Positions 1 to 64,000 of a stretch of DNA of 64,000 bases are shown here, piece by piece. A model generated the notes under the pieces. It ran no database searches and had not been told where the DNA came from. It saw only the letters and a list, made by a program, of their open reading frames with translations. The stretch comes from Lentilactobacillus raoultii (GTDB lineage: Bacteria; Bacillota; Bacilli; Lactobacillales; Lactobacillaceae), in assembly GCF_900411375.1 (NCBI RefSeq), contig NZ_LS422984.1, positions 529,350 through 593,349 on the forward strand, written 5' to 3'. The position numbers were made by a program, and so were the translations under genes. Every line of letters begins with the position of its first letter. Position 1 is the stretch's first letter.

Positions 1-188
1 GTTTTAGTAGCAACTGTGCGGGCGCCCTTTAAAGTACCAGCTTTGGTATAAAGTGCGTTGGTGCCGTTAACGTTGACGTTACGAGTTGTAGCTTCAGACG
101 TTAAAGCTTTGTTTGATGTAACCTTAGTGTGGTGGCCCCAAAAAGTTGAACGAAAGATGACAGGTAGAAAGTGAGAAATGTATACAAT
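1..188 (-). pseudogene. SLAP-type S-layer domain fragment (partial)
   Basis: The minus strand has an open frame entering from the left edge. It contains the segment [17 protein letters not shown], which has the pattern of bacterial surface layer (SLAP, PF03217) repeats of lactobacilli. Upstream the frame is closed by a TGA at 189-191, and no ATG, GTG or TTG lies between that stop and the SLAP-like part. The 5' part of the gene is therefore missing or shifted in frame. It is probably a decayed or truncated surface protein gene continuing outside the window. Confidence 0.4.
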
Positions 189-371
189 TCAATAAAGAGC
201 ATTTTCTTTGTCCCATTTTGAAGATTATTACCAACTAATATCGATAAAGTGGTATTATGTAACTATAAAAATTTGGTAAATATAAATTTAAATGTTGATT
301 TTAAAATTAAACCGATGGGCTATGGTTATATTTGCGACTTCTAAAACGCCTGTCAAATTGGAGAAATTGTA

Positions 372-689
372 GTGATGGCTTATTATGACCCAAATGAATC
401 TTTATGGACACCTGAAGAAGCATACCAATATTTGAGTACACATGGGATTATGACTGATGCTACGTTTAGCAACTTAAATGATGATAGTTATACGGAAAAG
501 AGAATGAAACCTGTTTATGATTATTTAGAGCAACATGGAATGAAAGTTAATAACGGAGGATTCTTCGATGAAAGTTATGGCTTTGGTGCTGTTTATTTCA
601 TGTATGATGAAGAACGATATTCTTTAGAAAAAGCTACTGATGAAGTTAATCAAATCTTAAAAATTTGGAAAAAATACAATCCAGAATAG
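372..689 (+). CDS. Small acidic hypothetical protein (105 aa)
   Basis: No family is recognised. The protein is short, acidic and rich in Tyr, Asp and Glu, with no signal peptide or membrane segment, so it is probably cytoplasmic. A GGAGAAA motif lies about 6-9 bases before adjacent GTG (372) and ATG (375) starts; ATG 375 is equally plausible. The stop codon is immediately followed by the end of an IS element at about 691, so the insertion landed just behind the gene and left it intact. It stands alone between the surface-protein remnant and the IS. Confidence 0.6.
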   Translation: MMAYYDPNESLWTPEEAYQYLSTHGIMTDATFSNLNDDSYTEKRMKPVYDYLEQHGMKVNNGGFFDESYGFGAVYFMYDEERYSLEKATDEVNQILKIWKKYNPE

Positions 690-690
690 T

Positions 691-1570
691 GGGACCTGTC
701 TGAAAACCTTATTTCAGGGGAATCAGGATCGCCGTCAAGTAAATGTGTTCCAAATAAACGTGGGCTAACTTTTCATAGCTTGTTGCAATTTGTCAATAAT
801 TCTTCAACTGATTGAAGAAGTTTTCAATTAAGTGACGTTCACGATACACGTAGTAGCCGACCGACCATTTTTCGTTGGTGTTACTCTTAGGTGGAATGGT
901 ATAGGTGTCCCTCTTTAGCTTCAAAATACTGTCGAAAGGCCTCACTGCTATAAGCTTTGTCCGCAATCACATTGATGCCGGCGATTTTTAACCGCTTGAT
1001 TAAGGATTACGCGACTTAACTGTCGTGAACTTGACAACCCGTTAGGATAATCTCGAACGGATTTCCCAAACTATCAACGATGACATGAATTTTGGCGGTA
1101 TAGTCTCTAGCACTGTGGCCGATCGCTTGATTTTCTACCGGACAAATGACTTTTTTGAATACCAGTGCCCTTTTTGATGGATCTGAATGGTAGTGTTGAG
1201 TTGAGACTAACATTTACTATGTCAGAATTGGCGTTTTCCCGAATGATTTTGAAGATCAGTTCGAAGAGACCGCCATCCGTCCACTTTTTGAACCAACTAT
1301 AAATGGTTTTTCAAGAACCAAACTTAGCGGGCAAGTTTCGCCAGGGTGAGTCGACCTTGAGTTGCCAAAGCACGGTGTTTAAAGCCACTCGATTACTCAA
1401 TTTAGTGGTATAAGCAGGAAAGAGTTTTTCGATTTGTCGCCATTTTTTATCAGCGATGGTGTGCCGGTTAACTGTCAATTGAGATTCAGTCATGCGTTGG
1501 CTCCTCCTTCCTGGTTTTTTATAAGATTATACTGGATTAGCTAAAAGGCTTGTTTTAAGACAGATTCTAC
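691..1570 (-). mobile_element. Decayed IS5-family insertion sequence
   Basis: The element is about 880 bp. It is bounded by imperfect terminal inverted repeats sharing the core CTGTCT-x-AAAAC, at about 698-707 on the left and, inverted, about 1554-1564 on the right. Between them the minus strand encodes fragments of an IS5-family (IS427-like) transposase. The exact ends and the target-site duplication cannot be fixed by eye. Internal stops and frame changes indicate an inactive copy. Confidence 0.7.
709..1493 (-). pseudogene. IS5-family transposase, broken into several frames
   Basis: The N-terminal part (1493 down to 1311) has the DUF4096-type start of IS5-family transposases, with KKWRQIEKLFP and the PWRNLPAKFG segment, and ends at a TGA. 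The homologous reading continues in other frames. Residues 1213-1016 carry a DDE-domain piece (GHSARDYTAKIHVIVDSLGNP). The end at about 830-709 reads ERHLIENFFNQLK, an in-frame TGA, then YLTAILI. IS427-group elements can use one programmed frameshift, but there are at least two frame changes and an extra stop here, so the gene is best called a pseudogene. Confidence 0.75.
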
Positions 1571-1935
1571 TCTAATTTTTGCCTCGATTTCTTGTTAGAA
1601 AATGTTTGTTGCATAGATGTAACTTAACTTTTGATATGGATATTAATTTTTATCTCGGTAGCAACATTGCGGTAGAGGATTCTTGGCCGATAAAGAGTAT
1701 TTGAGATGTGTTAAGCTTAAGATGTTTCTTTGGCGAACTTGTTAGAAATTATTGCAAGAGAGGGAATTGAAAAATTTATAAAAAGATCGGCTGGTTACCG
1801 AATTCTGTAAGATTAATGGTGATTTTTTATGTGTACCGTCAACTTCTTTTATTACTTTTTCTGTAGATTAAGGAAAACATTAATTGTTTTAATTCGATTG
1901 ATAGTTTCCTAAAAGCCTCCTAAAGGCCATTTGGA
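1571..1935. other. Intergenic stretch without a recognisable gene
   Basis: AT-rich sequence between the IS and the next minus-strand gene. The only open frames are very short with stops throughout. I see no convincing terminator, repeat or RNA. Confidence 0.4.
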
Positions 1936-2337
1936 CTAAGAATTATAAGCTTTCATTGCTGAAGATAAGTAATTCTCTAATTGCACTGGATCTTTTCCGA
2001 GAAAATATCCAATTGCGTTTTCTTTAACGCTTAAATCACTATTGTCGAGCATTGCTTGATAGCAATTTTGGAGATTTGTGGACCAGCCACTATAAACATC
2101 TCTCCCCATTACCATAAAGCCACAAAGCTTTCGCAAAAAAGATGTGGTTTGTTCATTAAGAATTTTATCCAAGCATTTTTCGTTAGTAGATGGCTCATCT
2201 TCAAACATTTTAGCAAACGTCCCATATTTGAATCCATCTGACTTGTTCTTATGTTCGACTCGAATACTTTTGATCAGATTAAGTATTTTCACTACAGTGT
2301 CGAGTTCTGTTGAGGTAAAGTAATTTTTTTCGTTCAT
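1936..2337 (-). CDS. Hypothetical protein, faint DUF3775-like pattern (133 aa)
   Basis: A helical cytoplasmic protein of 133 residues with no signal peptide or membrane segment. The start ATG at 2337 is preceded by AAAGGAAGAGTGCC, a good ribosome binding site. Around residues 70-125 it has a short hydrophobic helix ending in GRD followed by 'LGKDPVQLENYL'. That order resembles DUF3775, but the match is a guess from memory. It is divergent from the reverse transcriptase gene, with 177 bp between the two starts, so it could share a regulatory region. No function is proposed. Confidence 0.55.
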   Translation of the reverse strand: MNEKNYFTSTELDTVVKILNLIKSIRVEHKNKSDGFKYGTFAKMFEDEPSTNEKCLDKILNEQTTSFLRKLCGFMVMGRDVYSGWSTNLQNCYQAMLDNSDLSVKENAIGYFLGKDPVQLENYLSSAMKAYNS

Positions 2338-2514
2338 GGCACTCTTCCTTTATTTAAACATTACATCTCCAGCATAGCAGATTTTACCTATTATTACCAG
2401 AAATGTTAAGGAATATTCCAAGCTGTAAATACTGTTAATGAAAATAGAAATCTGTTCGAGTTCAAAATTCCAATGTATATTAAAGAGTAATCAGTAGATA
2501 ACAGGAGAAAGATA

Positions 2515-4080
2515 ATGCCCACTAATGGAAAAGAGTTATTATCAGCAAAGCTAAATTCTAGTCGAAAATGTGTGTTAGATATGACATCTTCAGAAGCTAA
2601 GAAGTTTTTTCTTAAGTCATCAAGTTTCGTGTCTATGCAACTGCCAAAGTATTTTAATTTTGACGGTGTACTAAAACTCGCCAAAAATCAATTAAAAAAG
2701 CATACTTTGGAAGAACTTTCAAAGTCTAAGAGAGAGTTGTCAAAAACTGATGAAGTAAATCATAAAATATTAATAAGCAAAGATGGTCACTATGATTGGC
2801 GTCCAGTTCAAATAGTTCATCCAATTGCATATGTTAATTTGGTGAATATCATTACTGGACATTGGGGTAAAATTATAAATGCATTTGGTAAATTTCAACA
2901 GGATGAGCACATAAAATGTATTAGTATGCCGGTTGAATCGAGAAGTGAAAATAATGATACTGCTGAAACCATTCTTAATTGGTGGGAAGAATTGGAGCAA
3001 AGGTCAATTGAATGTTCTCTAAATTATAAATACTGCATAAAAACGGATATAACTAACTGTTACGGCTCAATCTATACACATACTATAGCGTGGGCAATAA
3101 ACGGAAAGAATTTTGCTAAAAAGGAACATAAAAGGGGAGTTGGAAATAAGATAGATAAAGCAATTGAATATATGCAAAATGGACAAACCAATGGGATTCC
3201 TCAAGGTGGGCCTTTATTTGATTTCATTGCCGAAATTGTTCTTGGCTACGCTGACGTTTGTTTATCTAGGAAGTTAAAGGATTTAAAAGATGATTACAAA
3301 GTGATTCGTTATAGGGATGATTATCGTATATTTACAAAGTCAAAAGAAATAGCTGAAAGAATCGTAAAATCGTTATCTGATGTACTAGCCGATCTTAATA
3401 TGCACTTTAATACTAAAAAAACCGGTATTACGAGTGACATAATTGGGACTGCCATTAAAGCGGATAAGTTATTTTGGACCAAAAGAAAGCCCGTTATTTC
3501 CAGCAAAAATGAGTCAGAAACTTTGCAATATCACTTAGGACTACAGAAGCATTTATGGCAAGTTTATGAATTAGCAAGAAAGTTCCCTAATTCGGGGAGT
3601 GTATCAATTGCTTCACTCGAGTTTCTTAGACGATTAAATGCGATAAAGAAGTTTTCTGGGGATTATAAAAATTTTGTAAAGAGTTACTCACAACTTATCA
3701 GTATTGTGTCAAACATTATGGTAATTTCGCCTAAATCAATTCCTCAAGAGGTAGCAGTGCTAAGCGCCATTTTTGGTCGACTATCAGATGAGCGTGAAGT
3801 TGCTAATTTTATCGAAAACATCATCGAAAAATTTAAAGGCACGCCAAATAAAGGTTACATTGAAATTTGGCTACAAAGATTGAGCTTGTTAACAGATAAG
3901 AATAAGAAGTATTTAGAGCCCTTGTGTCAAAAAATATATAAAGAAAACTCGATTTGGAATTCGTCTTGGTTAAAAAAAGGATTCGACGAAAGCTCTATTG
4001 TGGACGAGCGCTTGTTAGATAAATTAAAAATGAAGATACCGGAAGAAGAAGTTGACGTTTTTTATAAATATTGGGGTTAA
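2515..4080 (+). CDS. Reverse transcriptase, probable antiphage (DRT/Abi-type) RT
   Basis: The 521-residue protein has a complete RT palm. Motif A is IKTDITNCYGSIY with Asp178. A motif B-like segment, GIPQGGPLFDFIAEIVLGYAD, lies near residues 225-245. Motif C is RYRDDYRIF with Asp268 and Asp269. The ~170 N-terminal residues and ~230 helical C-terminal residues match no group II intron maturase domains, and no intron RNA or retron msr/msd was recognised. Stand-alone RTs of this build belong to the unknown-group (UG/DRT) and Abi classes, many of which block phage. The ATG follows AGGAGAAAGATA. The Mrr-type endonuclease is convergent 47 bp downstream, which suggests a defence region. I cannot assign the exact DRT class. 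Confidence 0.8.
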   Translation: MPTNGKELLSAKLNSSRKCVLDMTSSEAKKFFLKSSSFVSMQLPKYFNFDGVLKLAKNQLKKHTLEELSKSKRELSKTDEVNHKILISKDGHYDWRPVQIVHPIAYVNLVNIITGHWGKIINAFGKFQQDEHIKCISMPVESRSENNDTAETILNWWEELEQRSIECSLNYKYCIKTDITNCYGSIYTHTIAWAINGKNFAKKEHKRGVGNKIDKAIEYMQNGQTNGIPQGGPLFDFIAEIVLGYADVCLSRKLKDLKDDYKVIRYRDDYRIFTKSKEIAERIVKSLSDVLADLNMHFNTKKTGITSDIIGTAIKADKLFWTKRKPVISSKNESETLQYHLGLQKHLWQVYELARKFPNSGSVSIASLEFLRRLNAIKKFSGDYKNFVKSYSQLISIVSNIMVISPKSIPQEVAVLSAIFGRLSDEREVANFIENIIEKFKGTPNKGYIEIWLQRLSLLTDKNKKYLEPLCQKIYKENSIWNSSWLKKGFDESSIVDERLLDKLKMKIPEEEVDVFYKYWG

Positions 4081-4127
4081 TCAGCTTATTCAAATGAAAA
4101 TTGAAATGATTTATGCATTGATGCCGC

Positions 4128-5030
4128 TCAATCCTTCTGAAAATAATAATCATCCAGCGTAAAAGTTTCCACCGGCGTTACATGCAGCTGAAACTTAGCA
4201 ACCAATTCAGCAATCCTTCGCCCATCGATTAACGTGACGGATTTTGATCCTTTAACCGCCTTTTGCTTCGCTGCATCGGTGAAGTAACTGGTTGTGATGA
4301 AGATGCCATATTCGGCGTTGAATCCGTCCATAACACCCTTAAATTTATCGATTTCTGGTTCAGAAACCGCGTTATTAGCAAATTTCTTTGATTGAATCGC
4401 AACTCGGGTAGTTCGAAATTCATCAGATTCAAAGTAACCAAAACCATCGATCCCATGGTCGTGTGATTGAATTTTTCCGAGTTTGGCATCAATTTTGACG
4501 CCCATTTTAGAGATGAGCAGGCGGGAAAAGCTTTCAAATTTTCTGGGTGTAAATGAGTTGAGTTGCTTGATCAATTCTGACTTCCATGCATCGGTGTCTG
4601 ATGTTTCGTCGTCCTCTTCCTCTGTTGGTTCAGTGACTTCTTTAGCTTTTGCTTTTCGTTTCTCACGATTAAGTTTGACATGGTCAGTCCAATATTTGTC
4701 CACAATCTTCTTTTCTTTAGCGGTGGGGAACTTCTCTGAAGATCGTAGACGGCCCTTTTCAGTGAGTACAACATCTTTCATACGCTCAGGTTGTTCGACG
4801 TAACCAGTAGCGTACAGATTGTTAATGCCGAAATTGAAGTCAAATTCAAATGGATTGTATTTATGGCCATTTTTAGACATAATTTTATTAAAGACATCCT
4901 CGTATGTAAAACCGCTATCTGGGTCCTCAACAATCGAATCTCTAAGGGCGTCACGAGAGGCGGACCCGCCTAGATTCTTTAAGGCTCGTAAGATTGCCCG
5001 TTCTGCTCCTCTTCGCTGATATTTTGCCAT
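4128..5030 (-). CDS. mrr: Mrr-type restriction endonuclease
   Basis: This 300-residue protein has the order of Mrr proteins. The N-terminal region (about 1-105) looks like the winged-helix Mrr_N domain. A charged acidic linker (EEEDDE) lies near 125-145. The C-terminal PD-(D/E)xK fold (about 155-290) has Asp in HGIDGFG and the QxK signature in VAIQSKKF. Mrr enzymes cut modified DNA, so it probably restricts methylated foreign DNA. The start at 5030 has GGAAGGAAAATGAATC in front. It is convergent with the RT gene. The second half of the catalytic domain (GIFITTSYFTDAAKQKA) is intact, so the gene appears functional. Confidence 0.85.
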   Translation of the reverse strand: MAKYQRRGAERAILRALKNLGGSASRDALRDSIVEDPDSGFTYEDVFNKIMSKNGHKYNPFEFDFNFGINNLYATGYVEQPERMKDVVLTEKGRLRSSEKFPTAKEKKIVDKYWTDHVKLNREKRKAKAKEVTEPTEEEDDETSDTDAWKSELIKQLNSFTPRKFESFSRLLISKMGVKIDAKLGKIQSHDHGIDGFGYFESDEFRTTRVAIQSKKFANNAVSEPEIDKFKGVMDGFNAEYGIFITTSYFTDAAKQKAVKGSKSVTLIDGRRIAELVAKFQLHVTPVETFTLDDYYFQKD

Positions 5031-5181
5031 GATTCATTTTCCTTCCAGTTATTTTATTGCCACTTACAATTATACGGTTAGTTGCTAGGTTTATGAAGAA
5101 GGGATGCTAACATTTGTCGGCTGATGAAGCTTTACAATTAAATATCCTAATTTTGGCGGCAAATTTACACCAATTCAATAT

Positions 5182-5230
5182 AATACCTCCTGTATAAAAC
5201 ATGATGCATCATTCTTTGACAGGAGGTATT
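5182..5230 (+). promoter_or_regulatory. Inverted repeat masking the ribosome binding site of the next gene
   Basis: AATACCTCCTGT (5182-5193) is perfectly complementary to ACAGGAGGTATT (5219-5230), which contains the whole AGGAGG ribosome binding site of the TTG-start gene at 5236. The 25-base loop includes a perfect 12-base palindrome, ATGATGCATCAT (5201-5212), a possible operator. If the transcript starts upstream of 5182 the ribosome site would be locked in a 12-bp stem. A TATAAT at 5179-5184 could instead start RNA near 5191 and remove the left arm. The repeat may then act as a DNA operator. Confidence 0.6.
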
Positions 5231-5235
5231 TTTAA

Positions 5236-7377
5236 TTGACGACATATAGACGAAGACTTGATTGTTCTTTGAAAATTCGGGGAATTAAATGGTCGATTTT
5301 GACTTTTGCTTCAGCAGTTGCTATTGGACTTTTGTCGCAGTCTCCAACAATAGTTAATGCTTCGTTCGCTCCAAGTAACCAAGAAATTTCTGCTGGTTTA
5401 ACTAATCAGGCTAGCCCGGCTAATTTGCCTGCAAACACTAACTCTACCACTAACATTACTTATGAGCCGACTCAAGTTACCATTCCCAATTCGGCGGAAA
5501 CAAACACTTCAGCGCCTAACTATCAGTTGAGTATTGAAGCACTTTCGACACCTTCAAAATCCTTTAAAGTAACTGCTAAATTCGCTACAAAGGTTATTTT
5601 ATGGAATCGACAGCAAACCCAAAAGGTTAGTCAAGTTAAACCCGGCAAGTATCTCTTGGCAGTTAGGGCGCTAACTCAATCTTCCAAACAGAACCCCCGT
5701 GTTGAAGTGACAATTTCCAACGGAACACAGCGTAAAAATGGTTGGTTGCAAGTAAAGTCTTTACCCAGTCAAATTCGTAAACGCGTAATGGGCCAGGAAA
5801 CGGTTTCAGATCAGAAACTTACTTCAATCGGTCGACTATTTAATAATTTGCAGAAAGACTATTTAAAATCTAATAATCCGGATTTATCTCAAGACGACTC
5901 TAAAATGACCATGACAGCTCGAAAGTTATTAGCAAATTTCATGGATTATTATCAAAACCCAATTGAGAAAAACTACCAGCATATCGAAAATCATTACACT
6001 GACATTCTTGAGGAGGAACTGTCTCAAACCGATTTAAAAAATAATCTTCAGATTGTCGGCTACCATACAAATCTGACTGGGAACCCAAAAACAATTGTGC
6101 AAAAATTATTTAGCGTTTGGCTAGCTCAAACAAAAGCGACCGGTATTTCTTCAATTCAAAAAACAACTAAATTTGGAAATGCATTTAAAGTTGTTAATGG
6201 TCGGATCGTTGGCCAAACAGTGATGGAAAGTCCGGTTCAAGATCAAAAGACACCAAAGACAGTGACGGTTCAAACACCAGTCAAAACGGTTACGGTGACT
6301 CAACCGGTTGCAACAACGGGGTCAGGTTCGACATCATCTAATAATACTTCAGGCAAACAACCACAAGCTGATAATAAGTGGACAGCGATTGACCAGAAAG
6401 TAACGCAATTGTTGCAGTCTCAGCACGTTAGCGGCCGAGTGGTCGTGGTTAAAAACGGTGCTTCACACTCAATTAATGTTGGCAATGCTACTAATAGTGT
6501 TAAAAATGCTGATGATCGTGTGGTCTTTCCATTGGCGTCCCTTCAAAAAGTAATAACTGGTGCAATTTTTACACAATTAGTTAATGAAACCCACGCCAAA
6601 TTAAACCAAAAAGAGCCTTTAAGTGACTACTTCCCAAAAGTTCCTAATGCCAATAAGATCACTATTCGGGATTTATTAGATCACGTATCTGGAATCGATA
6701 TGAGTGAAACGACACCGCCCAAAGTGTTGAGTGAGGATGAGGCCATTCAATATACTTTAGACAATCTGAAAACGCCGAATCAACCGGAACAAAAATTTGA
6801 TTACACCAATGCGAACTATACATTATTAGCCGGAATTTTAAAGAAAGTGGCTAAACAGTCTTATGAGCAACTTGTTACGACGCGGATCATCCAGAAGTTG
6901 GGATTGCAACATACCTTTTTCTGGGATCAAAAGCCAAGCGACGCAATTGTTGCTGAAAGCAGTCAATCTGACGGCAAGCAAGATAATCTGAATCCAGCTT
7001 ATCCATCACCGGCATTGTTGTCTTCAGTTGTGGGTGCTGGAAACATGTACAGCACTCCAGAAGACTATTTAAAAATTCAACAAGGTCTCGAAAATGGTCA
7101 GATTTTAATTAATGACGATTATAATTATCTAGCCGATGATAATAAACCGTCAATTGGTGGCAATGGCTATCATGGCGGCTTATATCATGAAGACAATCAC
7201 CAAAAGTGGGTTCGCGGGACGCTTTCTGGAACCAACTATGAGAATGGCATGGATATGGATGAGGATAACCAGAATGGGGTTATCTTATTTACTAACCAGC
7301 ACATCAAGCCAGAACCCACCAATACTTTGAAAGGATTGGCAGAACAGATTAAAGCCTTTGTTAAGGCAAATAACTGA
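5236..7377 (+). CDS. Secreted serine beta-lactamase-like hydrolase (PF00144)
   Basis: The 713-residue protein begins at TTG 5236 behind AGGAGGTATTTTTAA. A signal peptide (residues ~15-45, hydrophobic SILTFASAVAIGLL then VNA) directs it outside. Residues ~45-370 are an unassigned N-terminal region with a Thr/Ser/Val-rich linker near 330-370. The C-terminal ~330 residues form the beta-lactamase/DD-peptidase fold, with Ser435-x-x-Lys438 in SLQK, Tyr523-Thr-Asn525 in DYTNANY, and His646-Gly-Gly in place of KTG, as in class C-like esterases and peptidases. It may trim peptidoglycan or act as an esterase; the substrate cannot be read from sequence. It is monocistronic, with a terminator at 7403. 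Confidence 0.8.
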   Translation: MTTYRRRLDCSLKIRGIKWSILTFASAVAIGLLSQSPTIVNASFAPSNQEISAGLTNQASPANLPANTNSTTNITYEPTQVTIPNSAETNTSAPNYQLSIEALSTPSKSFKVTAKFATKVILWNRQQTQKVSQVKPGKYLLAVRALTQSSKQNPRVEVTISNGTQRKNGWLQVKSLPSQIRKRVMGQETVSDQKLTSIGRLFNNLQKDYLKSNNPDLSQDDSKMTMTARKLLANFMDYYQNPIEKNYQHIENHYTDILEEELSQTDLKNNLQIVGYHTNLTGNPKTIVQKLFSVWLAQTKATGISSIQKTTKFGNAFKVVNGRIVGQTVMESPVQDQKTPKTVTVQTPVKTVTVTQPVATTGSGSTSSNNTSGKQPQADNKWTAIDQKVTQLLQSQHVSGRVVVVKNGASHSINVGNATNSVKNADDRVVFPLASLQKVITGAIFTQLVNETHAKLNQKEPLSDYFPKVPNANKITIRDLLDHVSGIDMSETTPPKVLSEDEAIQYTLDNLKTPNQPEQKFDYTNANYTLLAGILKKVAKQSYEQLVTTRIIQKLGLQHTFFWDQKPSDAIVAESSQSDGKQDNLNPAYPSPALLSSVVGAGNMYSTPEDYLKIQQGLENGQILINDDYNYLADDNKPSIGGNGYHGGLYHEDNHQKWVRGTLSGTNYENGMDMDEDNQNGVILFTNQHIKPEPTNTLKGLAEQIKAFVKANN

Positions 7378-7402
7378 AACACAGTTGAATGTTAGACATC
7401 AA

Positions 7403-7439
7403 GGGTCAGCCAGTCCATTAAAGCTGGTTGGCCTTTTTG
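7403..7439 (+). terminator. Intrinsic terminator after the serine hydrolase
   Basis: GGTCAGCCAG pairs with CTGGTTGGCC around an 8-10 base loop and is followed by TTTTTG, 25 bp after the stop codon. Confidence 0.8.
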
Positions 7440-7997
7440 TATTTACATCAGTTCAACTCATTGCCATCGTTTTAGCAATACAAAATTTTATAGCCAGCAA
7501 TTAAGTAAAATTTACGATATTTTTACACCATTTTTACGGGATTTTGACATTAACTTGCGATGATAAGACTGAATCATTAGTTTAAAGCTAACCACTTAGA
7601 GGAGAATCATAATGCAAGCTGAATATGGCTTGTGATGTTACTCCAGGGGCTGGTTAAGGGCACTAGAAGATCCAACTGTTGTTAATAGTTTTTGAGTTGG
7701 TCAGGGTTGTCATCTTAAAATCGCCAGATCTTAAATGACTGATGGTTACCAATGGTGGGTAATCATCGAAAAAGTCGTTTTGGTTGATGGGGGTGTTGAG
7801 TGCCTTTTGACATACGAATGGTTTAATCCTAATACTGTTAATCATGGGACTTGCCGACTAGTGGGAGATTTCCAATGCATTGCCAGGCCTTTCTGCTCAT
7901 ATCGATTTCAATTCTCATATGAGTGAGAAGCAGGCTTGAAATTTCTAATCGGCAGCTCACCTGATCCGAAGCACTTAATTGAACGGAGGAATATTTC
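7440..7997 (+). other. Gene-poor stretch with a possible 7-codon leader and a decayed frame
   Basis: AGAGGAGAATCATA precedes ATG CAA GCT GAA TAT GGC TTG TGA (7612-7635), a 7-residue open frame. The same frame runs on to 7926, broken by TGA, TGA and TAA before an internal ATG at 7735. This could be a leader peptide or the 5' end of a decayed gene; the amino-acid sequence matches nothing I recognise. TTGACA at about 7544 could be a -35 box. Confidence 0.3.
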
Positions 7998-8366
7998 ATG
8001 GAAAAACTAACTCAGACTTGCCGTGTTATCAAGCCTGTCAGAATCGCTATTGTCACGACGATGTCAATTCGACAGGCTCGGGGTGGTTGGCTGGTTCTGA
8101 TAGACGATAGGCGGGTTCAAACCCACTGGTATGGCTTGGAAAGCGAGCTTTGTGAAACGGCCATGCGCACCCGGGCGTTGAGTACGGCTTTAGCGCGGGT
8201 AAGCCGTGGCCCCTTGGAGATCTTGACTCTTCAGAGCGATTTTGACTTAGCACTACAACAACGTCTGCAGGCAAAATTTCCCGGTACCGTGATCCGAGTA
8301 ACCAAAAAAGATCCGGATATCCGCTTGGCACAACACTTGCTGCAGGAGGAAATAACGATGGAATAA
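7998..8366 (+). CDS. Hypothetical protein, possibly RNase H-like fold (122 aa)
   Basis: The ATG is preceded by GGAGGAATATTTC, a strong ribosome binding site, which supports a real gene. The basic 122-residue protein has no signal peptide. The order of short strands (GGWLVLIDD, VQTHWYG), a helix rich in Ala and Arg (CETAMRTRALSTALARV), strand PLEILTLQS and a further helix-strand pair is like small RNase H-type folds, but no clear catalytic acidic set is seen, so that is only an impression. GC and Arg use are higher than in the neighbouring AT-rich genes, which may indicate separate ancestry. Confidence 0.5.
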   Translation: MEKLTQTCRVIKPVRIAIVTTMSIRQARGGWLVLIDDRRVQTHWYGLESELCETAMRTRALSTALARVSRGPLEILTLQSDFDLALQQRLQAKFPGTVIRVTKKDPDIRLAQHLLQEEITME

Positions 8367-8527
8367 CTGATTGAGTTGTTAACGTTTTATTGATGCCGAT
8401 ATCATCATCCGTTTGAAGTTAACAACTACTTCAGCAAGCCCACGACGATTGGTAACTATTGTCAATTTTGACTTCTTAACTGTTTTTAAAGCGGTGTAGT
8501 TTACATGACGACTTTCAAAGAAGTATT

Positions 8528-8566
8528 AAAAAAGCTCCCAACACAATCACTGTCGGAAGCTTTTTT
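8528..8566. terminator. Bidirectional terminator
   Basis: AAAAAAGCT-CC pairs with GGAAGCTTTTTT. It serves the minus-strand remnant that ends at 8570 and also has a T-run for plus-strand transcripts. Confidence 0.7.
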
Positions 8567-8569
8567 GAT

Positions 8570-8800
8570 TTAGCCAATTACCTTAACGTATTTCTGATTG
8601 CCGGTAATATAACCACCAGCTACATGATATCTTAATACACCATGCTTATGCAGGTTGTTGCCATGCGAGTAGTCATAATTGTAAACCTTAAAGACTTTAC
8701 CTTTTTTAAAGGCTTGATTCCGTTGACTTAAGTTCACGTTTCGATAACGATTAATCGGCGTCTTGGCGCGGACTTTCTTAACGGTTTTGTGATGGCCCAT
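8570..8800 (-). pseudogene. C-terminal remnant of a DUF5776-type surface protein
   Basis: The 76 residues match the extra C-terminal repeat of the surface protein at 39801. Both share the order xNRYRNxNLxxRNxxFKKG, then YDYSHG/YTFSHA, then RYxVxGGYITxNxKxVxV. There is no signal peptide, and the ATG has no good ribosome binding site. Since the module normally sits at the end of large secreted proteins, this is most likely the tail of a gene whose 5' part has been deleted. It remains followed by its own terminator. Confidence 0.65.
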
Positions 8801-9187
8801 TTAGCATGTTAAAACTAGGACTTGTCCGGAGACAAGAAAATCGTGTATAATTTTGATAAAAAATGAACAAAAGTTTTTGGTAATATAATTATACGATCAG
8901 TCCTTTAGAATGATAAATATATGTTCATTACAGGTAGCTAATTATTGAATGACTGGAATTCGAGAAAATAAAAATCCAAAAATGGTATAGTTGACTTTCT
9001 TACGTTGATAATGTAGTTTTATTACAGAACACTTATTGTGGTGGGGAACTTTAGGCCCCCTATAATTTTGTTAAAAGTTAGGGAATGGTAAGCCAAGCGA
9101 CTAATTATTATTAAAATAAGCTTATCAATATCGCTACTCGAATCTTTCAAGTGGGTTCTACTTCTATTATTTATTTAAGGAGATGAT
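8801..9187. other. AT-rich intergenic region upstream of the Abi gene
   Basis: No gene is seen. TATAATTTTG at about 9061 and several TATAAT-like boxes could serve as the promoter for the Abi gene. A small GGGG/CCCC hairpin lies near 9042-9060. Nothing else is supportable. Confidence 0.35.
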
Positions 9188-9190
9188 GTG

Positions 9191-10096
9191 ATGATTAAAG
9201 AAGAAAAGCCTATGCTACCAACAAAAGAATTAATTTCCCATATGAAAGAAAAGGGAATTACATTTAAAGTTGCTAATGAACAGCAAGCTAGAACGACACT
9301 TGAACAGAAGAATTATTATTTCAAGTTAACTTCTTATCGAAAAAATTTTTCTAAAGTAAATGGGAAATATCAGAATTTGGACTTTGCGTATTTAATTGAT
9401 CTTGCCTCAATTGATATGCATTTGCGTGAATTTTTATTAGATCTTTCACTTGATATTGAGCATGGAATTAAGGTAAAAATGATGTCTCTTATTTCGAATG
9501 ATCAAAGTGAAGATGGATACTCCATTGTTACAGACTTCAGAAATATGTATAAGAAGTCTTATGACCAAACTATAAATTGTTTAAAAAAGAATAAGTATAT
9601 GCATGATTTGTACAAGAAGCATGGTCAAGAACCATCTATTTGGGTGTTCTTTGAAGTTATGACATTTGGAACCTTGTCTTTATTTGTGGATTTTTATCTA
9701 AGAAGAACACCATCTAAAGCAGTTCGCAAGTTTCATTATTATTTAAAGTATGCAAAAAATATTCGAAATGCTTGTGCTCATAATAACCCATTATTAGTTA
9801 ATTTATTTTCTGATAAAGAATTTTTGCTTAGGCCATCTGCTCCTGTTAGAACTGCAGCTAGTGAAATCGGCATCTCATCTTCATATTTGCACGATTTAAA
9901 AGTTAACGATCTTGTTTCGCTATTTTATCTACATAAGCTTATTCAAAGTAATGCTTTGGGGGCAAATAGATATAAGCAAGGTAAACGCTTAATAACTAGA
10001 TTTAATCGCAATCAAGCTTGGTATGCTGACAACATTAATATCAGAACGTTTATCAAAATTTTAGATGTACTGGTTGACTATATGAAACGCAAATAG
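9191..10096 (+). CDS. Abi_2 family (AbiD/AbiF-like) abortive infection protein, HEPN type
   Basis: This 301-residue cytoplasmic protein has the Abi_2 (PF07751) pattern. It starts with LISHMKEKGITF and LEQKNYYFKLTSYRKNF, has the central DLASIDMHLREFLLDLSLDIEHGIKVKM, and then PSIWVFFEVMTFGTLSLF. Arg192-Asn-Ala-Cys-Ala-His197 fits the Rx4H RNase motif of HEPN domains. Relatives stop phage by killing or stalling the infected cell, probably by RNA cleavage. AAGGAG lies 7-10 bases ahead of GTG 9188 and ATG 9191; I prefer the ATG. No antitoxin gene is next to it, as usual for this family. It ends just before the first copy of the repeated intergenic element. Confidence 0.85.
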   Translation: MIKEEKPMLPTKELISHMKEKGITFKVANEQQARTTLEQKNYYFKLTSYRKNFSKVNGKYQNLDFAYLIDLASIDMHLREFLLDLSLDIEHGIKVKMMSLISNDQSEDGYSIVTDFRNMYKKSYDQTINCLKKNKYMHDLYKKHGQEPSIWVFFEVMTFGTLSLFVDFYLRRTPSKAVRKFHYYLKYAKNIRNACAHNNPLLVNLFSDKEFLLRPSAPVRTAASEIGISSSYLHDLKVNDLVSLFYLHKLIQSNALGANRYKQGKRLITRFNRNQAWYADNINIRTFIKILDVLVDYMKRK

Positions 10097-10109
10097 TAAC
10101 ATACTGAGT

Positions 10110-10206
10110 AAGGAAAGGACGATTCGATCGTTCGCTGACCAAGGTACAGCCAAACGTCAGTTATTAAAAAGTCGGTTGGTACGCGAAGTACTGGCTGGCT
10201 TTTTTC
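10110..10206 (+). repeat. ~97 bp intergenic element, copy 1 (terminator-ended)
   Basis: It starts AAGGAAAGGACGATTCGATC and continues with CGCTG-CC-A, CAGCC, GTCAGTTA and TTAAAAAGTC. It ends in a hairpin with GTAC arms and CTGGCTTTTTT. Two more copies at 10803 and 12882 share this whole order. This copy follows the Abi gene, not an LRR gene, so it was not simply carried by the LRR gene duplication. Confidence 0.75.
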
Positions 10207-10294
10207 AGTGTATCTAATTCAGTTTGAACAGGTTTTCCAGTTTTAGTAACCCTTAATAGTTATGTCTCGTTTTATAGAAAAAACTAACTTAAAA

Positions 10295-10304
10295 TTGGTA
10301 TAAT
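10295..10304 (+). promoter_or_regulatory. Probable extended -10 promoter for the two small genes
   Basis: TTGGTATAAT has the TGnTATAAT extended -10 form and lies about 45 bases before the first small open frame. No clear -35 box is seen. Confidence 0.45.
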
Positions 10305-10348
10305 ATGGCATCTCAAAAATAGAGAAACATTTTCATTACAAAGTGTTT

Positions 10349-10480
10349 ATGATTTCTCTGAAGAAGACTCGATTAAATCAATTTTTTCACACAATTCCAG
10401 CCATCAAAAAGATTGAGGCTAGTGATAATGGTAATTTAATTGATCGGTATCTCAGCAGCCTCATTAAGGAGGAAAATTAA
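10349..10480 (+). CDS. Small basic hypothetical protein (43 aa)
   Basis: ATG at 10349 opens a 43-residue frame starting MISLKKTRLNQFFHTIPAIK and ending LIKEEN. Its stop (TAA, 10478-10480) lies one base before the ATG of the 83-residue gene, and the ribosome binding site of that gene (AAGGAGG) is inside it. This is typical of translational coupling. Its own ribosome binding site is weak; GTG 10343 is an in-frame alternative. An extended -10 promoter lies just upstream. No function is known. Confidence 0.4.
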   Translation: MISLKKTRLNQFFHTIPAIKKIEASDNGNLIDRYLSSLIKEEN

Positions 10481-10481
10481 T

Positions 10482-10733
10482 ATGGCCAAATATTTAAAAC
10501 CGCAAGCTGAAATTGTAAAAAGTATTAGCGAGATTGCGGCACAATCAACTATTTTTGATCTGATATCGTATATGGGGTTACCCATCATTGTGGAAAGTGA
10601 ATGTGAAGAAATTATAAGTTTTGAAATCAAAAGTGACTTTCTAAACAATAGCTTTGAGGAATCGATTATCGAGATGAGTGAAATCAATAGTGCCTTATTT
10701 GAAAGTATCGACACAATTGCGGAAGCAGCGTAA
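10482..10733 (+). CDS. Small acidic hypothetical protein (83 aa)
   Basis: ATG 10482 follows AAGGAGGAAAATTAAT. The frame is open upstream to 10440, but this ribosome site fixes the start. The product starts MAKYLKPQAEIVKSISEIAAQ, then becomes strongly acidic (ESECEEIISFEIKSDF, EESIIEMSEI). It has no signal peptide or membrane span. With the basic 43-residue protein upstream it forms a compact basic/acidic pair. This is reminiscent of two-component small systems (toxin-antitoxin, bacteriocin immunity), but no family match is recognised, so this stays a suggestion. Confidence 0.6.
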   Translation: MAKYLKPQAEIVKSISEIAAQSTIFDLISYMGLPIIVESECEEIISFEIKSDFLNNSFEESIIEMSEINSALFESIDTIAEAA

Positions 10734-10802
10734 GGGGTAAGTTGTTCTCAAGTTAATTTTGTTGAACAATTCAACCAGAATGCCAATTAAAACAGTCATA
10801 TC

Positions 10803-10900
10803 AAGGAAAGGACGATTCGATCGCTCGCTGGCCAAAGCACAGCCGAAAGTCAGTTAATTAAAAAGTCAGCCAGTACATGATGTACCAGCTGGCTTTTTTG
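10803..10900 (+). repeat. ~97 bp intergenic element, copy 2
   Basis: Same order as copy 1: the GGACGATTCGATCG core, CGCTGGCCAAAG, CACAGCC, GTCAGTTAATTAAAAAGTC, then a hairpin with GTACAT/ATGTAC arms and CTGGCTTTTTTG. The hairpin has A and T runs on both sides, so it can also end the minus-strand LRR gene that stops at 10968. Confidence 0.8.
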
Positions 10901-10967
10901 ACATACATATAAGATTTTAGAGCATGATAAACATTGAATAATAAATACTTACCATAGCTTTTATCGC

Positions 10968-12683
10968 TTAATGCTTCCCTTGAATCACCAATTTCTTATT
11001 ACCGCTCACGTAGTACCCGTTATTTAATTGATAACGAGTGGTGAGATTGTGCTTCACTAGCTTCTTAACCGTTAACCGAGTGCCCTTTCGGTAAGATCTC
11101 TGCCGTCCAGTTAAGGTTTCATTCTTGTAGGCATGGATGCCCTTTTTCGAAATAACGGTAATCTTTTTACCTTTCGGGACCGATTGATAGTAGGCTGGCA
11201 CCACATATCGCTGGTTGGCGGTAATATAGCCAACTTTTCCTGCCGATTTGCGTGTGTGGCTGACATCCCTTACTTTAAAGCGAAGTGCACCGCCACGTGA
11301 ACGAGCGTAGTCAGTGATCACAAACATTGGCCGATTAATTCGCTTCTGTTTAGGGTATTTAGCAATTCGTTGGGATTTGGTGAAATTAGGGCTCTTGTAC
11401 AGGTAAATTCCTCGAATGGCGTAAACGGCGGCTCCTTTCTTTTCAGCGTAATTTGGTACTTCTGGGGTTGGCTTTTCTGGAGTAATTGGTTCAGTTGGCT
11501 TTGGAGCAGTAGTTGGTGGTGTCGTATTATTTTGATTGGAATTACCACTTGGGTTTGTAGTTGATGGGGTAACTGGAGGCGTTACTGTCGGTTTCGGAAT
11601 GAGGTTTAGTTGAGAAAAGATGCTATAGCCCACATCTGAGGCTTTAATTTCTAATTTGATTGGATTTTTTTGCTTTGGATTAGCAACCGTTTTCTGATTA
11701 TTATCAACCGTAATGTCAGTTCCTTCAATTGAAATTTTGTTTGGAATCAATTGTTCGACTCCGCCAATCATAAAAGATAGTTTTTGAGAATCTAGTATTT
11801 CTTGGAACTTAAGAGGGTTTGAATTGATAGCTTCAGAAACATGTGGTGAGTCGGGAAATTGCTTTGAGAATGCAGCTTCTTCAATCTTTACTTCAGGTGG
11901 GAGACTGACAGAAGTGAGCTTGTTACCATAAAATGCTTGATAGTCAATAGTTTTGATTGTTGGTAATTCTAGATGTGCAATTTGATTTTGTCCAAACGTA
12001 AAATACCCAATAGATTCAACTTTTGGCAAATTTAGGGTTTCAATTTGATTATCTCTAAATGCACCTTCTCCGATTTTTTGGACGTTGGGTAAAGATACGT
12101 CAACCAAGCGATTAGTTGCAAAAGCCCAAGATCCGATGCTGACGACCTTCGGTAAGTTTAGCTTTTGAATATTATTAAAATTGAATGCCTCTCCAATAAT
12201 TTCGGTAACTTCTGGGAGTGTTAGTTCAGTTAGTTTATTGTTTCTAAATGCATGTGTTTTCAGCCTTTCGACTCGGGGGAGGTTAACTGAAGAAATTTGA
12301 TTGTCTTCAAAGGCTTGTTCCCCTATCTCTTTAATGCTTGGTGCATCTAGCGAAGAGATCCCCGGTCCTTTTTTCTCCGATAAATCCTCTATTGTATAAA
12401 TACGGAATACCTTGTCGTCAATTTGTGTTGCTAGTCCATCTGGAATAATAAGTGCAGCTCCATCAATAAGTTTTTCAGCAACCGCTTTGCTGGTTAATTT
12501 ACGAATTACTCCGTCCGAAATTTCAACGTCATTTTTGGTTAACGTTACTTGTTCAGTCGAATCTCGTTGTTTGACTGTGTTGATGGGTGCGTCTACATTT
12601 GCTTTTACATTCGATGACCATACTCCGGTTCCCAAAAGAGCACCGGCACACAATAGTCCTAATAATAATCGGTTTGGCTTCAT
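10968..12683 (-). CDS. Secreted leucine-rich-repeat (LRR_5) surface protein with DUF5776 tail
   Basis: The start is ATG 12683, where MKPNRLLLGLLCAG begins a signal peptide and TAGAGGAGGATAATTTC gives the ribosome site; the frame is open further upstream but that part has no such site. Residues ~100-290 carry BspA-type LRR_5 repeats (pattern IxEIGExAFxxNxIxxVxLP). A Pro/Thr-rich linker lies at ~375-425. The C-terminal ~145 residues are the basic DUF5776 module (YAIRGIYLYKSPNF, NRPMFVITDYARS, VGYITANQRYVVP). It is probably a wall-bound adhesin. It is a close paralogue of the gene at 13041, nearly identical in the tail and diverged in the LRR part. Confidence 0.9.
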   Translation of the reverse strand: MKPNRLLLGLLCAGALLGTGVWSSNVKANVDAPINTVKQRDSTEQVTLTKNDVEISDGVIRKLTSKAVAEKLIDGAALIIPDGLATQIDDKVFRIYTIEDLSEKKGPGISSLDAPSIKEIGEQAFEDNQISSVNLPRVERLKTHAFRNNKLTELTLPEVTEIIGEAFNFNNIQKLNLPKVVSIGSWAFATNRLVDVSLPNVQKIGEGAFRDNQIETLNLPKVESIGYFTFGQNQIAHLELPTIKTIDYQAFYGNKLTSVSLPPEVKIEEAAFSKQFPDSPHVSEAINSNPLKFQEILDSQKLSFMIGGVEQLIPNKISIEGTDITVDNNQKTVANPKQKNPIKLEIKASDVGYSIFSQLNLIPKPTVTPPVTPSTTNPSGNSNQNNTTPPTTAPKPTEPITPEKPTPEVPNYAEKKGAAVYAIRGIYLYKSPNFTKSQRIAKYPKQKRINRPMFVITDYARSRGGALRFKVRDVSHTRKSAGKVGYITANQRYVVPAYYQSVPKGKKITVISKKGIHAYKNETLTGRQRSYRKGTRLTVKKLVKHNLTTRYQLNNGYYVSGNKKLVIQGKH

Positions 12684-12881
12684 GAAATTATCCTCCTCTA
12701 AATTTCGTGAGTCGTTTACCTTTTCTACGGTTTTAGAATAACATGAATTGGAGAATAAATGTTGCAACGGCGCGTTTTTTCACACTTTTTTCGGTTTTTG
12801 TTCATAAATCAAATCTTTTGATATAGATATGATCAACGTTATGATATAGACAAATAAATATAAGATATAGCATCTAAGATT

Positions 12882-12976
12882 AAAGGACGATTCGATCGTT
12901 CGCTGGCCAAAGTACAGCCGACAGTCAGTTAATTAAAAAGTCAGCCGGTACATCACGTACTAGCTGGCTTTTTTGG
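12882..12976 (+). repeat. ~97 bp intergenic element, copy 3
   Basis: GGACGATTCGATCGTTCGCTGG core, then AGTACAGCC, GTCAGTTAATTAAAAAGTCAGCC, and a terminator hairpin ending CTGGCTTTTTTGG. It lies 65 bp behind the stop of the 13041 gene, the same place copy 2 has behind its paralogue, so copies 2 and 3 belong to the duplicated unit. Confidence 0.8.
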
Positions 12977-13040
12977 CATACATATAAGATTTTTTAGCAT
13001 GATAAGCATTGAACAATCAATAATCATGGTTTTTCATTGC

Positions 13041-14723
13041 TTAATACTTTCCTTGAATCACCAATTTTTTATTACCGCTCACGTAGTACCCGTTGCTTAA
13101 TTGATAACGAGTGGTGAGGTTATGCTTCACTAGCTTCTTAACCGTTAACCGAGTGCCCTTTCGGTAGGACTTCTGTCGGCCGGTTAGGGTTTCGTTCTTG
13201 TAGGCATGAATGCCCTTTTTCGAAATAACGGTAATCTTCTTACCTTTCGGGACCGATTGATAATAGGCTGGGACCACATATCGCTGGTTGGCAGTAATGT
13301 AGCCAACTTTACCTGCTGATTTGCGTGTATGGTTGACATCTTTTACCTTAAAGCGAAGTGCACCGCCGCGTGAACGAGCGTAATCAGTGATCACAAACAT
13401 TGGGCGATTAATCCGCTTTTGCTTAGGATATTTAGCAATCCGTTGAGATTTGGTGAAATTAGGGCTCTTGTACAAGTAAATCCCTCGAATGGCGTAAACG
13501 GCGGCCCCTTTCTTTTCAGCGTCGTTCGGTGCTTCCGGGGTTGGCTTTTCTGGAGTGATTGGTTCAGTTGGACTTGGCGTCGTTTCAGGTGGCGTTGGAG
13601 TATTTTGATTGGTATTATTGGAGTTACCGGAGCTACCAATAGAACCGTTACTGCCAGAGCCACCTGGATTTGTGCTTGGTGGTGTAACTGGTGGCTTTTT
13701 AGTGAGGGTTATTCGAGCTAGAATGCCGTAGCCCACATCCGAAGCTCTAATGTCTAAATCGATTGGATTTTCGTGGTTGGGATTAGTAATCGTTTTCTGT
13801 TCATTATCAATTGCAACCCTAGTTCCCTCAATTGTAACGTTACGTGGGACCAATTGTTCAACCCCGCCAACTTTAAACGAGAGTTTTTGAGAGTCCAATA
13901 TTTCTTGGAAGGTAAGGGGATCTGAATTAACGACTTCAGAAGCATGTGGGTCTGTACCCTCAAACTGATTTAAAAGTGCATCATGACTTGTTACACCATC
14001 CGGAAGACTCACAGAAGTAAGCAGATTATGATAAAATGACATTTTTGCAAGCGTCTTTGCTTTTGGCAATTTTAAGCTTGTAAGTTGATTTTGGGCAAAT
14101 GCAAACTCTCCCACAGTTTCAACTTCTGGTAAATCGACGCTTTTAAGTTGATTGCCATAAAATGCATTATCCTTTATTTCCTTGGTTTTGGGTAACGATA
14201 TGTCAACTAGGAGACTACTTTGAAAAGCCGACTTCCCAATACTGACAGCCTCTGGTAACACTAGATTTTGAAGCTTACTATACAGGAATGCGTTTGCGTC
14301 AATTTTTTCGACAAGTGGCAGGTTAACTGAAAAAATTTTATTGCTTGCAAAAGCGTTTTTTCCGATCTCTTTAATGCCCGGTGCATCTAATGAAGAGATG
14401 CCTGGGCCCTTTTTTTCTGCCAAGTTTTCAAGCCGGGATTTCTCGAATGCAATGTCATCTATGCGGGATGCCAGTCCACTCGGAATAATCAGCGCTGCGC
14501 CGTCAACAAGTTTTTGGGCAACTGCTTCACTAGCCAAACCACTAATGGCGCCTTTCCAGAACGTCACATCACTTTTGGTTAACGTTACTGGCTCAGCCGA
14601 ATCTCGTTGTTTAGCTGTGCTAACGGATGCGGCTGCATTAGCGTTGATAGTTGATGATGTCATGCCGCTTCCTAACAGCGCACTGGCAAACAATAATCCT
14701 AATAATAATCGGTTTGGTTTCAT
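13041..14723 (-). CDS. Secreted leucine-rich-repeat (LRR_5) surface protein with DUF5776 tail, paralogue
   Basis: The 560-residue protein starts at ATG 14723 with MKPNRLLLGLLFASALLGSG, a signal peptide preceded by AGGGGAGGTAATCTC. LRR_5 repeats occupy ~100-270 (IKEIGKNAFASNKI, VGEFAFAQNQL). They are followed by a conserved 'LTFQEILDSQKLSFKVGGVEQLVP' type region, a Gly/Ser/Asn/Pro/Thr linker (~350-400) and DUF5776 at the end. Compared with the 10968 gene, the tail and signal peptide are nearly the same while the repeats and linker differ. That pattern fits duplication followed by diversification of the ligand-facing part. The intergenic terminators downstream are duplicated too. Confidence 0.9.
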   Translation of the reverse strand: MKPNRLLLGLLFASALLGSGMTSSTINANAAASVSTAKQRDSAEPVTLTKSDVTFWKGAISGLASEAVAQKLVDGAALIIPSGLASRIDDIAFEKSRLENLAEKKGPGISSLDAPGIKEIGKNAFASNKIFSVNLPLVEKIDANAFLYSKLQNLVLPEAVSIGKSAFQSSLLVDISLPKTKEIKDNAFYGNQLKSVDLPEVETVGEFAFAQNQLTSLKLPKAKTLAKMSFYHNLLTSVSLPDGVTSHDALLNQFEGTDPHASEVVNSDPLTFQEILDSQKLSFKVGGVEQLVPRNVTIEGTRVAIDNEQKTITNPNHENPIDLDIRASDVGYGILARITLTKKPPVTPPSTNPGGSGSNGSIGSSGNSNNTNQNTPTPPETTPSPTEPITPEKPTPEAPNDAEKKGAAVYAIRGIYLYKSPNFTKSQRIAKYPKQKRINRPMFVITDYARSRGGALRFKVKDVNHTRKSAGKVGYITANQRYVVPAYYQSVPKGKKITVISKKGIHAYKNETLTGRQKSYRKGTRLTVKKLVKHNLTTRYQLSNGYYVSGNKKLVIQGKY

Positions 14724-14859
14724 GAGATTACCTCCCCTCTAAACTTACGGGTCACTTCCCTCTTATGGGATTATAGAATACCACGAATTTGAGAAGAAGT
14801 GTTGTAATGACACGCCTTTTCACGCTTTTTTTGATAAATAAATGAACGGCTTATTTCGG

Positions 14860-15627
14860 TTAATCCAAGTCAAATTCCTTGTCTTTTTTCAGCAATGATT
14901 GATAGCCCAATCCTGGTTTGTAGTAAAATCCGAGTTCTTTTTTACAGTTTTCGATGATCATATCCTCCGTGATCGGCATGCCACATTCTGTCATAATCTT
15001 TTTCTGACGGGTGACGGAGACAAAGGTTTTGAAAGCCTTTTTAATTTCTCTGCAGAGATCGGTATAGCCGTTTTGGAGAACATCAATTAAGTGATTAATA
15101 TTTTTAAGGGTTTTAATCCGTTGATCTAAAAAGTATTTGGTGATGGGCAATTTAATCGGCGACTCAATGTCTTTGAAGAAGACGTAGGTCGCTTTGCCGT
15201 TTTCAATGGGCTGAATCGTTTCAATTTGATCAGCTGCCAGCCAAGTGACCTGGTTAGACTTCTGGGGATTCTTTAAAGGGATGAACCCTAACTCACCGTA
15301 TGGGAAGGGGATATATTCAAAAACGTTTAAGAAATGAGCCAAATCTTCTCTGGAATAGTCGTAATCGGTTGAGTAGTCGGCAACTAATTTTTTGATAAGC
15401 GTGGGGATAGTGACCGCGCAGCCGGTAATTTTTTCAGTCTTAAAGAAAATTGCAGTTTTGTATTTTGAAGTGGCACTCCGAAGCCACGTGACTAAGTAAA
15501 CATCGTTCCAATCCATCGATATTTTGGTTCGGTGACAATCCAGATGACTGGTTTTTAAATTTTCAATGTCTAAGGCATCTCGATGAGCACATTTTCCGGC
15601 AGCTGATAATTAACTAATAAAATCCAT
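14860..15627 (-). pseudogene. ComK-like regulator gene with a nonsense codon at codon 6
   Basis: The open part (ATG 15516 to 14860, 218 aa) resembles ComK competence factors, chiefly in the order FIPLKNPQ, TWLAADQI, YVFFKD, SPIKLPITKYFLDQRI. The same frame extends upstream without a stop to TAA at 15610-15612. Five codons before that is ATG 15627 behind an excellent GGAGGATCAAA site. So the original gene probably read MDFIS-stop-LSAAGKCAHRDALD. The internal ATG 15516 has no ribosome site. Either the gene is inactivated by one base change (for example CAA to TAA) or a shorter product is made. The ComK assignment rests on pattern memory and is moderate. Confidence 0.55.
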
Positions 15628-16433
15628 TTTGATCCTCCATATATCATTTGACGTTAATTTTCTTCTTATTATTACAATAGGCAAGAATATATCAAACTTT
15701 TCGACGAATGTAAACAAATATGGTGTATATTTTTTTGAGTAATATTGCTGCATCACATTTTGTGATACAAAACGTATACAAGACTATAGATTTTTATGAT
15801 TTCAATTATTTTAAAAATGCTTAATTCTTAGCAATAAATAATTAACTGCTGATACATTCGACTGATTAATTGCACTAAAAATCACATGTGGTGTAATTAA
15901 TTTTTAACTTTATTTTTTAACATTGCTTCTGAGTCAATTCAAAGGGATTAAATCAACAATTAAGCCATAACGTTTAGTGTATATTCTTTGTAAAACACAT
16001 GAATGGTCATTGTTTAAAAATTAATGCTGTGTTATTATGAATTCGTTATTTGATTAAGCACATAAATATTTACTAAAGGCTTACTTTATGATAATAGCGT
16101 TAGCATAAAGTTCTGAGGGACGAAAACAAATGTGGCACTTTTGACTGATAGATGGGGTTATTTGGAGGCTGAATTAAGCCTAATAATGAATCTGCCCGAT
16201 TAATCAAAAGCACTTTTATTCGTTTGCCTTTGTTGGCTTAACAACCATGCGGAAGGCTTTTTCTTTTACTTTGGTCGTTCAGAGCAGTCCATTAATAACG
16301 GATTGTTCTGAGAAAAGTTGGAATCATACCTTGAAAAATGGTAATGAGTTAATGTCTGGGGGACAGGCCATTAACTTAAAGATTAGATTAGACAACAAAG
16401 TATATCCCATTACGATAATATACTAAAATTGGA
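15628..16433. other. Long AT-rich intergenic region before secA2
   Basis: No gene is seen in 806 bp. The first half is very AT-rich. GCCTTTGTTGGC and GGAAGGCTTTTTC near 16226-16266 form a possible terminator-like or leader hairpin. GATAATATACT at about 16415 could be the -10 for the accessory Sec operon. Nothing matches a riboswitch or T-box that I know. Confidence 0.35.
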
Positions 16434-18790
16434 ATGGTAGTTATGTTTAGACATCTTTATTATCAATATCTTTCGCGCAAAATCCAACGAAGGATGAAAG
16501 AATTAAGAAAATTTAGCGATGCCCGTTTAAAGGCACAGACAGCGATTTTAAGAGGCAAACTCGCTCAGGGGAAAAGTTTAAACAGTCTTCTAGTAGAGGC
16601 CTATGCGACCGTTTGTGAAGCAGACAGACGCGTTCTAGGATTGACACCATACCCCGTTCAGATCGGGGGGGGGTGGTTTTACACTTTGGTAACATCGCCG
16701 AAATGAAGACCGGTGAGGGGAAAACCCTCACGGCAACCATGCCTCTTTACCTTCATGGCCTAGTTGGCAATGGCGTTTTTTTGATTACGGCAAATGAATA
16801 TCTTGCGAGAAGAGATGCCAAAGAAATTGGCAAAGTCTATCGTTGGCTTGGACTAACCGTCTCTTTAGGCGTTCCTGAAATCACGGAAGATGACTCGCAA
16901 AGAGACCTAAAAAAAATCTATAGTGCCGACATTATTTATACAACCCATAGTGAATTGGGCTTTGACTACTTATTTGATAATTTAGCAGAATCCAAGGAGA
17001 AGAAATATCTTCCCCCATTTAATTATGCAATCATTGATGAGATTGATTCGATTCTTCTCGACCAGGCGCAGACACCCTTAATTGTTTCGGGCGCCCCTGA
17101 CGTTCAATCGAATTTATTCAAAACGTCGCAGAGAATGGTGGGCCAACTGAAGAAGGGCGTTGATTTTAAACAGTCTGACGACGGGAAAAATGTTTGGATA
17201 ACTAAAACCGGCTTACATAATATTGAGAATTATTTGGGGATTTCAAATATCCTCAGCAGTCGTTATCGGAATGTGTACAGACACATTGTGATCGCTTTAA
17301 AGGCCAACTATTTGTTTAACAAGGATCGGGATTACGTTGTAGAAGACGATAAAGTGATTCTATTGGACAAAATGAACGGCCGAAAATTGATCGGGACCAA
17401 GCTCGAATCCGGTCTCCACCAAGCTCTGGAAGCCAAAGAGCACGTTAAAATTACACAAGAAACGAAAGCCGTTGCCAGTATTACTTACCAAAATCTGTTT
17501 CGGCTTTTTAAGCGTATCTCGGGAATGACTGGGACCGCGAAGACGGATGCGGATGAATTTCGGGACGTCTATCATTTAAATACTGTTGTCATTCCACCGA
17601 ATAAAAAGGTCATTCGTCAGGACCATCCTGACCATATTTACGTGACCAACAAAGAGAAAATTGAAGCATCTTTGAAGTTAGTGGCTGCCACTAACCGAGC
17701 TAAACGACCGATCTTGATTGAGACCGGCTCTGTTTCCATGTCCGAATTATATTCCAGACTATTACTGTATGAGGGATATCCCCACAACGTTTTAAATGCG
17801 ACAAGTGCCGCTAAAGAAAATCGAATTATTAAAGAGGCTGGCCATGAAGGCGCGATTACGGTGGCAACCGCGATGGCCGGTCGGGGGACCGATATCAAAA
17901 TTACCGACGGTGCCAGAAAAGCAGGCGGTCTATTGGTACTTGGGACCGAACGAATGTCTTCTGCCCGAATCGACAATCAATTGCGGGGCCGAGCCGGTCG
18001 CCAGGGTGACCCTGGTGACAGCGTTTTTTATGTCTCATTGGAAGACAAAGTGGTGGTTGAAAATGCGCCGAAGTGGGTTAAAAAGTATCGAAAACGCCAT
18101 GACAATGCCAGATTTACCGGCAATTTGACCGGTAAGAAACGCTTTAAGCATGTTGTGGACAAATCCCAAGACGTTCAGAGAAATGGTGAATTTTCCGAGC
18201 GACTACAAAATGTTGAATTTGATGAAGTGGCCAAGACACAGCGGAATTACGTTTACGCTACCCGCAATAAAATTATTTATGCCAGCCAGTTTGATGATTT
18301 GATCAAAGAAGCAATTAAAAAAGCCGTCAATCATTTTTCAGCAACTGTCAAAACGACGTCGGCGTTAAACGATTTTATCTATAACAACATCGACTATACA
18401 TTTATTCCCAGTGAGCACCCATTGCCGAAAAATTGGCAGCAAAACCGGTCACTTTTGAAGCAGTTTTTACTGCAACTAATCGCGACCCAAAAGGCTGCGG
18501 TGTATCAGAAATTTCCTAATGCGGATCAATTGAACTATTACAAGCGCATTGTTTTGTTAAAGTCTGTTGATACCATGTGGATTGATCAGGTCAGCGCGCT
18601 TCAGCAATTGAAATCGGTGGTCGGTGATCGAAGCTGGGGTCAGCACACACCGGTTTATGAATACCAGCAGGAAGCCAAGACGGCGTTTGCCAACATGAGA
18701 GACGGGATTTATCAACTTGTTTTAAAAAACATACTATTATCGGAAATCGTCTATCGAGAAGATGGCACAATTGACATTGTTTTTCCGTAA
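16434..18790 (+). CDS. secA2: Accessory Sec ATPase SecA2, out of frame at a G9 tract
   Basis: SecA2 is the cytosolic motor of the accessory Sec pathway, which exports serine-rich-repeat glycoproteins. Frame 1 (16434-16706) encodes the N-terminus up to VLGLTPYPVQIGGG. The rest, from VVLHFGNIAEMKTGEGKT to the end, is in another frame opening at 16673. The break is at nine G residues (16665-16673). One more G joins the frames into a 785-residue protein of normal SecA2 size with canonical spacing. It contains Walker A GEGKT, Walker B IIDEIDSI, and QLRGRAGRQGDPGDS. As read, only a truncated product is expected. The cause may be slippage (phase variation) or a sequencing error. It is first in the operon. 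Confidence 0.9.
16665..16673 (+). repeat. Nine-G homopolymer in secA2
   Basis: A run of nine G at the exact point where the secA2 frame breaks, in otherwise AT-rich DNA. A length of 10 (or 7) restores the frame; 9 does not. Confidence 0.9.
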
Positions 18791-18806
18791 GTGATTGGGG
18801 ATATGT

Positions 18807-20009
18807 ATGAAATTATTACTTAAAAAAATTGCGTTTACAGTGATGATGGTTGCCATCCTTGAGATTGGTAGCGACATCCTGTTACCGGGATTTCCGGCCA
18901 AGGATTACGTCAACTCAATCGGTCAAAATGCTTATATTAATTTGGCTTCCAGTAACTTCGGGAGTCAAATTACAGTCCCCAGCCTGTTTGCATTGGGGAT
19001 GGGACCCTATATGACCGCCTTAATTGTCTGGCAAACAATCACCATCACCAGTGAAGACACATTCAAAAGATTATCGCCCAAGGTGACGGGCTTTTGGCAA
19101 AAGCTGATTACTCTGATCTTTTCGATTTTGCAGGCGATTGCAACTGCCTGGTTGTTTATGAAGTATCGGCCGAACATGCACGGATACTCTTGGCTGGCCT
19201 TTTACTTTACCATTTTGATCATTTTGGTTGCCGGCTCCATGTTCATTGTTTGGCTGGCAGACTTGAATGCCAAGTGGGGTGTTGGCGGAACCAGTATTCT
19301 GATTATTCCGGCCTTGGTTAAGAACCTGCCCACCGTCCTCAATTCCGGCTTGAAGCACCCGATTGAGTTTGATTTTCAGATCAGCACGGTCATGATCCTG
19401 TTGATGATCGTCTTCTTCCTAATGTCGGTTTATACCAACCAGGCTGAAGTCCGTTTCAAGATTGAACGGGTCAGCATCAGCAGTCGGTTGACGGATTCCT
19501 ATATTCCAATTAGGTTGTTGGCGTCCGGCGCCATGCCGTTCATGTTTGCGATGTCACTTTATTCAATCCCGTCGTTGCTCCTGTCTAGAAATAAACTCAA
19601 TGGTACGGGACACGCATTTCTGGCTCAAGCCTTTTCGTATCATACCTGGCAGGGTATCTTAACCTATAGCGCGATCATTGTCTTTTTGGGTTACGGCTTT
19701 GCGTTTGTCAACGTGCGGCCACACAGCATTGCCAAGTCTTTACAAAAGAGTGGGGATTACATTCTCAACATTGTTCCCGGCAAGGATACGGAGACTTACC
19801 TAACCAACCATCTCTATCGAATTATTTTTATCGGTAATTGTTTCATGTTATTCATTGCCGTGACACCGCTCTTTCTGGGGCTATACGTGCCACAGTTGAC
19901 CAATTTTTCGTTTCTCTTTGGCTCCCTGCTGATTCTCATCACCATGTTGGACAATGTGATTCAGGAAGTTCACGCGTTGTTTGTTAAAAATCAATACAGC
20001 ATCTTTTAG
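18807..20009 (+). CDS. secY2: Accessory Sec channel protein SecY2
   Basis: The 400-residue membrane protein forms the accessory Sec pore for the glycoprotein substrate. It has about ten hydrophobic spans. Typical SecY elements are visible: plug-side start DILLPGFPAKDYV, PSLFALGMGPYMTALIVWQ near residues 52-70, and the cytoplasmic loop before VSISSRLTDSYIPIRLLASGAMPFMFA. I use ATG 18807 (MKLLLKKI), with GGGGA about 6 bases ahead; TTG 18795 is an in-frame alternative. It begins 16 bp behind secA2, so the two are co-transcribed. It is shorter than housekeeping SecY (~430), as SecY2 usually is. Confidence 0.9.
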   Translation: MKLLLKKIAFTVMMVAILEIGSDILLPGFPAKDYVNSIGQNAYINLASSNFGSQITVPSLFALGMGPYMTALIVWQTITITSEDTFKRLSPKVTGFWQKLITLIFSILQAIATAWLFMKYRPNMHGYSWLAFYFTILIILVAGSMFIVWLADLNAKWGVGGTSILIIPALVKNLPTVLNSGLKHPIEFDFQISTVMILLMIVFFLMSVYTNQAEVRFKIERVSISSRLTDSYIPIRLLASGAMPFMFAMSLYSIPSLLLSRNKLNGTGHAFLAQAFSYHTWQGILTYSAIIVFLGYGFAFVNVRPHSIAKSLQKSGDYILNIVPGKDTETYLTNHLYRIIFIGNCFMLFIAVTPLFLGLYVPQLTNFSFLFGSLLILITMLDNVIQEVHALFVKNQYSIF

Positions 20010-20048
20010 ACCAGTCACGAATTTTAAATTCATTAAGCGAGGCAAAAA

Positions 20049-21647
20049 ATGTTCTATATCATACCGTCTTGGGATACTCAGACCCTAAATATTGATTACG
20101 ACTATCTGTTAAATAAAATGCTGATGTTTGAAGAAGAGGGGGTTCCCTACCTAATCATGGGGGAGACTTTCAATCCAATGCTGACGCTGCAGTTAAATAA
20201 ATTTGGCTTGATAAATGCGAAAGTCTGGCAGGCCTTTGATGAGATTCAAAATGTTCATTTGACCGTTGGCAAACCGCTGTCATTTGAAGACATTCCAATG
20301 CCAAGCCAAGTGGAACAGGTCTATTCGCCCTATGGGATTTCTTTGATGGGGGACGATCATCTGGTGGCGTTTGCCGAAATGTTTGCGGGCATTGTGTTGC
20401 AAAAAATTACTTATTACCGGGATGATGATAATCAAACCATTGATCATGTGGATATTTTTGATGGCCGGGGGTTTCTCTCAAGACGTTATCTTTTTGATGC
20501 CGGCCAAGTTCGGCTGATTAAGTTATACAATCCGTTTGGTGAAGTCGTCTTAACAGTCGATGAGACTCAAAACGGTCTGGTAACAATCTATCAGAGCCAT
20601 CATTTTGCTAAAGATCATTATGCATCATTGACTGAATTGGTGATTGAAGTTTCGAGACGGTTTTTATGGAAAGCTGACGGCAATGCCAAAATTATTTCAG
20701 CGGTTGATGATCAATTTTCAACGCTAACGGCAGCCATTCAATTGAACCATCCCGTCTGCAATGTCATCACCGACACGTCGCCCGATGATGAAATCAAAAA
20801 GGCCCTGACGTTGTCATCGAGCCCCAAGGTATTGGCCCCGTCTGAACAACGCTTGGCTAAAATAACGGCTTTCTGCCATGATTTGGAGTTGACCGATGTT
20901 CATTCGAAATTTGTGCCACCCTATCCAACCGAGTTTGACCTGGGAATCAGTAATAGTTTAGCCACCCAAATCATTTTTTGGCACGTCGAACAAATGGACC
21001 ACAAACGGGCAACCCGGCTGGCCGAGACGCTGGTTAAACTGGTTGTTGATTCCGAGGATAAGGAACTATTGGTCAATGCAGTTGATCAGCCCACCTATGA
21101 AGTGATTCATAAGGCGGTAATTCAATGGATTGAACGGCAATTTGATGTTTCTGTTAATTCAGAAGAACTAGCGTGGGTCAGAACCTATCTTGAAGCCCGT
21201 AGTAACCATCAGCTGACAAAGGACATGATCAAAGAGGCCAAAAAAAGAAGTCATCAAGAAAATTGGCAGAATTTGATTGATGCCACGTTGGCATTGGCAA
21301 AGTTACACTTTGATAAAAACCATCAGATGAGTTTCTACGATGAGTCACTCAAGCGGGCCCGCCTCTTGGTTGATCTATCGCCAACGCCATCACCTTACTT
21401 ACAGACAAAGGCGATCAGCTTTGGGATTCCCCAAATCAATGCGATTGCGACCAGCTTTGTGACGGACAAGAAAAACGGCATCATTTTGAAAAAAGATCGA
21501 AAGTTGGATCGAGCCGTCAATTACTTCTTGGACACCTTGGACAACTGGAACTTGGCTGTGGTTGAAGATGTTAAGAAAATGGGCGAGTTCTCCAAGTCAA
21601 CTTTGGTCAGTCAAATCAATGCGATTTTTGAAGAAGGTGAAGCATAA
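20049..21647 (+). CDS. asp1: Accessory Sec protein Asp1
   Basis: The 532-residue cytoplasmic protein starts with MFYIIPSWDTQTLNIDYDYLLNKMLMFEEEG, typical of Asp1. Asp1, Asp2 and Asp3 form a complex that hands glycosylated serine-rich-repeat protein to SecA2. Asp1 has a glycosyltransferase-like (GT-B) fold without known activity. No signal peptide or membrane span is present. CGAGGC precedes the ATG. Its stop overlaps the start of asp2 by one base (TAATG), so translation is coupled. The length fits the family. Confidence 0.9.
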   Translation: MFYIIPSWDTQTLNIDYDYLLNKMLMFEEEGVPYLIMGETFNPMLTLQLNKFGLINAKVWQAFDEIQNVHLTVGKPLSFEDIPMPSQVEQVYSPYGISLMGDDHLVAFAEMFAGIVLQKITYYRDDDNQTIDHVDIFDGRGFLSRRYLFDAGQVRLIKLYNPFGEVVLTVDETQNGLVTIYQSHHFAKDHYASLTELVIEVSRRFLWKADGNAKIISAVDDQFSTLTAAIQLNHPVCNVITDTSPDDEIKKALTLSSSPKVLAPSEQRLAKITAFCHDLELTDVHSKFVPPYPTEFDLGISNSLATQIIFWHVEQMDHKRATRLAETLVKLVVDSEDKELLVNAVDQPTYEVIHKAVIQWIERQFDVSVNSEELAWVRTYLEARSNHQLTKDMIKEAKKRSHQENWQNLIDATLALAKLHFDKNHQMSFYDESLKRARLLVDLSPTPSPYLQTKAISFGIPQINAIATSFVTDKKNGIILKKDRKLDRAVNYFLDTLDNWNLAVVEDVKKMGEFSKSTLVSQINAIFEEGEA

Positions 21648-23230
21648 TGCAGACAAGTGTTTTACAGTTAGGCGGCGAAAAAGTCGAAGTGGCAGCGTTC
21701 TTAGACGACACGTTTAAGTTTACTTATTTGCCGATGACGACCCCGGAAGACGTGGTCGATGCGCAGAATTTTCTATTAACCGGTCAGAGTATTAAGGACC
21801 AGTATCAGAGTGCCGTTTTTATTCTGGGGGATGACTCCTATGCGTTCTTAATGCCCGATTTACTTTTGAAATTACGGGCCAATAAAATTATTTGTGGCGA
21901 GCACGCGGATAAGTACCGCGATAGTTTCAAATTGCTGCAACGTAAAAATGTGATCCAGCGAGATTTGACTGATGGTAAAAGCTTGGGAGATTTCATTAAC
22001 AACGTGCTTTTTAGTGGCCAATATGGTGACCTACTTGATTTTAACGACATCGCTGTTTTACCGAAGTTTCAGTCACATATGGAACAATTTGGTACCGGTG
22101 AACTGCAATTAAAGAATCTTCAATTAGATCAATTGACTCAAGTGATTAATTGGCGGATGACTCTTTCGCTGGCAAAGAATACCCGGCTGGCATTTTGGCC
22201 TGAATTTGAATTACTTGGCCAGGCCCGGGTGGTTTTCAAACTCTACTTATTGGATCAGTTTTCAGGAAAAATTTTAATGGCTCATAGGGTCGGCAGTGAA
22301 AAGTTGTTAACGCACCCCTTTATCTTAGATGTGCCAGCTGATGGGTGTAATTTGTTTGTCACCGCTTTGTTGAAAGGATCGGTTGAGAAATTTTCCGTGA
22401 GAAATTTATACCTTAGACGGGACCGTTATGGCTTTGGCGGTGCCATGGTTGGCTCAAAGATGATCACGGATTCGGCCCATTGTGGCGGCCAACTGGGAGT
22501 TTATTTTAATGCCGGCAATCTCAAGCCACCGTTGAACGTCTACTTTGGTGGTTGGCGAACCGCCGTGGGGTTTGAAGGTGCTGGGATTATGAGCAGAGTT
22601 GGGGATGGCTCGGCACCTTATTTACTGCTTTCTGATGAGCGGCTTGAAGGGGGTGCCTTCTACATTGGTGATGACGCATTGGAGCAACAGATTGTTGTGA
22701 CAATTAAAAAGTACTTGAAAGTTTTAAACTTTTCCAATACAGATTTAGTTCTGTCAGGGATTTCGATGGGGTCAACGGCAGCCCTTTACTATGCGGCTGA
22801 CTTGGACCCCGGGGCAGTGATTGTTGGCAAGCCCTTGGCCAATTTAGGGACAATGGCCCAAAATGAGCGGCTGATTCGGCCGTATGGATACCCGACGTCA
22901 TTAGACATCCTCCTGCTTAACGAAGGGGCAACGGACGCTGAAGCGCAAAGCAGACTGAACCAACATTTTTGGGATCATTTTAAAACGGGAGCGTTTACCA
23001 ACCCGACGATTAACATTGCCTACATGAAACAGGATGATTACGACCACGATGCTTTTAGCGAACTCTTTCACTTTCTGAAAGATCAGCACCCGACCATCAA
23101 GATTTTGTATAAAGGCTTAACTGGCCGCCACAACGATGATACACCGGGCATTGTCAGTTGGTTTATGAGGCAATTTGAAAATACCATGCAAAATAAATTC
23201 AATCGGGGAAGTGACTTCATTAATGGCTAA
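21647..23230 (+). CDS. asp2: Accessory Sec protein Asp2, serine-hydrolase-fold acetyltransferase
   Basis: The 527-residue protein begins at an ATG overlapping the asp1 stop. Its C-terminal ~280 residues are an alpha/beta hydrolase fold with the nucleophile elbow GISMGS (Ser373), a YYFxGWR-type segment (VYFGGWRTAVGFEGAGIM) and a late His in LTGRHNDDT. In streptococci Asp2 adds O-acetyl groups to GlcNAc on the glycoprotein and is also needed for export. It is expected to work with Asp1/Asp3 at SecA2. The first ~250 residues are the less conserved Asp2 N-terminal region. The catalytic Ser appears intact. Confidence 0.9.
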   Translation: MQTSVLQLGGEKVEVAAFLDDTFKFTYLPMTTPEDVVDAQNFLLTGQSIKDQYQSAVFILGDDSYAFLMPDLLLKLRANKIICGEHADKYRDSFKLLQRKNVIQRDLTDGKSLGDFINNVLFSGQYGDLLDFNDIAVLPKFQSHMEQFGTGELQLKNLQLDQLTQVINWRMTLSLAKNTRLAFWPEFELLGQARVVFKLYLLDQFSGKILMAHRVGSEKLLTHPFILDVPADGCNLFVTALLKGSVEKFSVRNLYLRRDRYGFGGAMVGSKMITDSAHCGGQLGVYFNAGNLKPPLNVYFGGWRTAVGFEGAGIMSRVGDGSAPYLLLSDERLEGGAFYIGDDALEQQIVVTIKKYLKVLNFSNTDLVLSGISMGSTAALYYAADLDPGAVIVGKPLANLGTMAQNERLIRPYGYPTSLDILLLNEGATDAEAQSRLNQHFWDHFKTGAFTNPTINIAYMKQDDYDHDAFSELFHFLKDQHPTIKILYKGLTGRHNDDTPGIVSWFMRQFENTMQNKFNRGSDFING

Positions 23231-23978
23231 CGTTTCAATTGTCAACTGGGGCAGTTATTTGCATCCAGTCGAAGCACATGGTGCCCGTATTAAACATCAA
23301 GTTGGGGTAGTTGAATACACCTCACCGCTCTTGCCACCGGGAACCAACATCTATACTTGGCAGTCCGAAGGTCGTTTTCAAGACATACGAATGCAGGGGG
23401 CATTGCCAATTTTACGTGGGAATCACACGTACCAACTGATTGGCAAACTTGAAGCGATTCCTGAAAATTCAGCGTATTTTCGGGTTGCCACTTACGATCA
23501 TGAGAACCAATTTATTAAAGAGTTCATCCTTGAAGGATCCGGCGGCACGTTTGACTATCCGGTAACTGCCAGAAGATACAACATCTCGTTAGTGGTTAAA
23601 GCCAACCAGTTGGTTCGATTTAAGTGGTTGGCGATTGGCTTAGCTAACGAGTTGGCTGACGTCAAGTTGGAAGTCAGTGACGATTTACGGATTAGTGCGG
23701 TGCTTGCTGACAAGCCCCAAGGCTTTAATATTTATGTTACTAAAAAAGGGGCCAGCAGTTGGCTGGTACCCGTCCAGGCGGATAGCTCTCAAGCCGTCAT
23801 TAGATTGACTGATGATGAAATCGAGAATGGGGACACCACTAGCTTTGCGTTATTGGATCAAGTTTTTAAAAAATATGATTTAACACATTACCAGACCAGA
23901 ATCCGGGCCTACGGGTATCCGTTGACCAGCGTGGTTCAGGCATTTCAAGAACGGCTGTCTAGGCTGAAGGGAGAATAA
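23223..23978 (+). CDS. asp3: Accessory Sec protein Asp3
   Basis: Asp3 (251 residues from ATG 23223, MANVSIVNWGSYLHP) is the carbohydrate-binding-module-like partner of the Asp1-3 complex. The frame is open upstream to 23175 inside asp2. The internal ATG is chosen because Asp3 proteins start near this WGSYLxG-type segment and GGGGAAGTG lies just ahead. It overlaps the asp2 end by 8 bp, indicating coupled translation. Segments SPLLPPGTNIYTWQS and the beta-rich middle fit the family. No membrane span is present. Confidence 0.85.
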   Translation: MANVSIVNWGSYLHPVEAHGARIKHQVGVVEYTSPLLPPGTNIYTWQSEGRFQDIRMQGALPILRGNHTYQLIGKLEAIPENSAYFRVATYDHENQFIKEFILEGSGGTFDYPVTARRYNISLVVKANQLVRFKWLAIGLANELADVKLEVSDDLRISAVLADKPQGFNIYVTKKGASSWLVPVQADSSQAVIRLTDDEIENGDTTSFALLDQVFKKYDLTHYQTRIRAYGYPLTSVVQAFQERLSRLKGE

Positions 23979-23987
23979 TCACTAAAG

Positions 23988-25475
23988 ATGACGACTTATA
24001 CAAATAATCAACCAATGAACTTTTTTGTTAATCGTGCAATGGGAATCGGTAATTCCGGGGTTGAGCACGCCCAGTTCTATCGCGCCAAGCGCTTTGATCA
24101 GGTTGGCCTGCCTTACAAATTTATTTTTGTTCAGTTGGTAAAGGAACTCCATCCGGCAATGGATGCGTGGAATTTAAGAAATGATCAAGTGATTAACATG
24201 TATGAATACTTTGTGCTGGGAAAAGACTACCTCAAACATGGGGTTAAGAACTTTTACACTCCCAAGACAAAGGTGATTGTTGACGGGAGCAATACCAACC
24301 GAATTATTAATACGGTGACCGCATCCGGTATGCAAGTGGTTGAAACGGCGGTTAAATATGAAAGTCGGAAAAAGAAAGGCTTTCTAATCGTCAGTGTCTC
24401 AACTGTGGAAATCTATGACTATGCCACTGGAAAGCGGAAGGTTCTACTTGATTTTTACGATAACCAAAAGGGTGGCACCGTGATCAGAAATATCCACTTA
24501 TTCGATGAAGAGGGCAAGCACCTATTCTTCTGGAATGAAGTGCAAATGCAACGTTACTTCTTTAAAAAAGTCGATCAGGCCTATGGTGGTGGTAATAATT
24601 GGTTCTTGGATAGAGGAGAAGAAAGCGAAGCGGCGCTATTCTATCCCAAATTCCCTGGCAGTCGATTGGTCGAGGTCGTCCACGCTGATCACTTATCTGA
24701 TCGTAACGATCCAAGGTACCCACTGTGGAATAACTATTATGAATATGCGTTAACCCACGTTGATCGTGTCGAAAGAGTTATTTCAGCCACCCAGAAACAG
24801 ACCGATGATTTTCTGATTGACTTTCCTGGTCAGGAAAAGAAATTCGTGACGATTCCAGTTGGCGGGGTCAAGGATTTACCAAAGGTTCCCGAAGTTGATG
24901 ATAGCAAGCGCATTCCACCACTTCACCTGATCACGGCTTCTCGGCTGGCCGGTGAGAAGCATATTGATATCGCCGTTAGATCCGTTGCCAAAGTTAGAAG
25001 TGAGGGAATTGACGTCTCTTTAGACATCTATGGTGCCGGCGGCGAAGATAAGCATATCAAAGACGTCATCAAGACGGTTGGCGCTGAGGATTACATCAAG
25101 TTAAAGGGCTTGTCCCACCACTTGGATCAAATCTATCCCAAGTATGATGCCTTTATCACGGCATCGTGGTCGGAAGGCTTTGGCTTAACTACCGTTGAAG
25201 CTTTGAGTGCTGGTTTGCCCGTCATTGCGTACAAGGCCAGATTCGGCTCAGAAGAAATGATTGAAGATGGGGTTAACGGTTTCTTACAGCCACTTAAAGT
25301 TGGTGATGAAAATTTGGCCTTTAATGTCGATCAGTTAGCGAATGGCCTTCATCGCTTACTTAAAGCGGATTATCCAAAAATGAAACGAGCTACTTATACA
25401 TCGATGGCCCCTTATCAAGACCATGTCATTGCACATAAATGGGAGGAATTTGTTCATGCATTACGAAATAACTAA
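23988..25475 (+). CDS. gtfA: SRR-protein O-GlcNAc transferase subunit GtfA
   Basis: The 495-residue protein matches GtfA, the catalytic subunit that adds the first GlcNAc to Ser/Thr of serine-rich-repeat proteins in the cytoplasm. It begins NFFVNRAMGIGNSGVEHAQFYRAK. It carries the GT-B domain with SRLAGEKHIDIAVRSV, DIYGAGGED, and the retaining E-x7-E motif in SEGFGLTTVEALSAGLPVI. Its N-terminal half has the beta-meander add-on typical of GtfA. AGGGAGAATAAT stands 9-12 bases before ATG 23988. It overlaps gtfB by 20 bp. GtfA normally needs GtfB as a stabilising partner, and that partner is short here. Confidence 0.9.
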   Translation: MTTYTNNQPMNFFVNRAMGIGNSGVEHAQFYRAKRFDQVGLPYKFIFVQLVKELHPAMDAWNLRNDQVINMYEYFVLGKDYLKHGVKNFYTPKTKVIVDGSNTNRIINTVTASGMQVVETAVKYESRKKKGFLIVSVSTVEIYDYATGKRKVLLDFYDNQKGGTVIRNIHLFDEEGKHLFFWNEVQMQRYFFKKVDQAYGGGNNWFLDRGEESEAALFYPKFPGSRLVEVVHADHLSDRNDPRYPLWNNYYEYALTHVDRVERVISATQKQTDDFLIDFPGQEKKFVTIPVGGVKDLPKVPEVDDSKRIPPLHLITASRLAGEKHIDIAVRSVAKVRSEGIDVSLDIYGAGGEDKHIKDVIKTVGAEDYIKLKGLSHHLDQIYPKYDAFITASWSEGFGLTTVEALSAGLPVIAYKARFGSEEMIEDGVNGFLQPLKVGDENLAFNVDQLANGLHRLLKADYPKMKRATYTSMAPYQDHVIAHKWEEFVHALRNN

Positions 25476-26337
25476 CATCATTGACGAAAATAACCCAGCT
25501 TGGACTGAACAAAAGAAACGAATCCAGGAAACCAACGGCAAGGTGTTCACTCTGGCACCCGATCCGGGCTTACGGGATGAATTATTGAATAATCAAATTC
25601 AAGGCCTTAATTTAATCGACACCATTACTCATCGCTCTATCGATTATGACAAGTCCGCCTTTATGTATTTTAACCGGGTCCCAACTGTCGATGGTGCCGA
25701 GATCTTCATGAATGAAGACTTCAGTGTTGATATTATTGCCAATGGCGATGTCATCGGTCATGTGATTTTATGGCCACTGCTTCGGCGCCACGTTAAGGAA
25801 ATTCAATACATTCATCAAAATCGGCAACCCGATTACACTGAGGAAATTGCCAGTGATGGTAAGAAGTTCAGTAATATCATTTATACCCGCGACGATGTGC
25901 AACGAATTGACTTTTATGACGATAATGAACATCCAGTAGTTAGATTTTTCTTTTATCAGAACAACTTAAACTGGATTACCATTAGCGACTTTCATTCCTT
26001 AAACGTGGTTGCCCAGTATAGTAGCATGGATGACTTTGTAGCGACCGAAGTTGGTAAATTGTTGACCGAAAATGATACGGTTGGCATTAACTTCTTGGGC
26101 ATTGAACTAACAGCTTTATCCAAGTCAAAATCACAAAACACTTTATATTTGGCTGAAGATCCGATTGATGAAAACGGTAATGTCCGGGGAAACCTTATGG
26201 CGATTTTGAACAATGATATTTCGTATGTTCAAAGGGTCAGAATGAGTGAGGATAAGCTTCAGAAGTTAATCAACGCCGGTGCACCGACTTCAAAGGTGGA
26301 AGTTGACGCCGCGGTTGAAGCCACTCAAAAGGATTGA
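25456..26337 (+). CDS. gtfB: GtfB-like stabilising protein, lacking the C-terminal domain
   Basis: From ATG 25456 (MHYEITNIIDE; GGGAGGAATTTGTTC ahead) the protein has 293 residues. The N-terminal part aligns by pattern with GtfB: YFNRVPTVDGAEI, the meander region and RDDVQRIDFYDD, then SLNVVAQ. GtfB is the partner that stabilises GtfA and presents substrate, and is usually ~440-450 residues with a C-terminal Rossmann-like domain. Here the protein stops about 40 residues after the 'GNLMAILNND' segment, where that domain would begin. The next gene follows 10 bp later, so the missing part is deleted, not frameshifted. Confidence 0.75.
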   Translation: MHYEITNIIDENNPAWTEQKKRIQETNGKVFTLAPDPGLRDELLNNQIQGLNLIDTITHRSIDYDKSAFMYFNRVPTVDGAEIFMNEDFSVDIIANGDVIGHVILWPLLRRHVKEIQYIHQNRQPDYTEEIASDGKKFSNIIYTRDDVQRIDFYDDNEHPVVRFFFYQNNLNWITISDFHSLNVVAQYSSMDDFVATEVGKLLTENDTVGINFLGIELTALSKSKSQNTLYLAEDPIDENGNVRGNLMAILNNDISYVQRVRMSEDKLQKLINAGAPTSKVEVDAAVEATQKD

Positions 26338-26347
26338 TCGTTGATTT

Positions 26348-26542
26348 ATGACTAATCACAATAAAAAAATCAAAGAATTGGATCGAGATATTCAGAATAG
26401 ATTTAAAAAGGAAAAGAAGTACGTTATTGATCCTGTAAATGATGACAAGGGGAACCGATTTTTTGTGATTGCAACCTCAATCGTGATGATTGGAATTGTC
26501 ATCGTTAGTATTGTCTATACGTTGCTGTCAATGTTAAAGTGA
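26348..26542 (+). CDS. Small membrane protein, Asp4-like (SecE-like)
   Basis: The 64-residue protein has a charged N-terminus (KKIKELDRDIQNRFKKEKK) and one C-terminal membrane span (FFVIATSIVMIGIVIVSIVYTLL). Asp4 and Asp5 of streptococcal accessory Sec loci are small one- or two-span proteins compared with SecE and SecG. The single C-terminal span and position in the operon fit an Asp4-like role at SecY2. Sequence similarity for such short proteins is weak, so the assignment rests mostly on context. Confidence 0.6.
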   Translation: MTNHNKKIKELDRDIQNRFKKEKKYVIDPVNDDKGNRFFVIATSIVMIGIVIVSIVYTLLSMLK

Positions 26543-26550
26543 GGCGGTTT

Positions 26551-27543
26551 ATGATGATTATGCCTTCTTTGGGGATTTCACGATTCGTCGATAGTTATTG
26601 TCGGCAGAGAAAGGTATTACAGAACAGCGTTGTTGGGGTTGGGATTGATCGAAAAAAGATCGCCAACATCCTTCAGGGCCAGCCAATTCGGCTGAAGACC
26701 ATTAGTGACAGAATTGGTTTGAGCAAATCACGGTATTATCGCTGGGTCAACTATGATATCGACTTGCCCCTCGAATATGTCATGGGGATCAAAAAGATGT
26801 TGGGGATGTCCAACCAAGAACTCTTGGATGTCTTGCTGCCAACGACTGACGAAATTATCAGCACCTTTTCGATGGCGGCGTATTATAGTTGGGCAGATGA
26901 CAAGGATGGCCATTTAGACACCATTATTGCCAGTTTGAAAAAATACGATGACGAAGACACGTATTTTGACTCACCTTTTTTCTACACGGTGACCTATCTC
27001 AAAGCTGTGTTGTCCGTTAAACAAAACATCTCACCAAATTCTTTTATCACGGCAATTGATGATTATTTGGCATCCGTTGAAACCATGACCAGTTACGACA
27101 TCTTTTTAAAGCTGGCAATAACTCAGCTGAAACTGTCGGTTAATGCGTCCCATCCGCTTCGGGGGATTGAAATTTATTGCGCCAAGCTGCTTGATAAGTT
27201 GAAGTCGGCCAATCTGATTGACGCCAATGTTTGGTTAGGCTTCATTATTGATGTCCTAATGGATTTGCATCTCAATCAGCAGGATCGGGTAGCCCTAACG
27301 CTACTCGATAAAGTGTACGCCGGCTTATCAAGTGGTGACGGTCTTGATAAGTACTCGGAAGCCTTACTGATGGGTGTCTTGGACTTACTGAAAGATTGTG
27401 GCAGCGGGACTAATGGACACCAAAAAGCACTTGAAATTTTAGAGCGATTAGGCGGCTATCGATCAATCTTCAAATCCGACTCACTGTATTGGAATACGTT
27501 TGAAAAATATCTGGTAACGGCTAACGATGTCGATAAGGGTTAG
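26551..27543 (+). CDS. Helix-turn-helix regulator within the accessory Sec operon
   Basis: The 330-residue protein has a helix-turn-helix near residues 45-75 (IRLKTISDRIGLSKSRYYRWVNYDIDLP), followed by helical repeats (YFDSPFFYTVTYLKAVLSV, DYLASVETMTSYDIFLKLAITQLKL) resembling TPR-type Rgg/PlcR-like regulators. Such regulators often sense small peptides, which is inference here. I chose ATG 26551 behind AGGCGG; the frame is open to GTG 26539, which overlaps the previous stop. It is the last gene of the locus and in the same orientation, so it could link expression of the export system to a signal. No short peptide gene of the kind that activates Rgg proteins was found nearby. Confidence 0.6.
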   Translation: MMIMPSLGISRFVDSYCRQRKVLQNSVVGVGIDRKKIANILQGQPIRLKTISDRIGLSKSRYYRWVNYDIDLPLEYVMGIKKMLGMSNQELLDVLLPTTDEIISTFSMAAYYSWADDKDGHLDTIIASLKKYDDEDTYFDSPFFYTVTYLKAVLSVKQNISPNSFITAIDDYLASVETMTSYDIFLKLAITQLKLSVNASHPLRGIEIYCAKLLDKLKSANLIDANVWLGFIIDVLMDLHLNQQDRVALTLLDKVYAGLSSGDGLDKYSEALLMGVLDLLKDCGSGTNGHQKALEILERLGGYRSIFKSDSLYWNTFEKYLVTANDVDKG

Positions 27544-27613
27544 AGATAGTGATGTTGTTTCTGATATCAGTGAGAAGGTGGTGCTTCATTAATCGATTAA
27601 GGAGCCAATTTAG

Positions 27614-28081
27614 ATGAAAAAGTTTTCTTTTCTAGTATTATTTTGCGGATTGTTAGTTCTCATGGCGGGATTGCTAAATCAGCAGAATGTTCGTAATGCA
27701 GCTTTAAGCAAAGTCACGTTTAGCAAGCGGGATGCGTTGGGCCTTCACGGTTATTTTAGAAGTCGTCGGGGTGGTACGGCTTTTTATTGGAAACAATTGA
27801 AAATTAAGCATCGCCAGGGCAGTGTCTTGGTGGTTGGTAATTTTGCTAAGCCTGCCATCTTTTATGCGATTCCTAGTGGCAAGGTAAAGTTAAGTGATAA
27901 TCGCCGAAATCTGACGTTCAGGTTTAAGGTCGCTAATTCTGAAGGTCAGCCGTCTAAAGAAACAGGCCGTTTGGTTCTTAAAAAGCTTGGTAAAAAATCT
28001 TATCAGGTTAAGCTGTCAACCAAGGGTAGTCGAGATCCCCGCTTATTTAATGTTACTGGTCAAGTTAAGATGGTAACATAA
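27614..28081 (+). CDS. Small secreted basic hypothetical protein (155 aa)
   Basis: The ATG is preceded by AAGGAGCCAATTTAG. Residues 1-30 (MKKFSFLVLFCGLLVLMAGLLNQQ) form a signal peptide or N-terminal anchor; no lipobox is evident. The mature part is basic and beta-rich (SKRDALGLHGYFRSRRGG, VLVVGNFAKPAIFYAIP). Small secreted proteins of this kind are common in lactobacilli but have no known role. It lies between the accessory Sec operon and its predicted cargo. The reading frame stays open beyond its stop codon (see the next entry). Confidence 0.65.
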   Translation: MKKFSFLVLFCGLLVLMAGLLNQQNVRNAALSKVTFSKRDALGLHGYFRSRRGGTAFYWKQLKIKHRQGSVLVVGNFAKPAIFYAIPSGKVKLSDNRRNLTFRFKVANSEGQPSKETGRLVLKKLGKKSYQVKLSTKGSRDPRLFNVTGQVKMVT

Positions 28082-28321
28082 TCACCCGTTCAATCCCTGT
28101 TTGAGCAATACTCCAAGAAAAAACTTGCCAAGCAATATGATCGAGATTATAATCACCAGATTTATCAGGAATACAAGAAAGAAAGAAAAGCTGGTAAACG
28201 AGTTAGAAATCCTAAGAGCGATCCAAAGGTTCAAGCTAAAATTCGGTCAAAAGTTAAACGAGATGTTCGTAAAGATCGAGTGACGATTACTAAAGAGTTT
28301 AACTATGATTTTTCAAAATAA
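28082..28321 (+). pseudogene. Start-less coding remnant in frame with the preceding gene
   Basis: Directly after the TAA of the 155-residue gene the same frame remains open for 79 codons and ends at TAA 28319-28321. It is lysine/arginine-rich and helix-like (KKKLAKQYDRDYNHQIYQ, EYKKERKAGKRVRN). No ATG, GTG or TTG with a ribosome site begins it. It is probably the tail of a gene whose 5' part was lost, or else the previous stop is a mutation that split a longer gene. Confidence 0.4.
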
Positions 28322-28387
28322 ATATTGAGTAATGATTGACCTGGGACTAAAATGGCCCAAGCAATTGGGAAAGCTCAAATAGTTCTT

Positions 28388-28425
28388 AAAACCCGAGGCA
28401 AAGATAGCAGTTGTCTCGGGTTTTT
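28388..28425 (+). terminator. Intrinsic terminator
   Basis: AAACCCGAGGCAA pairs with TTGTCTCGGGTTTTT. It separates the accessory Sec operon region from the glycoprotein gene. Confidence 0.8.
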
Positions 28426-28564
28426 GGTGTAAGAATAAATTAATTAAAACAGTCGTCCCAAAAGCGGGAAAAAAGTAATGAATCAGGATAATTGGACCAT
28501 AATAGAAATTGTTTACAGCAGGCCTTTAACTGTTTGCTGTGATTCAAAAAGGAGGAGATATTAA

Positions 28565-31500
28565 TTGTCTAAGCCAAAAGGAAATAAACGGCAAAACATT
28601 CGGCGTCTTGAAATGACTAACGAAAAGCTTCATTACAAGATGTATAAAGCCGGTAAAAACTGGATGTTTGCCGGAATTGCTTTCTTTGGCGGATTATTGG
28701 GGGCGAATATCGGGATCAGCACTACATATGCTGCATCCAGCAGTTCTGGTGCAACAGCTGCTAAGCAAACTGATTCGAGTGTATTGGCAGATCAAAGTTC
28801 TACCAACATTCCCGCTACTTCCGGGAGCACATCTGAAAGTTCATCTACCAGCAATCAGTCCAAAGATTCTCAAGTCAATAAAGTTTCTACCAGTATGAGT
28901 AAAGCTTTATCAACGTCAACTTCGGCTTCACTTTCTGAATCCAAGTCGACGAGCATGTCACTTTCTCAAAGCACAAGCAAGAGTACCAGTGACTCTGCCA
29001 AGGAGAATAAGTCATCGACAAGCGATTCTTCTAATAGCAGTAAAGGTTCTACTTCGGGGAGTCAAAAAGCTGTCACGGCTTCAACGAATTCGACTTCTAG
29101 CGCGGATCAAAATTCGGGGGATTCGCAAAATAAGTCGAATTTGCAAGCAACGACTAACTCGCAGAATACGAATTCGCAGTCGAAAACTGATTCACAGAAC
29201 GGGTCAAATAATGGATCAAATTCACAGTCAACGACGAATTCAGAGAACGCCACCAATTCTCAAGCTTCAACGGAATCACAAACTAACTCGACGAATTCAC
29301 AAGCCCCGGCTAACACGCAGGACATTTACAATCAGGTTCAGCAAGCAACGCCGGCAGGCTCAGTTGTTTCCGTCAATGATAACACCAACACCATTAATGT
29401 TGGCTTAACGACAGCTACTGCACCAACGACGGATCTTTTAACGGCTGTCAGCAATATCGGTGAAGCCAACGGAATGGCCGCCAACTTTGTTAATCTAACA
29501 GATGGCAATAGCGATGGTGAACATTCTGTTGCAACTGATCCGGATGCGGGGAGATCCGACTTTAACAATGAGATTGATAATCCATCCACGAATACCTCAC
29601 CAACTTCAGTGACGGTTGCAACACCGGATGAGATTACGAATAATGCCAAGTATTACCAAGATGCCAAGACTAATAAAACTTTAGCGGATAACGTTACCAC
29701 TTTCGATCAATTAGTGGATGCTTGGAATAATCCAAATATTACCTATATCAATATAACTGGTGATTTTAGCTATACTGGCGCGACTGACGAGGCAGCTGCA
29801 ACTGCCGGGACGTCGCTTAAGGATCGTCAAATGAATGGTACCGGTGTTATTATCAATGGCAATAACCATACGATTGATCTCGGCCGCAACAATTTTGACT
29901 ATAGCGGTGGTACAACGGCAACTACTTTCACAATTAGTAATGCAATTGTTAAACAGGGTTATCCTGGACTTAAAGATGGTGATTTCCGCGCCATAGTCTC
30001 TTCTCATGTTAACAATCGGTTAATTGCTAATATTAATAATATAACGCTGGAGAGCTCATCTAATGGTGGTAATCCAGTCCATGTAATGTTTGATGATGGC
30101 GGTAAGATCACATTTTCCGGCACTAATAACTTCACTATTTCAAATGAAGTTACCCGTGGTGTTTCGAGTATTAACTTTGCAAACAATTCTCATGTCACAA
30201 TGCAGCGGACATCTAATGATATAAAATTTTCAGAGTTTTACATGAGATATCGGGCACCGAAAGATTCAGTTGGCTATGGCAACACGATTACTATGGGGGA
30301 TGTCTCTTCGAACAAGGCTATGTCGTACAACGACCAAGCTGAAGACTACCCAGCAGCGTATTTGGATGTTGATGCAATAACCGCTGGAGATAATGTTAGT
30401 TGGACTCAAACTGGATTCCAGTACTTCATCAATGGTACGCAAGGTGCTCTTTCAACGGCTAAATACACGTTTGGTCAGAATTTCCATCTATCAGCGCCAA
30501 TTACAGTGCAACCAAATGCAATCCGACTGCAGGGGACTCAGTCAGTTACCTTTAATGCTGGGACTGTGTTGGATATTCATCAACGTGCAAATGGTTCCGT
30601 TATTAGGACGTACGGTAGTTCTACGGTAACCTTCATTTCACCAAAATCTCTACACATGGCGGTTGAAGACAGTTCTGGTAATCCAATCCAGCCAACTGGT
30701 CTTGGTGACGGCGTGATTTCCGGTACTGGGACATTTACAATGAATAATTCCAGTATTTTGACTTGGGATGGCACCCATTCTAGTGATACCACTCCTAAGG
30801 GTGATCATAGTGATACGTTCACTCAGTTAAGCGTTAAGAATGGCCAAGCAACCTTGACTGATCTCAAGGGAAATCAGAGTACATCAGCAATTGTCGGCAC
30901 AATAACGCGTGAGTTACAAACCACAGCTTTAAAGCCAGGTACCATTACGCTGAACTATGTCGATCAGAATGGCAAGACGATCAAGTCTGAAAAGATGACT
31001 TTGCCGGATGATGCTTATATTGGTGAATACCTCAATCTGATTACTAAGCAATACGCGGTAACCGATATTCCTGCAAATTACATGTGGGCAATTGGTACAC
31101 AGGTTTACTCAAAAGCCAATCAAGATGGCGGCGATTCCACAACTGACAAAGATAATGGTGATAAGTATGGCCAAGCCAACGAAGCAGTCGTTCCAATGGA
31201 AGGCAAGAACTATACTTATAACATTTACCTTTATGGGAAACCGAATACCGGCATCACTTACCAATATGTTGACGCAATTACAGGCAAAGTTCTCACAACT
31301 AAGACGGCAGATAGTGGTAAGGAAGCTTCCGGGACTGCTAATGCTCCTGCCAACTATGGGAACACGATTAACTGGGCAAGTGATTACTACAAGAATCAAT
31401 TATCTTCTGCTGGTTATCACTACGCAACAGGTTCTGAGTTGGTTAATGGTGAAAAGCAGCCGACAACAACGACGGTTGGAACAGATCCAGCAAACGTTAA

Positions 31501-34500
31501 GATCTATGTTGTATCGGACAATTGGAATTCTGAATCAACCAGTGCTTCGAAGTCAACTTCTGGAAGTTTAAGTACCAGTCTTTCAAAGTCGGAGAGTACA
31601 GCTTCCAATTCCAAGTCGGATACGACGAGTGAATCGAAGTCAACTTCGGAAAGCTTGAGTACTAGTCTTTCGAAGTCGGAGAGTACAGCTTCCAATTCCA
31701 AGTCGGATACGACAAGTGAGTCGAAGTCAACTTCAGAAAGTTTGAGTACCAGTCTTTCAAAGTCGGAGAGTACGGCTTCCAATTCCAAGTCGGATACGAC
31801 GAGTGAATCGAAGTCAACTTCGGAAAGCTTGAGTACTAGTCTTTCGAAGTCGGAGAGTACAGCTTCCAATTCCAAGTCGGATACGACGAGTGAATCGAAG
31901 TCAACTTCGGAAAGCTTGAGTACCAGTCTTTCGAAGTCGGAGAGTACAGCTTCAAATTCCAAGTCGGATACGACGAGTGAATCGAAGTCAACTTCGGAAA
32001 GTTTGAGTACCAGTCTTTCGAAGTCAAACAGTGCAAATTCAGTTTCTGAATCAACCAGTGGTTCGCGTTCGCAGAGTGCCAGTCTTTCGAACAGTAAATC
32101 ATTATCAGACAGTAACTCATTGTCGGATTCCAATTCTGGTAGTTTAAGTAAGAGTGAATCACTTTCCAATAGTCGATCACTATCGAATAGTGCTAGTCTC
32201 TCGAATAGTAAGTCATTATCCGACAGCAACTCATTGTCGGATTCGGACTCTGGCAGTTTGAGTAAGAGCGAGTCGCTTTCGAATAGTCGATCACTATCAA
32301 ATAGTGCTAGTCTCTCGAACAGTAAGTCATTATCCGACAGCAATTCATTATCTGCCTCAGATTCTGGTAGCTTGAGTAAGAGCGAGTCGCTTTCGAATAG
32401 TCGATCACTATCGAATAGTGCTAGTCTCTCGAATAGTAAGTCATTATCCGACAGCAACTCATTGTCGGATTCGAACTCTGGTAGTTTGAGTAAGAGTGAA
32501 TCGTTTTCGAATAGTCGATCACTATCGAATAGTGCTAGTCTCTCGAACAGTAAATCGTTGTCGGATAGCAACTCACTATCCGCCTCGGATTCTGGTAGCT
32601 TGAGTAAGAGTGAATCGCTTTCGAATAGTCGATCACTATCGAATAGTGCTAGTCTCTCGAATAGTAAGTCATTATCCGACAGCAATTCATTATCGGCCTC
32701 AGATTCTGGTAGCTTGAGTAAGAGCGAGTCGCTTTCCAATAGCCGATCACTCTCGAACAGTGCTAGTCTCTCGAATAGTAAGTCATTATCCGACAGCAAT
32801 TCATTATCGGCCTCAGATTCTGGTAGCTTGAGCAAGAGCAATTCACTATCCAACAGTGCTAGTCTTTCGAACAGTAAGTCGTTATCGGACAGTAACTCAT
32901 TATCCGCTTCCAATTCTGGTAGTTTGAGCAAGAGTGAATCACTTTCGAATAGTCGATCACTATCGAATAGTGCTAGTCTCTCGAACAGTAAATCGTTGTC
33001 GGATAGCAACTCCCTATCCGCCTCGGACTCTGGTAGTTTGAGTAAGAGTGAATCGCTTTCGAATAGTCGATCACTATCAAATAGTGCTAGTCTCTCGAAC
33101 AGTAAATCGTTGTCGGATAGCAACTCCCTATCCGCCTCGGATTCTGGTAGCTTGAGTAAGAGCAATTCGCTATCCAACAGTGCTAGTCTTTCGAACAGTA
33201 AATCATTGTCGGACAGTAACTCACTATCGGCTTCAGATTCTGGTAGCTTGAGTAAGAGCGAGTCACTATCGAATAGTGCTAGTCTTTCGAACAGTAAGTC
33301 ATTGTCGGACAGCAACTCGTTGTCGGCTTCGACCTCAAGCAGTTTGAGTACAAGCGGGTCACTTTCAAATAGTGGATCAGCTTCTGTAAGCTTAAGTACC
33401 AGTGAGAGTTTGAGTACTAGTGCTTCACTCTCAACAAGCAAATCGAATTCAACCTCAGCTAGTTTGAGTACCAGTGCTTCAACTTCAACCAGTGGATCGA
33501 ATTCAACTTCTGAGAGTTTGAGCACAAGCAGCTCAGTATCGAACAGTGCCAGTCTTTCGGATAGTCGATCATTATCGAATAGTAACTCATTATCCGCTTC
33601 GACTTCCGGTAGCTTGAGTACCAGTGGTTCAACTTCGACTAGTGGTAGTCTTTCGAAGAGTAATTCGGTTTCGAATAGTGCTTCGTTGTCGAACAGTAAA
33701 TCAGCTTCTGCAAGCTTGAGCACAAGCGGTTCAACTTCAACCAGCGGTAGTCTTTCAACGAGTGGCAGTCTCTCAAATAGTAATTCGTTGTCGGCCTCAA
33801 CCTCTGGAAGCTTGAGTACCAGTGGTTCAGCTTCAACGAGTAGAAGTCTTTCAACCAGTCTTTCGAAGAGCAATTCGTTATCGGAAAGCACTTCGAAATC
33901 AGATTCGACTTCCGCAAGCTTAAGTACGAGTGCTTCACTTTCAACAAGTAAATCGAATTCAACCTCTGCAAGCTTGAGTACGAGTGGATCGACTTCAACG
34001 AGTGGTAGCTTCTCAACCAGTCTTTCGAAGAGTAACTCCTTATCAGAAAGTACTTCGAAGTCGGATTCAACTTCTGCAAGTTTGAGTACCAGTGGCTCAG
34101 CTTCTAATAGTGCAAGCCTTTCAAAGAGCGATTCGTTATCGAATAGCAACTCCTTATCAGATTCGACTTCGGCTAGCTTGAGTAAGAGTGAATCGCTTTC
34201 GAATAGTAAGTCGTTATCAGGTAGCAACTCCTTATCCGCTTCCAACTCTGGCAGCTTGAGCAAGAGTGAATCACTTTCGAATAGTCGATCACTATCAAAC
34301 AGTAATTCACTTTCCAACAGTGCTAGTCTTTCGAATAGTAAGTCGTTATCGGATAGCAACTCCTTATCGGCCTCGAACTCTGGTAGTTTGAGTAAGAGTG
34401 AATCGCTTTCAAATAGTAAGTCGTTATCAGATAGCAACTCGCTATCGACATCGAATTCCGGTAGCTTGAGTAAGAGCAATTCACTATCGAACAGTGCTAG

Positions 34501-35914
34501 TCTTTCAGATAGTCGATCATTATCCCAGAGTGATTCGACTTCTAAGAGCTTGAGTACGAGTGAGTCAGTCTCAAACAGTGGCAGCCTTTCAGTGAGTGGT
34601 TCACGAAGTGCTTCTGCTTCAAATAGTGCATCGTTGTCAACCAGCTTATCGAACTCAACTTCAGAAAGTTTGAGTACCAGTGGTTCGAAGTCAACTAGCG
34701 CGTCAGCTTCCACTTCCGGTAGTTTGAGTACAAGCGATTCGAAGTCAACGAGTGACAGTCTCTCAACCAGTACGTCGAGGAGCGACTCGTTGTCAGACAG
34801 TGCATCGTTGTCAACCAGCTTATCGAATTCGACTTCAGAAAGTTTGAGTACTAGTGGCTCCACGTCAGCTAGTGGCAGTCTTTCAACCAGTGCTTCAAAG
34901 AGTGATTCCTTATCCGAGAGCACGTCATTGTCAGATTCGACCTCAGCTAGTTTGAGTACCAGCGAGTCGACTTCGACAAGTGCGTCGACTTCCACTTCTG
35001 CAAGCTTGAGCACCAGTGAATCGACTTCTACTAGCGACTCAATGTCTACTTCTGGCAGTTTAAGTACAAGTGGGTCCACCTCAACGAGTGGTTCAGCTTC
35101 TACTTCCGCAAGTTTGAGTACGAGTGCCTCACTTTCAGCCAGTGATAGTCTTTCAACCAGTGCTTCTGAGAGTAGTTACTTGTCGACTAGTTCGTCGTTG
35201 TCTACTAGCTTCTCGAACTGGATTTCAAACAGCGTCAGCTTCAGTAACTCATTATCAACAACTACTTCGACTTCATCTGCCGCAGATATCAGCACTAGTG
35301 CATCGACTTCGATGAGTACGTCGACTTCAAATAGTACCTCGACGTCAGCCTTTATGAGTTTGAGTACCAGCACGTCAATGTCGACTAGCTCGAGCACGCA
35401 TTCAACGAGCAGCTCGCATAAGACATCGTACGCAAACAGGGTTGTTAAGGGGCAGGCAATTTACAGTGTCCACGGAATGTACTTGTACAGTACGCCAACC
35501 TTTAAGAAGTCTCACCGAAAGATTCATTATAAGAAGACAAAGCGGGTTAATAGACCAATGTTTGTTGTCATTGGCATTTCTCACTCGAAGGCTGGCAGAT
35601 TACGTTATAAAGTTCGTGACGTCAACCATAGGAGCAAGACCGACGGGAAAGTTGGCTATGTCACCGCTAAGTCCAGCTTCGTCAAACCGGTTTATTATAA
35701 GACCGTTCATCGAAAGATTAAGGTCATTAATAGGCATGGGGTTAACGAGTATCGTCATCGGAATTTGACTGGAAAAGTCAGAAACCACAAGCGGGGACGA
35801 ATCCTTAAGATTAAAGGAATCGTTAAGTATCACTTGACGACAAGGTTTGTTCTGACCAACGGCCATTACATCACGGCTGATAAGAAACTGGTCATTATGA
35901 TGACTAAGCATTAG
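28565..35914 (+). CDS. Serine-rich-repeat glycoprotein, accessory Sec substrate, with DUF5776 tail
   Basis: The 2449-residue protein starts at TTG 28565 behind AAAGGAGGAGATATTAA. The long signal peptide carries KMYKAGKNW (residues 25-33, the KxYKxGKxW signature) and ends TTYAAS. A first Ser/Thr/Asn-rich stretch covers ~50-260. A beta-rich ligand-binding region follows (~300-770, with [15 protein letters not shown]), then MucBP-like repeats (~775-970: [26 protein letters not shown]). The main SRR region is ~983-2285, and DUF5776 covers ~2290-2449. There is no LPxTG. It should be O-glycosylated by GtfA/GtfB, exported by SecA2/SecY2 and held on the wall by the basic tail. It is probably an adhesin. 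Confidence 0.95.
31560..33340 (+). repeat. Two families of tandem repeats inside the SRR gene
   Basis: At about 31590-32030 a 29-codon (87 bp) unit, [20 protein letters not shown] plus [10 protein letters not shown], occurs five times with near-identical DNA. At about 32090-33340 a longer unit of mostly 38 codons (114 bp), starting [12 protein letters not shown], occurs about twelve times; some copies are shortened. High DNA identity makes length change by recombination likely. Confidence 0.85.
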
Positions 35915-36100
35915 AAGGTTGTTTGATTTAAGTTAACCAACTCGGGGGTAGGCTATTACGGGGATAGTCTCAATGGGTAACTTAAATCACGTGATGTGAC
36001 CGGTGTTTCAGAATTTGACCAGGTTGGCCATTAAAGGGGGTCTACGCTTTAAGTAGATCTGGCCAACCGGTATAACAATTGATCGTAAGTTCTTCGTCAG

Positions 36101-36133
36101 AGAACGTCTTCTATCATGGAGGCGTTCTTTTTT
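36101..36133 (+). terminator. Intrinsic terminator behind the SRR gene region
   Basis: AGAACG-C pairs with G-CGTTCT followed by TTTTTT. The large GGTTGGCCA/TGGCCAACC hairpin 33 bp upstream lacks a T-run and may be a stability element. Confidence 0.75.
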
Positions 36134-36333
36134 GTGGAAAAATTCAGTTATTTGCATTTTGGGCGATCGGTTAACCGGCTCAGCAATGGTTTAAACTTAA
36201 GTCGGAAATTATCACCAAATGTTCGAACAATTAAATTCCCTGCTTCCGCTAAATAGTGTCTATAAGCTACTAATAAACATAAGTAGTCGGAAATCATCAC
36301 TAATTTTCTGAGAATTGCCCTTTTTAAAGTTTA

Positions 36334-36347
36334 TGCAATCGCTTACA
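36334..36347. promoter_or_regulatory. CcpA cre-like box
   Basis: TGCAATCGCTTACA matches 12 of 14 positions of TGWAARCGYTWWCA. Confidence 0.45.
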
Positions 36348-36490
36348 ATTAAGCATGTGAATGGGATTTAAATCATTGATTATAGTAGGAAGAAGAATTC
36401 CGAACGATGATGACTCGCGAGTTCTCTAGAAATCTTGTTTACTATTTCTGGGGGAATAAGATTTTAAAATTGGGGATAGCTTAATTGAAT

Positions 36491-36504
36491 TGTAAGCGTA
36501 ATCA
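36491..36504. promoter_or_regulatory. CcpA cre box upstream of the glycosidase
   Basis: TGTAAGCGTAATCA matches 13 of 14 positions of the cre consensus. With the box at 36334 it suggests glucose repression of the glycosidase gene. Confidence 0.6.
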
Positions 36505-36719
36505 GAAGCGTATTGATTAGCATCAATTATTCTCTTTTGGAAAAGTGATTTAGAGTAAAAAATCTGTGAAAACGATTATTATATCATTACACCTATCACT
36601 AAATGTAAATTGATTGCGGGCTTCCAGCGCCTAATAACTTGTTTATACACGAAGTTAAACGACAAAGCATGATCAGTAATATCTTAAACAACAATGAAAT
36701 GAAGGGTAGGTTTAGATTC

Positions 36720-39287
36720 ATGATTAAAAGGAAATGGTTGGCATCATTAGTGGCAACAACGTCCTTAAGCCTTTTGACATTAGGGCTTATCGGCGGAATG
36801 CCTGCTGATGCCGACACAAGTAATCAGGAAATAACGGTTAGTACGAACAAACCGGTTCTCGATAGCAGCGGGAATGCACGCTCAGCGGATGATAAGGTTG
36901 CCTCTGGTGGATTGTATGCCTTAAAAGATGGTAGTACACCAAGTGTTTCAATTTTAAAACCGCTGAAACTCAAGATGGTGACTCAAGGCCCGGCAGGTGT
37001 TCAACAGTTACCCAATGGGGCGACGACGCCAAGTGGTGGTTTTCCGGCCATCGCACCCACAGTTGATCAACTTGGAACCAAAGTGACAATTCGAATGGCA
37101 GATATTTATAAAAACTGGCCATATAATTTCTCGAATCTGAACGATTGGTTAACTAAGGTAGACACGATGGTCAAAGCAAATGTTGCAACGGGTTACAATA
37201 AAGATATTTATGGCTATGAGGTTTTTAACGAACCTAATGGTGGCTACGAATCATTTGATGAATCCAATGATCATCAACCAGCTAATGCGACTGGTAATAA
37301 AAAACCGGCAAAATGGGGTAGCTTTTACACCTTATGGGACAAGACGGTTGAGCATATCAAGGCAATTGATCCAAATGCTAAAATTATTGGCCCAAGCATT
37401 TATAAGTATGATAATGCTTGGATGAGCAAATTCTTGGAGCATTGCAAAAATGCAAGCATTACGGTAAATGGGAAGAAAACCAATACGTTGCCAGACATCA
37501 TTTCCTGGCACATTGGTGATTACGGCAGTAAGGTCGAAAACGAAGCTAAACAACTTGAAACTCTGGAAAAGAGTCTGGACATTACACCACGCAAGATTAG
37601 CATCAATGAATACGGTGGACGTGATGAACTGGGGGTTCCTGGTGTCTTAGTTCACTATATGCAGTCATTTGAAAACATTGCAGATTTGGATTCTTCCTCC
37701 ATGGCATTATGGTTTAACCCTGGAAGAATGGATAACTTGCTAACGGATCAGCAGAAGCCTAACGGTGGCTACTGGCTCTACAAGTGGTATGCAGATATGA
37801 CGGGTCAAATTGATCAGACCAGTACTGATAGTGCACCTACTGATAAGTTAGCCAGTGTAGCGAATACTACTTCGGATAAGAGTCAGACTTCAGTTCTCTT
37901 TGGTGGTAAAGATGGCGATACGACGGTTAAAGTAGATGGATTAGATGCTACAAAATTTGCTAATGGTGCCAAAGTAGAAGTTAATAAAACTGACTGGTAT
38001 GGAACGGATACCGCTACCTCACCAAAAGAGGTAATGTCCGGAACTGCAAAAGTAACTAATGGTAGTATTTCAGTACCGTTTAAAGGAATGAAAGCTTCTT
38101 CGGCTTATCAATTAATTGTTAAACCGGCTGACAATCCTGTGACGGCTGATAACTTTACTTATGCGCAGGCATCGGCTTCAGATCCAATCCGGGTTGAAGC
38201 AGAGAATAGTAAGCTACTGGGCGGCGTTAAAACTTCAATCGGTAGTTATGCATCAGCTCGTGCTTACGTTAATCACATTAAATCCGCAGGTCAAGGTGTC
38301 CAGTTTACTGTTAATGCACCTGAAGATGGTAGCTACGGGTTAGAAATTGGTTACGGCGGTGCCAGTTTAAAATCCACGGGTGGTGTTAAAGCTACAGAAT
38401 CGCTTAATGTAAATGGACAAATGTTAAAAGATGTTACCTTTAACCCAACTGCAGATGGAATTGGTGCTGTGACTAACGTTACTGGTACTCGAAAGACATT
38501 AGAGTACGGCAACGTTAATCTGAAAAAAGGTGAAAACACAATTAAGTTGATGTACAAAAATGGTGATGTCCAACTTGATTATATCCAGTTAACACCGATC
38601 AGTTCATCAAATGACTCAGGTGCGACAACGCCTTCGGATTCAAGTAGCAGTGCAACAACTGCCACTTCGTCTAGTTCAAGTTCCACAAGTAGTTCATCGT
38701 CTGCGACAACTTCATCCAGTTCCAGCGTTTCCTCCTCTAGTTCTTCCTCTTCTAGTTCTTCAAGCACCACAGCGGGGTCATCTACTTCACTTAATGTATC
38801 CAAATCGGCTGCTAAAAAGGGTTCACTCGTTTATGCCTTGAAGAGCCTCAATCTGTACAAGCATCCAACTTTTAAAGCTGCTAATAAGATTGTGACTTAC
38901 CCTAAACGGACTCGTACCAATCGACCAATCTTTAAAGTGACCGGTTATGCTCGATCAGCTAATGGCACACTGCGTTATCAAGTTCGCGATATGAATCGTG
39001 GCAGTAAGACATACGGCAAGAAGGGTTACATTACCGCAAAAGCCAGCTACGTTCAATCGGTTTATTATAAGACCGTACCGAAGTCTAAGACAGTGACGGT
39101 AATTTCCAAGAAGGGCATTAACGCCTACAAGACTTCAAAGTTAACTGGTAAAGTCAAGCATTACAAATTTGGCACCCATTTGCGGGTTAAGAAGTTGGTT
39201 AAGTCGCACTTGGCAAGTCGGTACGTTTTGTCCAATGGGCATTACATCACGGCTAATAAGCTGTTCTTGATTCAGGGGAAGCACTAA
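36720..39287 (+). CDS. Secreted clan GH-A glycosidase with CBM and DUF5776 tail
   Basis: I use ATG 36720 (MIKRKWLASLVATTSLSLLTL; signal peptide ending near PADA). The 855-residue protein has a TIM-barrel glycosidase domain (~30-370) with the clan GH-A signatures VFNEPN (acid/base Glu171) and INEYGG (nucleophile Glu297), closest in feel to GH39/GH5-like enzymes. A beta-sandwich follows (~375-470), then a CBM6/35-like module (~484-626: IRVEAENSKLLGG, QLDYIQLTPI), a Ser/Thr linker (~630-695) and DUF5776. It would hydrolyse plant or microbial beta-glycans at the surface, the sugar being unknown. Upstream cre boxes suggest carbon repression. Confidence 0.85.
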   Translation: MIKRKWLASLVATTSLSLLTLGLIGGMPADADTSNQEITVSTNKPVLDSSGNARSADDKVASGGLYALKDGSTPSVSILKPLKLKMVTQGPAGVQQLPNGATTPSGGFPAIAPTVDQLGTKVTIRMADIYKNWPYNFSNLNDWLTKVDTMVKANVATGYNKDIYGYEVFNEPNGGYESFDESNDHQPANATGNKKPAKWGSFYTLWDKTVEHIKAIDPNAKIIGPSIYKYDNAWMSKFLEHCKNASITVNGKKTNTLPDIISWHIGDYGSKVENEAKQLETLEKSLDITPRKISINEYGGRDELGVPGVLVHYMQSFENIADLDSSSMALWFNPGRMDNLLTDQQKPNGGYWLYKWYADMTGQIDQTSTDSAPTDKLASVANTTSDKSQTSVLFGGKDGDTTVKVDGLDATKFANGAKVEVNKTDWYGTDTATSPKEVMSGTAKVTNGSISVPFKGMKASSAYQLIVKPADNPVTADNFTYAQASASDPIRVEAENSKLLGGVKTSIGSYASARAYVNHIKSAGQGVQFTVNAPEDGSYGLEIGYGGASLKSTGGVKATESLNVNGQMLKDVTFNPTADGIGAVTNVTGTRKTLEYGNVNLKKGENTIKLMYKNGDVQLDYIQLTPISSSNDSGATTPSDSSSSATTATSSSSSSTSSSSSATTSSSSSVSSSSSSSSSSSSTTAGSSTSLNVSKSAAKKGSLVYALKSLNLYKHPTFKAANKIVTYPKRTRTNRPIFKVTGYARSANGTLRYQVRDMNRGSKTYGKKGYITAKASYVQSVYYKTVPKSKTVTVISKKGINAYKTSKLTGKVKHYKFGTHLRVKKLVKSHLASRYVLSNGHYITANKLFLIQGKH

Positions 39288-39371
39288 TTGAATTAAACAT
39301 TGAACTCAAATTTCTCCCTTGGCTTCTGACATCAATAGTTTTCCGCCATTCGAATAACGTTTGAGTTCATA

Positions 39372-39409
39372 AAAAGATCTCCAAGTTACTTTGACTTGGG
39401 GATTTTTTG
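39372..39409 (+). terminator. Intrinsic terminator of the glycosidase gene
   Basis: AATCTCCAAGT-type arm (39376 onward) pairs with ACTTGGGGATTTTTT. Confidence 0.75.
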
Positions 39410-39562
39410 TGTCTGAGTGAGGCATATTGTCAGTCATTAGCAAAAAATATGAAAGATTATTAAAGGAAAGTAATAAAGCGAGTGTATTTAATCGAAATGT
39501 TAACGCTTTCATGTTAAGGTAGCTGTGGGATGATGTAGCGATTTTGTAAGGGGGAGTTTCAA

Positions 39563-39790
39563 TTGAATAAGAAGATTGATGACCACTTAAGGAACATATT
39601 GATTCTTTCCTTTTGTGGCTTTTTTCGTTCTTTTTAGGATCGGCTAGAGTAGTAAATGCTGAGGCGAGTGGCCAAAGTTTGACTGTTTCGATTGCAGAGA
39701 TTTAAACGACAGCTTTTCATAAACTCGGACAAAGTTCTGGCAGAATTTATAACGATCTAATAGTGGATGATAGTGAAATTGTAATAGGAG
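39563..39790 (+). pseudogene. Decayed start of a secreted protein gene
   Basis: GGGGGAGTTTCAA precedes TTG 39563, which opens MNKKIDDHLRNILILSFCGF, a signal-peptide-like start. It reaches a TAG after about 24 codons. Another frame continues with LGSARVVNAEASGQSLTVSI (a plausible cleavage site and mature start) and soon ends in TAA. It looks like a surface protein gene frameshifted and truncated just before the next surface gene. Confidence 0.55.
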
Positions 39791-39800
39791 GTATACAAAT

Positions 39801-42122
39801 ATGAATACGAAATTTAAGCGTCATTTGTTACAAGTTAGTTTATTGATGGCTGGGATATCTTTAACGCCATTAGTAAGCAACAACGCCTTGAATCCAATTG
39901 CTAATATCACAGTTAAGGCTGATACGAATGTCACCGATGAAACTAAACTATCTGAAGTGATGCCGAATGCCAAGTTGAGAAATTTAGTTTGGTATAATTA
40001 TAATGATCAGTTGAACCAAGAAGGAAAGGCAAATATCAACAGCACATCTGATTTGACGGTGGGCGATCTTTCACAATTAAAAACTTTACAGTGGTGGCCC
40101 GAAAGGTATCATGATGATCCAAATTACATGCAAAGTGGACCGGTAAATGGAGGCAATGGTGCGATTGGGCCAGCCAACAAAGGTAATTATTCCTTGGAGG
40201 GACTGCAATATGCTAAGAATTTAACCTACCTCGATATTTCTCAAAACCTTAATTATGGCCAAAAATATTGGAATAGTGATATCACTGATATTTCTCCGTT
40301 AGCTAAATTAACCAATTTAACTTACATTGATTTAAGTGGTAATCGAATTACCGATGTGACGCCGATTAGTAAGCTACCAAATGTGACATCATTGAATGTT
40401 GGGTATAACAGCATTGCTGATTTGTCTTCTTTGAATTCAGCTCAGTATACAAAGAATTTCAATTACGGTCATCAGCGTGTCGTGATGCCTGAGGTTAATT
40501 TAAAAGGTAACAGCTACACTTGGAAAGATCCTTTTGTTGGTAAATTACCACAGGGGGTGACTTATGATAAAGGCGGTGTTTCTTTGTATTCCAGGGGAAC
40601 TGTTTCGGGGATTGATTTAGACTCAACTGCTTACCAGGCATTTACATTTTCCGGCAATGTTGCAATGGATAGCGATGGTAATTTTGCTTTCACTAATCTG
40701 GCTAAGCAAGTTTCTCCGGGACCAACCAGTTTGACATCTAATGGGCAAACATTACCATTAGTACAAAATCCATACACGTATTATATGAATTTAGTTTATA
40801 GCCAGCCAAGTTGGCAAATATTCTTGTTTTATTTACCATATCAGGATAACGTAGCCAATGTAGATTACCAAATTGTGCCATATGATAAAGACACAAATCA
40901 ACCGATTTCTAATTACAACGCGGTAACTGCCAGCGGCATGCCAGGAGACAAGGTTCCAGTGCCGGCGATAGATGGTTACACCCCAGTCGACTCTCAAGTT
41001 GAAATTCCATTAGGCGGGGGTACAATTAAAGCTTATTACACTAAGAATCCAGTCACTAAGAGTACAATTACCGCAGAATATCAAGATGAAGACGGTAATC
41101 CGATTCAATCATCAAAGGTGGATACTGGGTCTGTTGGGGATCCATATACACCTAGTCATCCGCAAACGATTACGAAGAATGGGGTTTCTTACAGTTATTC
41201 TGGCATAAAAGGTAATCAGGAGTTGCCAACTAAATTTACCAAAGATAATCAAGTTATTGTGTATGTTTATAAGAAAGTGACGCGCCCGGTGACCCCAGTT
41301 ACTCCGGGTGGCGGCGGTTCATCGTCTTCAAGTGTTGTTCCAAGCAGTTCAAGTTCATCGAGCAGTAGCAGTTCGTCCGCAACGTCAACTACCAGTTCAT
41401 CAACTGAAGTGGAGCCGGAAGTGCCGGCCTATGTGGCTCAGAAGAATACAGCCGTTTATTCGCTGAAGCCGATCTATCTGTACCGAAAGGCCAACTTCAA
41501 TAAACATCAGCGGTTGGCACACTATGTGAAGAAGCCGCGGGTCTTTCGACCGATGTTTGTGGTTACCGGTTATGCGCGTTCTAGTTCTGGTAAGTTGAGA
41601 TATGAGGTGCGGGATGTTAACCACTTGAGTAAGACCGATGGAAAACGGGGCTACATTACAGCTAAGTGGGCTTATGTCCGCCCGGTTTATTACCGTAGTA
41701 AGCATCGGACGTTGACCGTGATCAATCCACGTGGTGTTAATGAGTATAAGAAGCGTAATTTAACTAAGAAAGTTCGTAACTATAAGCAGGGTAAAGTGCT
41801 TCATGTCACCGGCTTTGTCAACTATCATTTGACTACCCGGTATCGATTGAGTAATGGGCACTACATTACTGGTAACCGAAAGCTGGTGAAGATGGGTCGT
41901 GTTAAGCAACCAAAACGAGTTACGGTGAAACGGACGATTCATCGTTATCGGACAGCCAACCTGACGAAACGTAACGGTTCTTTTAAGAAGGGGACCAAAC
42001 TAAATGTTAAACGGTATACGTTTAGTCATGCGGCTTCGATTACTCAATCCGGTACTAAGCGGTATGCGGTTAAAGGTGGTTATATTACTGCTAATTCGAA
42101 GTTTGTTAGGGTTCACTACTAA
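39801..42122 (+). CDS. Secreted LRR-MucBP surface protein with extended DUF5776 tail
   Basis: The 773-residue protein starts at ATG 39801 behind AGGAGGTATACAAAT. The signal peptide is residues 1-45. An internalin-type LRR block (~130-220) contains LTYLDISQNL, LTYIDLSGNRITDVTPISKL and VTSLNVGYNSIADLSSL. Two MucBP-like domains follow (~360-500: VDYQIVPYDKDTNQPI, ITAEYQDEDGNPIQSSKV), then a Ser-rich linker, then DUF5776 with an extra ~75-residue repeat at the very end that matches the orphan remnant at 8570. It is probably an adhesin for mucin or plant polymers, held on the wall by the basic tail. Confidence 0.9.
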   Translation: MNTKFKRHLLQVSLLMAGISLTPLVSNNALNPIANITVKADTNVTDETKLSEVMPNAKLRNLVWYNYNDQLNQEGKANINSTSDLTVGDLSQLKTLQWWPERYHDDPNYMQSGPVNGGNGAIGPANKGNYSLEGLQYAKNLTYLDISQNLNYGQKYWNSDITDISPLAKLTNLTYIDLSGNRITDVTPISKLPNVTSLNVGYNSIADLSSLNSAQYTKNFNYGHQRVVMPEVNLKGNSYTWKDPFVGKLPQGVTYDKGGVSLYSRGTVSGIDLDSTAYQAFTFSGNVAMDSDGNFAFTNLAKQVSPGPTSLTSNGQTLPLVQNPYTYYMNLVYSQPSWQIFLFYLPYQDNVANVDYQIVPYDKDTNQPISNYNAVTASGMPGDKVPVPAIDGYTPVDSQVEIPLGGGTIKAYYTKNPVTKSTITAEYQDEDGNPIQSSKVDTGSVGDPYTPSHPQTITKNGVSYSYSGIKGNQELPTKFTKDNQVIVYVYKKVTRPVTPVTPGGGGSSSSSVVPSSSSSSSSSSSSATSTTSSSTEVEPEVPAYVAQKNTAVYSLKPIYLYRKANFNKHQRLAHYVKKPRVFRPMFVVTGYARSSSGKLRYEVRDVNHLSKTDGKRGYITAKWAYVRPVYYRSKHRTLTVINPRGVNEYKKRNLTKKVRNYKQGKVLHVTGFVNYHLTTRYRLSNGHYITGNRKLVKMGRVKQPKRVTVKRTIHRYRTANLTKRNGSFKKGTKLNVKRYTFSHAASITQSGTKRYAVKGGYITANSKFVRVHY

Positions 42123-42135
42123 ATATTAATTGAGT

Positions 42136-42190
42136 AAAAATCCTCACTTGGGTAACCAGGTTGCTTCTGATTACTTGAGTGAGGTTTTTA
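42136..42190 (+). terminator. Intrinsic terminator
   Basis: AATCCTCACTTGGGTAA pairs with TTACTTGAGTGAGGTTTTTA around a ~13-base loop. Confidence 0.75.
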
Positions 42191-42296
42191 TGTGCGCTTA
42201 ATCTGTTTTACACAAAAAGGTAATTAACATCAACACTCATACTCCCCAACAGACAAAGATCTCCACAAATCTTATCCCCCAACTCACACGAAATAA

Positions 42297-42316
42297 AGAA
42301 AGCGCTTTCGTATAAT
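42297..42316 (+). promoter_or_regulatory. cre box and -10 of the MFS transporter gene
   Basis: AGAAAGCGCTTTCG (42297-42310) is a near-palindromic cre box directly against TATAAT (42311-42316). CcpA bound here would cover the promoter, so repression by preferred sugars is expected. Confidence 0.7.
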
Positions 42317-42363
42317 ATTAATTGAAGATTGATTCACAATGTATTATACGAGGAGTGAACATC

Positions 42364-43647
42364 ATGGACGACAATGTAACGAGTATTAATCCGAAATCCA
42401 AGTCCAATAATCCGGTTAACGTTTCCAGAAGATACTGGTGGCGGGTTGTGGCACTATGTTTTGTCGGTTGGATTTTAATTTATGCTGATAGAACGATTCT
42501 TAATCCTGTTCAGGAACAGATTGGCGCACAGTTCCACATTGGTAACACCCAATTAGGGCTGGTTAACAGTATTTTTTTCTTAACTTATGCCATTTGCCAA
42601 ATTCCGTTTGGGGTTTTAGGCGATAAGATTGGCCGTCGGTTAGTGATTATGACCGGGTTCGTTGTACTTGGCATTATGACATTTTTCAGTGGCTTTGCTT
42701 TCTCATTTGGGATTTTCTTATTGTTCCGAGCACTTGCCGGTGCCAGCCAAGGAACCTACTATGGACCGCAATATGCCCTTTCAACAGAAGCTATTCCGAC
42801 TAAAGATTTAACTTTAGGAACTGCCATTATTAATAGCGGCATGGCATTTGGGACTTCCGGCGGGTACCTTTTGTCCAGCTACATGGTACTTCAAAAGGGG
42901 ATGTCATGGACCAGTCCGTTCTGGGTCATGGCGATTCCCACTATTATTGTAGGAATTTTATTCTATGTCATTCTGAAAGAAAAGGTCATTCGGCCAGAAG
43001 ATCAAGAAAGTGAAGAGAAGGCTGAAGAAGCAGTTGAAGCCGAAAAGGAAAAGGTAACGCTTAAAGATCTCTTCAAAAATCGAAATTTGGTTTTTGCCTT
43101 CATTCTCTGCTTCTGTTCAATCTATGCGAACTTTGTGATTCTGACATGGTTACCGCAATTCTTACAAGTTGAACGAGGTTTTCAAGGTAGCAGTGTCGGT
43201 TTTATTTCATCCCTGGTTCCATGGGCTTCCATCCCTGGCGCTTTGCTATTTGCCAGGATTTATGACAAACTCAAGAAAACCAAGTTGATGATTGGCTTCT
43301 TAGTTCCCATCTCACTCATTGCAGTGTTTGGCATTGCGTTTGTGACCAACAAATCATTGCTAATTGTATTGCTAATTGTCTATGGACTAACCGGTAAATT
43401 AGCAATCGATCCGATTTTGATCGCGTTTGTCACCAAAAATTCACCGCGGGGGTCGCTATCAACGGCGCTAAGTGCCTACAACTTTATCGGCATGTCGGGT
43501 TCTATTCTTGCACCGTATTTGACCGGTTGGATTTCAGATCAATTTGGTTCGATGCAAATTGGTTTCTACTTGGCAGCCATCCTTCTACTAGTCGGGGCCG
43601 TTCTGTTTACGTTCACCAGTGATAAGAAGCATCCGTTTAACGCATAA
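42364..43647 (+). CDS. MFS transporter, anion/ureide uptake candidate
   Basis: The 427-residue protein starts at ATG 42364 behind CGAGGAGTGAACATC. It has twelve predicted membrane spans. It opens with YWWRVVALCFVGWILIYADRTILNPV, the start seen in anion:cation symporter (ACS/GudP-like) MFS members. GVLGDKIGRRLVIMTG is the classical motif between spans 2 and 3, and a charged loop (EESEEKAEEAVEAEKE type) lies in the middle. It sits beside the carbamoyl-catabolism genes and shares cre control. It is therefore the best candidate to import the starting compound, which cannot be named from sequence. Confidence 0.8.
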   Translation: MDDNVTSINPKSKSNNPVNVSRRYWWRVVALCFVGWILIYADRTILNPVQEQIGAQFHIGNTQLGLVNSIFFLTYAICQIPFGVLGDKIGRRLVIMTGFVVLGIMTFFSGFAFSFGIFLLFRALAGASQGTYYGPQYALSTEAIPTKDLTLGTAIINSGMAFGTSGGYLLSSYMVLQKGMSWTSPFWVMAIPTIIVGILFYVILKEKVIRPEDQESEEKAEEAVEAEKEKVTLKDLFKNRNLVFAFILCFCSIYANFVILTWLPQFLQVERGFQGSSVGFISSLVPWASIPGALLFARIYDKLKKTKLMIGFLVPISLIAVFGIAFVTNKSLLIVLLIVYGLTGKLAIDPILIAFVTKNSPRGSLSTALSAYNFIGMSGSILAPYLTGWISDQFGSMQIGFYLAAILLLVGAVLFTFTSDKKHPFNA

Positions 43648-43655
43648 TAACAAAG

Positions 43656-43693
43656 AAAATTCCCAACGACGATGACCGCCGCTGGGAATTTTT
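43656..43693. terminator. Bidirectional terminator between convergent genes
   Basis: AAAATTCCCAACG pairs with CGCTGGGAATTTTT between the MFS gene and the minus-strand hydrolase. Confidence 0.8.
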
Positions 43694-43702
43694 ACTTTGT
43701 CA

Positions 43703-44542
43703 TTATATTAGGTGATCCAACCAATCAATCACTTGCTCATAAACTTTTAACGTTTCAGGGCTGACGACTCGATCGAAGTCATGATCTTTTGAGGTGATCG
43801 GCATCAGTTTGGCATTTGGCAGCTTGGCTTTTAGCATAATCGAGTTGATGAACGGGACATCTGGATCGGCATTGGACTGACAGATATAGGTTGGTGGAAA
43901 ATTAGATGTTAATAATTCCTTAGTGAGTTTGATTTCTTCTCCATCAGTACCCTGAAAAATCATTTTTTGCCAATCAGCCGTTTGACGGGCGTACACGTAA
44001 ATTAGAAACCGTTCCTCGTAGCTGCTGTGGCTGACTGGTGAGTCACCAACGAGGCCCTTTAATTCAGCCTTGGTCACTTTGGGATAGCTTGAATACAACG
44101 CATTTGGCTTTAGTAAGTTTGATGCCAGTAAGCTCTCAAACCCATAGAAATCAATCAATGCAGTTGGTTTTGGCGACAAATCGTCAGCGATCAGCTGCAT
44201 GCATAAATAAGCGCCAGCTGACCGTCCAAACAAAATATATCGATTATCTTGCACACCTAATTCATTGAAATGATTTAGAAAATGAGTGACGCCAGCCTTC
44301 ACCGAATCAATGATATCCTGATAGGTACTCTCTGGGGCCAAAAGATAATCCAGCGCAAACACGGAATAGCCGGCATTTAAAAATCGATCGAGGTAGGTTT
44401 GTGGGAGATCATCCCGGTTGCCAAAAATCAGGCCACCACCGTGAATATAAATGATGGTGGGGTTGATTGTGTTGCCGGTGGCCTGCCAAAAGGAACTTTG
44501 GATTTTTTCACCACTGGTTGTGGTATAAGTGATCGTTTTCAA
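43703..44542 (-). CDS. Alpha/beta hydrolase (HSL/esterase type)
   Basis: The 279-residue cytoplasmic hydrolase starts at TTG 44542 with AGAAGGG about a dozen bases ahead. It shows the oxyanion HGGG motif (IIYIHGGGLIFG), the nucleophile elbow GRSAG (LFGRSAGAYLC), a likely catalytic Asp in CQSNADPDVPF and His in SKDHDFD. It resembles carboxylesterases of the hormone-sensitive-lipase class. It lies 16 bp behind the PucR-type regulator gene and is probably co-transcribed with it, so it may hydrolyse an ester or amide in the same pathway. The substrate is unknown. Confidence 0.75.
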   Translation of the reverse strand: MKTITYTTTSGEKIQSSFWQATGNTINPTIIYIHGGGLIFGNRDDLPQTYLDRFLNAGYSVFALDYLLAPESTYQDIIDSVKAGVTHFLNHFNELGVQDNRYILFGRSAGAYLCMQLIADDLSPKPTALIDFYGFESLLASNLLKPNALYSSYPKVTKAELKGLVGDSPVSHSSYEERFLIYVYARQTADWQKMIFQGTDGEEIKLTKELLTSNFPPTYICQSNADPDVPFINSIMLKAKLPNAKLMPITSKDHDFDRVVSPETLKVYEQVIDWLDHLI

Positions 44543-44558
44543 GATGATTCAATCCCTT

Positions 44559-46169
44559 CTAATTATTTTCTTCGTCTAAAACGTTCAAGACGCGAATGCC
44601 AACATTTAATCTAAAGATTTCGTCAACGTCTGAAAAATTAATGTTGGTTCGTTCCTGAATTTTATTCAGCCGGTAACTCATTGTCTTAGGGTGAATAAAT
44701 AGGGCGTCAGCACTCGCTTTGGCGTTTTGGTTATGCTCCAAGTAGGTCTTTAAGGTTTTGTAGAGATCCGGCTTATCTTGATACAGCTTAAGTAGATCTT
44801 CAGTCACAAATGATTTTAATTTGGCAGGATCGTCAACTTGAAATAAAAAGCGGTAGAAACCTAAATCGTTGTAATTGAAGATTTGATTCTGCTTGTTCAG
44901 GTGACCAGCAATCTGGAGTGTCTTTAATGCTTGGGATGCGTGGCTGGGGAAATCCTTAGGCCGGCAGCTTTCACTCAAGCCAATTTGAAAGTTCAAAGTT
45001 GGATGAGAAGCTTCCAGCGTTTTTAACACCCCTTTCAGATTGTTTTGTAGTTTAGCAGCTGATTGATCATCCTCAATAATTAAAATAATTCGATTTTGCC
45101 GGATGCGGTATACAGCATTTGGCCAAAAGATTTTGAATTGGGTGACCACTCGATTGGCGTCTCGAGGGTTATCACGAAAATAATCTGTTTGAACTTCGCC
45201 CTTTGCCAGTGCTTGAATGACTGTGACCCGGTAAGTCTTGTTCTCTTGTAGTTTAAAATGTTTCAGCGTTGCTTGATATTCTTCCTCACTGGTAATTTTA
45301 CCGTTAATCAAATCATCAATAATATCGTTGGCGTATGTCCGCAACCCCTGTTCCAGAGCTGCTTGCTTGATCACTTCCATTTGAGTGAAATTAACAGCAT
45401 TTTCAATTGCCATGAAGTCAATATCCTGCAGTTCCCGTTCTTGAAGAATACCAATGTAAAGATCGTCTTGACTTCGAGGAATTTTAACCATTAGGAATTG
45501 TTGACCGTTGGCAATTCTGATTTTAGCGTACTGATAGTTGGTATAAGCTGTCTTGGGTACCGGTTGTCGGTTTGAAAAATCAATGGACTCGATGGGGCGA
45601 TTGGCATGCTTACTGTGAGCAATGTCAACGCCGGTGCGGTCTTCAATTTTAAAAATGTAGGTAGGATTGCCGACCAGAGTTGATAATAACGTAACGATTG
45701 ATTGATAGGAGCTATTTTGAATGGCCAACTTGATGAATTGCTGATTGATAGTTTTGTACCGGTTGAGCAGGCGATTGCGTTCATTAAACAGCAGCTGCAT
45801 GGCTTCCAACATGATACCACTGTACTTAACATCTTGGGGAATTTCAATCAGTGGAATCCCAAAACGGTTACAATCATCGATGATCTGTTTTGGAATTTCA
45901 CTGATGAATCGGGATGTTTTAATAATTAGGCCACTGCAGGCATGCTGATTTAGTGATTGCATAAAGTCACCAATGGCTTCTTGTGACAGTTTATCAAAAC
46001 CGTAAAGGGATGAGAGCAGCACTTCATTGGGAGTGATCCACCGCTCAACGTCGGGCGCCTCCGTAATCATAATATTGTCGACCGGTCGATCTAAGCCGCT
46101 ATGACCCGCAACCAGTTTGGCGTTTTTGAGTGAATCGATTTGCTGAATATCTTTTAGAATAACTGCCAA
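44559..46169 (-). CDS. pucR: PucR-family transcriptional regulator
   Basis: The 536-residue regulator starts at TTG 46169 behind AAAAGGAGGAAATCAAC. Its N-terminal ~125 residues are the PucR ligand domain (PF07905: AKLVAGHSGLDRPVDNIMITEAPDVERWI). A central domain is followed by the C-terminal PucR helix-turn-helix (YLEHNQNAKASADALFIHPKTMSYRLNKIQE, residues ~470-520). PucR in Bacillus controls purine/allantoin use. It is divergent from the allFG fusion gene with a shared 206-bp promoter region carrying two cre boxes. It very likely activates the operon in response to a pathway intermediate. Confidence 0.9.
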   Translation of the reverse strand: MAVILKDIQQIDSLKNAKLVAGHSGLDRPVDNIMITEAPDVERWITPNEVLLSSLYGFDKLSQEAIGDFMQSLNQHACSGLIIKTSRFISEIPKQIIDDCNRFGIPLIEIPQDVKYSGIMLEAMQLLFNERNRLLNRYKTINQQFIKLAIQNSSYQSIVTLLSTLVGNPTYIFKIEDRTGVDIAHSKHANRPIESIDFSNRQPVPKTAYTNYQYAKIRIANGQQFLMVKIPRSQDDLYIGILQERELQDIDFMAIENAVNFTQMEVIKQAALEQGLRTYANDIIDDLINGKITSEEEYQATLKHFKLQENKTYRVTVIQALAKGEVQTDYFRDNPRDANRVVTQFKIFWPNAVYRIRQNRIILIIEDDQSAAKLQNNLKGVLKTLEASHPTLNFQIGLSESCRPKDFPSHASQALKTLQIAGHLNKQNQIFNYNDLGFYRFLFQVDDPAKLKSFVTEDLLKLYQDKPDLYKTLKTYLEHNQNAKASADALFIHPKTMSYRLNKIQERTNINFSDVDEIFRLNVGIRVLNVLDEENN

Positions 46170-46238
46170 GTTGATTTCCTCCTTTTAATTGAACTGCTAA
46201 TATCAAGAATACTACTGAATAGATAAAAATCAATTCAA

Positions 46239-46252
46239 AGAAAGCGATTTCT
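46239..46252. promoter_or_regulatory. cre-like box in the pucR/allFG intergenic region
   Basis: AGAAAGCGATTTCT, near-palindromic, matches most cre positions. It lies on the pucR side of the divergent promoter region. Confidence 0.5.
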
Positions 46253-46269
46253 TTTATCCTAATAGGATA

Positions 46270-46283
46270 CAATAGCGCTTACA
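46270..46283. promoter_or_regulatory. Second cre-like box before allFG
   Basis: CAATAGCGCTTACA keeps the GCGCTTACA half of cre and is weaker in the other half. Confidence 0.45.
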
Positions 46284-46375
46284 AAATTATCTTTGTGAGT
46301 CAATGTATTATCTTCCCTGAGACCGTATGATAAGAGCGTAAGCTAAATTGCTAAGTGGCAAAGGAGGAAAACGAG

Positions 46376-49300
46376 TTGCTATATACGGTAATTAGAAAAA
46401 ATAGTTATCAGGATTCCATTAATTTGATGCTATTAACACAGAATATTAGTTCCATGCCTGGTGTTAAAGAAGTCCAGGTGATGATGGGAACAGATGCGAA
46501 CAAAGATATCTTTAATGAAGCTGGTTTGCTAACCGATGAAGCTAAAACTGCTGAACCTAACGACATGATGATTGTGTTGGATGCGGATAAAAAAGACGTG
46601 ATGGATGATGTGCTAAAACAAATTGACAAGTTCTTAAGCGATTTGTCCGTCAAGAGCAACGATGAGGAATCAGAATCAAAATCAGTAACAAATTGGGATG
46701 ATGCGATGAAAGCTGTCCCAGATGCCAATTTGGCCGTAATTTCGGTTCCTGGTATTTACGCCGCCGATGAAATTGATAACGCGTTGGACCACAATTTAAA
46801 TGCCTTTGTCTTCAGTGACAACGTTTCGCTGGCAGATGAAGCCCGTTTGAAACAAAAAGCTCACAAGAAAGGGTTACTGGTTATGGGACCTGATTGTGGT
46901 ACTGGGATTGTCAGCAACGTTCCACTAGCATTCACTAACGTGGTTCGTTCAGGAAACATCGGCTTGGTCGGCGCTTCCGGTACTGGCATCCAAGAAGTCA
47001 CCAGTATGATCGAACGATTAGGCGGTGGCGTGACGCACGCCATTGGGACAGGTGGCCGAGATCTTTCCGACAAGGTTGGCGCCATTACCATGGAAGATGC
47101 CATTGCTGGATTAGCTCACCATGATCCAACCGAAGTGATTGGGATTATTTCCAAGCCGCCTGCAAAGGAAGTTCGTGATGATGTTGTTAGTCTACTTCAC
47201 AGTATTGACAAGCCAGTTGTTGCGATTTTCCTAGGTGAAAAACCTGATCATCATGAAGATTCAGTATACTTGGCTCATACCTTGGAAGAAACGTCACGGA
47301 TTTTAATGGACTTGGCTGATGGTAAGAAAGTAAAAGCTAACTACTATCAGAAAGCACCGCTTGTGGAGGCTGATCCGCAGTTGGCCGGTAAGCACATTAT
47401 CGGATTATACTCCGGTGGGACTTTGGCTTATGAAGCCGGCATGATGGTTTCCGAAGCTTTGAATCTTGGCGGGATTATTTCCGATGAAGGCTATGTCCTC
47501 CGCGCAAAGGGAAATGAAGTGCTTGATCTAGGGGATGATATCTATACCCAAGGCCGACCGCATCCAATGATTGATCCCCGCATCCGAATTGAGAAGATTA
47601 ATGAGTATGCTGACGATCCAAATACCGGCGTCATTTTACTGGATGATGTGCTGGGCTACGGGACCGATGATACCATGGCGGAAAGTCTGGCTGATGCTGT
47701 TACAACTGCCTCCAGAAAGTATCCACGGATTAAGTTTGTGGCAACTGTTGTTGGAACTCGTGAAGACCCGCAAGATTATGATGCAGCGCGCAAGACACTT
47801 CAAAAGGCCGGCATTATCGTACTTGACAGCAACGCTCAAGCAGTTCGTTATGCCTTAAACTTGGTTGGCAAAGATGTTAACGAACCAACCAAACAAGTTG
47901 TTAAGTACACTGGTGCAACCCATGAAGTGCCAATGCCAAGTGAATCAATCTTGGATCTGCTCTACACGAAACCACGAGTTGTTAACGTTGGCGTTGCCGA
48001 GTTTTTGGACCCGGTGATTAAATTTGGCGGAACCGGCGTTCAGTATAACTGGAAACCAATCGCCGGCGGTAACCAAAAGATGATTAGGATTATCAAAAAG
48101 GTTAAAGCACTTCAGAATCGTCAAGCTGAAAACGCAAAGATTGTTGATGCCTATAAAAAGGCTGCGCCATTCTTAGTCGACGTTGTACCGGCCGGAACCG
48201 TCATTTCTGAATTAAAGGGTCATACATTACTTCATGCAGGTCCGCCAATTGATTATGATGAAATGACTGAACCTATGCAAGGTGGCTGTATCGGTGCAGT
48301 GCTCTTTGAAGGCTGGGCTGATGATGAAGCTGGTGCCCGTCAACTTCTTGAAAGTGGCGACGTTAAATTTATGTGTAACCATGAGGTAAATGCGGTTGGG
48401 CCGATGGGCGGAATTACTTCAGCTCACATGGCTGTTTTGGTAATCAATAATGCTTTAAAGGGCAATGAGGCTTACTGCACAATGAATGAAGGCATTGGGA
48501 AAGTTCTTCGGTTTGGTGCTTATAATGATGAAGTGATTAACAGACTAAAATGGATGGCCAACGTCCTTGCACCAACGTTAAGCAAAGCTCTTAAGAAGAT
48601 TGATGGTGGCTTGAACGTTAACGTGATGATGGCAAAAGCCATTACGATGGGAGACGAATTCCATCAACGAAACATTGCGGCATCACTAGTCTTTTTGAAA
48701 GAGGTTGCCCCATTAATTGTTTCGTTGGATATTCCTGAAAAAGAAAAACAGGATGTCATCCAATTCCTTGCTGACACCGATCAGTTCTTCCTCAGTATCA
48801 TGATGGCAACTGGCAAGTCAATGGTTGATGCTGCCAGAACATACAAACACGGCACAGTTGTTACAACAATGACTCGTAACGGTAAAGACTTCGGCATTCG
48901 AATTAGCGGCTTGGGTGATCAGTGGTTCACAGCGCCGGTTAATACACCAAAGGGACTGTTCTTTACAGGATTTAGTCAAGACGATGCCAATCCGGATATT
49001 GGTGATAGTGCGATTGCTGAAACCGTTGGCTTTGGTGGTATGGCGATGATCGCAGCACCCGGGGTGACCCGATTCGTTGGCGCTGGTGGTTTCAAGGATG
49101 CCCAACGCATCAGTAATGAGATGGCAAAGATTACGCTCGACCGGAATTCTAACTTCACCATTCCAACTTGGGACTATCAAGGTACCGCCATTGGGATCGA
49201 TATTGTCAAGGTGGTTGAAACCGGGATTACCCCAATCATCAATACTGGGATTGCCAGCAAGGTTGCCGGAGTTGGTCAAGTAGGAGCCGGAACGGTTCAC

Positions 49301-49408
49301 GCACCACTTGCCTGCTTCGAAAAGGCACTGGTGGCCTATGCTAAAAGTATGGGACTGTTGGAAGCTGAGAAAGCTTCCGCAGTCGAGAAAGATTTAGTTA
49401 AGGAATAA
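46376..49408 (+). CDS. Fused AllF (FdrA) - AllG (YlbE/DUF1116) oxamate carbamoyltransferase protein
   Basis: TTG 46376 (MLYTVIRKNSYQDSINLML) is 8 bases behind AGGAGG and gives 1010 residues; GTG 46355 would start before that site. Residues 1 to ~575 match FdrA/AllF: VMMGTDANKDIF, LLVMGPDCGTGI, GLVGASGTGIQEV, DLGDDIYTQGRPHPMIDP, WKPIAGGNQK. Residues ~595-1005 match YlbE/AllG: LLHAGPPIDYDEMTEPMQGG, HEVNAVGPMGGITSAHM, MGDEFHQRNIAAS, WFTAPVNTPKGLFFTGFSQ. In E. coli these are separate proteins that, with AllH, cleave oxalurate with phosphate to oxamate and carbamoyl phosphate. Here they are one polypeptide with no intervening stop. allH and carbamate kinase follow. cre boxes and a divergent PucR gene lie upstream. 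Confidence 0.9.
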   Translation: MLYTVIRKNSYQDSINLMLLTQNISSMPGVKEVQVMMGTDANKDIFNEAGLLTDEAKTAEPNDMMIVLDADKKDVMDDVLKQIDKFLSDLSVKSNDEESESKSVTNWDDAMKAVPDANLAVISVPGIYAADEIDNALDHNLNAFVFSDNVSLADEARLKQKAHKKGLLVMGPDCGTGIVSNVPLAFTNVVRSGNIGLVGASGTGIQEVTSMIERLGGGVTHAIGTGGRDLSDKVGAITMEDAIAGLAHHDPTEVIGIISKPPAKEVRDDVVSLLHSIDKPVVAIFLGEKPDHHEDSVYLAHTLEETSRILMDLADGKKVKANYYQKAPLVEADPQLAGKHIIGLYSGGTLAYEAGMMVSEALNLGGIISDEGYVLRAKGNEVLDLGDDIYTQGRPHPMIDPRIRIEKINEYADDPNTGVILLDDVLGYGTDDTMAESLADAVTTASRKYPRIKFVATVVGTREDPQDYDAARKTLQKAGIIVLDSNAQAVRYALNLVGKDVNEPTKQVVKYTGATHEVPMPSESILDLLYTKPRVVNVGVAEFLDPVIKFGGTGVQYNWKPIAGGNQKMIRIIKKVKALQNRQAENAKIVDAYKKAAPFLVDVVPAGTVISELKGHTLLHAGPPIDYDEMTEPMQGGCIGAVLFEGWADDEAGARQLLESGDVKFMCNHEVNAVGPMGGITSAHMAVLVINNALKGNEAYCTMNEGIGKVLRFGAYNDEVINRLKWMANVLAPTLSKALKKIDGGLNVNVMMAKAITMGDEFHQRNIAASLVFLKEVAPLIVSLDIPEKEKQDVIQFLADTDQFFLSIMMATGKSMVDAARTYKHGTVVTTMTRNGKDFGIRISGLGDQWFTAPVNTPKGLFFTGFSQDDANPDIGDSAIAETVGFGGMAMIAAPGVTRFVGAGGFKDAQRISNEMAKITLDRNSNFTIPTWDYQGTAIGIDIVKVVETGITPIINTGIASKVAGVGQVGAGTVHAPLACFEKALVAYAKSMGLLEAEKASAVEKDLVKE

Positions 49409-50269
49409 GTGATTTTAATGAACCTTAATCAGAATCGAACAAATGGAGAGAAGAGCAGTCTGCTCCCTCTCCATTTGTTTAACAAGGACCATGGCGTTGT
49501 CAGTACAGTCTTTCAACACAGTTTTAATATTAAATTCCCTGAATTATTATTTCACGTTGGCAGTATTTCTGAATCACTGTCCGCAACGGGGATTACGATT
49601 GACGATCAGCTGGTTGATCGTTTGCTGAAAGCCGTTGACGTTGGCAATCGGGTTCTTTATAAAAACAATCAATTATTTATTTATACAGACACAGATATTA
49701 AAACAATTTCGCTTTCGAATTTAACAGAAGTTGATTTGCGAATTCCTAAAGTGTTGTTTGATAAGCATTCTCTGGCGCAAATTGTTGGAGCCTTTCGGGT
49801 GATTAATTTTGCCGAGAACTGGGGATTGGGTGATCAGTATGCACCACAGAAAGTTGTGGGGATGATCCACCAAAGTCACAACGCGGAAGAACGAACAAAA
49901 ACGTTAGCGTTTCTGTTTGGCCGTGGTCGAGGCTTAACACCAAGTGGGGATGATATCACGGTTGGTTTTCTGTCGATTTTAACTTCGGCGGATTATTCTC
50001 AATTATCTGAGTGGCAGAAAACGGTTCATGAACGATTGGAACGTGGCGGGACGACTGATGTTTCCGACTCATACCTTAGAGCTGCTTTGGAAGGCTATAC
50101 TTCAAAGAAAATGATTGCCTTTCTAAAGGTCGTTCAGAATGGAGAGATTGAGCAATTGCAACCGGCTATCTTGGCAATTCAAGAGTTTGGCCACACGTCG
50201 GGTACCGATACACTGCTGGGGATGTATACGGCATTGACGCTGCTTCAGCAGGATCTTCGCGAAAAATAA
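49409..50269 (+). CDS. allH: AllH (YlbF, DUF2877) oxamate carbamoyltransferase subunit
   Basis: The 286-residue protein has the DUF2877 hallmark GRGRGLTPSGDD (near residues 170-182) and the C-terminal EFGHTSGTDTLLGMYTAL. AllH is the third subunit of the oxamate carbamoyltransferase in E. coli. The frame starts at GTG 49409, directly after the fusion gene stop; ATG 49418 is an alternative. AAGGAA at the end of the previous gene could serve either. The tight arrangement indicates coupled expression with the AllFG fusion. Confidence 0.85.
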   Translation: MILMNLNQNRTNGEKSSLLPLHLFNKDHGVVSTVFQHSFNIKFPELLFHVGSISESLSATGITIDDQLVDRLLKAVDVGNRVLYKNNQLFIYTDTDIKTISLSNLTEVDLRIPKVLFDKHSLAQIVGAFRVINFAENWGLGDQYAPQKVVGMIHQSHNAEERTKTLAFLFGRGRGLTPSGDDITVGFLSILTSADYSQLSEWQKTVHERLERGGTTDVSDSYLRAALEGYTSKKMIAFLKVVQNGEIEQLQPAILAIQEFGHTSGTDTLLGMYTALTLLQQDLREK

Positions 50270-50296
50270 TATTGGCTAAAAATGGAGGAACTATAA

Positions 50297-51256
50297 ATGG
50301 CAAAAGTTGTTGTTGCGCTTGGAGGCAATGCAATCCTTTCTAAGGATGCGTCAGCCCAGGCTCAGATGAAAGCTGTTAAAGAAACGGCTAAAGAGTTGGT
50401 TAATTTTGTTAAAAATGGTGATCAACTGATTATTACTCATGGAAATGGGCCGCAAGTTGGAAATCTTTTATTACAGCAATCAGCAGATGATACACCTGAA
50501 AATCCGGCGATGCCATTGGATACTTGTGGCGCCATGACTCAGGGCAGCATTGGTTATTGGTTTCAGAATGCAATGCGTGAAGAATTATTGAATGCTGGCA
50601 TTGATAAGGACGTCATGGCCATCGTGACTCAGACGATCGTGGCTGAAGATGATCCGGCCTTTCAAAACCCATCCAAACCAATTGGGCCGTTCTACAAAGA
50701 ATCAGAATTGGCTGATATTAAAGCCATTCATCCAGATTGGCAGTTGATTGAGGATGCTGGTCGCGGTTATCGCCGAGTAGTCCCATCACCGAAGCCCTTA
50801 GCGATTAATGAATATCGGGCGATTAAACGAGTGGTTGATGCTGACATTGTCCCAATTGTTTCTGGTGGCGGTGGCATTCCGGTTGTTAAAAAAGGAAATC
50901 AATTGATTGGTACAGAGGCAGTGATTGATAAAGACTTTAGCGCCTCAAAAATTGCACAATTAGTTGATGCAGACAAGTTGATTATTCTGACGTCAGCTGG
51001 TGGTGTTTTCTATCACTATGGCCAACCAAATGCCGTCGAACTGAAAGAAGTCGGAGTCAACGAAATCCAGCAACATATCGATGCTGATGAATTTGCAAAG
51101 GGCAGCATGATGCCGAAGGTTAAGGCAGCAACTGATTTCGTTCGTCATACTGGTCATCCAGCTGTGATTGGTGCGTTGGAAGACGTTAAGCGGATCATTG
51201 CGGGCGAGGAAGGCACAACGATTGTCAGTGAAGATATTGCGACAGTTGCCAAATAG
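50297..51256 (+). CDS. Carbamate kinase (ArcC/AllK type)
   Basis: The 319-residue enzyme transfers phosphate from carbamoyl phosphate to ADP, giving ATP, CO2 and ammonia. Typical features are VVVALGGNAIL at the N-terminus, ITHGNGPQVGN (~46-58), the CGAMTQGSIGYWFQNA segment, VVPSPKP, VSGGGGIPV (~190-200), DKDFSA and GSMMPKV. AATGGAGGAACTATAA precedes the ATG. No arginine deiminase or ornithine carbamoyltransferase gene is near. The carbamoyl phosphate must therefore come from the AllFGH proteins just upstream, which fits an AllK role. Confidence 0.95.
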   Translation: MAKVVVALGGNAILSKDASAQAQMKAVKETAKELVNFVKNGDQLIITHGNGPQVGNLLLQQSADDTPENPAMPLDTCGAMTQGSIGYWFQNAMREELLNAGIDKDVMAIVTQTIVAEDDPAFQNPSKPIGPFYKESELADIKAIHPDWQLIEDAGRGYRRVVPSPKPLAINEYRAIKRVVDADIVPIVSGGGGIPVVKKGNQLIGTEAVIDKDFSASKIAQLVDADKLIILTSAGGVFYHYGQPNAVELKEVGVNEIQQHIDADEFAKGSMMPKVKAATDFVRHTGHPAVIGALEDVKRIIAGEEGTTIVSEDIATVAK

Positions 51257-51266
51257 TTAAAGACAA

Positions 51267-51308
51267 AAACAGGTTCGATTCCCCAAGCAGGATTCGAACC
51301 TGTTTATT
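51267..51308 (+). terminator. Terminator of the allFG-allH-kinase operon
   Basis: AAACAGGTTCGA (51267-51278) pairs perfectly with TCGAACCTGTTT (51294-51305), followed by ATTTG. The arms happen to look like tRNA T-arms. Confidence 0.75.
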
Positions 51309-51312
51309 TGTG

Positions 51313-51354
51313 ATCAAAAAAACTAAAACCCTCTTTGGAGAATTTCCAAGAGGG
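51313..51354 (-). terminator. Terminator of the DUF1097 gene
   Basis: On the minus strand CCCTCTTGGA pairs with TCCAAAGAGGG, followed by TTTTAGTTTTTTT. Confidence 0.75.
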
Positions 51355-51374
51355 CGTGGGTGTCATTTGTTTAA

Positions 51375-51944
51375 TTAATTTTGCCTTTGCGGTTTATTGT
51401 TTTTAACGGAAGTTGATTTTGAGGCTGGTTGCTTTTCCGGGAACCAAGCATACATCAGCTTTTTAAACCAATCTGAGCCGAAATCTAAGAAATAGACGCC
51501 AAGTAACATACATGCTGCCAATTCAATGATGAACAATGGCCAATTGGTGATGGCTTTATTTAACGAAATCTCCATAAAAGTTCCCCAACCCAACAACCAG
51601 GCTGGAATTCTGGTAAATGGGAGGATGGTTCCCTGAAGAATAATGGCGATAAACGCCATGATGCCGAATACTGAAGAGGTCCACAGTAGCATGTTCATGT
51701 TTGGAATCTGAAACAGGTTATAAGCGATCAGCCCCCAAACAATTCCCATTCCAAAACTAAGGGAGACATTAATTGACGTGTTTTTCTTTGAACCATATCC
51801 GGCGTAAAATGCCGACGTGATAAAGGCAACCGGGGCCATCCAAAATTCAAGTAATCCTGAAAGTAGACCGTAAAAGAATGTGAAAATGCCAATTCCCAGG
51901 GCAGTGTATAACGCTTCTTTACGGAGTGATAAGCCTGTCTTCAT
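51375..51944 (-). CDS. DUF1097 family membrane protein
   Basis: The 189-residue protein has about six membrane spans (LYTALGIGIFTFFYGLLSGLL, VAFITSAFYAGYGSKKN, FGMGIVWGLIAYNLF). It has the small-membrane-protein pattern of DUF1097 (E. coli YcdZ-like), often annotated as a possible channel or permease subunit. GAAAGGAGCACTATCGTT stands before ATG 51944. It is divergent from the amidohydrolase gene and the intergenic region carries two cre boxes. It may help uptake or release of a pathway metabolite such as urea-like compounds or CO2/ammonia; that is context inference only. Confidence 0.7.
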   Translation of the reverse strand: MKTGLSLRKEALYTALGIGIFTFFYGLLSGLLEFWMAPVAFITSAFYAGYGSKKNTSINVSLSFGMGIVWGLIAYNLFQIPNMNMLLWTSSVFGIMAFIAIILQGTILPFTRIPAWLLGWGTFMEISLNKAITNWPLFIIELAACMLLGVYFLDFGSDWFKKLMYAWFPEKQPASKSTSVKNNKPQRQN

Positions 51945-52043
51945 AACGATAGTGCTCCTTTCAAATCCGAAAAATGCAGCTGATTGAGTAACTGAATCGC
52001 CAGGTAACTCAATTTAATTTAACAACCTAATCATACACAGTGA

Positions 52044-52057
52044 AGAAAGCGTTTACA
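52044..52057. promoter_or_regulatory. cre box, DUF1097 side
   Basis: AGAAAGCGTTTACA matches 13 of 14 cre positions. Confidence 0.65.
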
Positions 52058-52139
52058 TTAGGTGTGAGGGATAAAAATAAATTTTGAGATTGTACTTAGG
52101 GTCTAATGCAACACGTTAAATATCGTGTAAAATAATAAT

Positions 52140-52153
52140 TGTAAGCGCTTACC
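52140..52153. promoter_or_regulatory. cre box, amidohydrolase side
   Basis: TGTAAGCGCTTACC matches 13 of 14 cre positions and is nearly a perfect palindrome, 57 bp before the amidohydrolase start. Confidence 0.75.
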
Positions 52154-52209
52154 AGTAATTGGCGCAATTGTCTGGATACTGTAGTCAAATACATTGATGA
52201 GGTGTAATT

Positions 52210-53463
52210 ATGACAGATCTTTTGTTAAAAAATGTGCGCATTAGTGATGATGAAAGCCTTAAAAACATCGCAATTCGGGATGGTAAAATTGAAAAGATTT
52301 CTTCTGAAATAATCAATGAGCCTACCAAGCGAATCATCGAGGGTGATGGTCACGTTCTAATTCCTGGATTGGTAGAATCTCACATCCATTTGGATAAAGC
52401 ATTGATTTCTAATCGTGTCCATAATCAGTCGGGCACGTTAAAAGAGGCAATTGCTGTAACGGCCAAGGCTAAACCAACTTTTATAAAAGAAGATATTTAT
52501 GAACGGGCAAAGCAAGCTCTTGAAATGGAGATTGCCCATGGTGTGACAAGTATGAGAACGCATGCAGAATTTTCGCCGGAAACGGGGTTTGATGGGTTCA
52601 AAACAATTCTTCGGTTAAAGAAAGAGTATCAGGATATGATTGATATCCAGGTGGTTGCATTTCCACAAGATGGGGTCTTTAAACTACCGGGAATGACTGA
52701 AATGATGGATGAGGCAATGCAAATGGGAGCAGATGTCGTTGGTGGTATTCCGTATGTTGATCCGGATCCCAAACAACACATTGATTTCATTTTCGAACTC
52801 GCCAAAAAATATGATAAAGATATTGATTTTCACCAGGATTTCTTTGATGACGCTGACAATCTAACGGTAGACTATATTGCGCAGAAAACCATTGATGAGG
52901 GCTTTCAAGGTCGCGTCTCCGTTGGGCACGAAACTGCATTAGCCGCTGTTGAACCGAAAAAGTTAACGCCAATTATTGATTTAATGGCTAAGGCCAAAAT
53001 TAATGTCATGTCATTGCCAGAAACAGATCTGCACCTTGGCGGCCGCAATGATACCTATAATGTTCGGCGATGTGTGACGCCAATCAGAAAGTTGCGAGAT
53101 GGTGGGGTTAATGTGTCACTTTCGACAAATAATATTCGAAATCCATTTACACCATTTGGTAACGGCGATATTATGCAGGTCGGATTTCTAGCAGTCCCAG
53201 TTGCTCACTTGGGAGGATTAAACGATTTGCCAACGGTATTGGATATGCTGACTTACAATCCGGCAAAGGCGTTGAGGTTAGATCGTTACGGAATTCAGGT
53301 TGGCGATAAAGCTGATTTAGTTTTACTTGATACCAAGCGGAAAAATGATTCTGTGATTGACATTCCAGAACGCCTTTACGTGATTAAGAATGGCCGGATA
53401 ACCGTGCAGACGGAGAAGAAGGTTTCGATGTTTAGAGATTCCAAGGAAATGGTGAGTAACTGA
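52210..53463 (+). CDS. Cytosine-deaminase-like amidohydrolase with Asn at the metal-Asp position
   Basis: The 417-residue enzyme starts at ATG 52210 behind GAGGTG. It has the cytosine deaminase/AtzC-type layout: N-terminal small sheet, HxH in ESHIHLDKAL (His58, His60), His208 in DFHQDFFDD, His240 in VGHETAL. Spacing 208-240-307 is the same as in E. coli cytosine deaminase (214-246-313). At the last position, where Asp313-Asp314 bind metal and substrate, this protein has Asn307-Asn308 (LSTNNIRNPFTPFGNGD). It may cleave a cyclic amide or amine to feed a carbamoyl compound to AllFGH. Activity may differ from normal deaminases. It is under cre control like the rest of the cluster. Confidence 0.8.
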   Translation: MTDLLLKNVRISDDESLKNIAIRDGKIEKISSEIINEPTKRIIEGDGHVLIPGLVESHIHLDKALISNRVHNQSGTLKEAIAVTAKAKPTFIKEDIYERAKQALEMEIAHGVTSMRTHAEFSPETGFDGFKTILRLKKEYQDMIDIQVVAFPQDGVFKLPGMTEMMDEAMQMGADVVGGIPYVDPDPKQHIDFIFELAKKYDKDIDFHQDFFDDADNLTVDYIAQKTIDEGFQGRVSVGHETALAAVEPKKLTPIIDLMAKAKINVMSLPETDLHLGGRNDTYNVRRCVTPIRKLRDGGVNVSLSTNNIRNPFTPFGNGDIMQVGFLAVPVAHLGGLNDLPTVLDMLTYNPAKALRLDRYGIQVGDKADLVLLDTKRKNDSVIDIPERLYVIKNGRITVQTEKKVSMFRDSKEMVSN

Positions 53464-53788
53464 TTTAATCTGATGAATAGTGGCTGCTGAAAATGGTTAA
53501 AGTGTTTTGAAATCAAGTGATAATTTGACAGCTTTTCCATAATGAATTCAAAAAAGGGCCTCGTGCAATTAGCTTTCTAGTAATTGATTACACGAGGCCC
53601 TTTTGGTTTATGACAATATTTATAAGAATATCTTTGTTTAAGGTAATCAGACTATGTTACATGACCATAATTTGGTGGCTGCGTCTCTACGGCCAAGAGT
53701 CTAGTTGGTGACTGCCAATATCAGCAGTGCTGCGTTACGCTAACTAGCTTTTCGGAAGCTTCAATAGGTCTGAACTCTTGTTATTGGT
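53464..53788. other. Intergenic region with a strong terminator
   Basis: Contains the terminator at 53551-53604. The remaining ~180 bp to the next gene holds no gene or clear signal that I can support. Confidence 0.4.
53551..53604 (+). terminator. Strong intrinsic terminator after the amidohydrolase
   Basis: AAAAAGGGCCTCGTG pairs with CACGAGGCCCTTTT, with additional CAATTA/TAATTG pairing inside. Confidence 0.9.
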
Positions 53789-54217
53789 TTAATATTTGTA
53801 ATAGACGTGATTATTGTCTTTGCGAAAATTGTTTAATATTTTAAAATAAATTTTATGACGGTTATAAGCTTTAATCTTAAACACCTGTTTAAAGCCACCC
53901 TTAGGCGCATTGGTAAAGTCACGGCCGCTGATTGTATAAATGTCGCCACTATGACGATAGTGAACTTTGAAGACTTCTTGGGGATCAACTGGCGCATTAG
54001 CTGGTGAATAGGTAAGATGTTTTTTACCTATTGATAAATAAGCGCGTCCCTTGGTAGCATATTTTCCTGCAGGTTTCCATAGCTTAGTCTTCCATTTACC
54101 TTGTAAAATTTTGGGCATACCAAGATGCCAGGTAGCAGCCTGAGCCGGTGTGGTTGGTAACATAAATAATAAAGTGGTAAATAACAAGATTGATAAAATC
54201 AACTTTTTAAGTTTCAT
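53789..54217 (-). CDS. Small secreted basic protein (142 aa)
   Basis: The ATG at 54217 follows AAAAGGAGCTCTGTTCG. The signal peptide MKLKKLILSILLFTTLLFML ends near AQAAT. The mature part is basic and Tyr/Lys-rich, with LQGKWKTKLWKP, AYLSIGKKHLTYSP and a DIYTISGRDF strand. It resembles the many small 'PKxLxGxW' secreted proteins of lactobacilli, which have no known function. It is only 15 bp behind the DUF1643 gene on the same strand, so the two are probably one transcript. Confidence 0.75.
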   Translation of the reverse strand: MKLKKLILSILLFTTLLFMLPTTPAQAATWHLGMPKILQGKWKTKLWKPAGKYATKGRAYLSIGKKHLTYSPANAPVDPQEVFKVHYRHSGDIYTISGRDFTNAPKGGFKQVFKIKAYNRHKIYFKILNNFRKDNNHVYYKY

Positions 54218-54232
54218 CGAACAGAGCTCCTT

Positions 54233-55045
54233 TTAATTTTTTCTTTTTAATTGATAATCTGGTTTATGAAGTAATTGATTGAATTTGACTGGTTTGGCGA
54301 GCTTAATATCTTTTTCGTGCCTATCCGGTTCGACTGATGGTGTTGGAACACCCTCTTTAATCCGGGCTAAGTGTTCTGAATATCCTTGTTCAAAGTCTAC
54401 ATTGTCTTGGGTGTATGTGGAATCAACATTGATGTCTCGATAATAGACATTATTAATCAAGTTATGGTTATTGGCGGCATTAAATTTGTCCATGATTTTT
54501 TGGTATTCTTCCTTTTGTTTATTGAGTCTTAACTTCCCAGTTGCCAGTAAAAGATCAAATGGTTGCTCCTTTTCAGAAAGATAATTGACTACTTTTTGAA
54601 TGACTTCACAATTTTCCTTGAGAAAGTTTCTTGATTGATGAATCGTTTTTTCGTCTTTTAGCCATCCACTGATTTTTGAGTTGTCGCTATTACCTTCAAT
54701 AAAGGGGATTACATTAATCAGGTAAATATGTTGATAACGTTTTGCTGCTACTGAATTTTCATCTCCGGCTTTAAAACGACTATGGTTTAATAGGATGTTC
54801 GTAGTTTTATCAGGGAAATTCCTATCTGCATTATTAGGGTTCATCATTAATGCAATCAAAGTGGAATTTGAATTCTTTTTGATAATGAAAGGCAATAGAA
54901 AACGATAATAGTCATTGGTCACTTGATTGTGAAAGATAAGGTTGTCAGTGGAACTGATGTTAGCCTTAATTTCTGGTTTCAAATCATCAGTTGGCAATAA
55001 TTTTAAATTATCAATTTCAACTTCCTTTGGATAAAGTAAAGTCAT
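54233..55045 (-). CDS. DUF1643-like protein
   Basis: The 270-residue cytoplasmic protein carries LIALMMNPNNADRNFPDKTTNILLN and YQHIYLINVIPF, the pattern of DUF1643 (PF07799, usually LMLNPSxA..DPTxxR..., then LNLFP). It has an extra C-terminal extension of ~90 residues (NNVYYRDINVDSTYTQDN). DUF1643 has no firm function and often sits in phage or accessory DNA. Its start at 55045 has AGAGGTGTAAAA ahead. It is followed by a small secreted protein gene. Confidence 0.65.
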   Translation of the reverse strand: MTLLYPKEVEIDNLKLLPTDDLKPEIKANISSTDNLIFHNQVTNDYYRFLLPFIIKKNSNSTLIALMMNPNNADRNFPDKTTNILLNHSRFKAGDENSVAAKRYQHIYLINVIPFIEGNSDNSKISGWLKDEKTIHQSRNFLKENCEVIQKVVNYLSEKEQPFDLLLATGKLRLNKQKEEYQKIMDKFNAANNHNLINNVYYRDINVDSTYTQDNVDFEQGYSEHLARIKEGVPTPSVEPDRHEKDIKLAKPVKFNQLLHKPDYQLKRKN

Positions 55046-55060
55046 TTTTACACCTCTATA

Positions 55061-55430
55061 CTAGTATGCTTTAAGCGCTGAGATTAAACATGGCTTGTGA
55101 CGGCCTTGATTAGTCCGTAAATTGTATTTAGTAGGTTTAATAACAAACGTGCATTTTGGATGGTTGGGAACTTGAAGTTCTGCGCCGTACAACTGATAAC
55201 AATGATGACCTAAAAGCTGATATCTGTAGTTAGTTAAACCATGTCCGAGCATCTTGTAAAAAAGTGGAGTGCTTAATTGCTCTAAGCTAGATAATTGCTG
55301 GCATCACTATGTCCGAAATGATGATACCAATTACCTTGGATCACCCCTGAAGTTCCCTTATGCCAACTGGTGTCTTGGGTATTCATTGGTTGGACAGTTT
55401 TTAAACCGTTTAGGGTTAAAACAGTGGTTC
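55061..55430 (-). pseudogene. Frameshifted remnant of a small secreted protein
   Basis: One frame reads TTVLTLNGLKTVQPMNTQDTS, then GVIQGNWYHHFGHSDASNYLA, and hits TAG. One base later, in the next frame, the sequence continues as LEQLSTPLFYKMLGHGLTNY to a natural end at 55061. Together they read as one Lactobacillus-type secreted protein (xxGNWYxx pattern) with a one-base frameshift. The upstream frame is closed by TGA near 55432, so the signal peptide is also lost. Confidence 0.6.
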
Positions 55431-55600
55431 AAATGATAATGTTTTGCTTTAACTTCGTCAGATTATATCTTTTTCGCACAATGCACATTTTCATTATACC
55501 GCCCTTTAAAGATGTTTGTTATTTTTGATGGTCGTATAATTTTATAATTTTATTTGATCTTTTTGATTTTTATATTCTCCTCTTATTTGAAATAATCGGT

Positions 55601-56533
55601 TTAGTTAGATCCATCGTCGTCGGGTGTGTAATCAGGATTATAAACTGTCGTGATTTCTTGGGGATCATTAGCGTGGGGATCAGGATTAACATAGTGATCA
55701 CTAACAAAGATAAAATTCATCACATTATAGACCATCCCATCCTTTACTACAGTATAGGCTGCAAAGTCTGTGTTAGATGGATCAAGTATATTCTCTTTAT
55801 GTCCCCAATCTAAGTCTGCATCATGATAATAATAATCATCAAAAATTTCTTTAGCAGTTTGATGGTTAGTTGAATATTGGTATCCTTGAGCTATATTTTC
55901 AGCGGCACCGTTGTTCGTGAGACCTGCTGCAATAGCTAATTGATCACATATTGCATTTCCTTCGGCATCATAATGGTCAAAATGCGTGATAATTTGGGTG
56001 GCACGAATTTTTGATACTTTTGTTTCTAGATCTGAGTTATAAACACATGGTGCAATGTTGTTTTTAACTCGAGCATCATTAACCAGCTTAAAGAAGTCTT
56101 GATCAATTGCATCAGCATTAAAGGTTTCATCTTTTGGTTTAGATGATTTTTTAGAGATCATCGTTGGTTTAGGCACTTTATGTAGATACCTTGAGTTAAT
56201 CCAGCCACGGTGAACACGATTACTGCTGACAACATAGTAATAGGTGCCTTGTTTTTTGGTACAAGAATTTTGAAGCCGTTCTTTTTTTGTGGCCACCCAA
56301 GTAGTCTTCTTAAAATGACTAATTTGACCATATTTCTTATCAAGACGTCGCGAGTATAGTACTCCTTTTGTGATTTTATAAGTGTGGTGATGGATGTTGG
56401 CACTACTTCTTACGATATATTTTGAGCTTCCTTGAACAGTGGTGGGATGGGAAACCATCCCTATTCCAAAAAGTACTGTTGCCACGAGCGGCACAAGATT
56501 AAATTGGCGATGAGTTAATATAGAATTTATCAT
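55601..56533 (-). CDS. Secreted CAP/SCP domain protein
   Basis: The 310-residue protein has a signal-peptide-like N-terminus (residues ~10-35). A ~100-residue SH3-like basic region follows (YIVRSSANIHHHTYKITKGVLYS, TYYYVVSSNRVHRGWINSRYL). The C-terminal CAP domain (PF00188, ~150-290) contains FKLVNDARVKNNIAP, ITHFDHYDAEG, GAAENIAQGYQY and WGHKENILDPSNTDF. CAP proteins are secreted and are proposed proteases or lipid/wall binders. The ribosome site AAGAAAGGA lies very close to ATG 56533, so the start is slightly uncertain. It ends in an acidic tail. Confidence 0.85.
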   Translation of the reverse strand: MINSILTHRQFNLVPLVATVLFGIGMVSHPTTVQGSSKYIVRSSANIHHHTYKITKGVLYSRRLDKKYGQISHFKKTTWVATKKERLQNSCTKKQGTYYYVVSSNRVHRGWINSRYLHKVPKPTMISKKSSKPKDETFNADAIDQDFFKLVNDARVKNNIAPCVYNSDLETKVSKIRATQIITHFDHYDAEGNAICDQLAIAAGLTNNGAAENIAQGYQYSTNHQTAKEIFDDYYYHDADLDWGHKENILDPSNTDFAAYTVVKDGMVYNVMNFIFVSDHYVNPDPHANDPQEITTVYNPDYTPDDDGSN

Positions 56534-56798
56534 TCCTTTCTTGATGATTCATTATTTATTAAGCATAACTCTCGTTTATGAGAAAATAAAGTTATTTCTA
56601 AGCATAATTATTAAATATGTTTTGCTTTCTTAGACAACGGGTCTAGCTTATGATCTAATCAAAGTGCAAAAATGCTGTTAAGCGAGTCACTGAGGATCAT
56701 CATTAGTATGATTTCCTGGGTTTGTACACAGAGTAAATAACTCATCATAATCATTACTTATTGAGAAGCCCATTTTGTATTGTCATTGATTTTGTTAG

Positions 56799-58058
56799 CT
56801 AAGATATAGTTTGCTTTGGTAACTCTGACAATTTCTGAATAGTCTGCACATAGCTATAAAGATCCAGCAAATTATCAGCAAAGTTATCAATAAAAACTGG
56901 GAAAGAAAAAGTTTGCTCACCAACTTGAGCATGACTTAAAATTTGATAAATCGTCATAACTTCATCTTCAGTTAAGATATGGGGTCGGGGTGTGATTACG
57001 GCACTATAGAAAGCATCGGGCTTATACATTTGAATGGCGTCAATTTTTGAAGTGAGTTTAGCTTTGTCGTTTGCGATCACAAGAATCGAAACAGGCTCAA
57101 TATCGATACCGGGAATTTGGGTTAAGATATTTTTGATCGCAAATCGATGCTGTTCCATTTGTTTGGTAACTTTATTATTTGATCTGTACCAATTATGACC
57201 GTCACTAGAGTAATTGATATTTCCATCATCTTGCAAGGTTATGTAATCAAAACTGTAATTTTTGATTTCCAAAATAAAAATGCCCTGCTGATTAATTAGG
57301 ACCATATCCATTTGATTTGTATTACGACTGGACTGATCGTCCCTTCCATAGTCAAAGGGAACGTTGTAATTAATTAGTCGCTTAGTTAAGTCACCCTGAT
57401 AAGCAATCGCCCTTTGAACTCTTTCTTCACCGTATCGGCCCTTTTCGCTTTTTTGAAATTGGGCTTCTAAATTGGTTAGCCCAGTGATTAGTGCTGGATT
57501 AATTGGCTGATTATTTTTAAAGGTTAGAGGGATCTCCGTATCCTTATTGATTTGAGAAAGAACATCTGAAAGGCTATTAAGACTTTTTATTAAATCAGAG
57601 ATAAATGATGTGTCGCGATCTTCGATATTTCTTTTCGTTAATGCTATATTCAATAGATCGAACTGTTGGCTAATCAAATGCCAGTATTGTGTTGGTGTTA
57701 GGTCAATAACTGAAGTTACCGGTTTTCTAAACTGGTAATTCATTAACTCATCAATATTGCTCAGGCCTATTTTTGATACGAGGTCTTGTAACCTCATTTG
57801 GATAAAAGCTTTCCGTTTTTTAATTTGTTTTGAGTCAATAACCATGAAAATTCCAATTAAAACCACCGCCGCAATTGCTAAATATATAACACCGTGGATG
57901 ATTAGTTGAAAACTGTAAAGCTTTCCTAAAATGAAAAATACAACCAGGATAGTAGCAATAGTTCCTACTACAGATCCTAAGTAAGTCCATACCAATGTTA
58001 AAAGGTATAAAATGATGGTTGCGATTATAAATAAAGCAATTAACGTAAATGTATCCAT
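56799..58058 (-). CDS. NERD domain membrane protein
   Basis: The 419-residue protein has two to three N-terminal membrane spans (TLIALFIIATIILYLLTLVW, LIIHGVIYLAIAAVVLIGIF), a coiled helical region, and then a NERD (nuclease-related, PF08378) domain at ~205-320: GRYGEERVQRAI, NQMDMVLINQQGIFILEIKNY, DGHNWYRSNNKVTKQMEQHRFAIKNIL. The D-x-V and E-I-K residues of the fold are present. NERD proteins have no settled role but are thought to process DNA or RNA. It is alone on the minus strand between surface genes. Confidence 0.8.
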   Translation of the reverse strand: MDTFTLIALFIIATIILYLLTLVWTYLGSVVGTIATILVVFFILGKLYSFQLIIHGVIYLAIAAVVLIGIFMVIDSKQIKKRKAFIQMRLQDLVSKIGLSNIDELMNYQFRKPVTSVIDLTPTQYWHLISQQFDLLNIALTKRNIEDRDTSFISDLIKSLNSLSDVLSQINKDTEIPLTFKNNQPINPALITGLTNLEAQFQKSEKGRYGEERVQRAIAYQGDLTKRLINYNVPFDYGRDDQSSRNTNQMDMVLINQQGIFILEIKNYSFDYITLQDDGNINYSSDGHNWYRSNNKVTKQMEQHRFAIKNILTQIPGIDIEPVSILVIANDKAKLTSKIDAIQMYKPDAFYSAVITPRPHILTEDEVMTIYQILSHAQVGEQTFSFPVFIDNFADNLLDLYSYVQTIQKLSELPKQTIS

Positions 58059-58353
58059 TGGGTTGCAAACCTCTATTCAATCTATTTTTAATGTGATTAT
58101 TGTCAAGCTAAGTGGTTGTATTTAAAATTTCTTCCAATCTTTATATTATCAGCTTTACTGATTTGTTTTAATAATATCACTAAATAGAACGAGTTGGAAC
58201 TCTTTCTCTAAAAATGGAAATGGTTAATACCAGTAGTACTTTGTGCCAATACTGACTACTAGATTTTTGATTATTTTGTAACACTGGTTATGGTATACTT
58301 TGTGTGGTATCAATCGCTTTCATTATTACAAAAATATTATCGGAGGGGATTTC

Positions 58354-60342
58354 ATGAATAAACAACTTAAGTGGCTTATTATGTCCGCTGTTTTTGCGGT
58401 GCTATTGTTTATTGGTTTTAATGGGGGAATAACCGCAAAGGCTTACACAACTAGTGGCCCTTTCTATAACAGTAGTTCTGCTACTGATAAGGAAACTCAA
58501 TACGGAGATGTTTCATTTACAAGCTATTTTGAAACGAAAGATGGTAAAAGTAGCTTTGCAAATGATAACACGCCAACGCCACGTACTTTGATTGATCCGA
58601 CAAAACAACCAGTTGGTTCAACAATAGATTTGGTTGTAACAATGACCAATAATGGTACTAATGCTGAAAAAATAACTCGAAGTGTCACTTTTGCGAAGCC
58701 TGCTACACCATACAATTCAATGCAAATCGTACTTGCAAAGAATAATAGTGGAACATTTCAGGATGTCATAAAAGATGCAACGACGGATGCTTCTGGGTTT
58801 ACTGTGACGTATAATAGCAAAACTTACGACGATGTTAAAACCGATCCAGATAGTGTTGATGAACTCGACTTTAGTGGGTCGATTGCGCCTAAAGCAACTG
58901 TAACCTATAAGATTCCGGTTCAGATCAAAGAGTATCTAGCCCCTGCCACTTCAGCAACTGAGAATATTACGTTAGTCGACCCTAATGTGTTAGACGATTC
59001 AATTGGGGGGTATCGTTTTAATGATTACTTTGGTTTACTGAGTGATTGGCTTTATTTGCTTGATGGCCAAACACCAGACGCACCAAAAGCTATTCAACTT
59101 AATTTCGCTGGAAAAGCCAAAAGTTCAGTTCCAGTATATCCGACCAGTGTTAAAAACTATGCTGTGACAGAAGATTCAAGTGGAAATTATAGTTTTGACC
59201 CAACTGACTTTGGGTTGCCGGCAGATCAAAAAGACAAGACCTCTGTAGTCGAAATTTTAGGTGGTCCTGAGGATTCGAATCTCAAACTCAATTCGCCGCT
59301 TCACGCTTATGGAAGTGAGGTAACTAATTTTTTAGGAAATCAGATTGCTACGGGCCCACTTTATGGATTTGGAAATCTTAAAGTTGCTCAATATTTAGCG
59401 ATGTTACACCAGCCGAGTGCTAACGGCGAAATCTCTAATAGAGTGGTCTTCTTTGAAGTTTTAAAAAATGATGCGCCTAAAATTACAGGACAGGACGCAA
59501 CTGTGGATCAGAATACCGCAATTACCGCAAAAACGTTCAAGGCATCCCCAGATGATGCAACTGTTAACGTTTTAGATAGTAACGACAATTCGGTAAGTTT
59601 GTCGGATAAGGGAACTCTCCCAGCTGGGAATTACACGGTTTGGTTAACCAAAGAGGGAGATGTTTCTAAGAAAGTCAACCTTACCGTTAAAAGTGTGCCA
59701 ACGCCGCCAACACCAAATCCTAATACAGGTAACACAACCTCTGGAACGACTGTCACGCCGATAACCAATACTTCGTCATCGTCAACGACTGTCAGTTCAA
59801 GTAGTTCTTCATCATCAAGCACATCCAAGCCAAGCACTTCTACACAGACAAGTGCTAGTAAAGTTGCGGTAAAAGGAGAAGTGGTTTATGCTACTAAGAA
59901 GATTGGCCTGTATAAAGGGACTCACTTTACCAAAGCCAATCGGCTAACTTGGTACCCTAAGCAAAAGCGTGTTAATCGGCCGATGTTTGTAGTCACAGGA
60001 TACAAACGTGCCGCAAATGGTGCTATGAGGTATAAGGTACGTGATGTTAACCACGGTCGTAAAACTTTAGGCAAAAAGGGTTATATTACGGCTAGTCAGA
60101 AATATGTGGTACCAGTTTACTATGCCAGCGTCCCTAAAGCTAAGAAGATTATCGTGATCTCAACTAAGGGTGTTAATGCTTATAAGTCAGCTAATCTATC
60201 TGGCAAAGTTAAACACTACAAGAAAGGCGCTCATTTGACTGTTAAGAAATTGGTTAAACATAATTTGACAACTCGTTATCAATTAAGCAATGGTAAGTAC
60301 GTCACTGCTAATAAGAAATTAGTGATTGCTGGTAATCATTAA
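58354..60342 (+). CDS. Secreted surface protein with DUF5776 tail
   Basis: ATG 58354 follows GGAGGGGATTTC and starts a signal peptide (MNKQLKWLIMSAVFAVLLFI, ending near TAKAYT); the upstream extension to 58300 lacks a ribosome site. The 662-residue protein has a large N-terminal beta-rich region (LDFSGSIAPKATVTYKIPVQI), an Ig-like stretch (~385-465: PKITGQDATVDQNTAI), a Thr/Ser linker and DUF5776 (~515-662). The start of its mature part (VSFTSYFETKDGKSSFAND) parallels that of the divergent-evolving neighbour at 60594 (FTSWISLDDKKSNY), so they may be distant paralogues. The ligand is unknown. Confidence 0.85.
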   Translation: MNKQLKWLIMSAVFAVLLFIGFNGGITAKAYTTSGPFYNSSSATDKETQYGDVSFTSYFETKDGKSSFANDNTPTPRTLIDPTKQPVGSTIDLVVTMTNNGTNAEKITRSVTFAKPATPYNSMQIVLAKNNSGTFQDVIKDATTDASGFTVTYNSKTYDDVKTDPDSVDELDFSGSIAPKATVTYKIPVQIKEYLAPATSATENITLVDPNVLDDSIGGYRFNDYFGLLSDWLYLLDGQTPDAPKAIQLNFAGKAKSSVPVYPTSVKNYAVTEDSSGNYSFDPTDFGLPADQKDKTSVVEILGGPEDSNLKLNSPLHAYGSEVTNFLGNQIATGPLYGFGNLKVAQYLAMLHQPSANGEISNRVVFFEVLKNDAPKITGQDATVDQNTAITAKTFKASPDDATVNVLDSNDNSVSLSDKGTLPAGNYTVWLTKEGDVSKKVNLTVKSVPTPPTPNPNTGNTTSGTTVTPITNTSSSSTTVSSSSSSSSSTSKPSTSTQTSASKVAVKGEVVYATKKIGLYKGTHFTKANRLTWYPKQKRVNRPMFVVTGYKRAANGAMRYKVRDVNHGRKTLGKKGYITASQKYVVPVYYASVPKAKKIIVISTKGVNAYKSANLSGKVKHYKKGAHLTVKKLVKHNLTTRYQLSNGKYVTANKKLVIAGNH

Positions 60343-60421
60343 AAATTAATTCTTGATTGCAGATCGCGCAGTTTTGACAGAAGAGAATGAAAATATAAGC
60401 TCGGAATTTTAAACTGCATCT

Positions 60422-60481
60422 AAAAAAGGAATCCCATGTAATCAGCATCTCAATATGCTGATTACATGGGATTCCTTTTTT
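60422..60481. terminator. Very strong bidirectional terminator
   Basis: A 27-bp perfect stem (60422-60448 with 60455-60481) with a 6-base loop, bounded by AAAAAA and TTTTTT. It separates two convergent surface protein genes. Confidence 0.9.
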
Positions 60482-60593
60482 TATAACCGTTTTTGGATCT
60501 TTGCGTCAACCTTTTTTGATCTATAAATTAATGAAGGGAGATTGGCACAGCTGGTAAAGAAGATGAATTACAACAGAACTTTCAGTTGAATTC

Positions 60594-62696
60594 TTAGTAA
60601 TTTCCTTGAATCACTAATTTCTTGTTGGCCGTGACATACCGACCGTTACTCAGTTGATATCGGGTTGTTAAGTTACGTTTAACAATCTTTTTAACAGTTA
60701 ATCGAGTACTCTTTTTATAATGCTTAATCTTTTTAGTTAAGTTAAGATTTCGGTAAGCATTAATACCTTTTTTGGCAATCACAGTGATCTTTTTATTCTT
60801 TGGCATGGTTCTGTAATAAACATTGACGACGTATCTTTGATTAGCGGTAATATACCCAACTTTGTTAGCGGTTTTCTTACCGTAGTTAACGTCACGAACC
60901 TTGTAACGAAGTGCGCCATTATTAGATCGAGCATAACCAATAACTACAAACATTGGGCGATTGGTTCGTTTAGTCTTAGGATACGAAGCAATTCGCTGTG
61001 ATTTTTTGAAAGTTGCGTTCTTGTACATGTAGATCGGCTTTATAGCATAAACGGCAGCACCCTTAACTGCAGCCGTATCTGGAACAGTGGCGTGTATACT
61101 GCTGGTTGAAGTTGATGTGTTATCAGAGGTGGATGTTGATGAATTGGAACTTCCATTTTGACTGCTTGATGTGGTATTTGTGGTTGCTGATGGTGTGGAT
61201 GCACCACCACCGTTTGATGAGCTTCCAGGAATTATTACGTGAATAATCTTTTTTATTGTTCGAGTTTCTTTATTTGAATAAGTAAATTTGAGAGTGTACG
61301 TTACATCAAAAGAACCGGCATAGCTGGTGTTTAATGTTCCATCAGCATTCAATGGTCGCGAACTTTCAATTGTTAGATCCGGTTTTTCATTAGCAGGAAA
61401 TGCCTTTTGCTCCATGGCTTCTGGATTCCAGATGGTTACATTGCTCTTTGGGTCCCATTTTGCACCCTGTGAAAGTGTGAGTTGGTCTTGGTCATTAATG
61501 CCTTTAACATCAATTACCTTAATAAGTTGAAGATTGATGCCGCCAATTCCGTCTTTATTCATCCATTGACTACCACCGCTATTAGCAGTTGTCGCAGCTT
61601 CACCAGAGTAATTCCATGCATAACGTTGCAGGAAACTCCCATTAGAAACAGGGACACCATAGCCATTGTTTTGAATAGTTTGAATCCAATCATTTCCATT
61701 AGCGTCTTTTAGTTTAGGAAAGTTAACATACATGTAACCGCCGCTAAATAAGTAAGGGAAATCGTTATTTGTTGCGTTATAGGAGGCATCAAAGTTATTT
61801 ATAACAATGTCTTCAGGTTTAATAATTGGCATCAAATTCTGAATGTCAGCAGCTCGATAATAATTAGTGCCACTTCGATAAGTTACTAGATATCGATTCT
61901 TACCGTTTATGCCAAATTGATTATTAGCGTTTGTGCCTTGGGCGAATCGAAAAATAGCGTTGTGGTAGCCCCAGTTTTGATCAACAGTGGATAATTCAAA
62001 AGTAGGATCTGACCCGGACGCTCCATTGAAGCTAACTGTGTTAGGATTTTCTAATTTTAATGGAATATCTAGCTGATAATAGCTACCTCTATTTAGAGTT
62101 CCTTGAACTCTAATTGCTCGAAGGTTTTCCCAATCGGTAGCAGTCCAGGATTTAGTTCCTTCTTCAGAGGTGTAATTCATATCTTTATCAGCGTATGTTG
62201 TAGTCAAACCAGAGGACGTACTGCCCTCTGTGGGGGTAACAGTACCATTCCCCCGGTACACGACAACGGGAGAAGTGGCAGTTGTTGAAATGTTTCTCGG
62301 ATAAAATAATGGTAACCCGAACGAAACAAAAAGCGGCATTGGGTCCTTTGAATCGTTTTCTATCCTAATATGTTCATATAGGGATGAAGGATTCTTTTTG
62401 TAACTGTCCAAGTTAAGGATAGAGCTAGTGGTGCCGTTTGCTTTTGAACCTACATAATTTGATTTTTTGTCATCTAAACTAATCCAAGAAGTAAATTTCT
62501 GGTTAGTGTCACCATTTGAATTTGTAACAAAATCCCTTTGTGGCGTTACCCCATTATAAACGCTTGGAACGCTTGTATCTGCTGAATCGCTGGCTGCACT
62601 TGCGTTAATTGCAACAATTCCAGTTACAAGAAAAGTTATTGAGAATAAAGCCAACTTAAACACGTTCAAAAATCTTTGGTGAATTTTTACATCCAT
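60594..62696 (-). CDS. Secreted surface protein with DUF5776 tail
   Basis: The 700-residue protein starts at ATG 62696 behind GAGGAGTGATTAATTT. The signal peptide is residues 1-34 (LALFSITFLVTGIVAINASA). Residues ~40-420 are a beta-rich region of unknown family (YYQLDIPLKLENPNTVSFNG, YRSGTNYYRAADIQNLMP). An Ig-like fold lies at ~420-480 (DLTIESSRPLNADG, DVTYTLKFTYSNKE). A Ser/Thr linker with GGGAST follows, then DUF5776 (~550-700). It is convergent with the 58354 gene; both may be wall-bound adhesins. The tail is closest to those of the LRR proteins at 10968 and 13041. Confidence 0.85.
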   Translation of the reverse strand: MDVKIHQRFLNVFKLALFSITFLVTGIVAINASAASDSADTSVPSVYNGVTPQRDFVTNSNGDTNQKFTSWISLDDKKSNYVGSKANGTTSSILNLDSYKKNPSSLYEHIRIENDSKDPMPLFVSFGLPLFYPRNISTTATSPVVVYRGNGTVTPTEGSTSSGLTTTYADKDMNYTSEEGTKSWTATDWENLRAIRVQGTLNRGSYYQLDIPLKLENPNTVSFNGASGSDPTFELSTVDQNWGYHNAIFRFAQGTNANNQFGINGKNRYLVTYRSGTNYYRAADIQNLMPIIKPEDIVINNFDASYNATNNDFPYLFSGGYMYVNFPKLKDANGNDWIQTIQNNGYGVPVSNGSFLQRYAWNYSGEAATTANSGGSQWMNKDGIGGINLQLIKVIDVKGINDQDQLTLSQGAKWDPKSNVTIWNPEAMEQKAFPANEKPDLTIESSRPLNADGTLNTSYAGSFDVTYTLKFTYSNKETRTIKKIIHVIIPGSSSNGGGASTPSATTNTTSSSQNGSSNSSTSTSDNTSTSTSSIHATVPDTAAVKGAAVYAIKPIYMYKNATFKKSQRIASYPKTKRTNRPMFVVIGYARSNNGALRYKVRDVNYGKKTANKVGYITANQRYVVNVYYRTMPKNKKITVIAKKGINAYRNLNLTKKIKHYKKSTRLTVKKIVKRNLTTRYQLSNGRYVTANKKLVIQGNY

Positions 62697-63148
62697 AAAT
62701 TAATCACTCCTCATATTTTTTATCCCTCAAAGTTATTTTACATCAAATGAATAAGACATTACATATAAGTAAGCATAAAATTCTCTTTCATTTTTAAATG
62801 AACATTAAAATGATAAATTATTGTTGCAATTGGTGTAATTCTGGATAACTCAAGTGGGGCATTGATCTTAGTTTTTTTGAAAATTAATTAGCCCGAAATG
62901 TAATGAATTTTGTATTTTAAAGTTATATTATTCTCAAAGTGATATAAATTATATAATCTTTAAAACATATTGCTTGAGCTTAATTGACATCAAGACTACA
63001 CTTATATGCGTAGAGGATCATTTGAACGCCAATTCTGATTAATTAATAGTTAATTTACTTGACCCTCACCAAGTTAATGGCCATTGATTAACCCGAAAAT
63101 CAGTCTAATGGGTAAGTTTGATTGAATTAAATAGAATTGGGGTCTTTT
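62697..63148. other. AT-rich intergenic region between divergent surface genes
   Basis: No gene. It must hold promoters for both neighbours; TATAATCTTT near 62952 and TTATATTATT near 62923 are possible -10 boxes. Nothing more can be supported. Confidence 0.35.
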
Positions 63149-64000
63149 ATGGAAAATCGTCATTATTTTCACGTTGTTGCTAAGGCTAAAAAGCGGGTTG
63201 TCTGGTTATCCGTGGTTGGTCTAATGGCTGGCCTGGCGATTGGCACGTCGGTCGCTGCCGAAAGTTCACCAAGTGATCAAGGTGATGCTCAAGCAAGTCG
63301 TTCGTTAGTCCCAACACCACCATCAGTTAAATCACCGACAGCTGGTCAAACTACTCAGCCAGCTGTTAAAGCAGACGGCATGTTGGAGATTAAATGGGGC
63401 ACTTGTCCACTTAGCCTGAAAGATGGGATTTTAACCATTCATGCTGGTGAAATGGCTCCCAGGACCTGGGATGATCCAGGGAATCCACTCAACTCATTGC
63501 TTTGGAGCGGCTGGGTAACGGGCATCCATGTTGAAAAGGGCGTTATTTTACCAGCTGATGCTTCTTATTTGTTTGGTGGCTTGCCGGTTTCGTCAATTAT
63601 CTTTAATGAAGGAATTGACACGTCTCGAGTTACCAACATGACTGAGATGTTTGCTTATGATCCAAAATTAGTCTCATTGGATTTAGGCCATTTTAATACT
63701 CGTCAAGTCACGACAATGTACTTGATGTTTTTTGGCGATTCTTCGTTGACGTCACTTAACGTTTCAAGTTTCGAGACGCAAAACGTCAAGAAAACGGCAT
63801 TGATGTTTGCTGGGGATACTAAATTAGAATCCTTGGATCTAAGCCATTTTGACACCCGTCAAGCGGCTGCTGAAGATCGGGGGACTTACGGAATGCTGGG
63901 ATTCACCACCCAAACACTTGAAAGCTTGTGGAAAGTAAAAGTTGGTCCCAACACGGTCATTAGCAACAAGCGCCCAATCGGTGTCTTAGGAATTCCGGGA
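63149..64000 (+). CDS. BspA-type (DUF285) leucine-rich surface protein, 3' end outside window
   Basis: ATG 63149 starts a frame open to the right edge (284 codons). The signal peptide (AKAKKRVVWLSVVGLMAGLAIG, ending SVAAES) is followed by a Ser/Pro/Thr stretch, then ILTIHAGEM and DUF285-type repeats: FNEGIDTSRVTNMTEMFAYD, LVSLDLGHFNTRQVTTMYLM, LTSLNVSSFETQNVKKTALM, LESLDLSHFDTRQA. Such proteins are adhesins in many Firmicutes. The ribosome site is weak (TTGGGG). A DUF5776 or other wall-binding tail would be expected beyond the window. Confidence 0.85.
   Translation, partial: MENRHYFHVVAKAKKRVVWLSVVGLMAGLAIGTSVAAESSPSDQGDAQASRSLVPTPPSVKSPTAGQTTQPAVKADGMLEIKWGTCPLSLKDGILTIHAGEMAPRTWDDPGNPLNSLLWSGWVTGIHVEKGVILPADASYLFGGLPVSSIIFNEGIDTSRVTNMTEMFAYDPKLVSLDLGHFNTRQVTTMYLMFFGDSSLTSLNVSSFETQNVKKTALMFAGDTKLESLDLSHFDTRQAAAEDRGTYGMLGFTTQTLESLWKVKVGPNTVISNKRPIGVLGIPG

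What the first reader, a model, noticed from the sequence alone, without database searches (positions are those of the whole stretch)
16665..16673. Possible G-tract ON/OFF switch in secA2
The secA2 gene is complete except for a break exactly at nine consecutive G residues, in AT-rich DNA. Adding one G joins both halves and gives the family spacing (PVQ, six residues, LH). Long G runs are classic slippage sites for phase variation. SecA2 is the first gene and the motor, so a change in tract length would turn off export of the large glycoprotein. A sequencing or assembly error in the homopolymer is the main alternative.
Basis: partly seen in the sequence, partly recalled or inferred. Interest (0 to 1): 0.85.

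Follow-up and report, generated by a model that had tools for sequence, protein, structure and literature searches.

The report
Frame-broken secA2 at a G run
In this lactobacillus-like genome the motor gene of a surface-glycoprotein export system is split exactly at a run of nine G bases, which may be an on/off slippage site but could also be a plain mutation or a sequencing error.

Summary
G9 lies at 16665-16673 and secA2 is broken exactly there: the 5' half matches TIGR03714 positions 11-78, the 3' half 80-761. The other accessory Sec genes are whole. G9 is the longest G run in the 3.07 Mb genome, which has one G8 and seventeen G7 runs.

The switch reading is only partly supported. The run is private: 91 of 91 distinct SecA/SecA2 relatives that matched the motif have at most six G there, and it overruns a codon that is L, I, M, V or T in all 91. 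Only two runs of eight or more G exist genome-wide. A second gene, an S9 peptidase, is also broken exactly at a C7 run, so G/C runs here are hot spots of real indels or of miscalls. Four of 71 other secA2 places in the family sample are also broken inside the gene.

I favour a real slippage-made OFF allele, reversible in principle (0.5). Rivals: miscount (0.3), one-way decay (0.1), recoding at the run (0.08), two-piece protein (0.02). No second isolate or reads were available.

The parts
16665..16673 (+). G9 run at the frame break
16443..16706 (+). secA2 5' frame, from ATG to the TGA just after the run
16673..18790 (+). secA2 3' frame, 705 codons without a stop
16674..16731 (+). strong RNA fold right after the run: imperfect stem 16674-16712 and hairpin 16713-16731
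18795..20009 (+). secY2, whole
20049..21647 (+). asp1, whole
21647..23230 (+). asp2, whole
23223..23978 (+). asp3, whole
23988..25475 (+). gtfA, whole
25456..26337 (+). gtfB, short form usual in this clade
28565..35914 (+). serine-rich repeat surface protein, probable export substrate: KxYKxGKxW signal, pectate-lyase-like domain, DUF5776 end

Best explanation
The break is real and was made by strand slippage during replication at a private, slippage-prone G run inside secA2, just before the ATP-binding motif. In this assembly the gene is OFF: translation of the 5' frame stops at 16704, 13 codons after the run begins, no full motor is made, and the serine-rich glycoprotein should stay unexported; polarity may also lower expression of the downstream operon. 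Because the lesion is a length change in a run of nine, it should revert at a high rate, so the locus can behave like a contingency locus. Whether it is an evolved switch is not shown (I give that 0.17). Shown: run, break, whole neighbours, no stop in the 3' half. Inferred: slippage origin, OFF state, reversibility, polarity.
For: Break exactly at the longest G run of the genome. Operon otherwise whole, including the substrate signal. No stop in 705 codons of the 3' half. Ten of ten A/T runs of 7-8 inside my listed window ORFs lie in open frames, so the assembly is not generally poor at homopolymers. A second gene broken at a C7 fits real instability of G/C runs. Measured precedent for G-tract slippage in a commensal: PMC9187656.
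Against: No length variation observed. The S9 peptidase break fits a G/C miscall equally well. The run is private and has replaced a conserved hydrophobic codon, so length change alone does not explain its origin. Only two runs of eight or more G in the genome. Three of five clearly intragenic G/C runs of seven or more are in intact genes.
Confidence: 0.5

Rival explanations
1. Sequencing or assembly miscount of the G run; the real gene is in frame.
For: A second gene is broken exactly at a C7: of five clearly intragenic G/C runs of seven or more, two sit at breaks. PMC9187656 (section 22) warns that database lengths of G tracts are often wrong. The 3' half has no stop.
Against: A/T runs of 7-8 in window ORFs are in open frames, ten of ten. 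In the 5' frame a codon conserved in 91 relatives is also replaced by G, which a pure length error would not give. The platform is unknown.
Confidence: 0.3
2. One-way loss: a fixed null allele on the way to a pseudogene, with no return.
For: Four of 71 other secA2 places in the family sample are broken inside the gene (G338, G107, G327, G094). asp2 is split in G137. A neighbouring comK-like gene has an early stop. SRR pseudogenes are reported in L. reuteri (PMC4667477, passages).
Against: No second lesion in the 3' half or in the operon genes checked; a run of nine G is expected to be unstable (recalled).
Confidence: 0.1
3. Recoding: ribosomal -1 slippage, or RNA polymerase slippage, at the run makes some full-length SecA2 from the nine-G gene.
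For: The 3' frame is the -1 frame of the 5' frame. A strong RNA fold follows the run: -32.6 kcal/mol, z -3.76; 4 of 330 operon windows reach z -3.5 or lower, one of them overlapping it; its energy is the lowest of 36 homologous stretches.
Against: The stem begins at the run with no spacer (5-9 nt is usual, recalled). Run and fold are not conserved; relative L138 reaches z -3.91 without a run. Transcriptional slippage work seen concerns A/T runs (PMC1088944, passages); the recoding review had no hit for my G-run terms in the held text.
Confidence: 0.08
4. Two-piece SecA2: the 3' ORF is translated on its own from GTG 16673 or from ATG 16703, which overlaps the TGA (ATGA).
For: The ATGA overlap at 16703-16706.
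Against: The overlap follows from the conserved AEMK codons. Of 30 secA2 loci from the family search (L001, L111-L139), the 29 others have open frames of 778 aa or more. The product would start at the ATP-binding loop without the Q motif (recalled).
Confidence: 0.02

Closest known systems
Bifidobacterium breve sortase-pilus G tracts (PMC9187656, abstract and sections 15, 22 read)
   Same: Intragenic G tract in the first gene of a surface-adhesin operon splits it into two ORFs; commensal host
   Different: There the tract is in the pilin, equivalents occur in other strains and length variation was measured; here it is in the secretion motor, private, and variation is untested
Frameshifted srr genes of Lactobacillus casei accessory Sec clusters (PMC5566788, passages read)
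   Same: Same export system; frameshift; phase variation suggested
   Different: Break in the substrate genes (a dinucleotide deletion; a gained base in a five-A run), not in secA2, no long G run
Listeria inlA 5' poly(A) tract (PMC2831843, abstract read)
   Same: Homopolymer near the 5' end of a surface gene with high-rate frameshifts
   Different: Poly(A), in the adhesin itself

Membership tests
Accessory Sec system SecA2 (TIGR03714) | Match to the SecA2 model over its length | tested here: met
   Only as two pieces, 11-78 and 80-761; the larger scores 872 against the 930-bit whole-protein cut-off
Accessory Sec system SecA2 (TIGR03714) | Operon with secY2, asp1-3, gtfA/B and an SRR substrate | tested here: met
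Phase-variable homopolymer contingency locus | Long homopolymer whose length sets the frame | tested here: met
Phase-variable homopolymer contingency locus | Length variation within a population or between isolates | not testable with these tools
   no reads and no second isolate held
Phase-variable homopolymer contingency locus | Tract kept in relatives or a set of such tracts in the genome | tested here: not met
   At most six G in 91 of 91 relatives; two runs of eight or more G in the genome
Programmed -1 frameshift signal | Slippery run in the right phase, short spacer and downstream structure, conserved | tested here: inconclusive
   Phase and structure present; no spacer; not conserved

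The most novel reading that the evidence does not exclude
The species switches its whole accessory Sec export line, not a single adhesin, ON and OFF by replication slippage at a lineage-specific G run in the motor gene secA2, next to an RNA fold that could allow a low basal level of full-length motor in the OFF state.
Probability: 0.17. Interest if true: 0.65.

Novelty: new member of a known kind. Interest (0 to 1): 0.35.

Why it matters
If real, one run of nine bases would control export of the cell's very large surface glycoprotein through its dedicated motor, extending commensal G-tract switching from the adhesin to the secretion machine. I saw no such report in the listings (open-access library only, partial lists). 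If it is an artefact, it is a caution for annotating secA2 pseudogenes.

Tried and rejected
Second copy of the species: none found. One exact 30-base search of viral contigs found nothing. Plasmids gave only distant secA2/secA and asp1 and no species match. A truncated GtfB was suspected and rejected: about 285-300 aa is the form in all five nearest relatives. General homopolymer failure of the assembly was considered and lowered by ten of ten A/T runs in open frames. A break at the G8 on contig 26 was looked for and not seen, without a family search of that gene. The promoter and terminator scan was at chance level. The recoding review had no hit for my G-run terms.

Full report
Observation. 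The window has nine G at 16665-16673, the only G run of seven or more in its 64 kb. The genome has one G9, one G8 and seventeen G7 runs in 3.07 Mb, counted from the overlapping matches. The 5' frame starts at ATG 16443 and stops at TGA 16704; the 3' frame is open to 18790. NCBIfam SecA2 (TIGR03714) is matched at 11-78 by the first piece and 80-761 by the second, so nothing is missing but the frame. secY2, asp1, asp2, asp3, gtfA and gtfB are whole when compared with families and with the five nearest relatives. The 2449-codon substrate has the KxYKxGKxW signal, a pectate-lyase-like domain, serine repeats and a DUF5776 end.

Where it is. No tool gave a species name. Family patterns and named SecA hits suggest a lactobacillus-like bacterium; this is inference. 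A single 85% plasmid match of about 100 bases is to Lentilactobacillus hilgardii, too little to name the genus. At E <= 1e-172, 1 of 24 genus genomes has this secA2 and 68 of 397 sampled family genomes do, at 72 places. The nearest copies are 67-68% identical and in other genera.

Is the run special? By base composition it is not: shuffles of the window give such runs often enough. By the genome's own practice it is: long G runs are rarer than shuffles predict. GGG is a minor Gly codon with no GGG-GGG pair in 26 window gene intervals. Of 92 distinct SecA/SecA2 sequences that matched my motif search, one is the window's. In the other 91 the spacing from Q to the motif is identical and the longest G run at the site is six. 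The second residue after Q is L, I, M or V in 89 of these 91 and T in 2; in the window's 5' frame it is Gly. The run has therefore spread over a conserved codon as well as changing length. The 91 mix SecA1 and SecA2. The motif search missed some fetched loci (L122, L125, L126 and L129 gave no line), so 91 are those that matched, not all fetched.

Miscount or mutation? I read the other 18 runs of seven or more G/C. Three lie inside intact domains (amidohydrolase L161, M42 peptidase L163, TP-methylase L165). One lies in an S9 peptidase (L162) broken exactly at the run: its pieces match Pfam PF00326 at 2-114 and 121-208, and its one genus homologue, in G008, is whole with a shorter run. The G8 sits at the end of one gene next to the start of another. 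By my reading the rest are outside long frames or near their ends, four of them just before a start codon like a Shine-Dalgarno run (L150, L152, L155, L158). All ten A/T runs of 7-8 inside my listed window ORFs lie in open frames. So the assembly is not generally poor at homopolymers, but two of five clearly intragenic G/C runs of seven or more sit at breaks. Real slippage and a G/C-specific miscall both predict that, and only reads can separate them.

Decay? Of 71 other secA2 places in the family sample, four are broken inside the gene: G338 by a nonsense codon, G107 and G327 by frameshifts, G094 by loss of its end and fusion to another frame (G327 is a 93% complete, 7% contaminated genome). 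The break sites of G338, G107 and G327 hold no run above four bases in the stretches inspected; the G094 junction was not inspected for runs. Two more (G102, G267) end at or near contig ends. asp2 of G137 is split with no long run at the site. A comK-like gene just upstream and divergent (Pfam 19.9 bits, below its 22.3 cut-off) has a stop at its sixth codon where two genus relatives are open. OFF alleles in such loci need not be switches. Against long decay in the window, the 3' half has no stop in 705 codons; 4.8% of single substitutions there would make one, so at about 3% neutral divergence the chance of none is 5%.

Recoding? The 3' frame is the -1 frame relative to the 5' frame. The RNA after the run folds strongly (-32.6 kcal/mol, z -3.76). 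Along the operon 4 of 330 windows reach z -3.5 or lower, one of them overlapping this fold, and 3 of 330 reach its energy. Its energy is the lowest of 36 homologous stretches, but relative L138 reaches z -3.91 and L008 -3.01. The stem begins at the run itself and nothing is conserved, so I hold this at 0.08.

Mechanism chosen. Replication slippage at a private G run has put secA2 out of frame. Translation ends 13 codons after the run begins; the motor is not made; the glycoprotein should not be exported; downstream genes may be lowered by polarity, as argued for the B. breve pilus loci (PMC9187656, sections 15 and 22). Slippage origin, reversion, OFF phenotype and polarity are inferred. As a dedicated switch I give it 0.17.

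Comparison with print. PMC9187656 (abstract and two sections) reports measured G-tract variation in commensal pilus operons and warns that database lengths of G tracts mislead. PMC5566788 (passages) suggests phase variation for frameshifted srr genes of L. casei, the nearest published idea seen. PMC4667477 and PMC6973325 (passages) report SRR pseudogenes and defective adhesion of secA2 mutants in L. reuteri. PMC2831843 (abstract) gives poly(A) frameshifting of inlA. PMC10620731 (passages) reports indels in A/T runs of a staphylococcal variant and only a substitution in its secA2. I saw no paper on a G-run switch in secA2 in the listings; some were cut to the best 20.

Noticed in passing
G000 contig 19, 2560-2566 (L162 1501-1507): An S9 (prolyl oligopeptidase) gene is broken exactly at a C7 run; the one genus homologue is whole.
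   Followed up: yes
14860-15632 (minus strand): Weakly comK-like gene with a stop at codon 6, where two genus relatives have an open start.
   Followed up: partly
16674-16731: Unusually stable RNA fold directly after the G run, absent in this form from the relatives folded.
   Followed up: partly
L150, L152, L155, L158: Four of the G7 runs of this genome lie just before start codons, like extended Shine-Dalgarno sites (my reading).
   Followed up: no
25456-26337: GtfB is about 290 aa here and in the five nearest relatives, much shorter than the 438-position model.
   Followed up: partly
10971-14723, 35300-42119, 58300-62696: Seven surface-type proteins, the serine-rich one included, end in DUF5776.
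   Followed up: no
L145 8202-9756: asp2 of G137, one of the nearest relatives, is split in two frames with no long run at the site.
   Followed up: partly
2515-10096: Reverse transcriptase-like, Mrr-type endonuclease and Abi_2 genes side by side: defence-like or mobile genes.
   Followed up: no
42358-53463: MFS transporter, PucR regulator, AllG/AllH, amino-acid-kinase and amidohydrolase genes: a purine/allantoin-type catabolic cluster.
   Followed up: no
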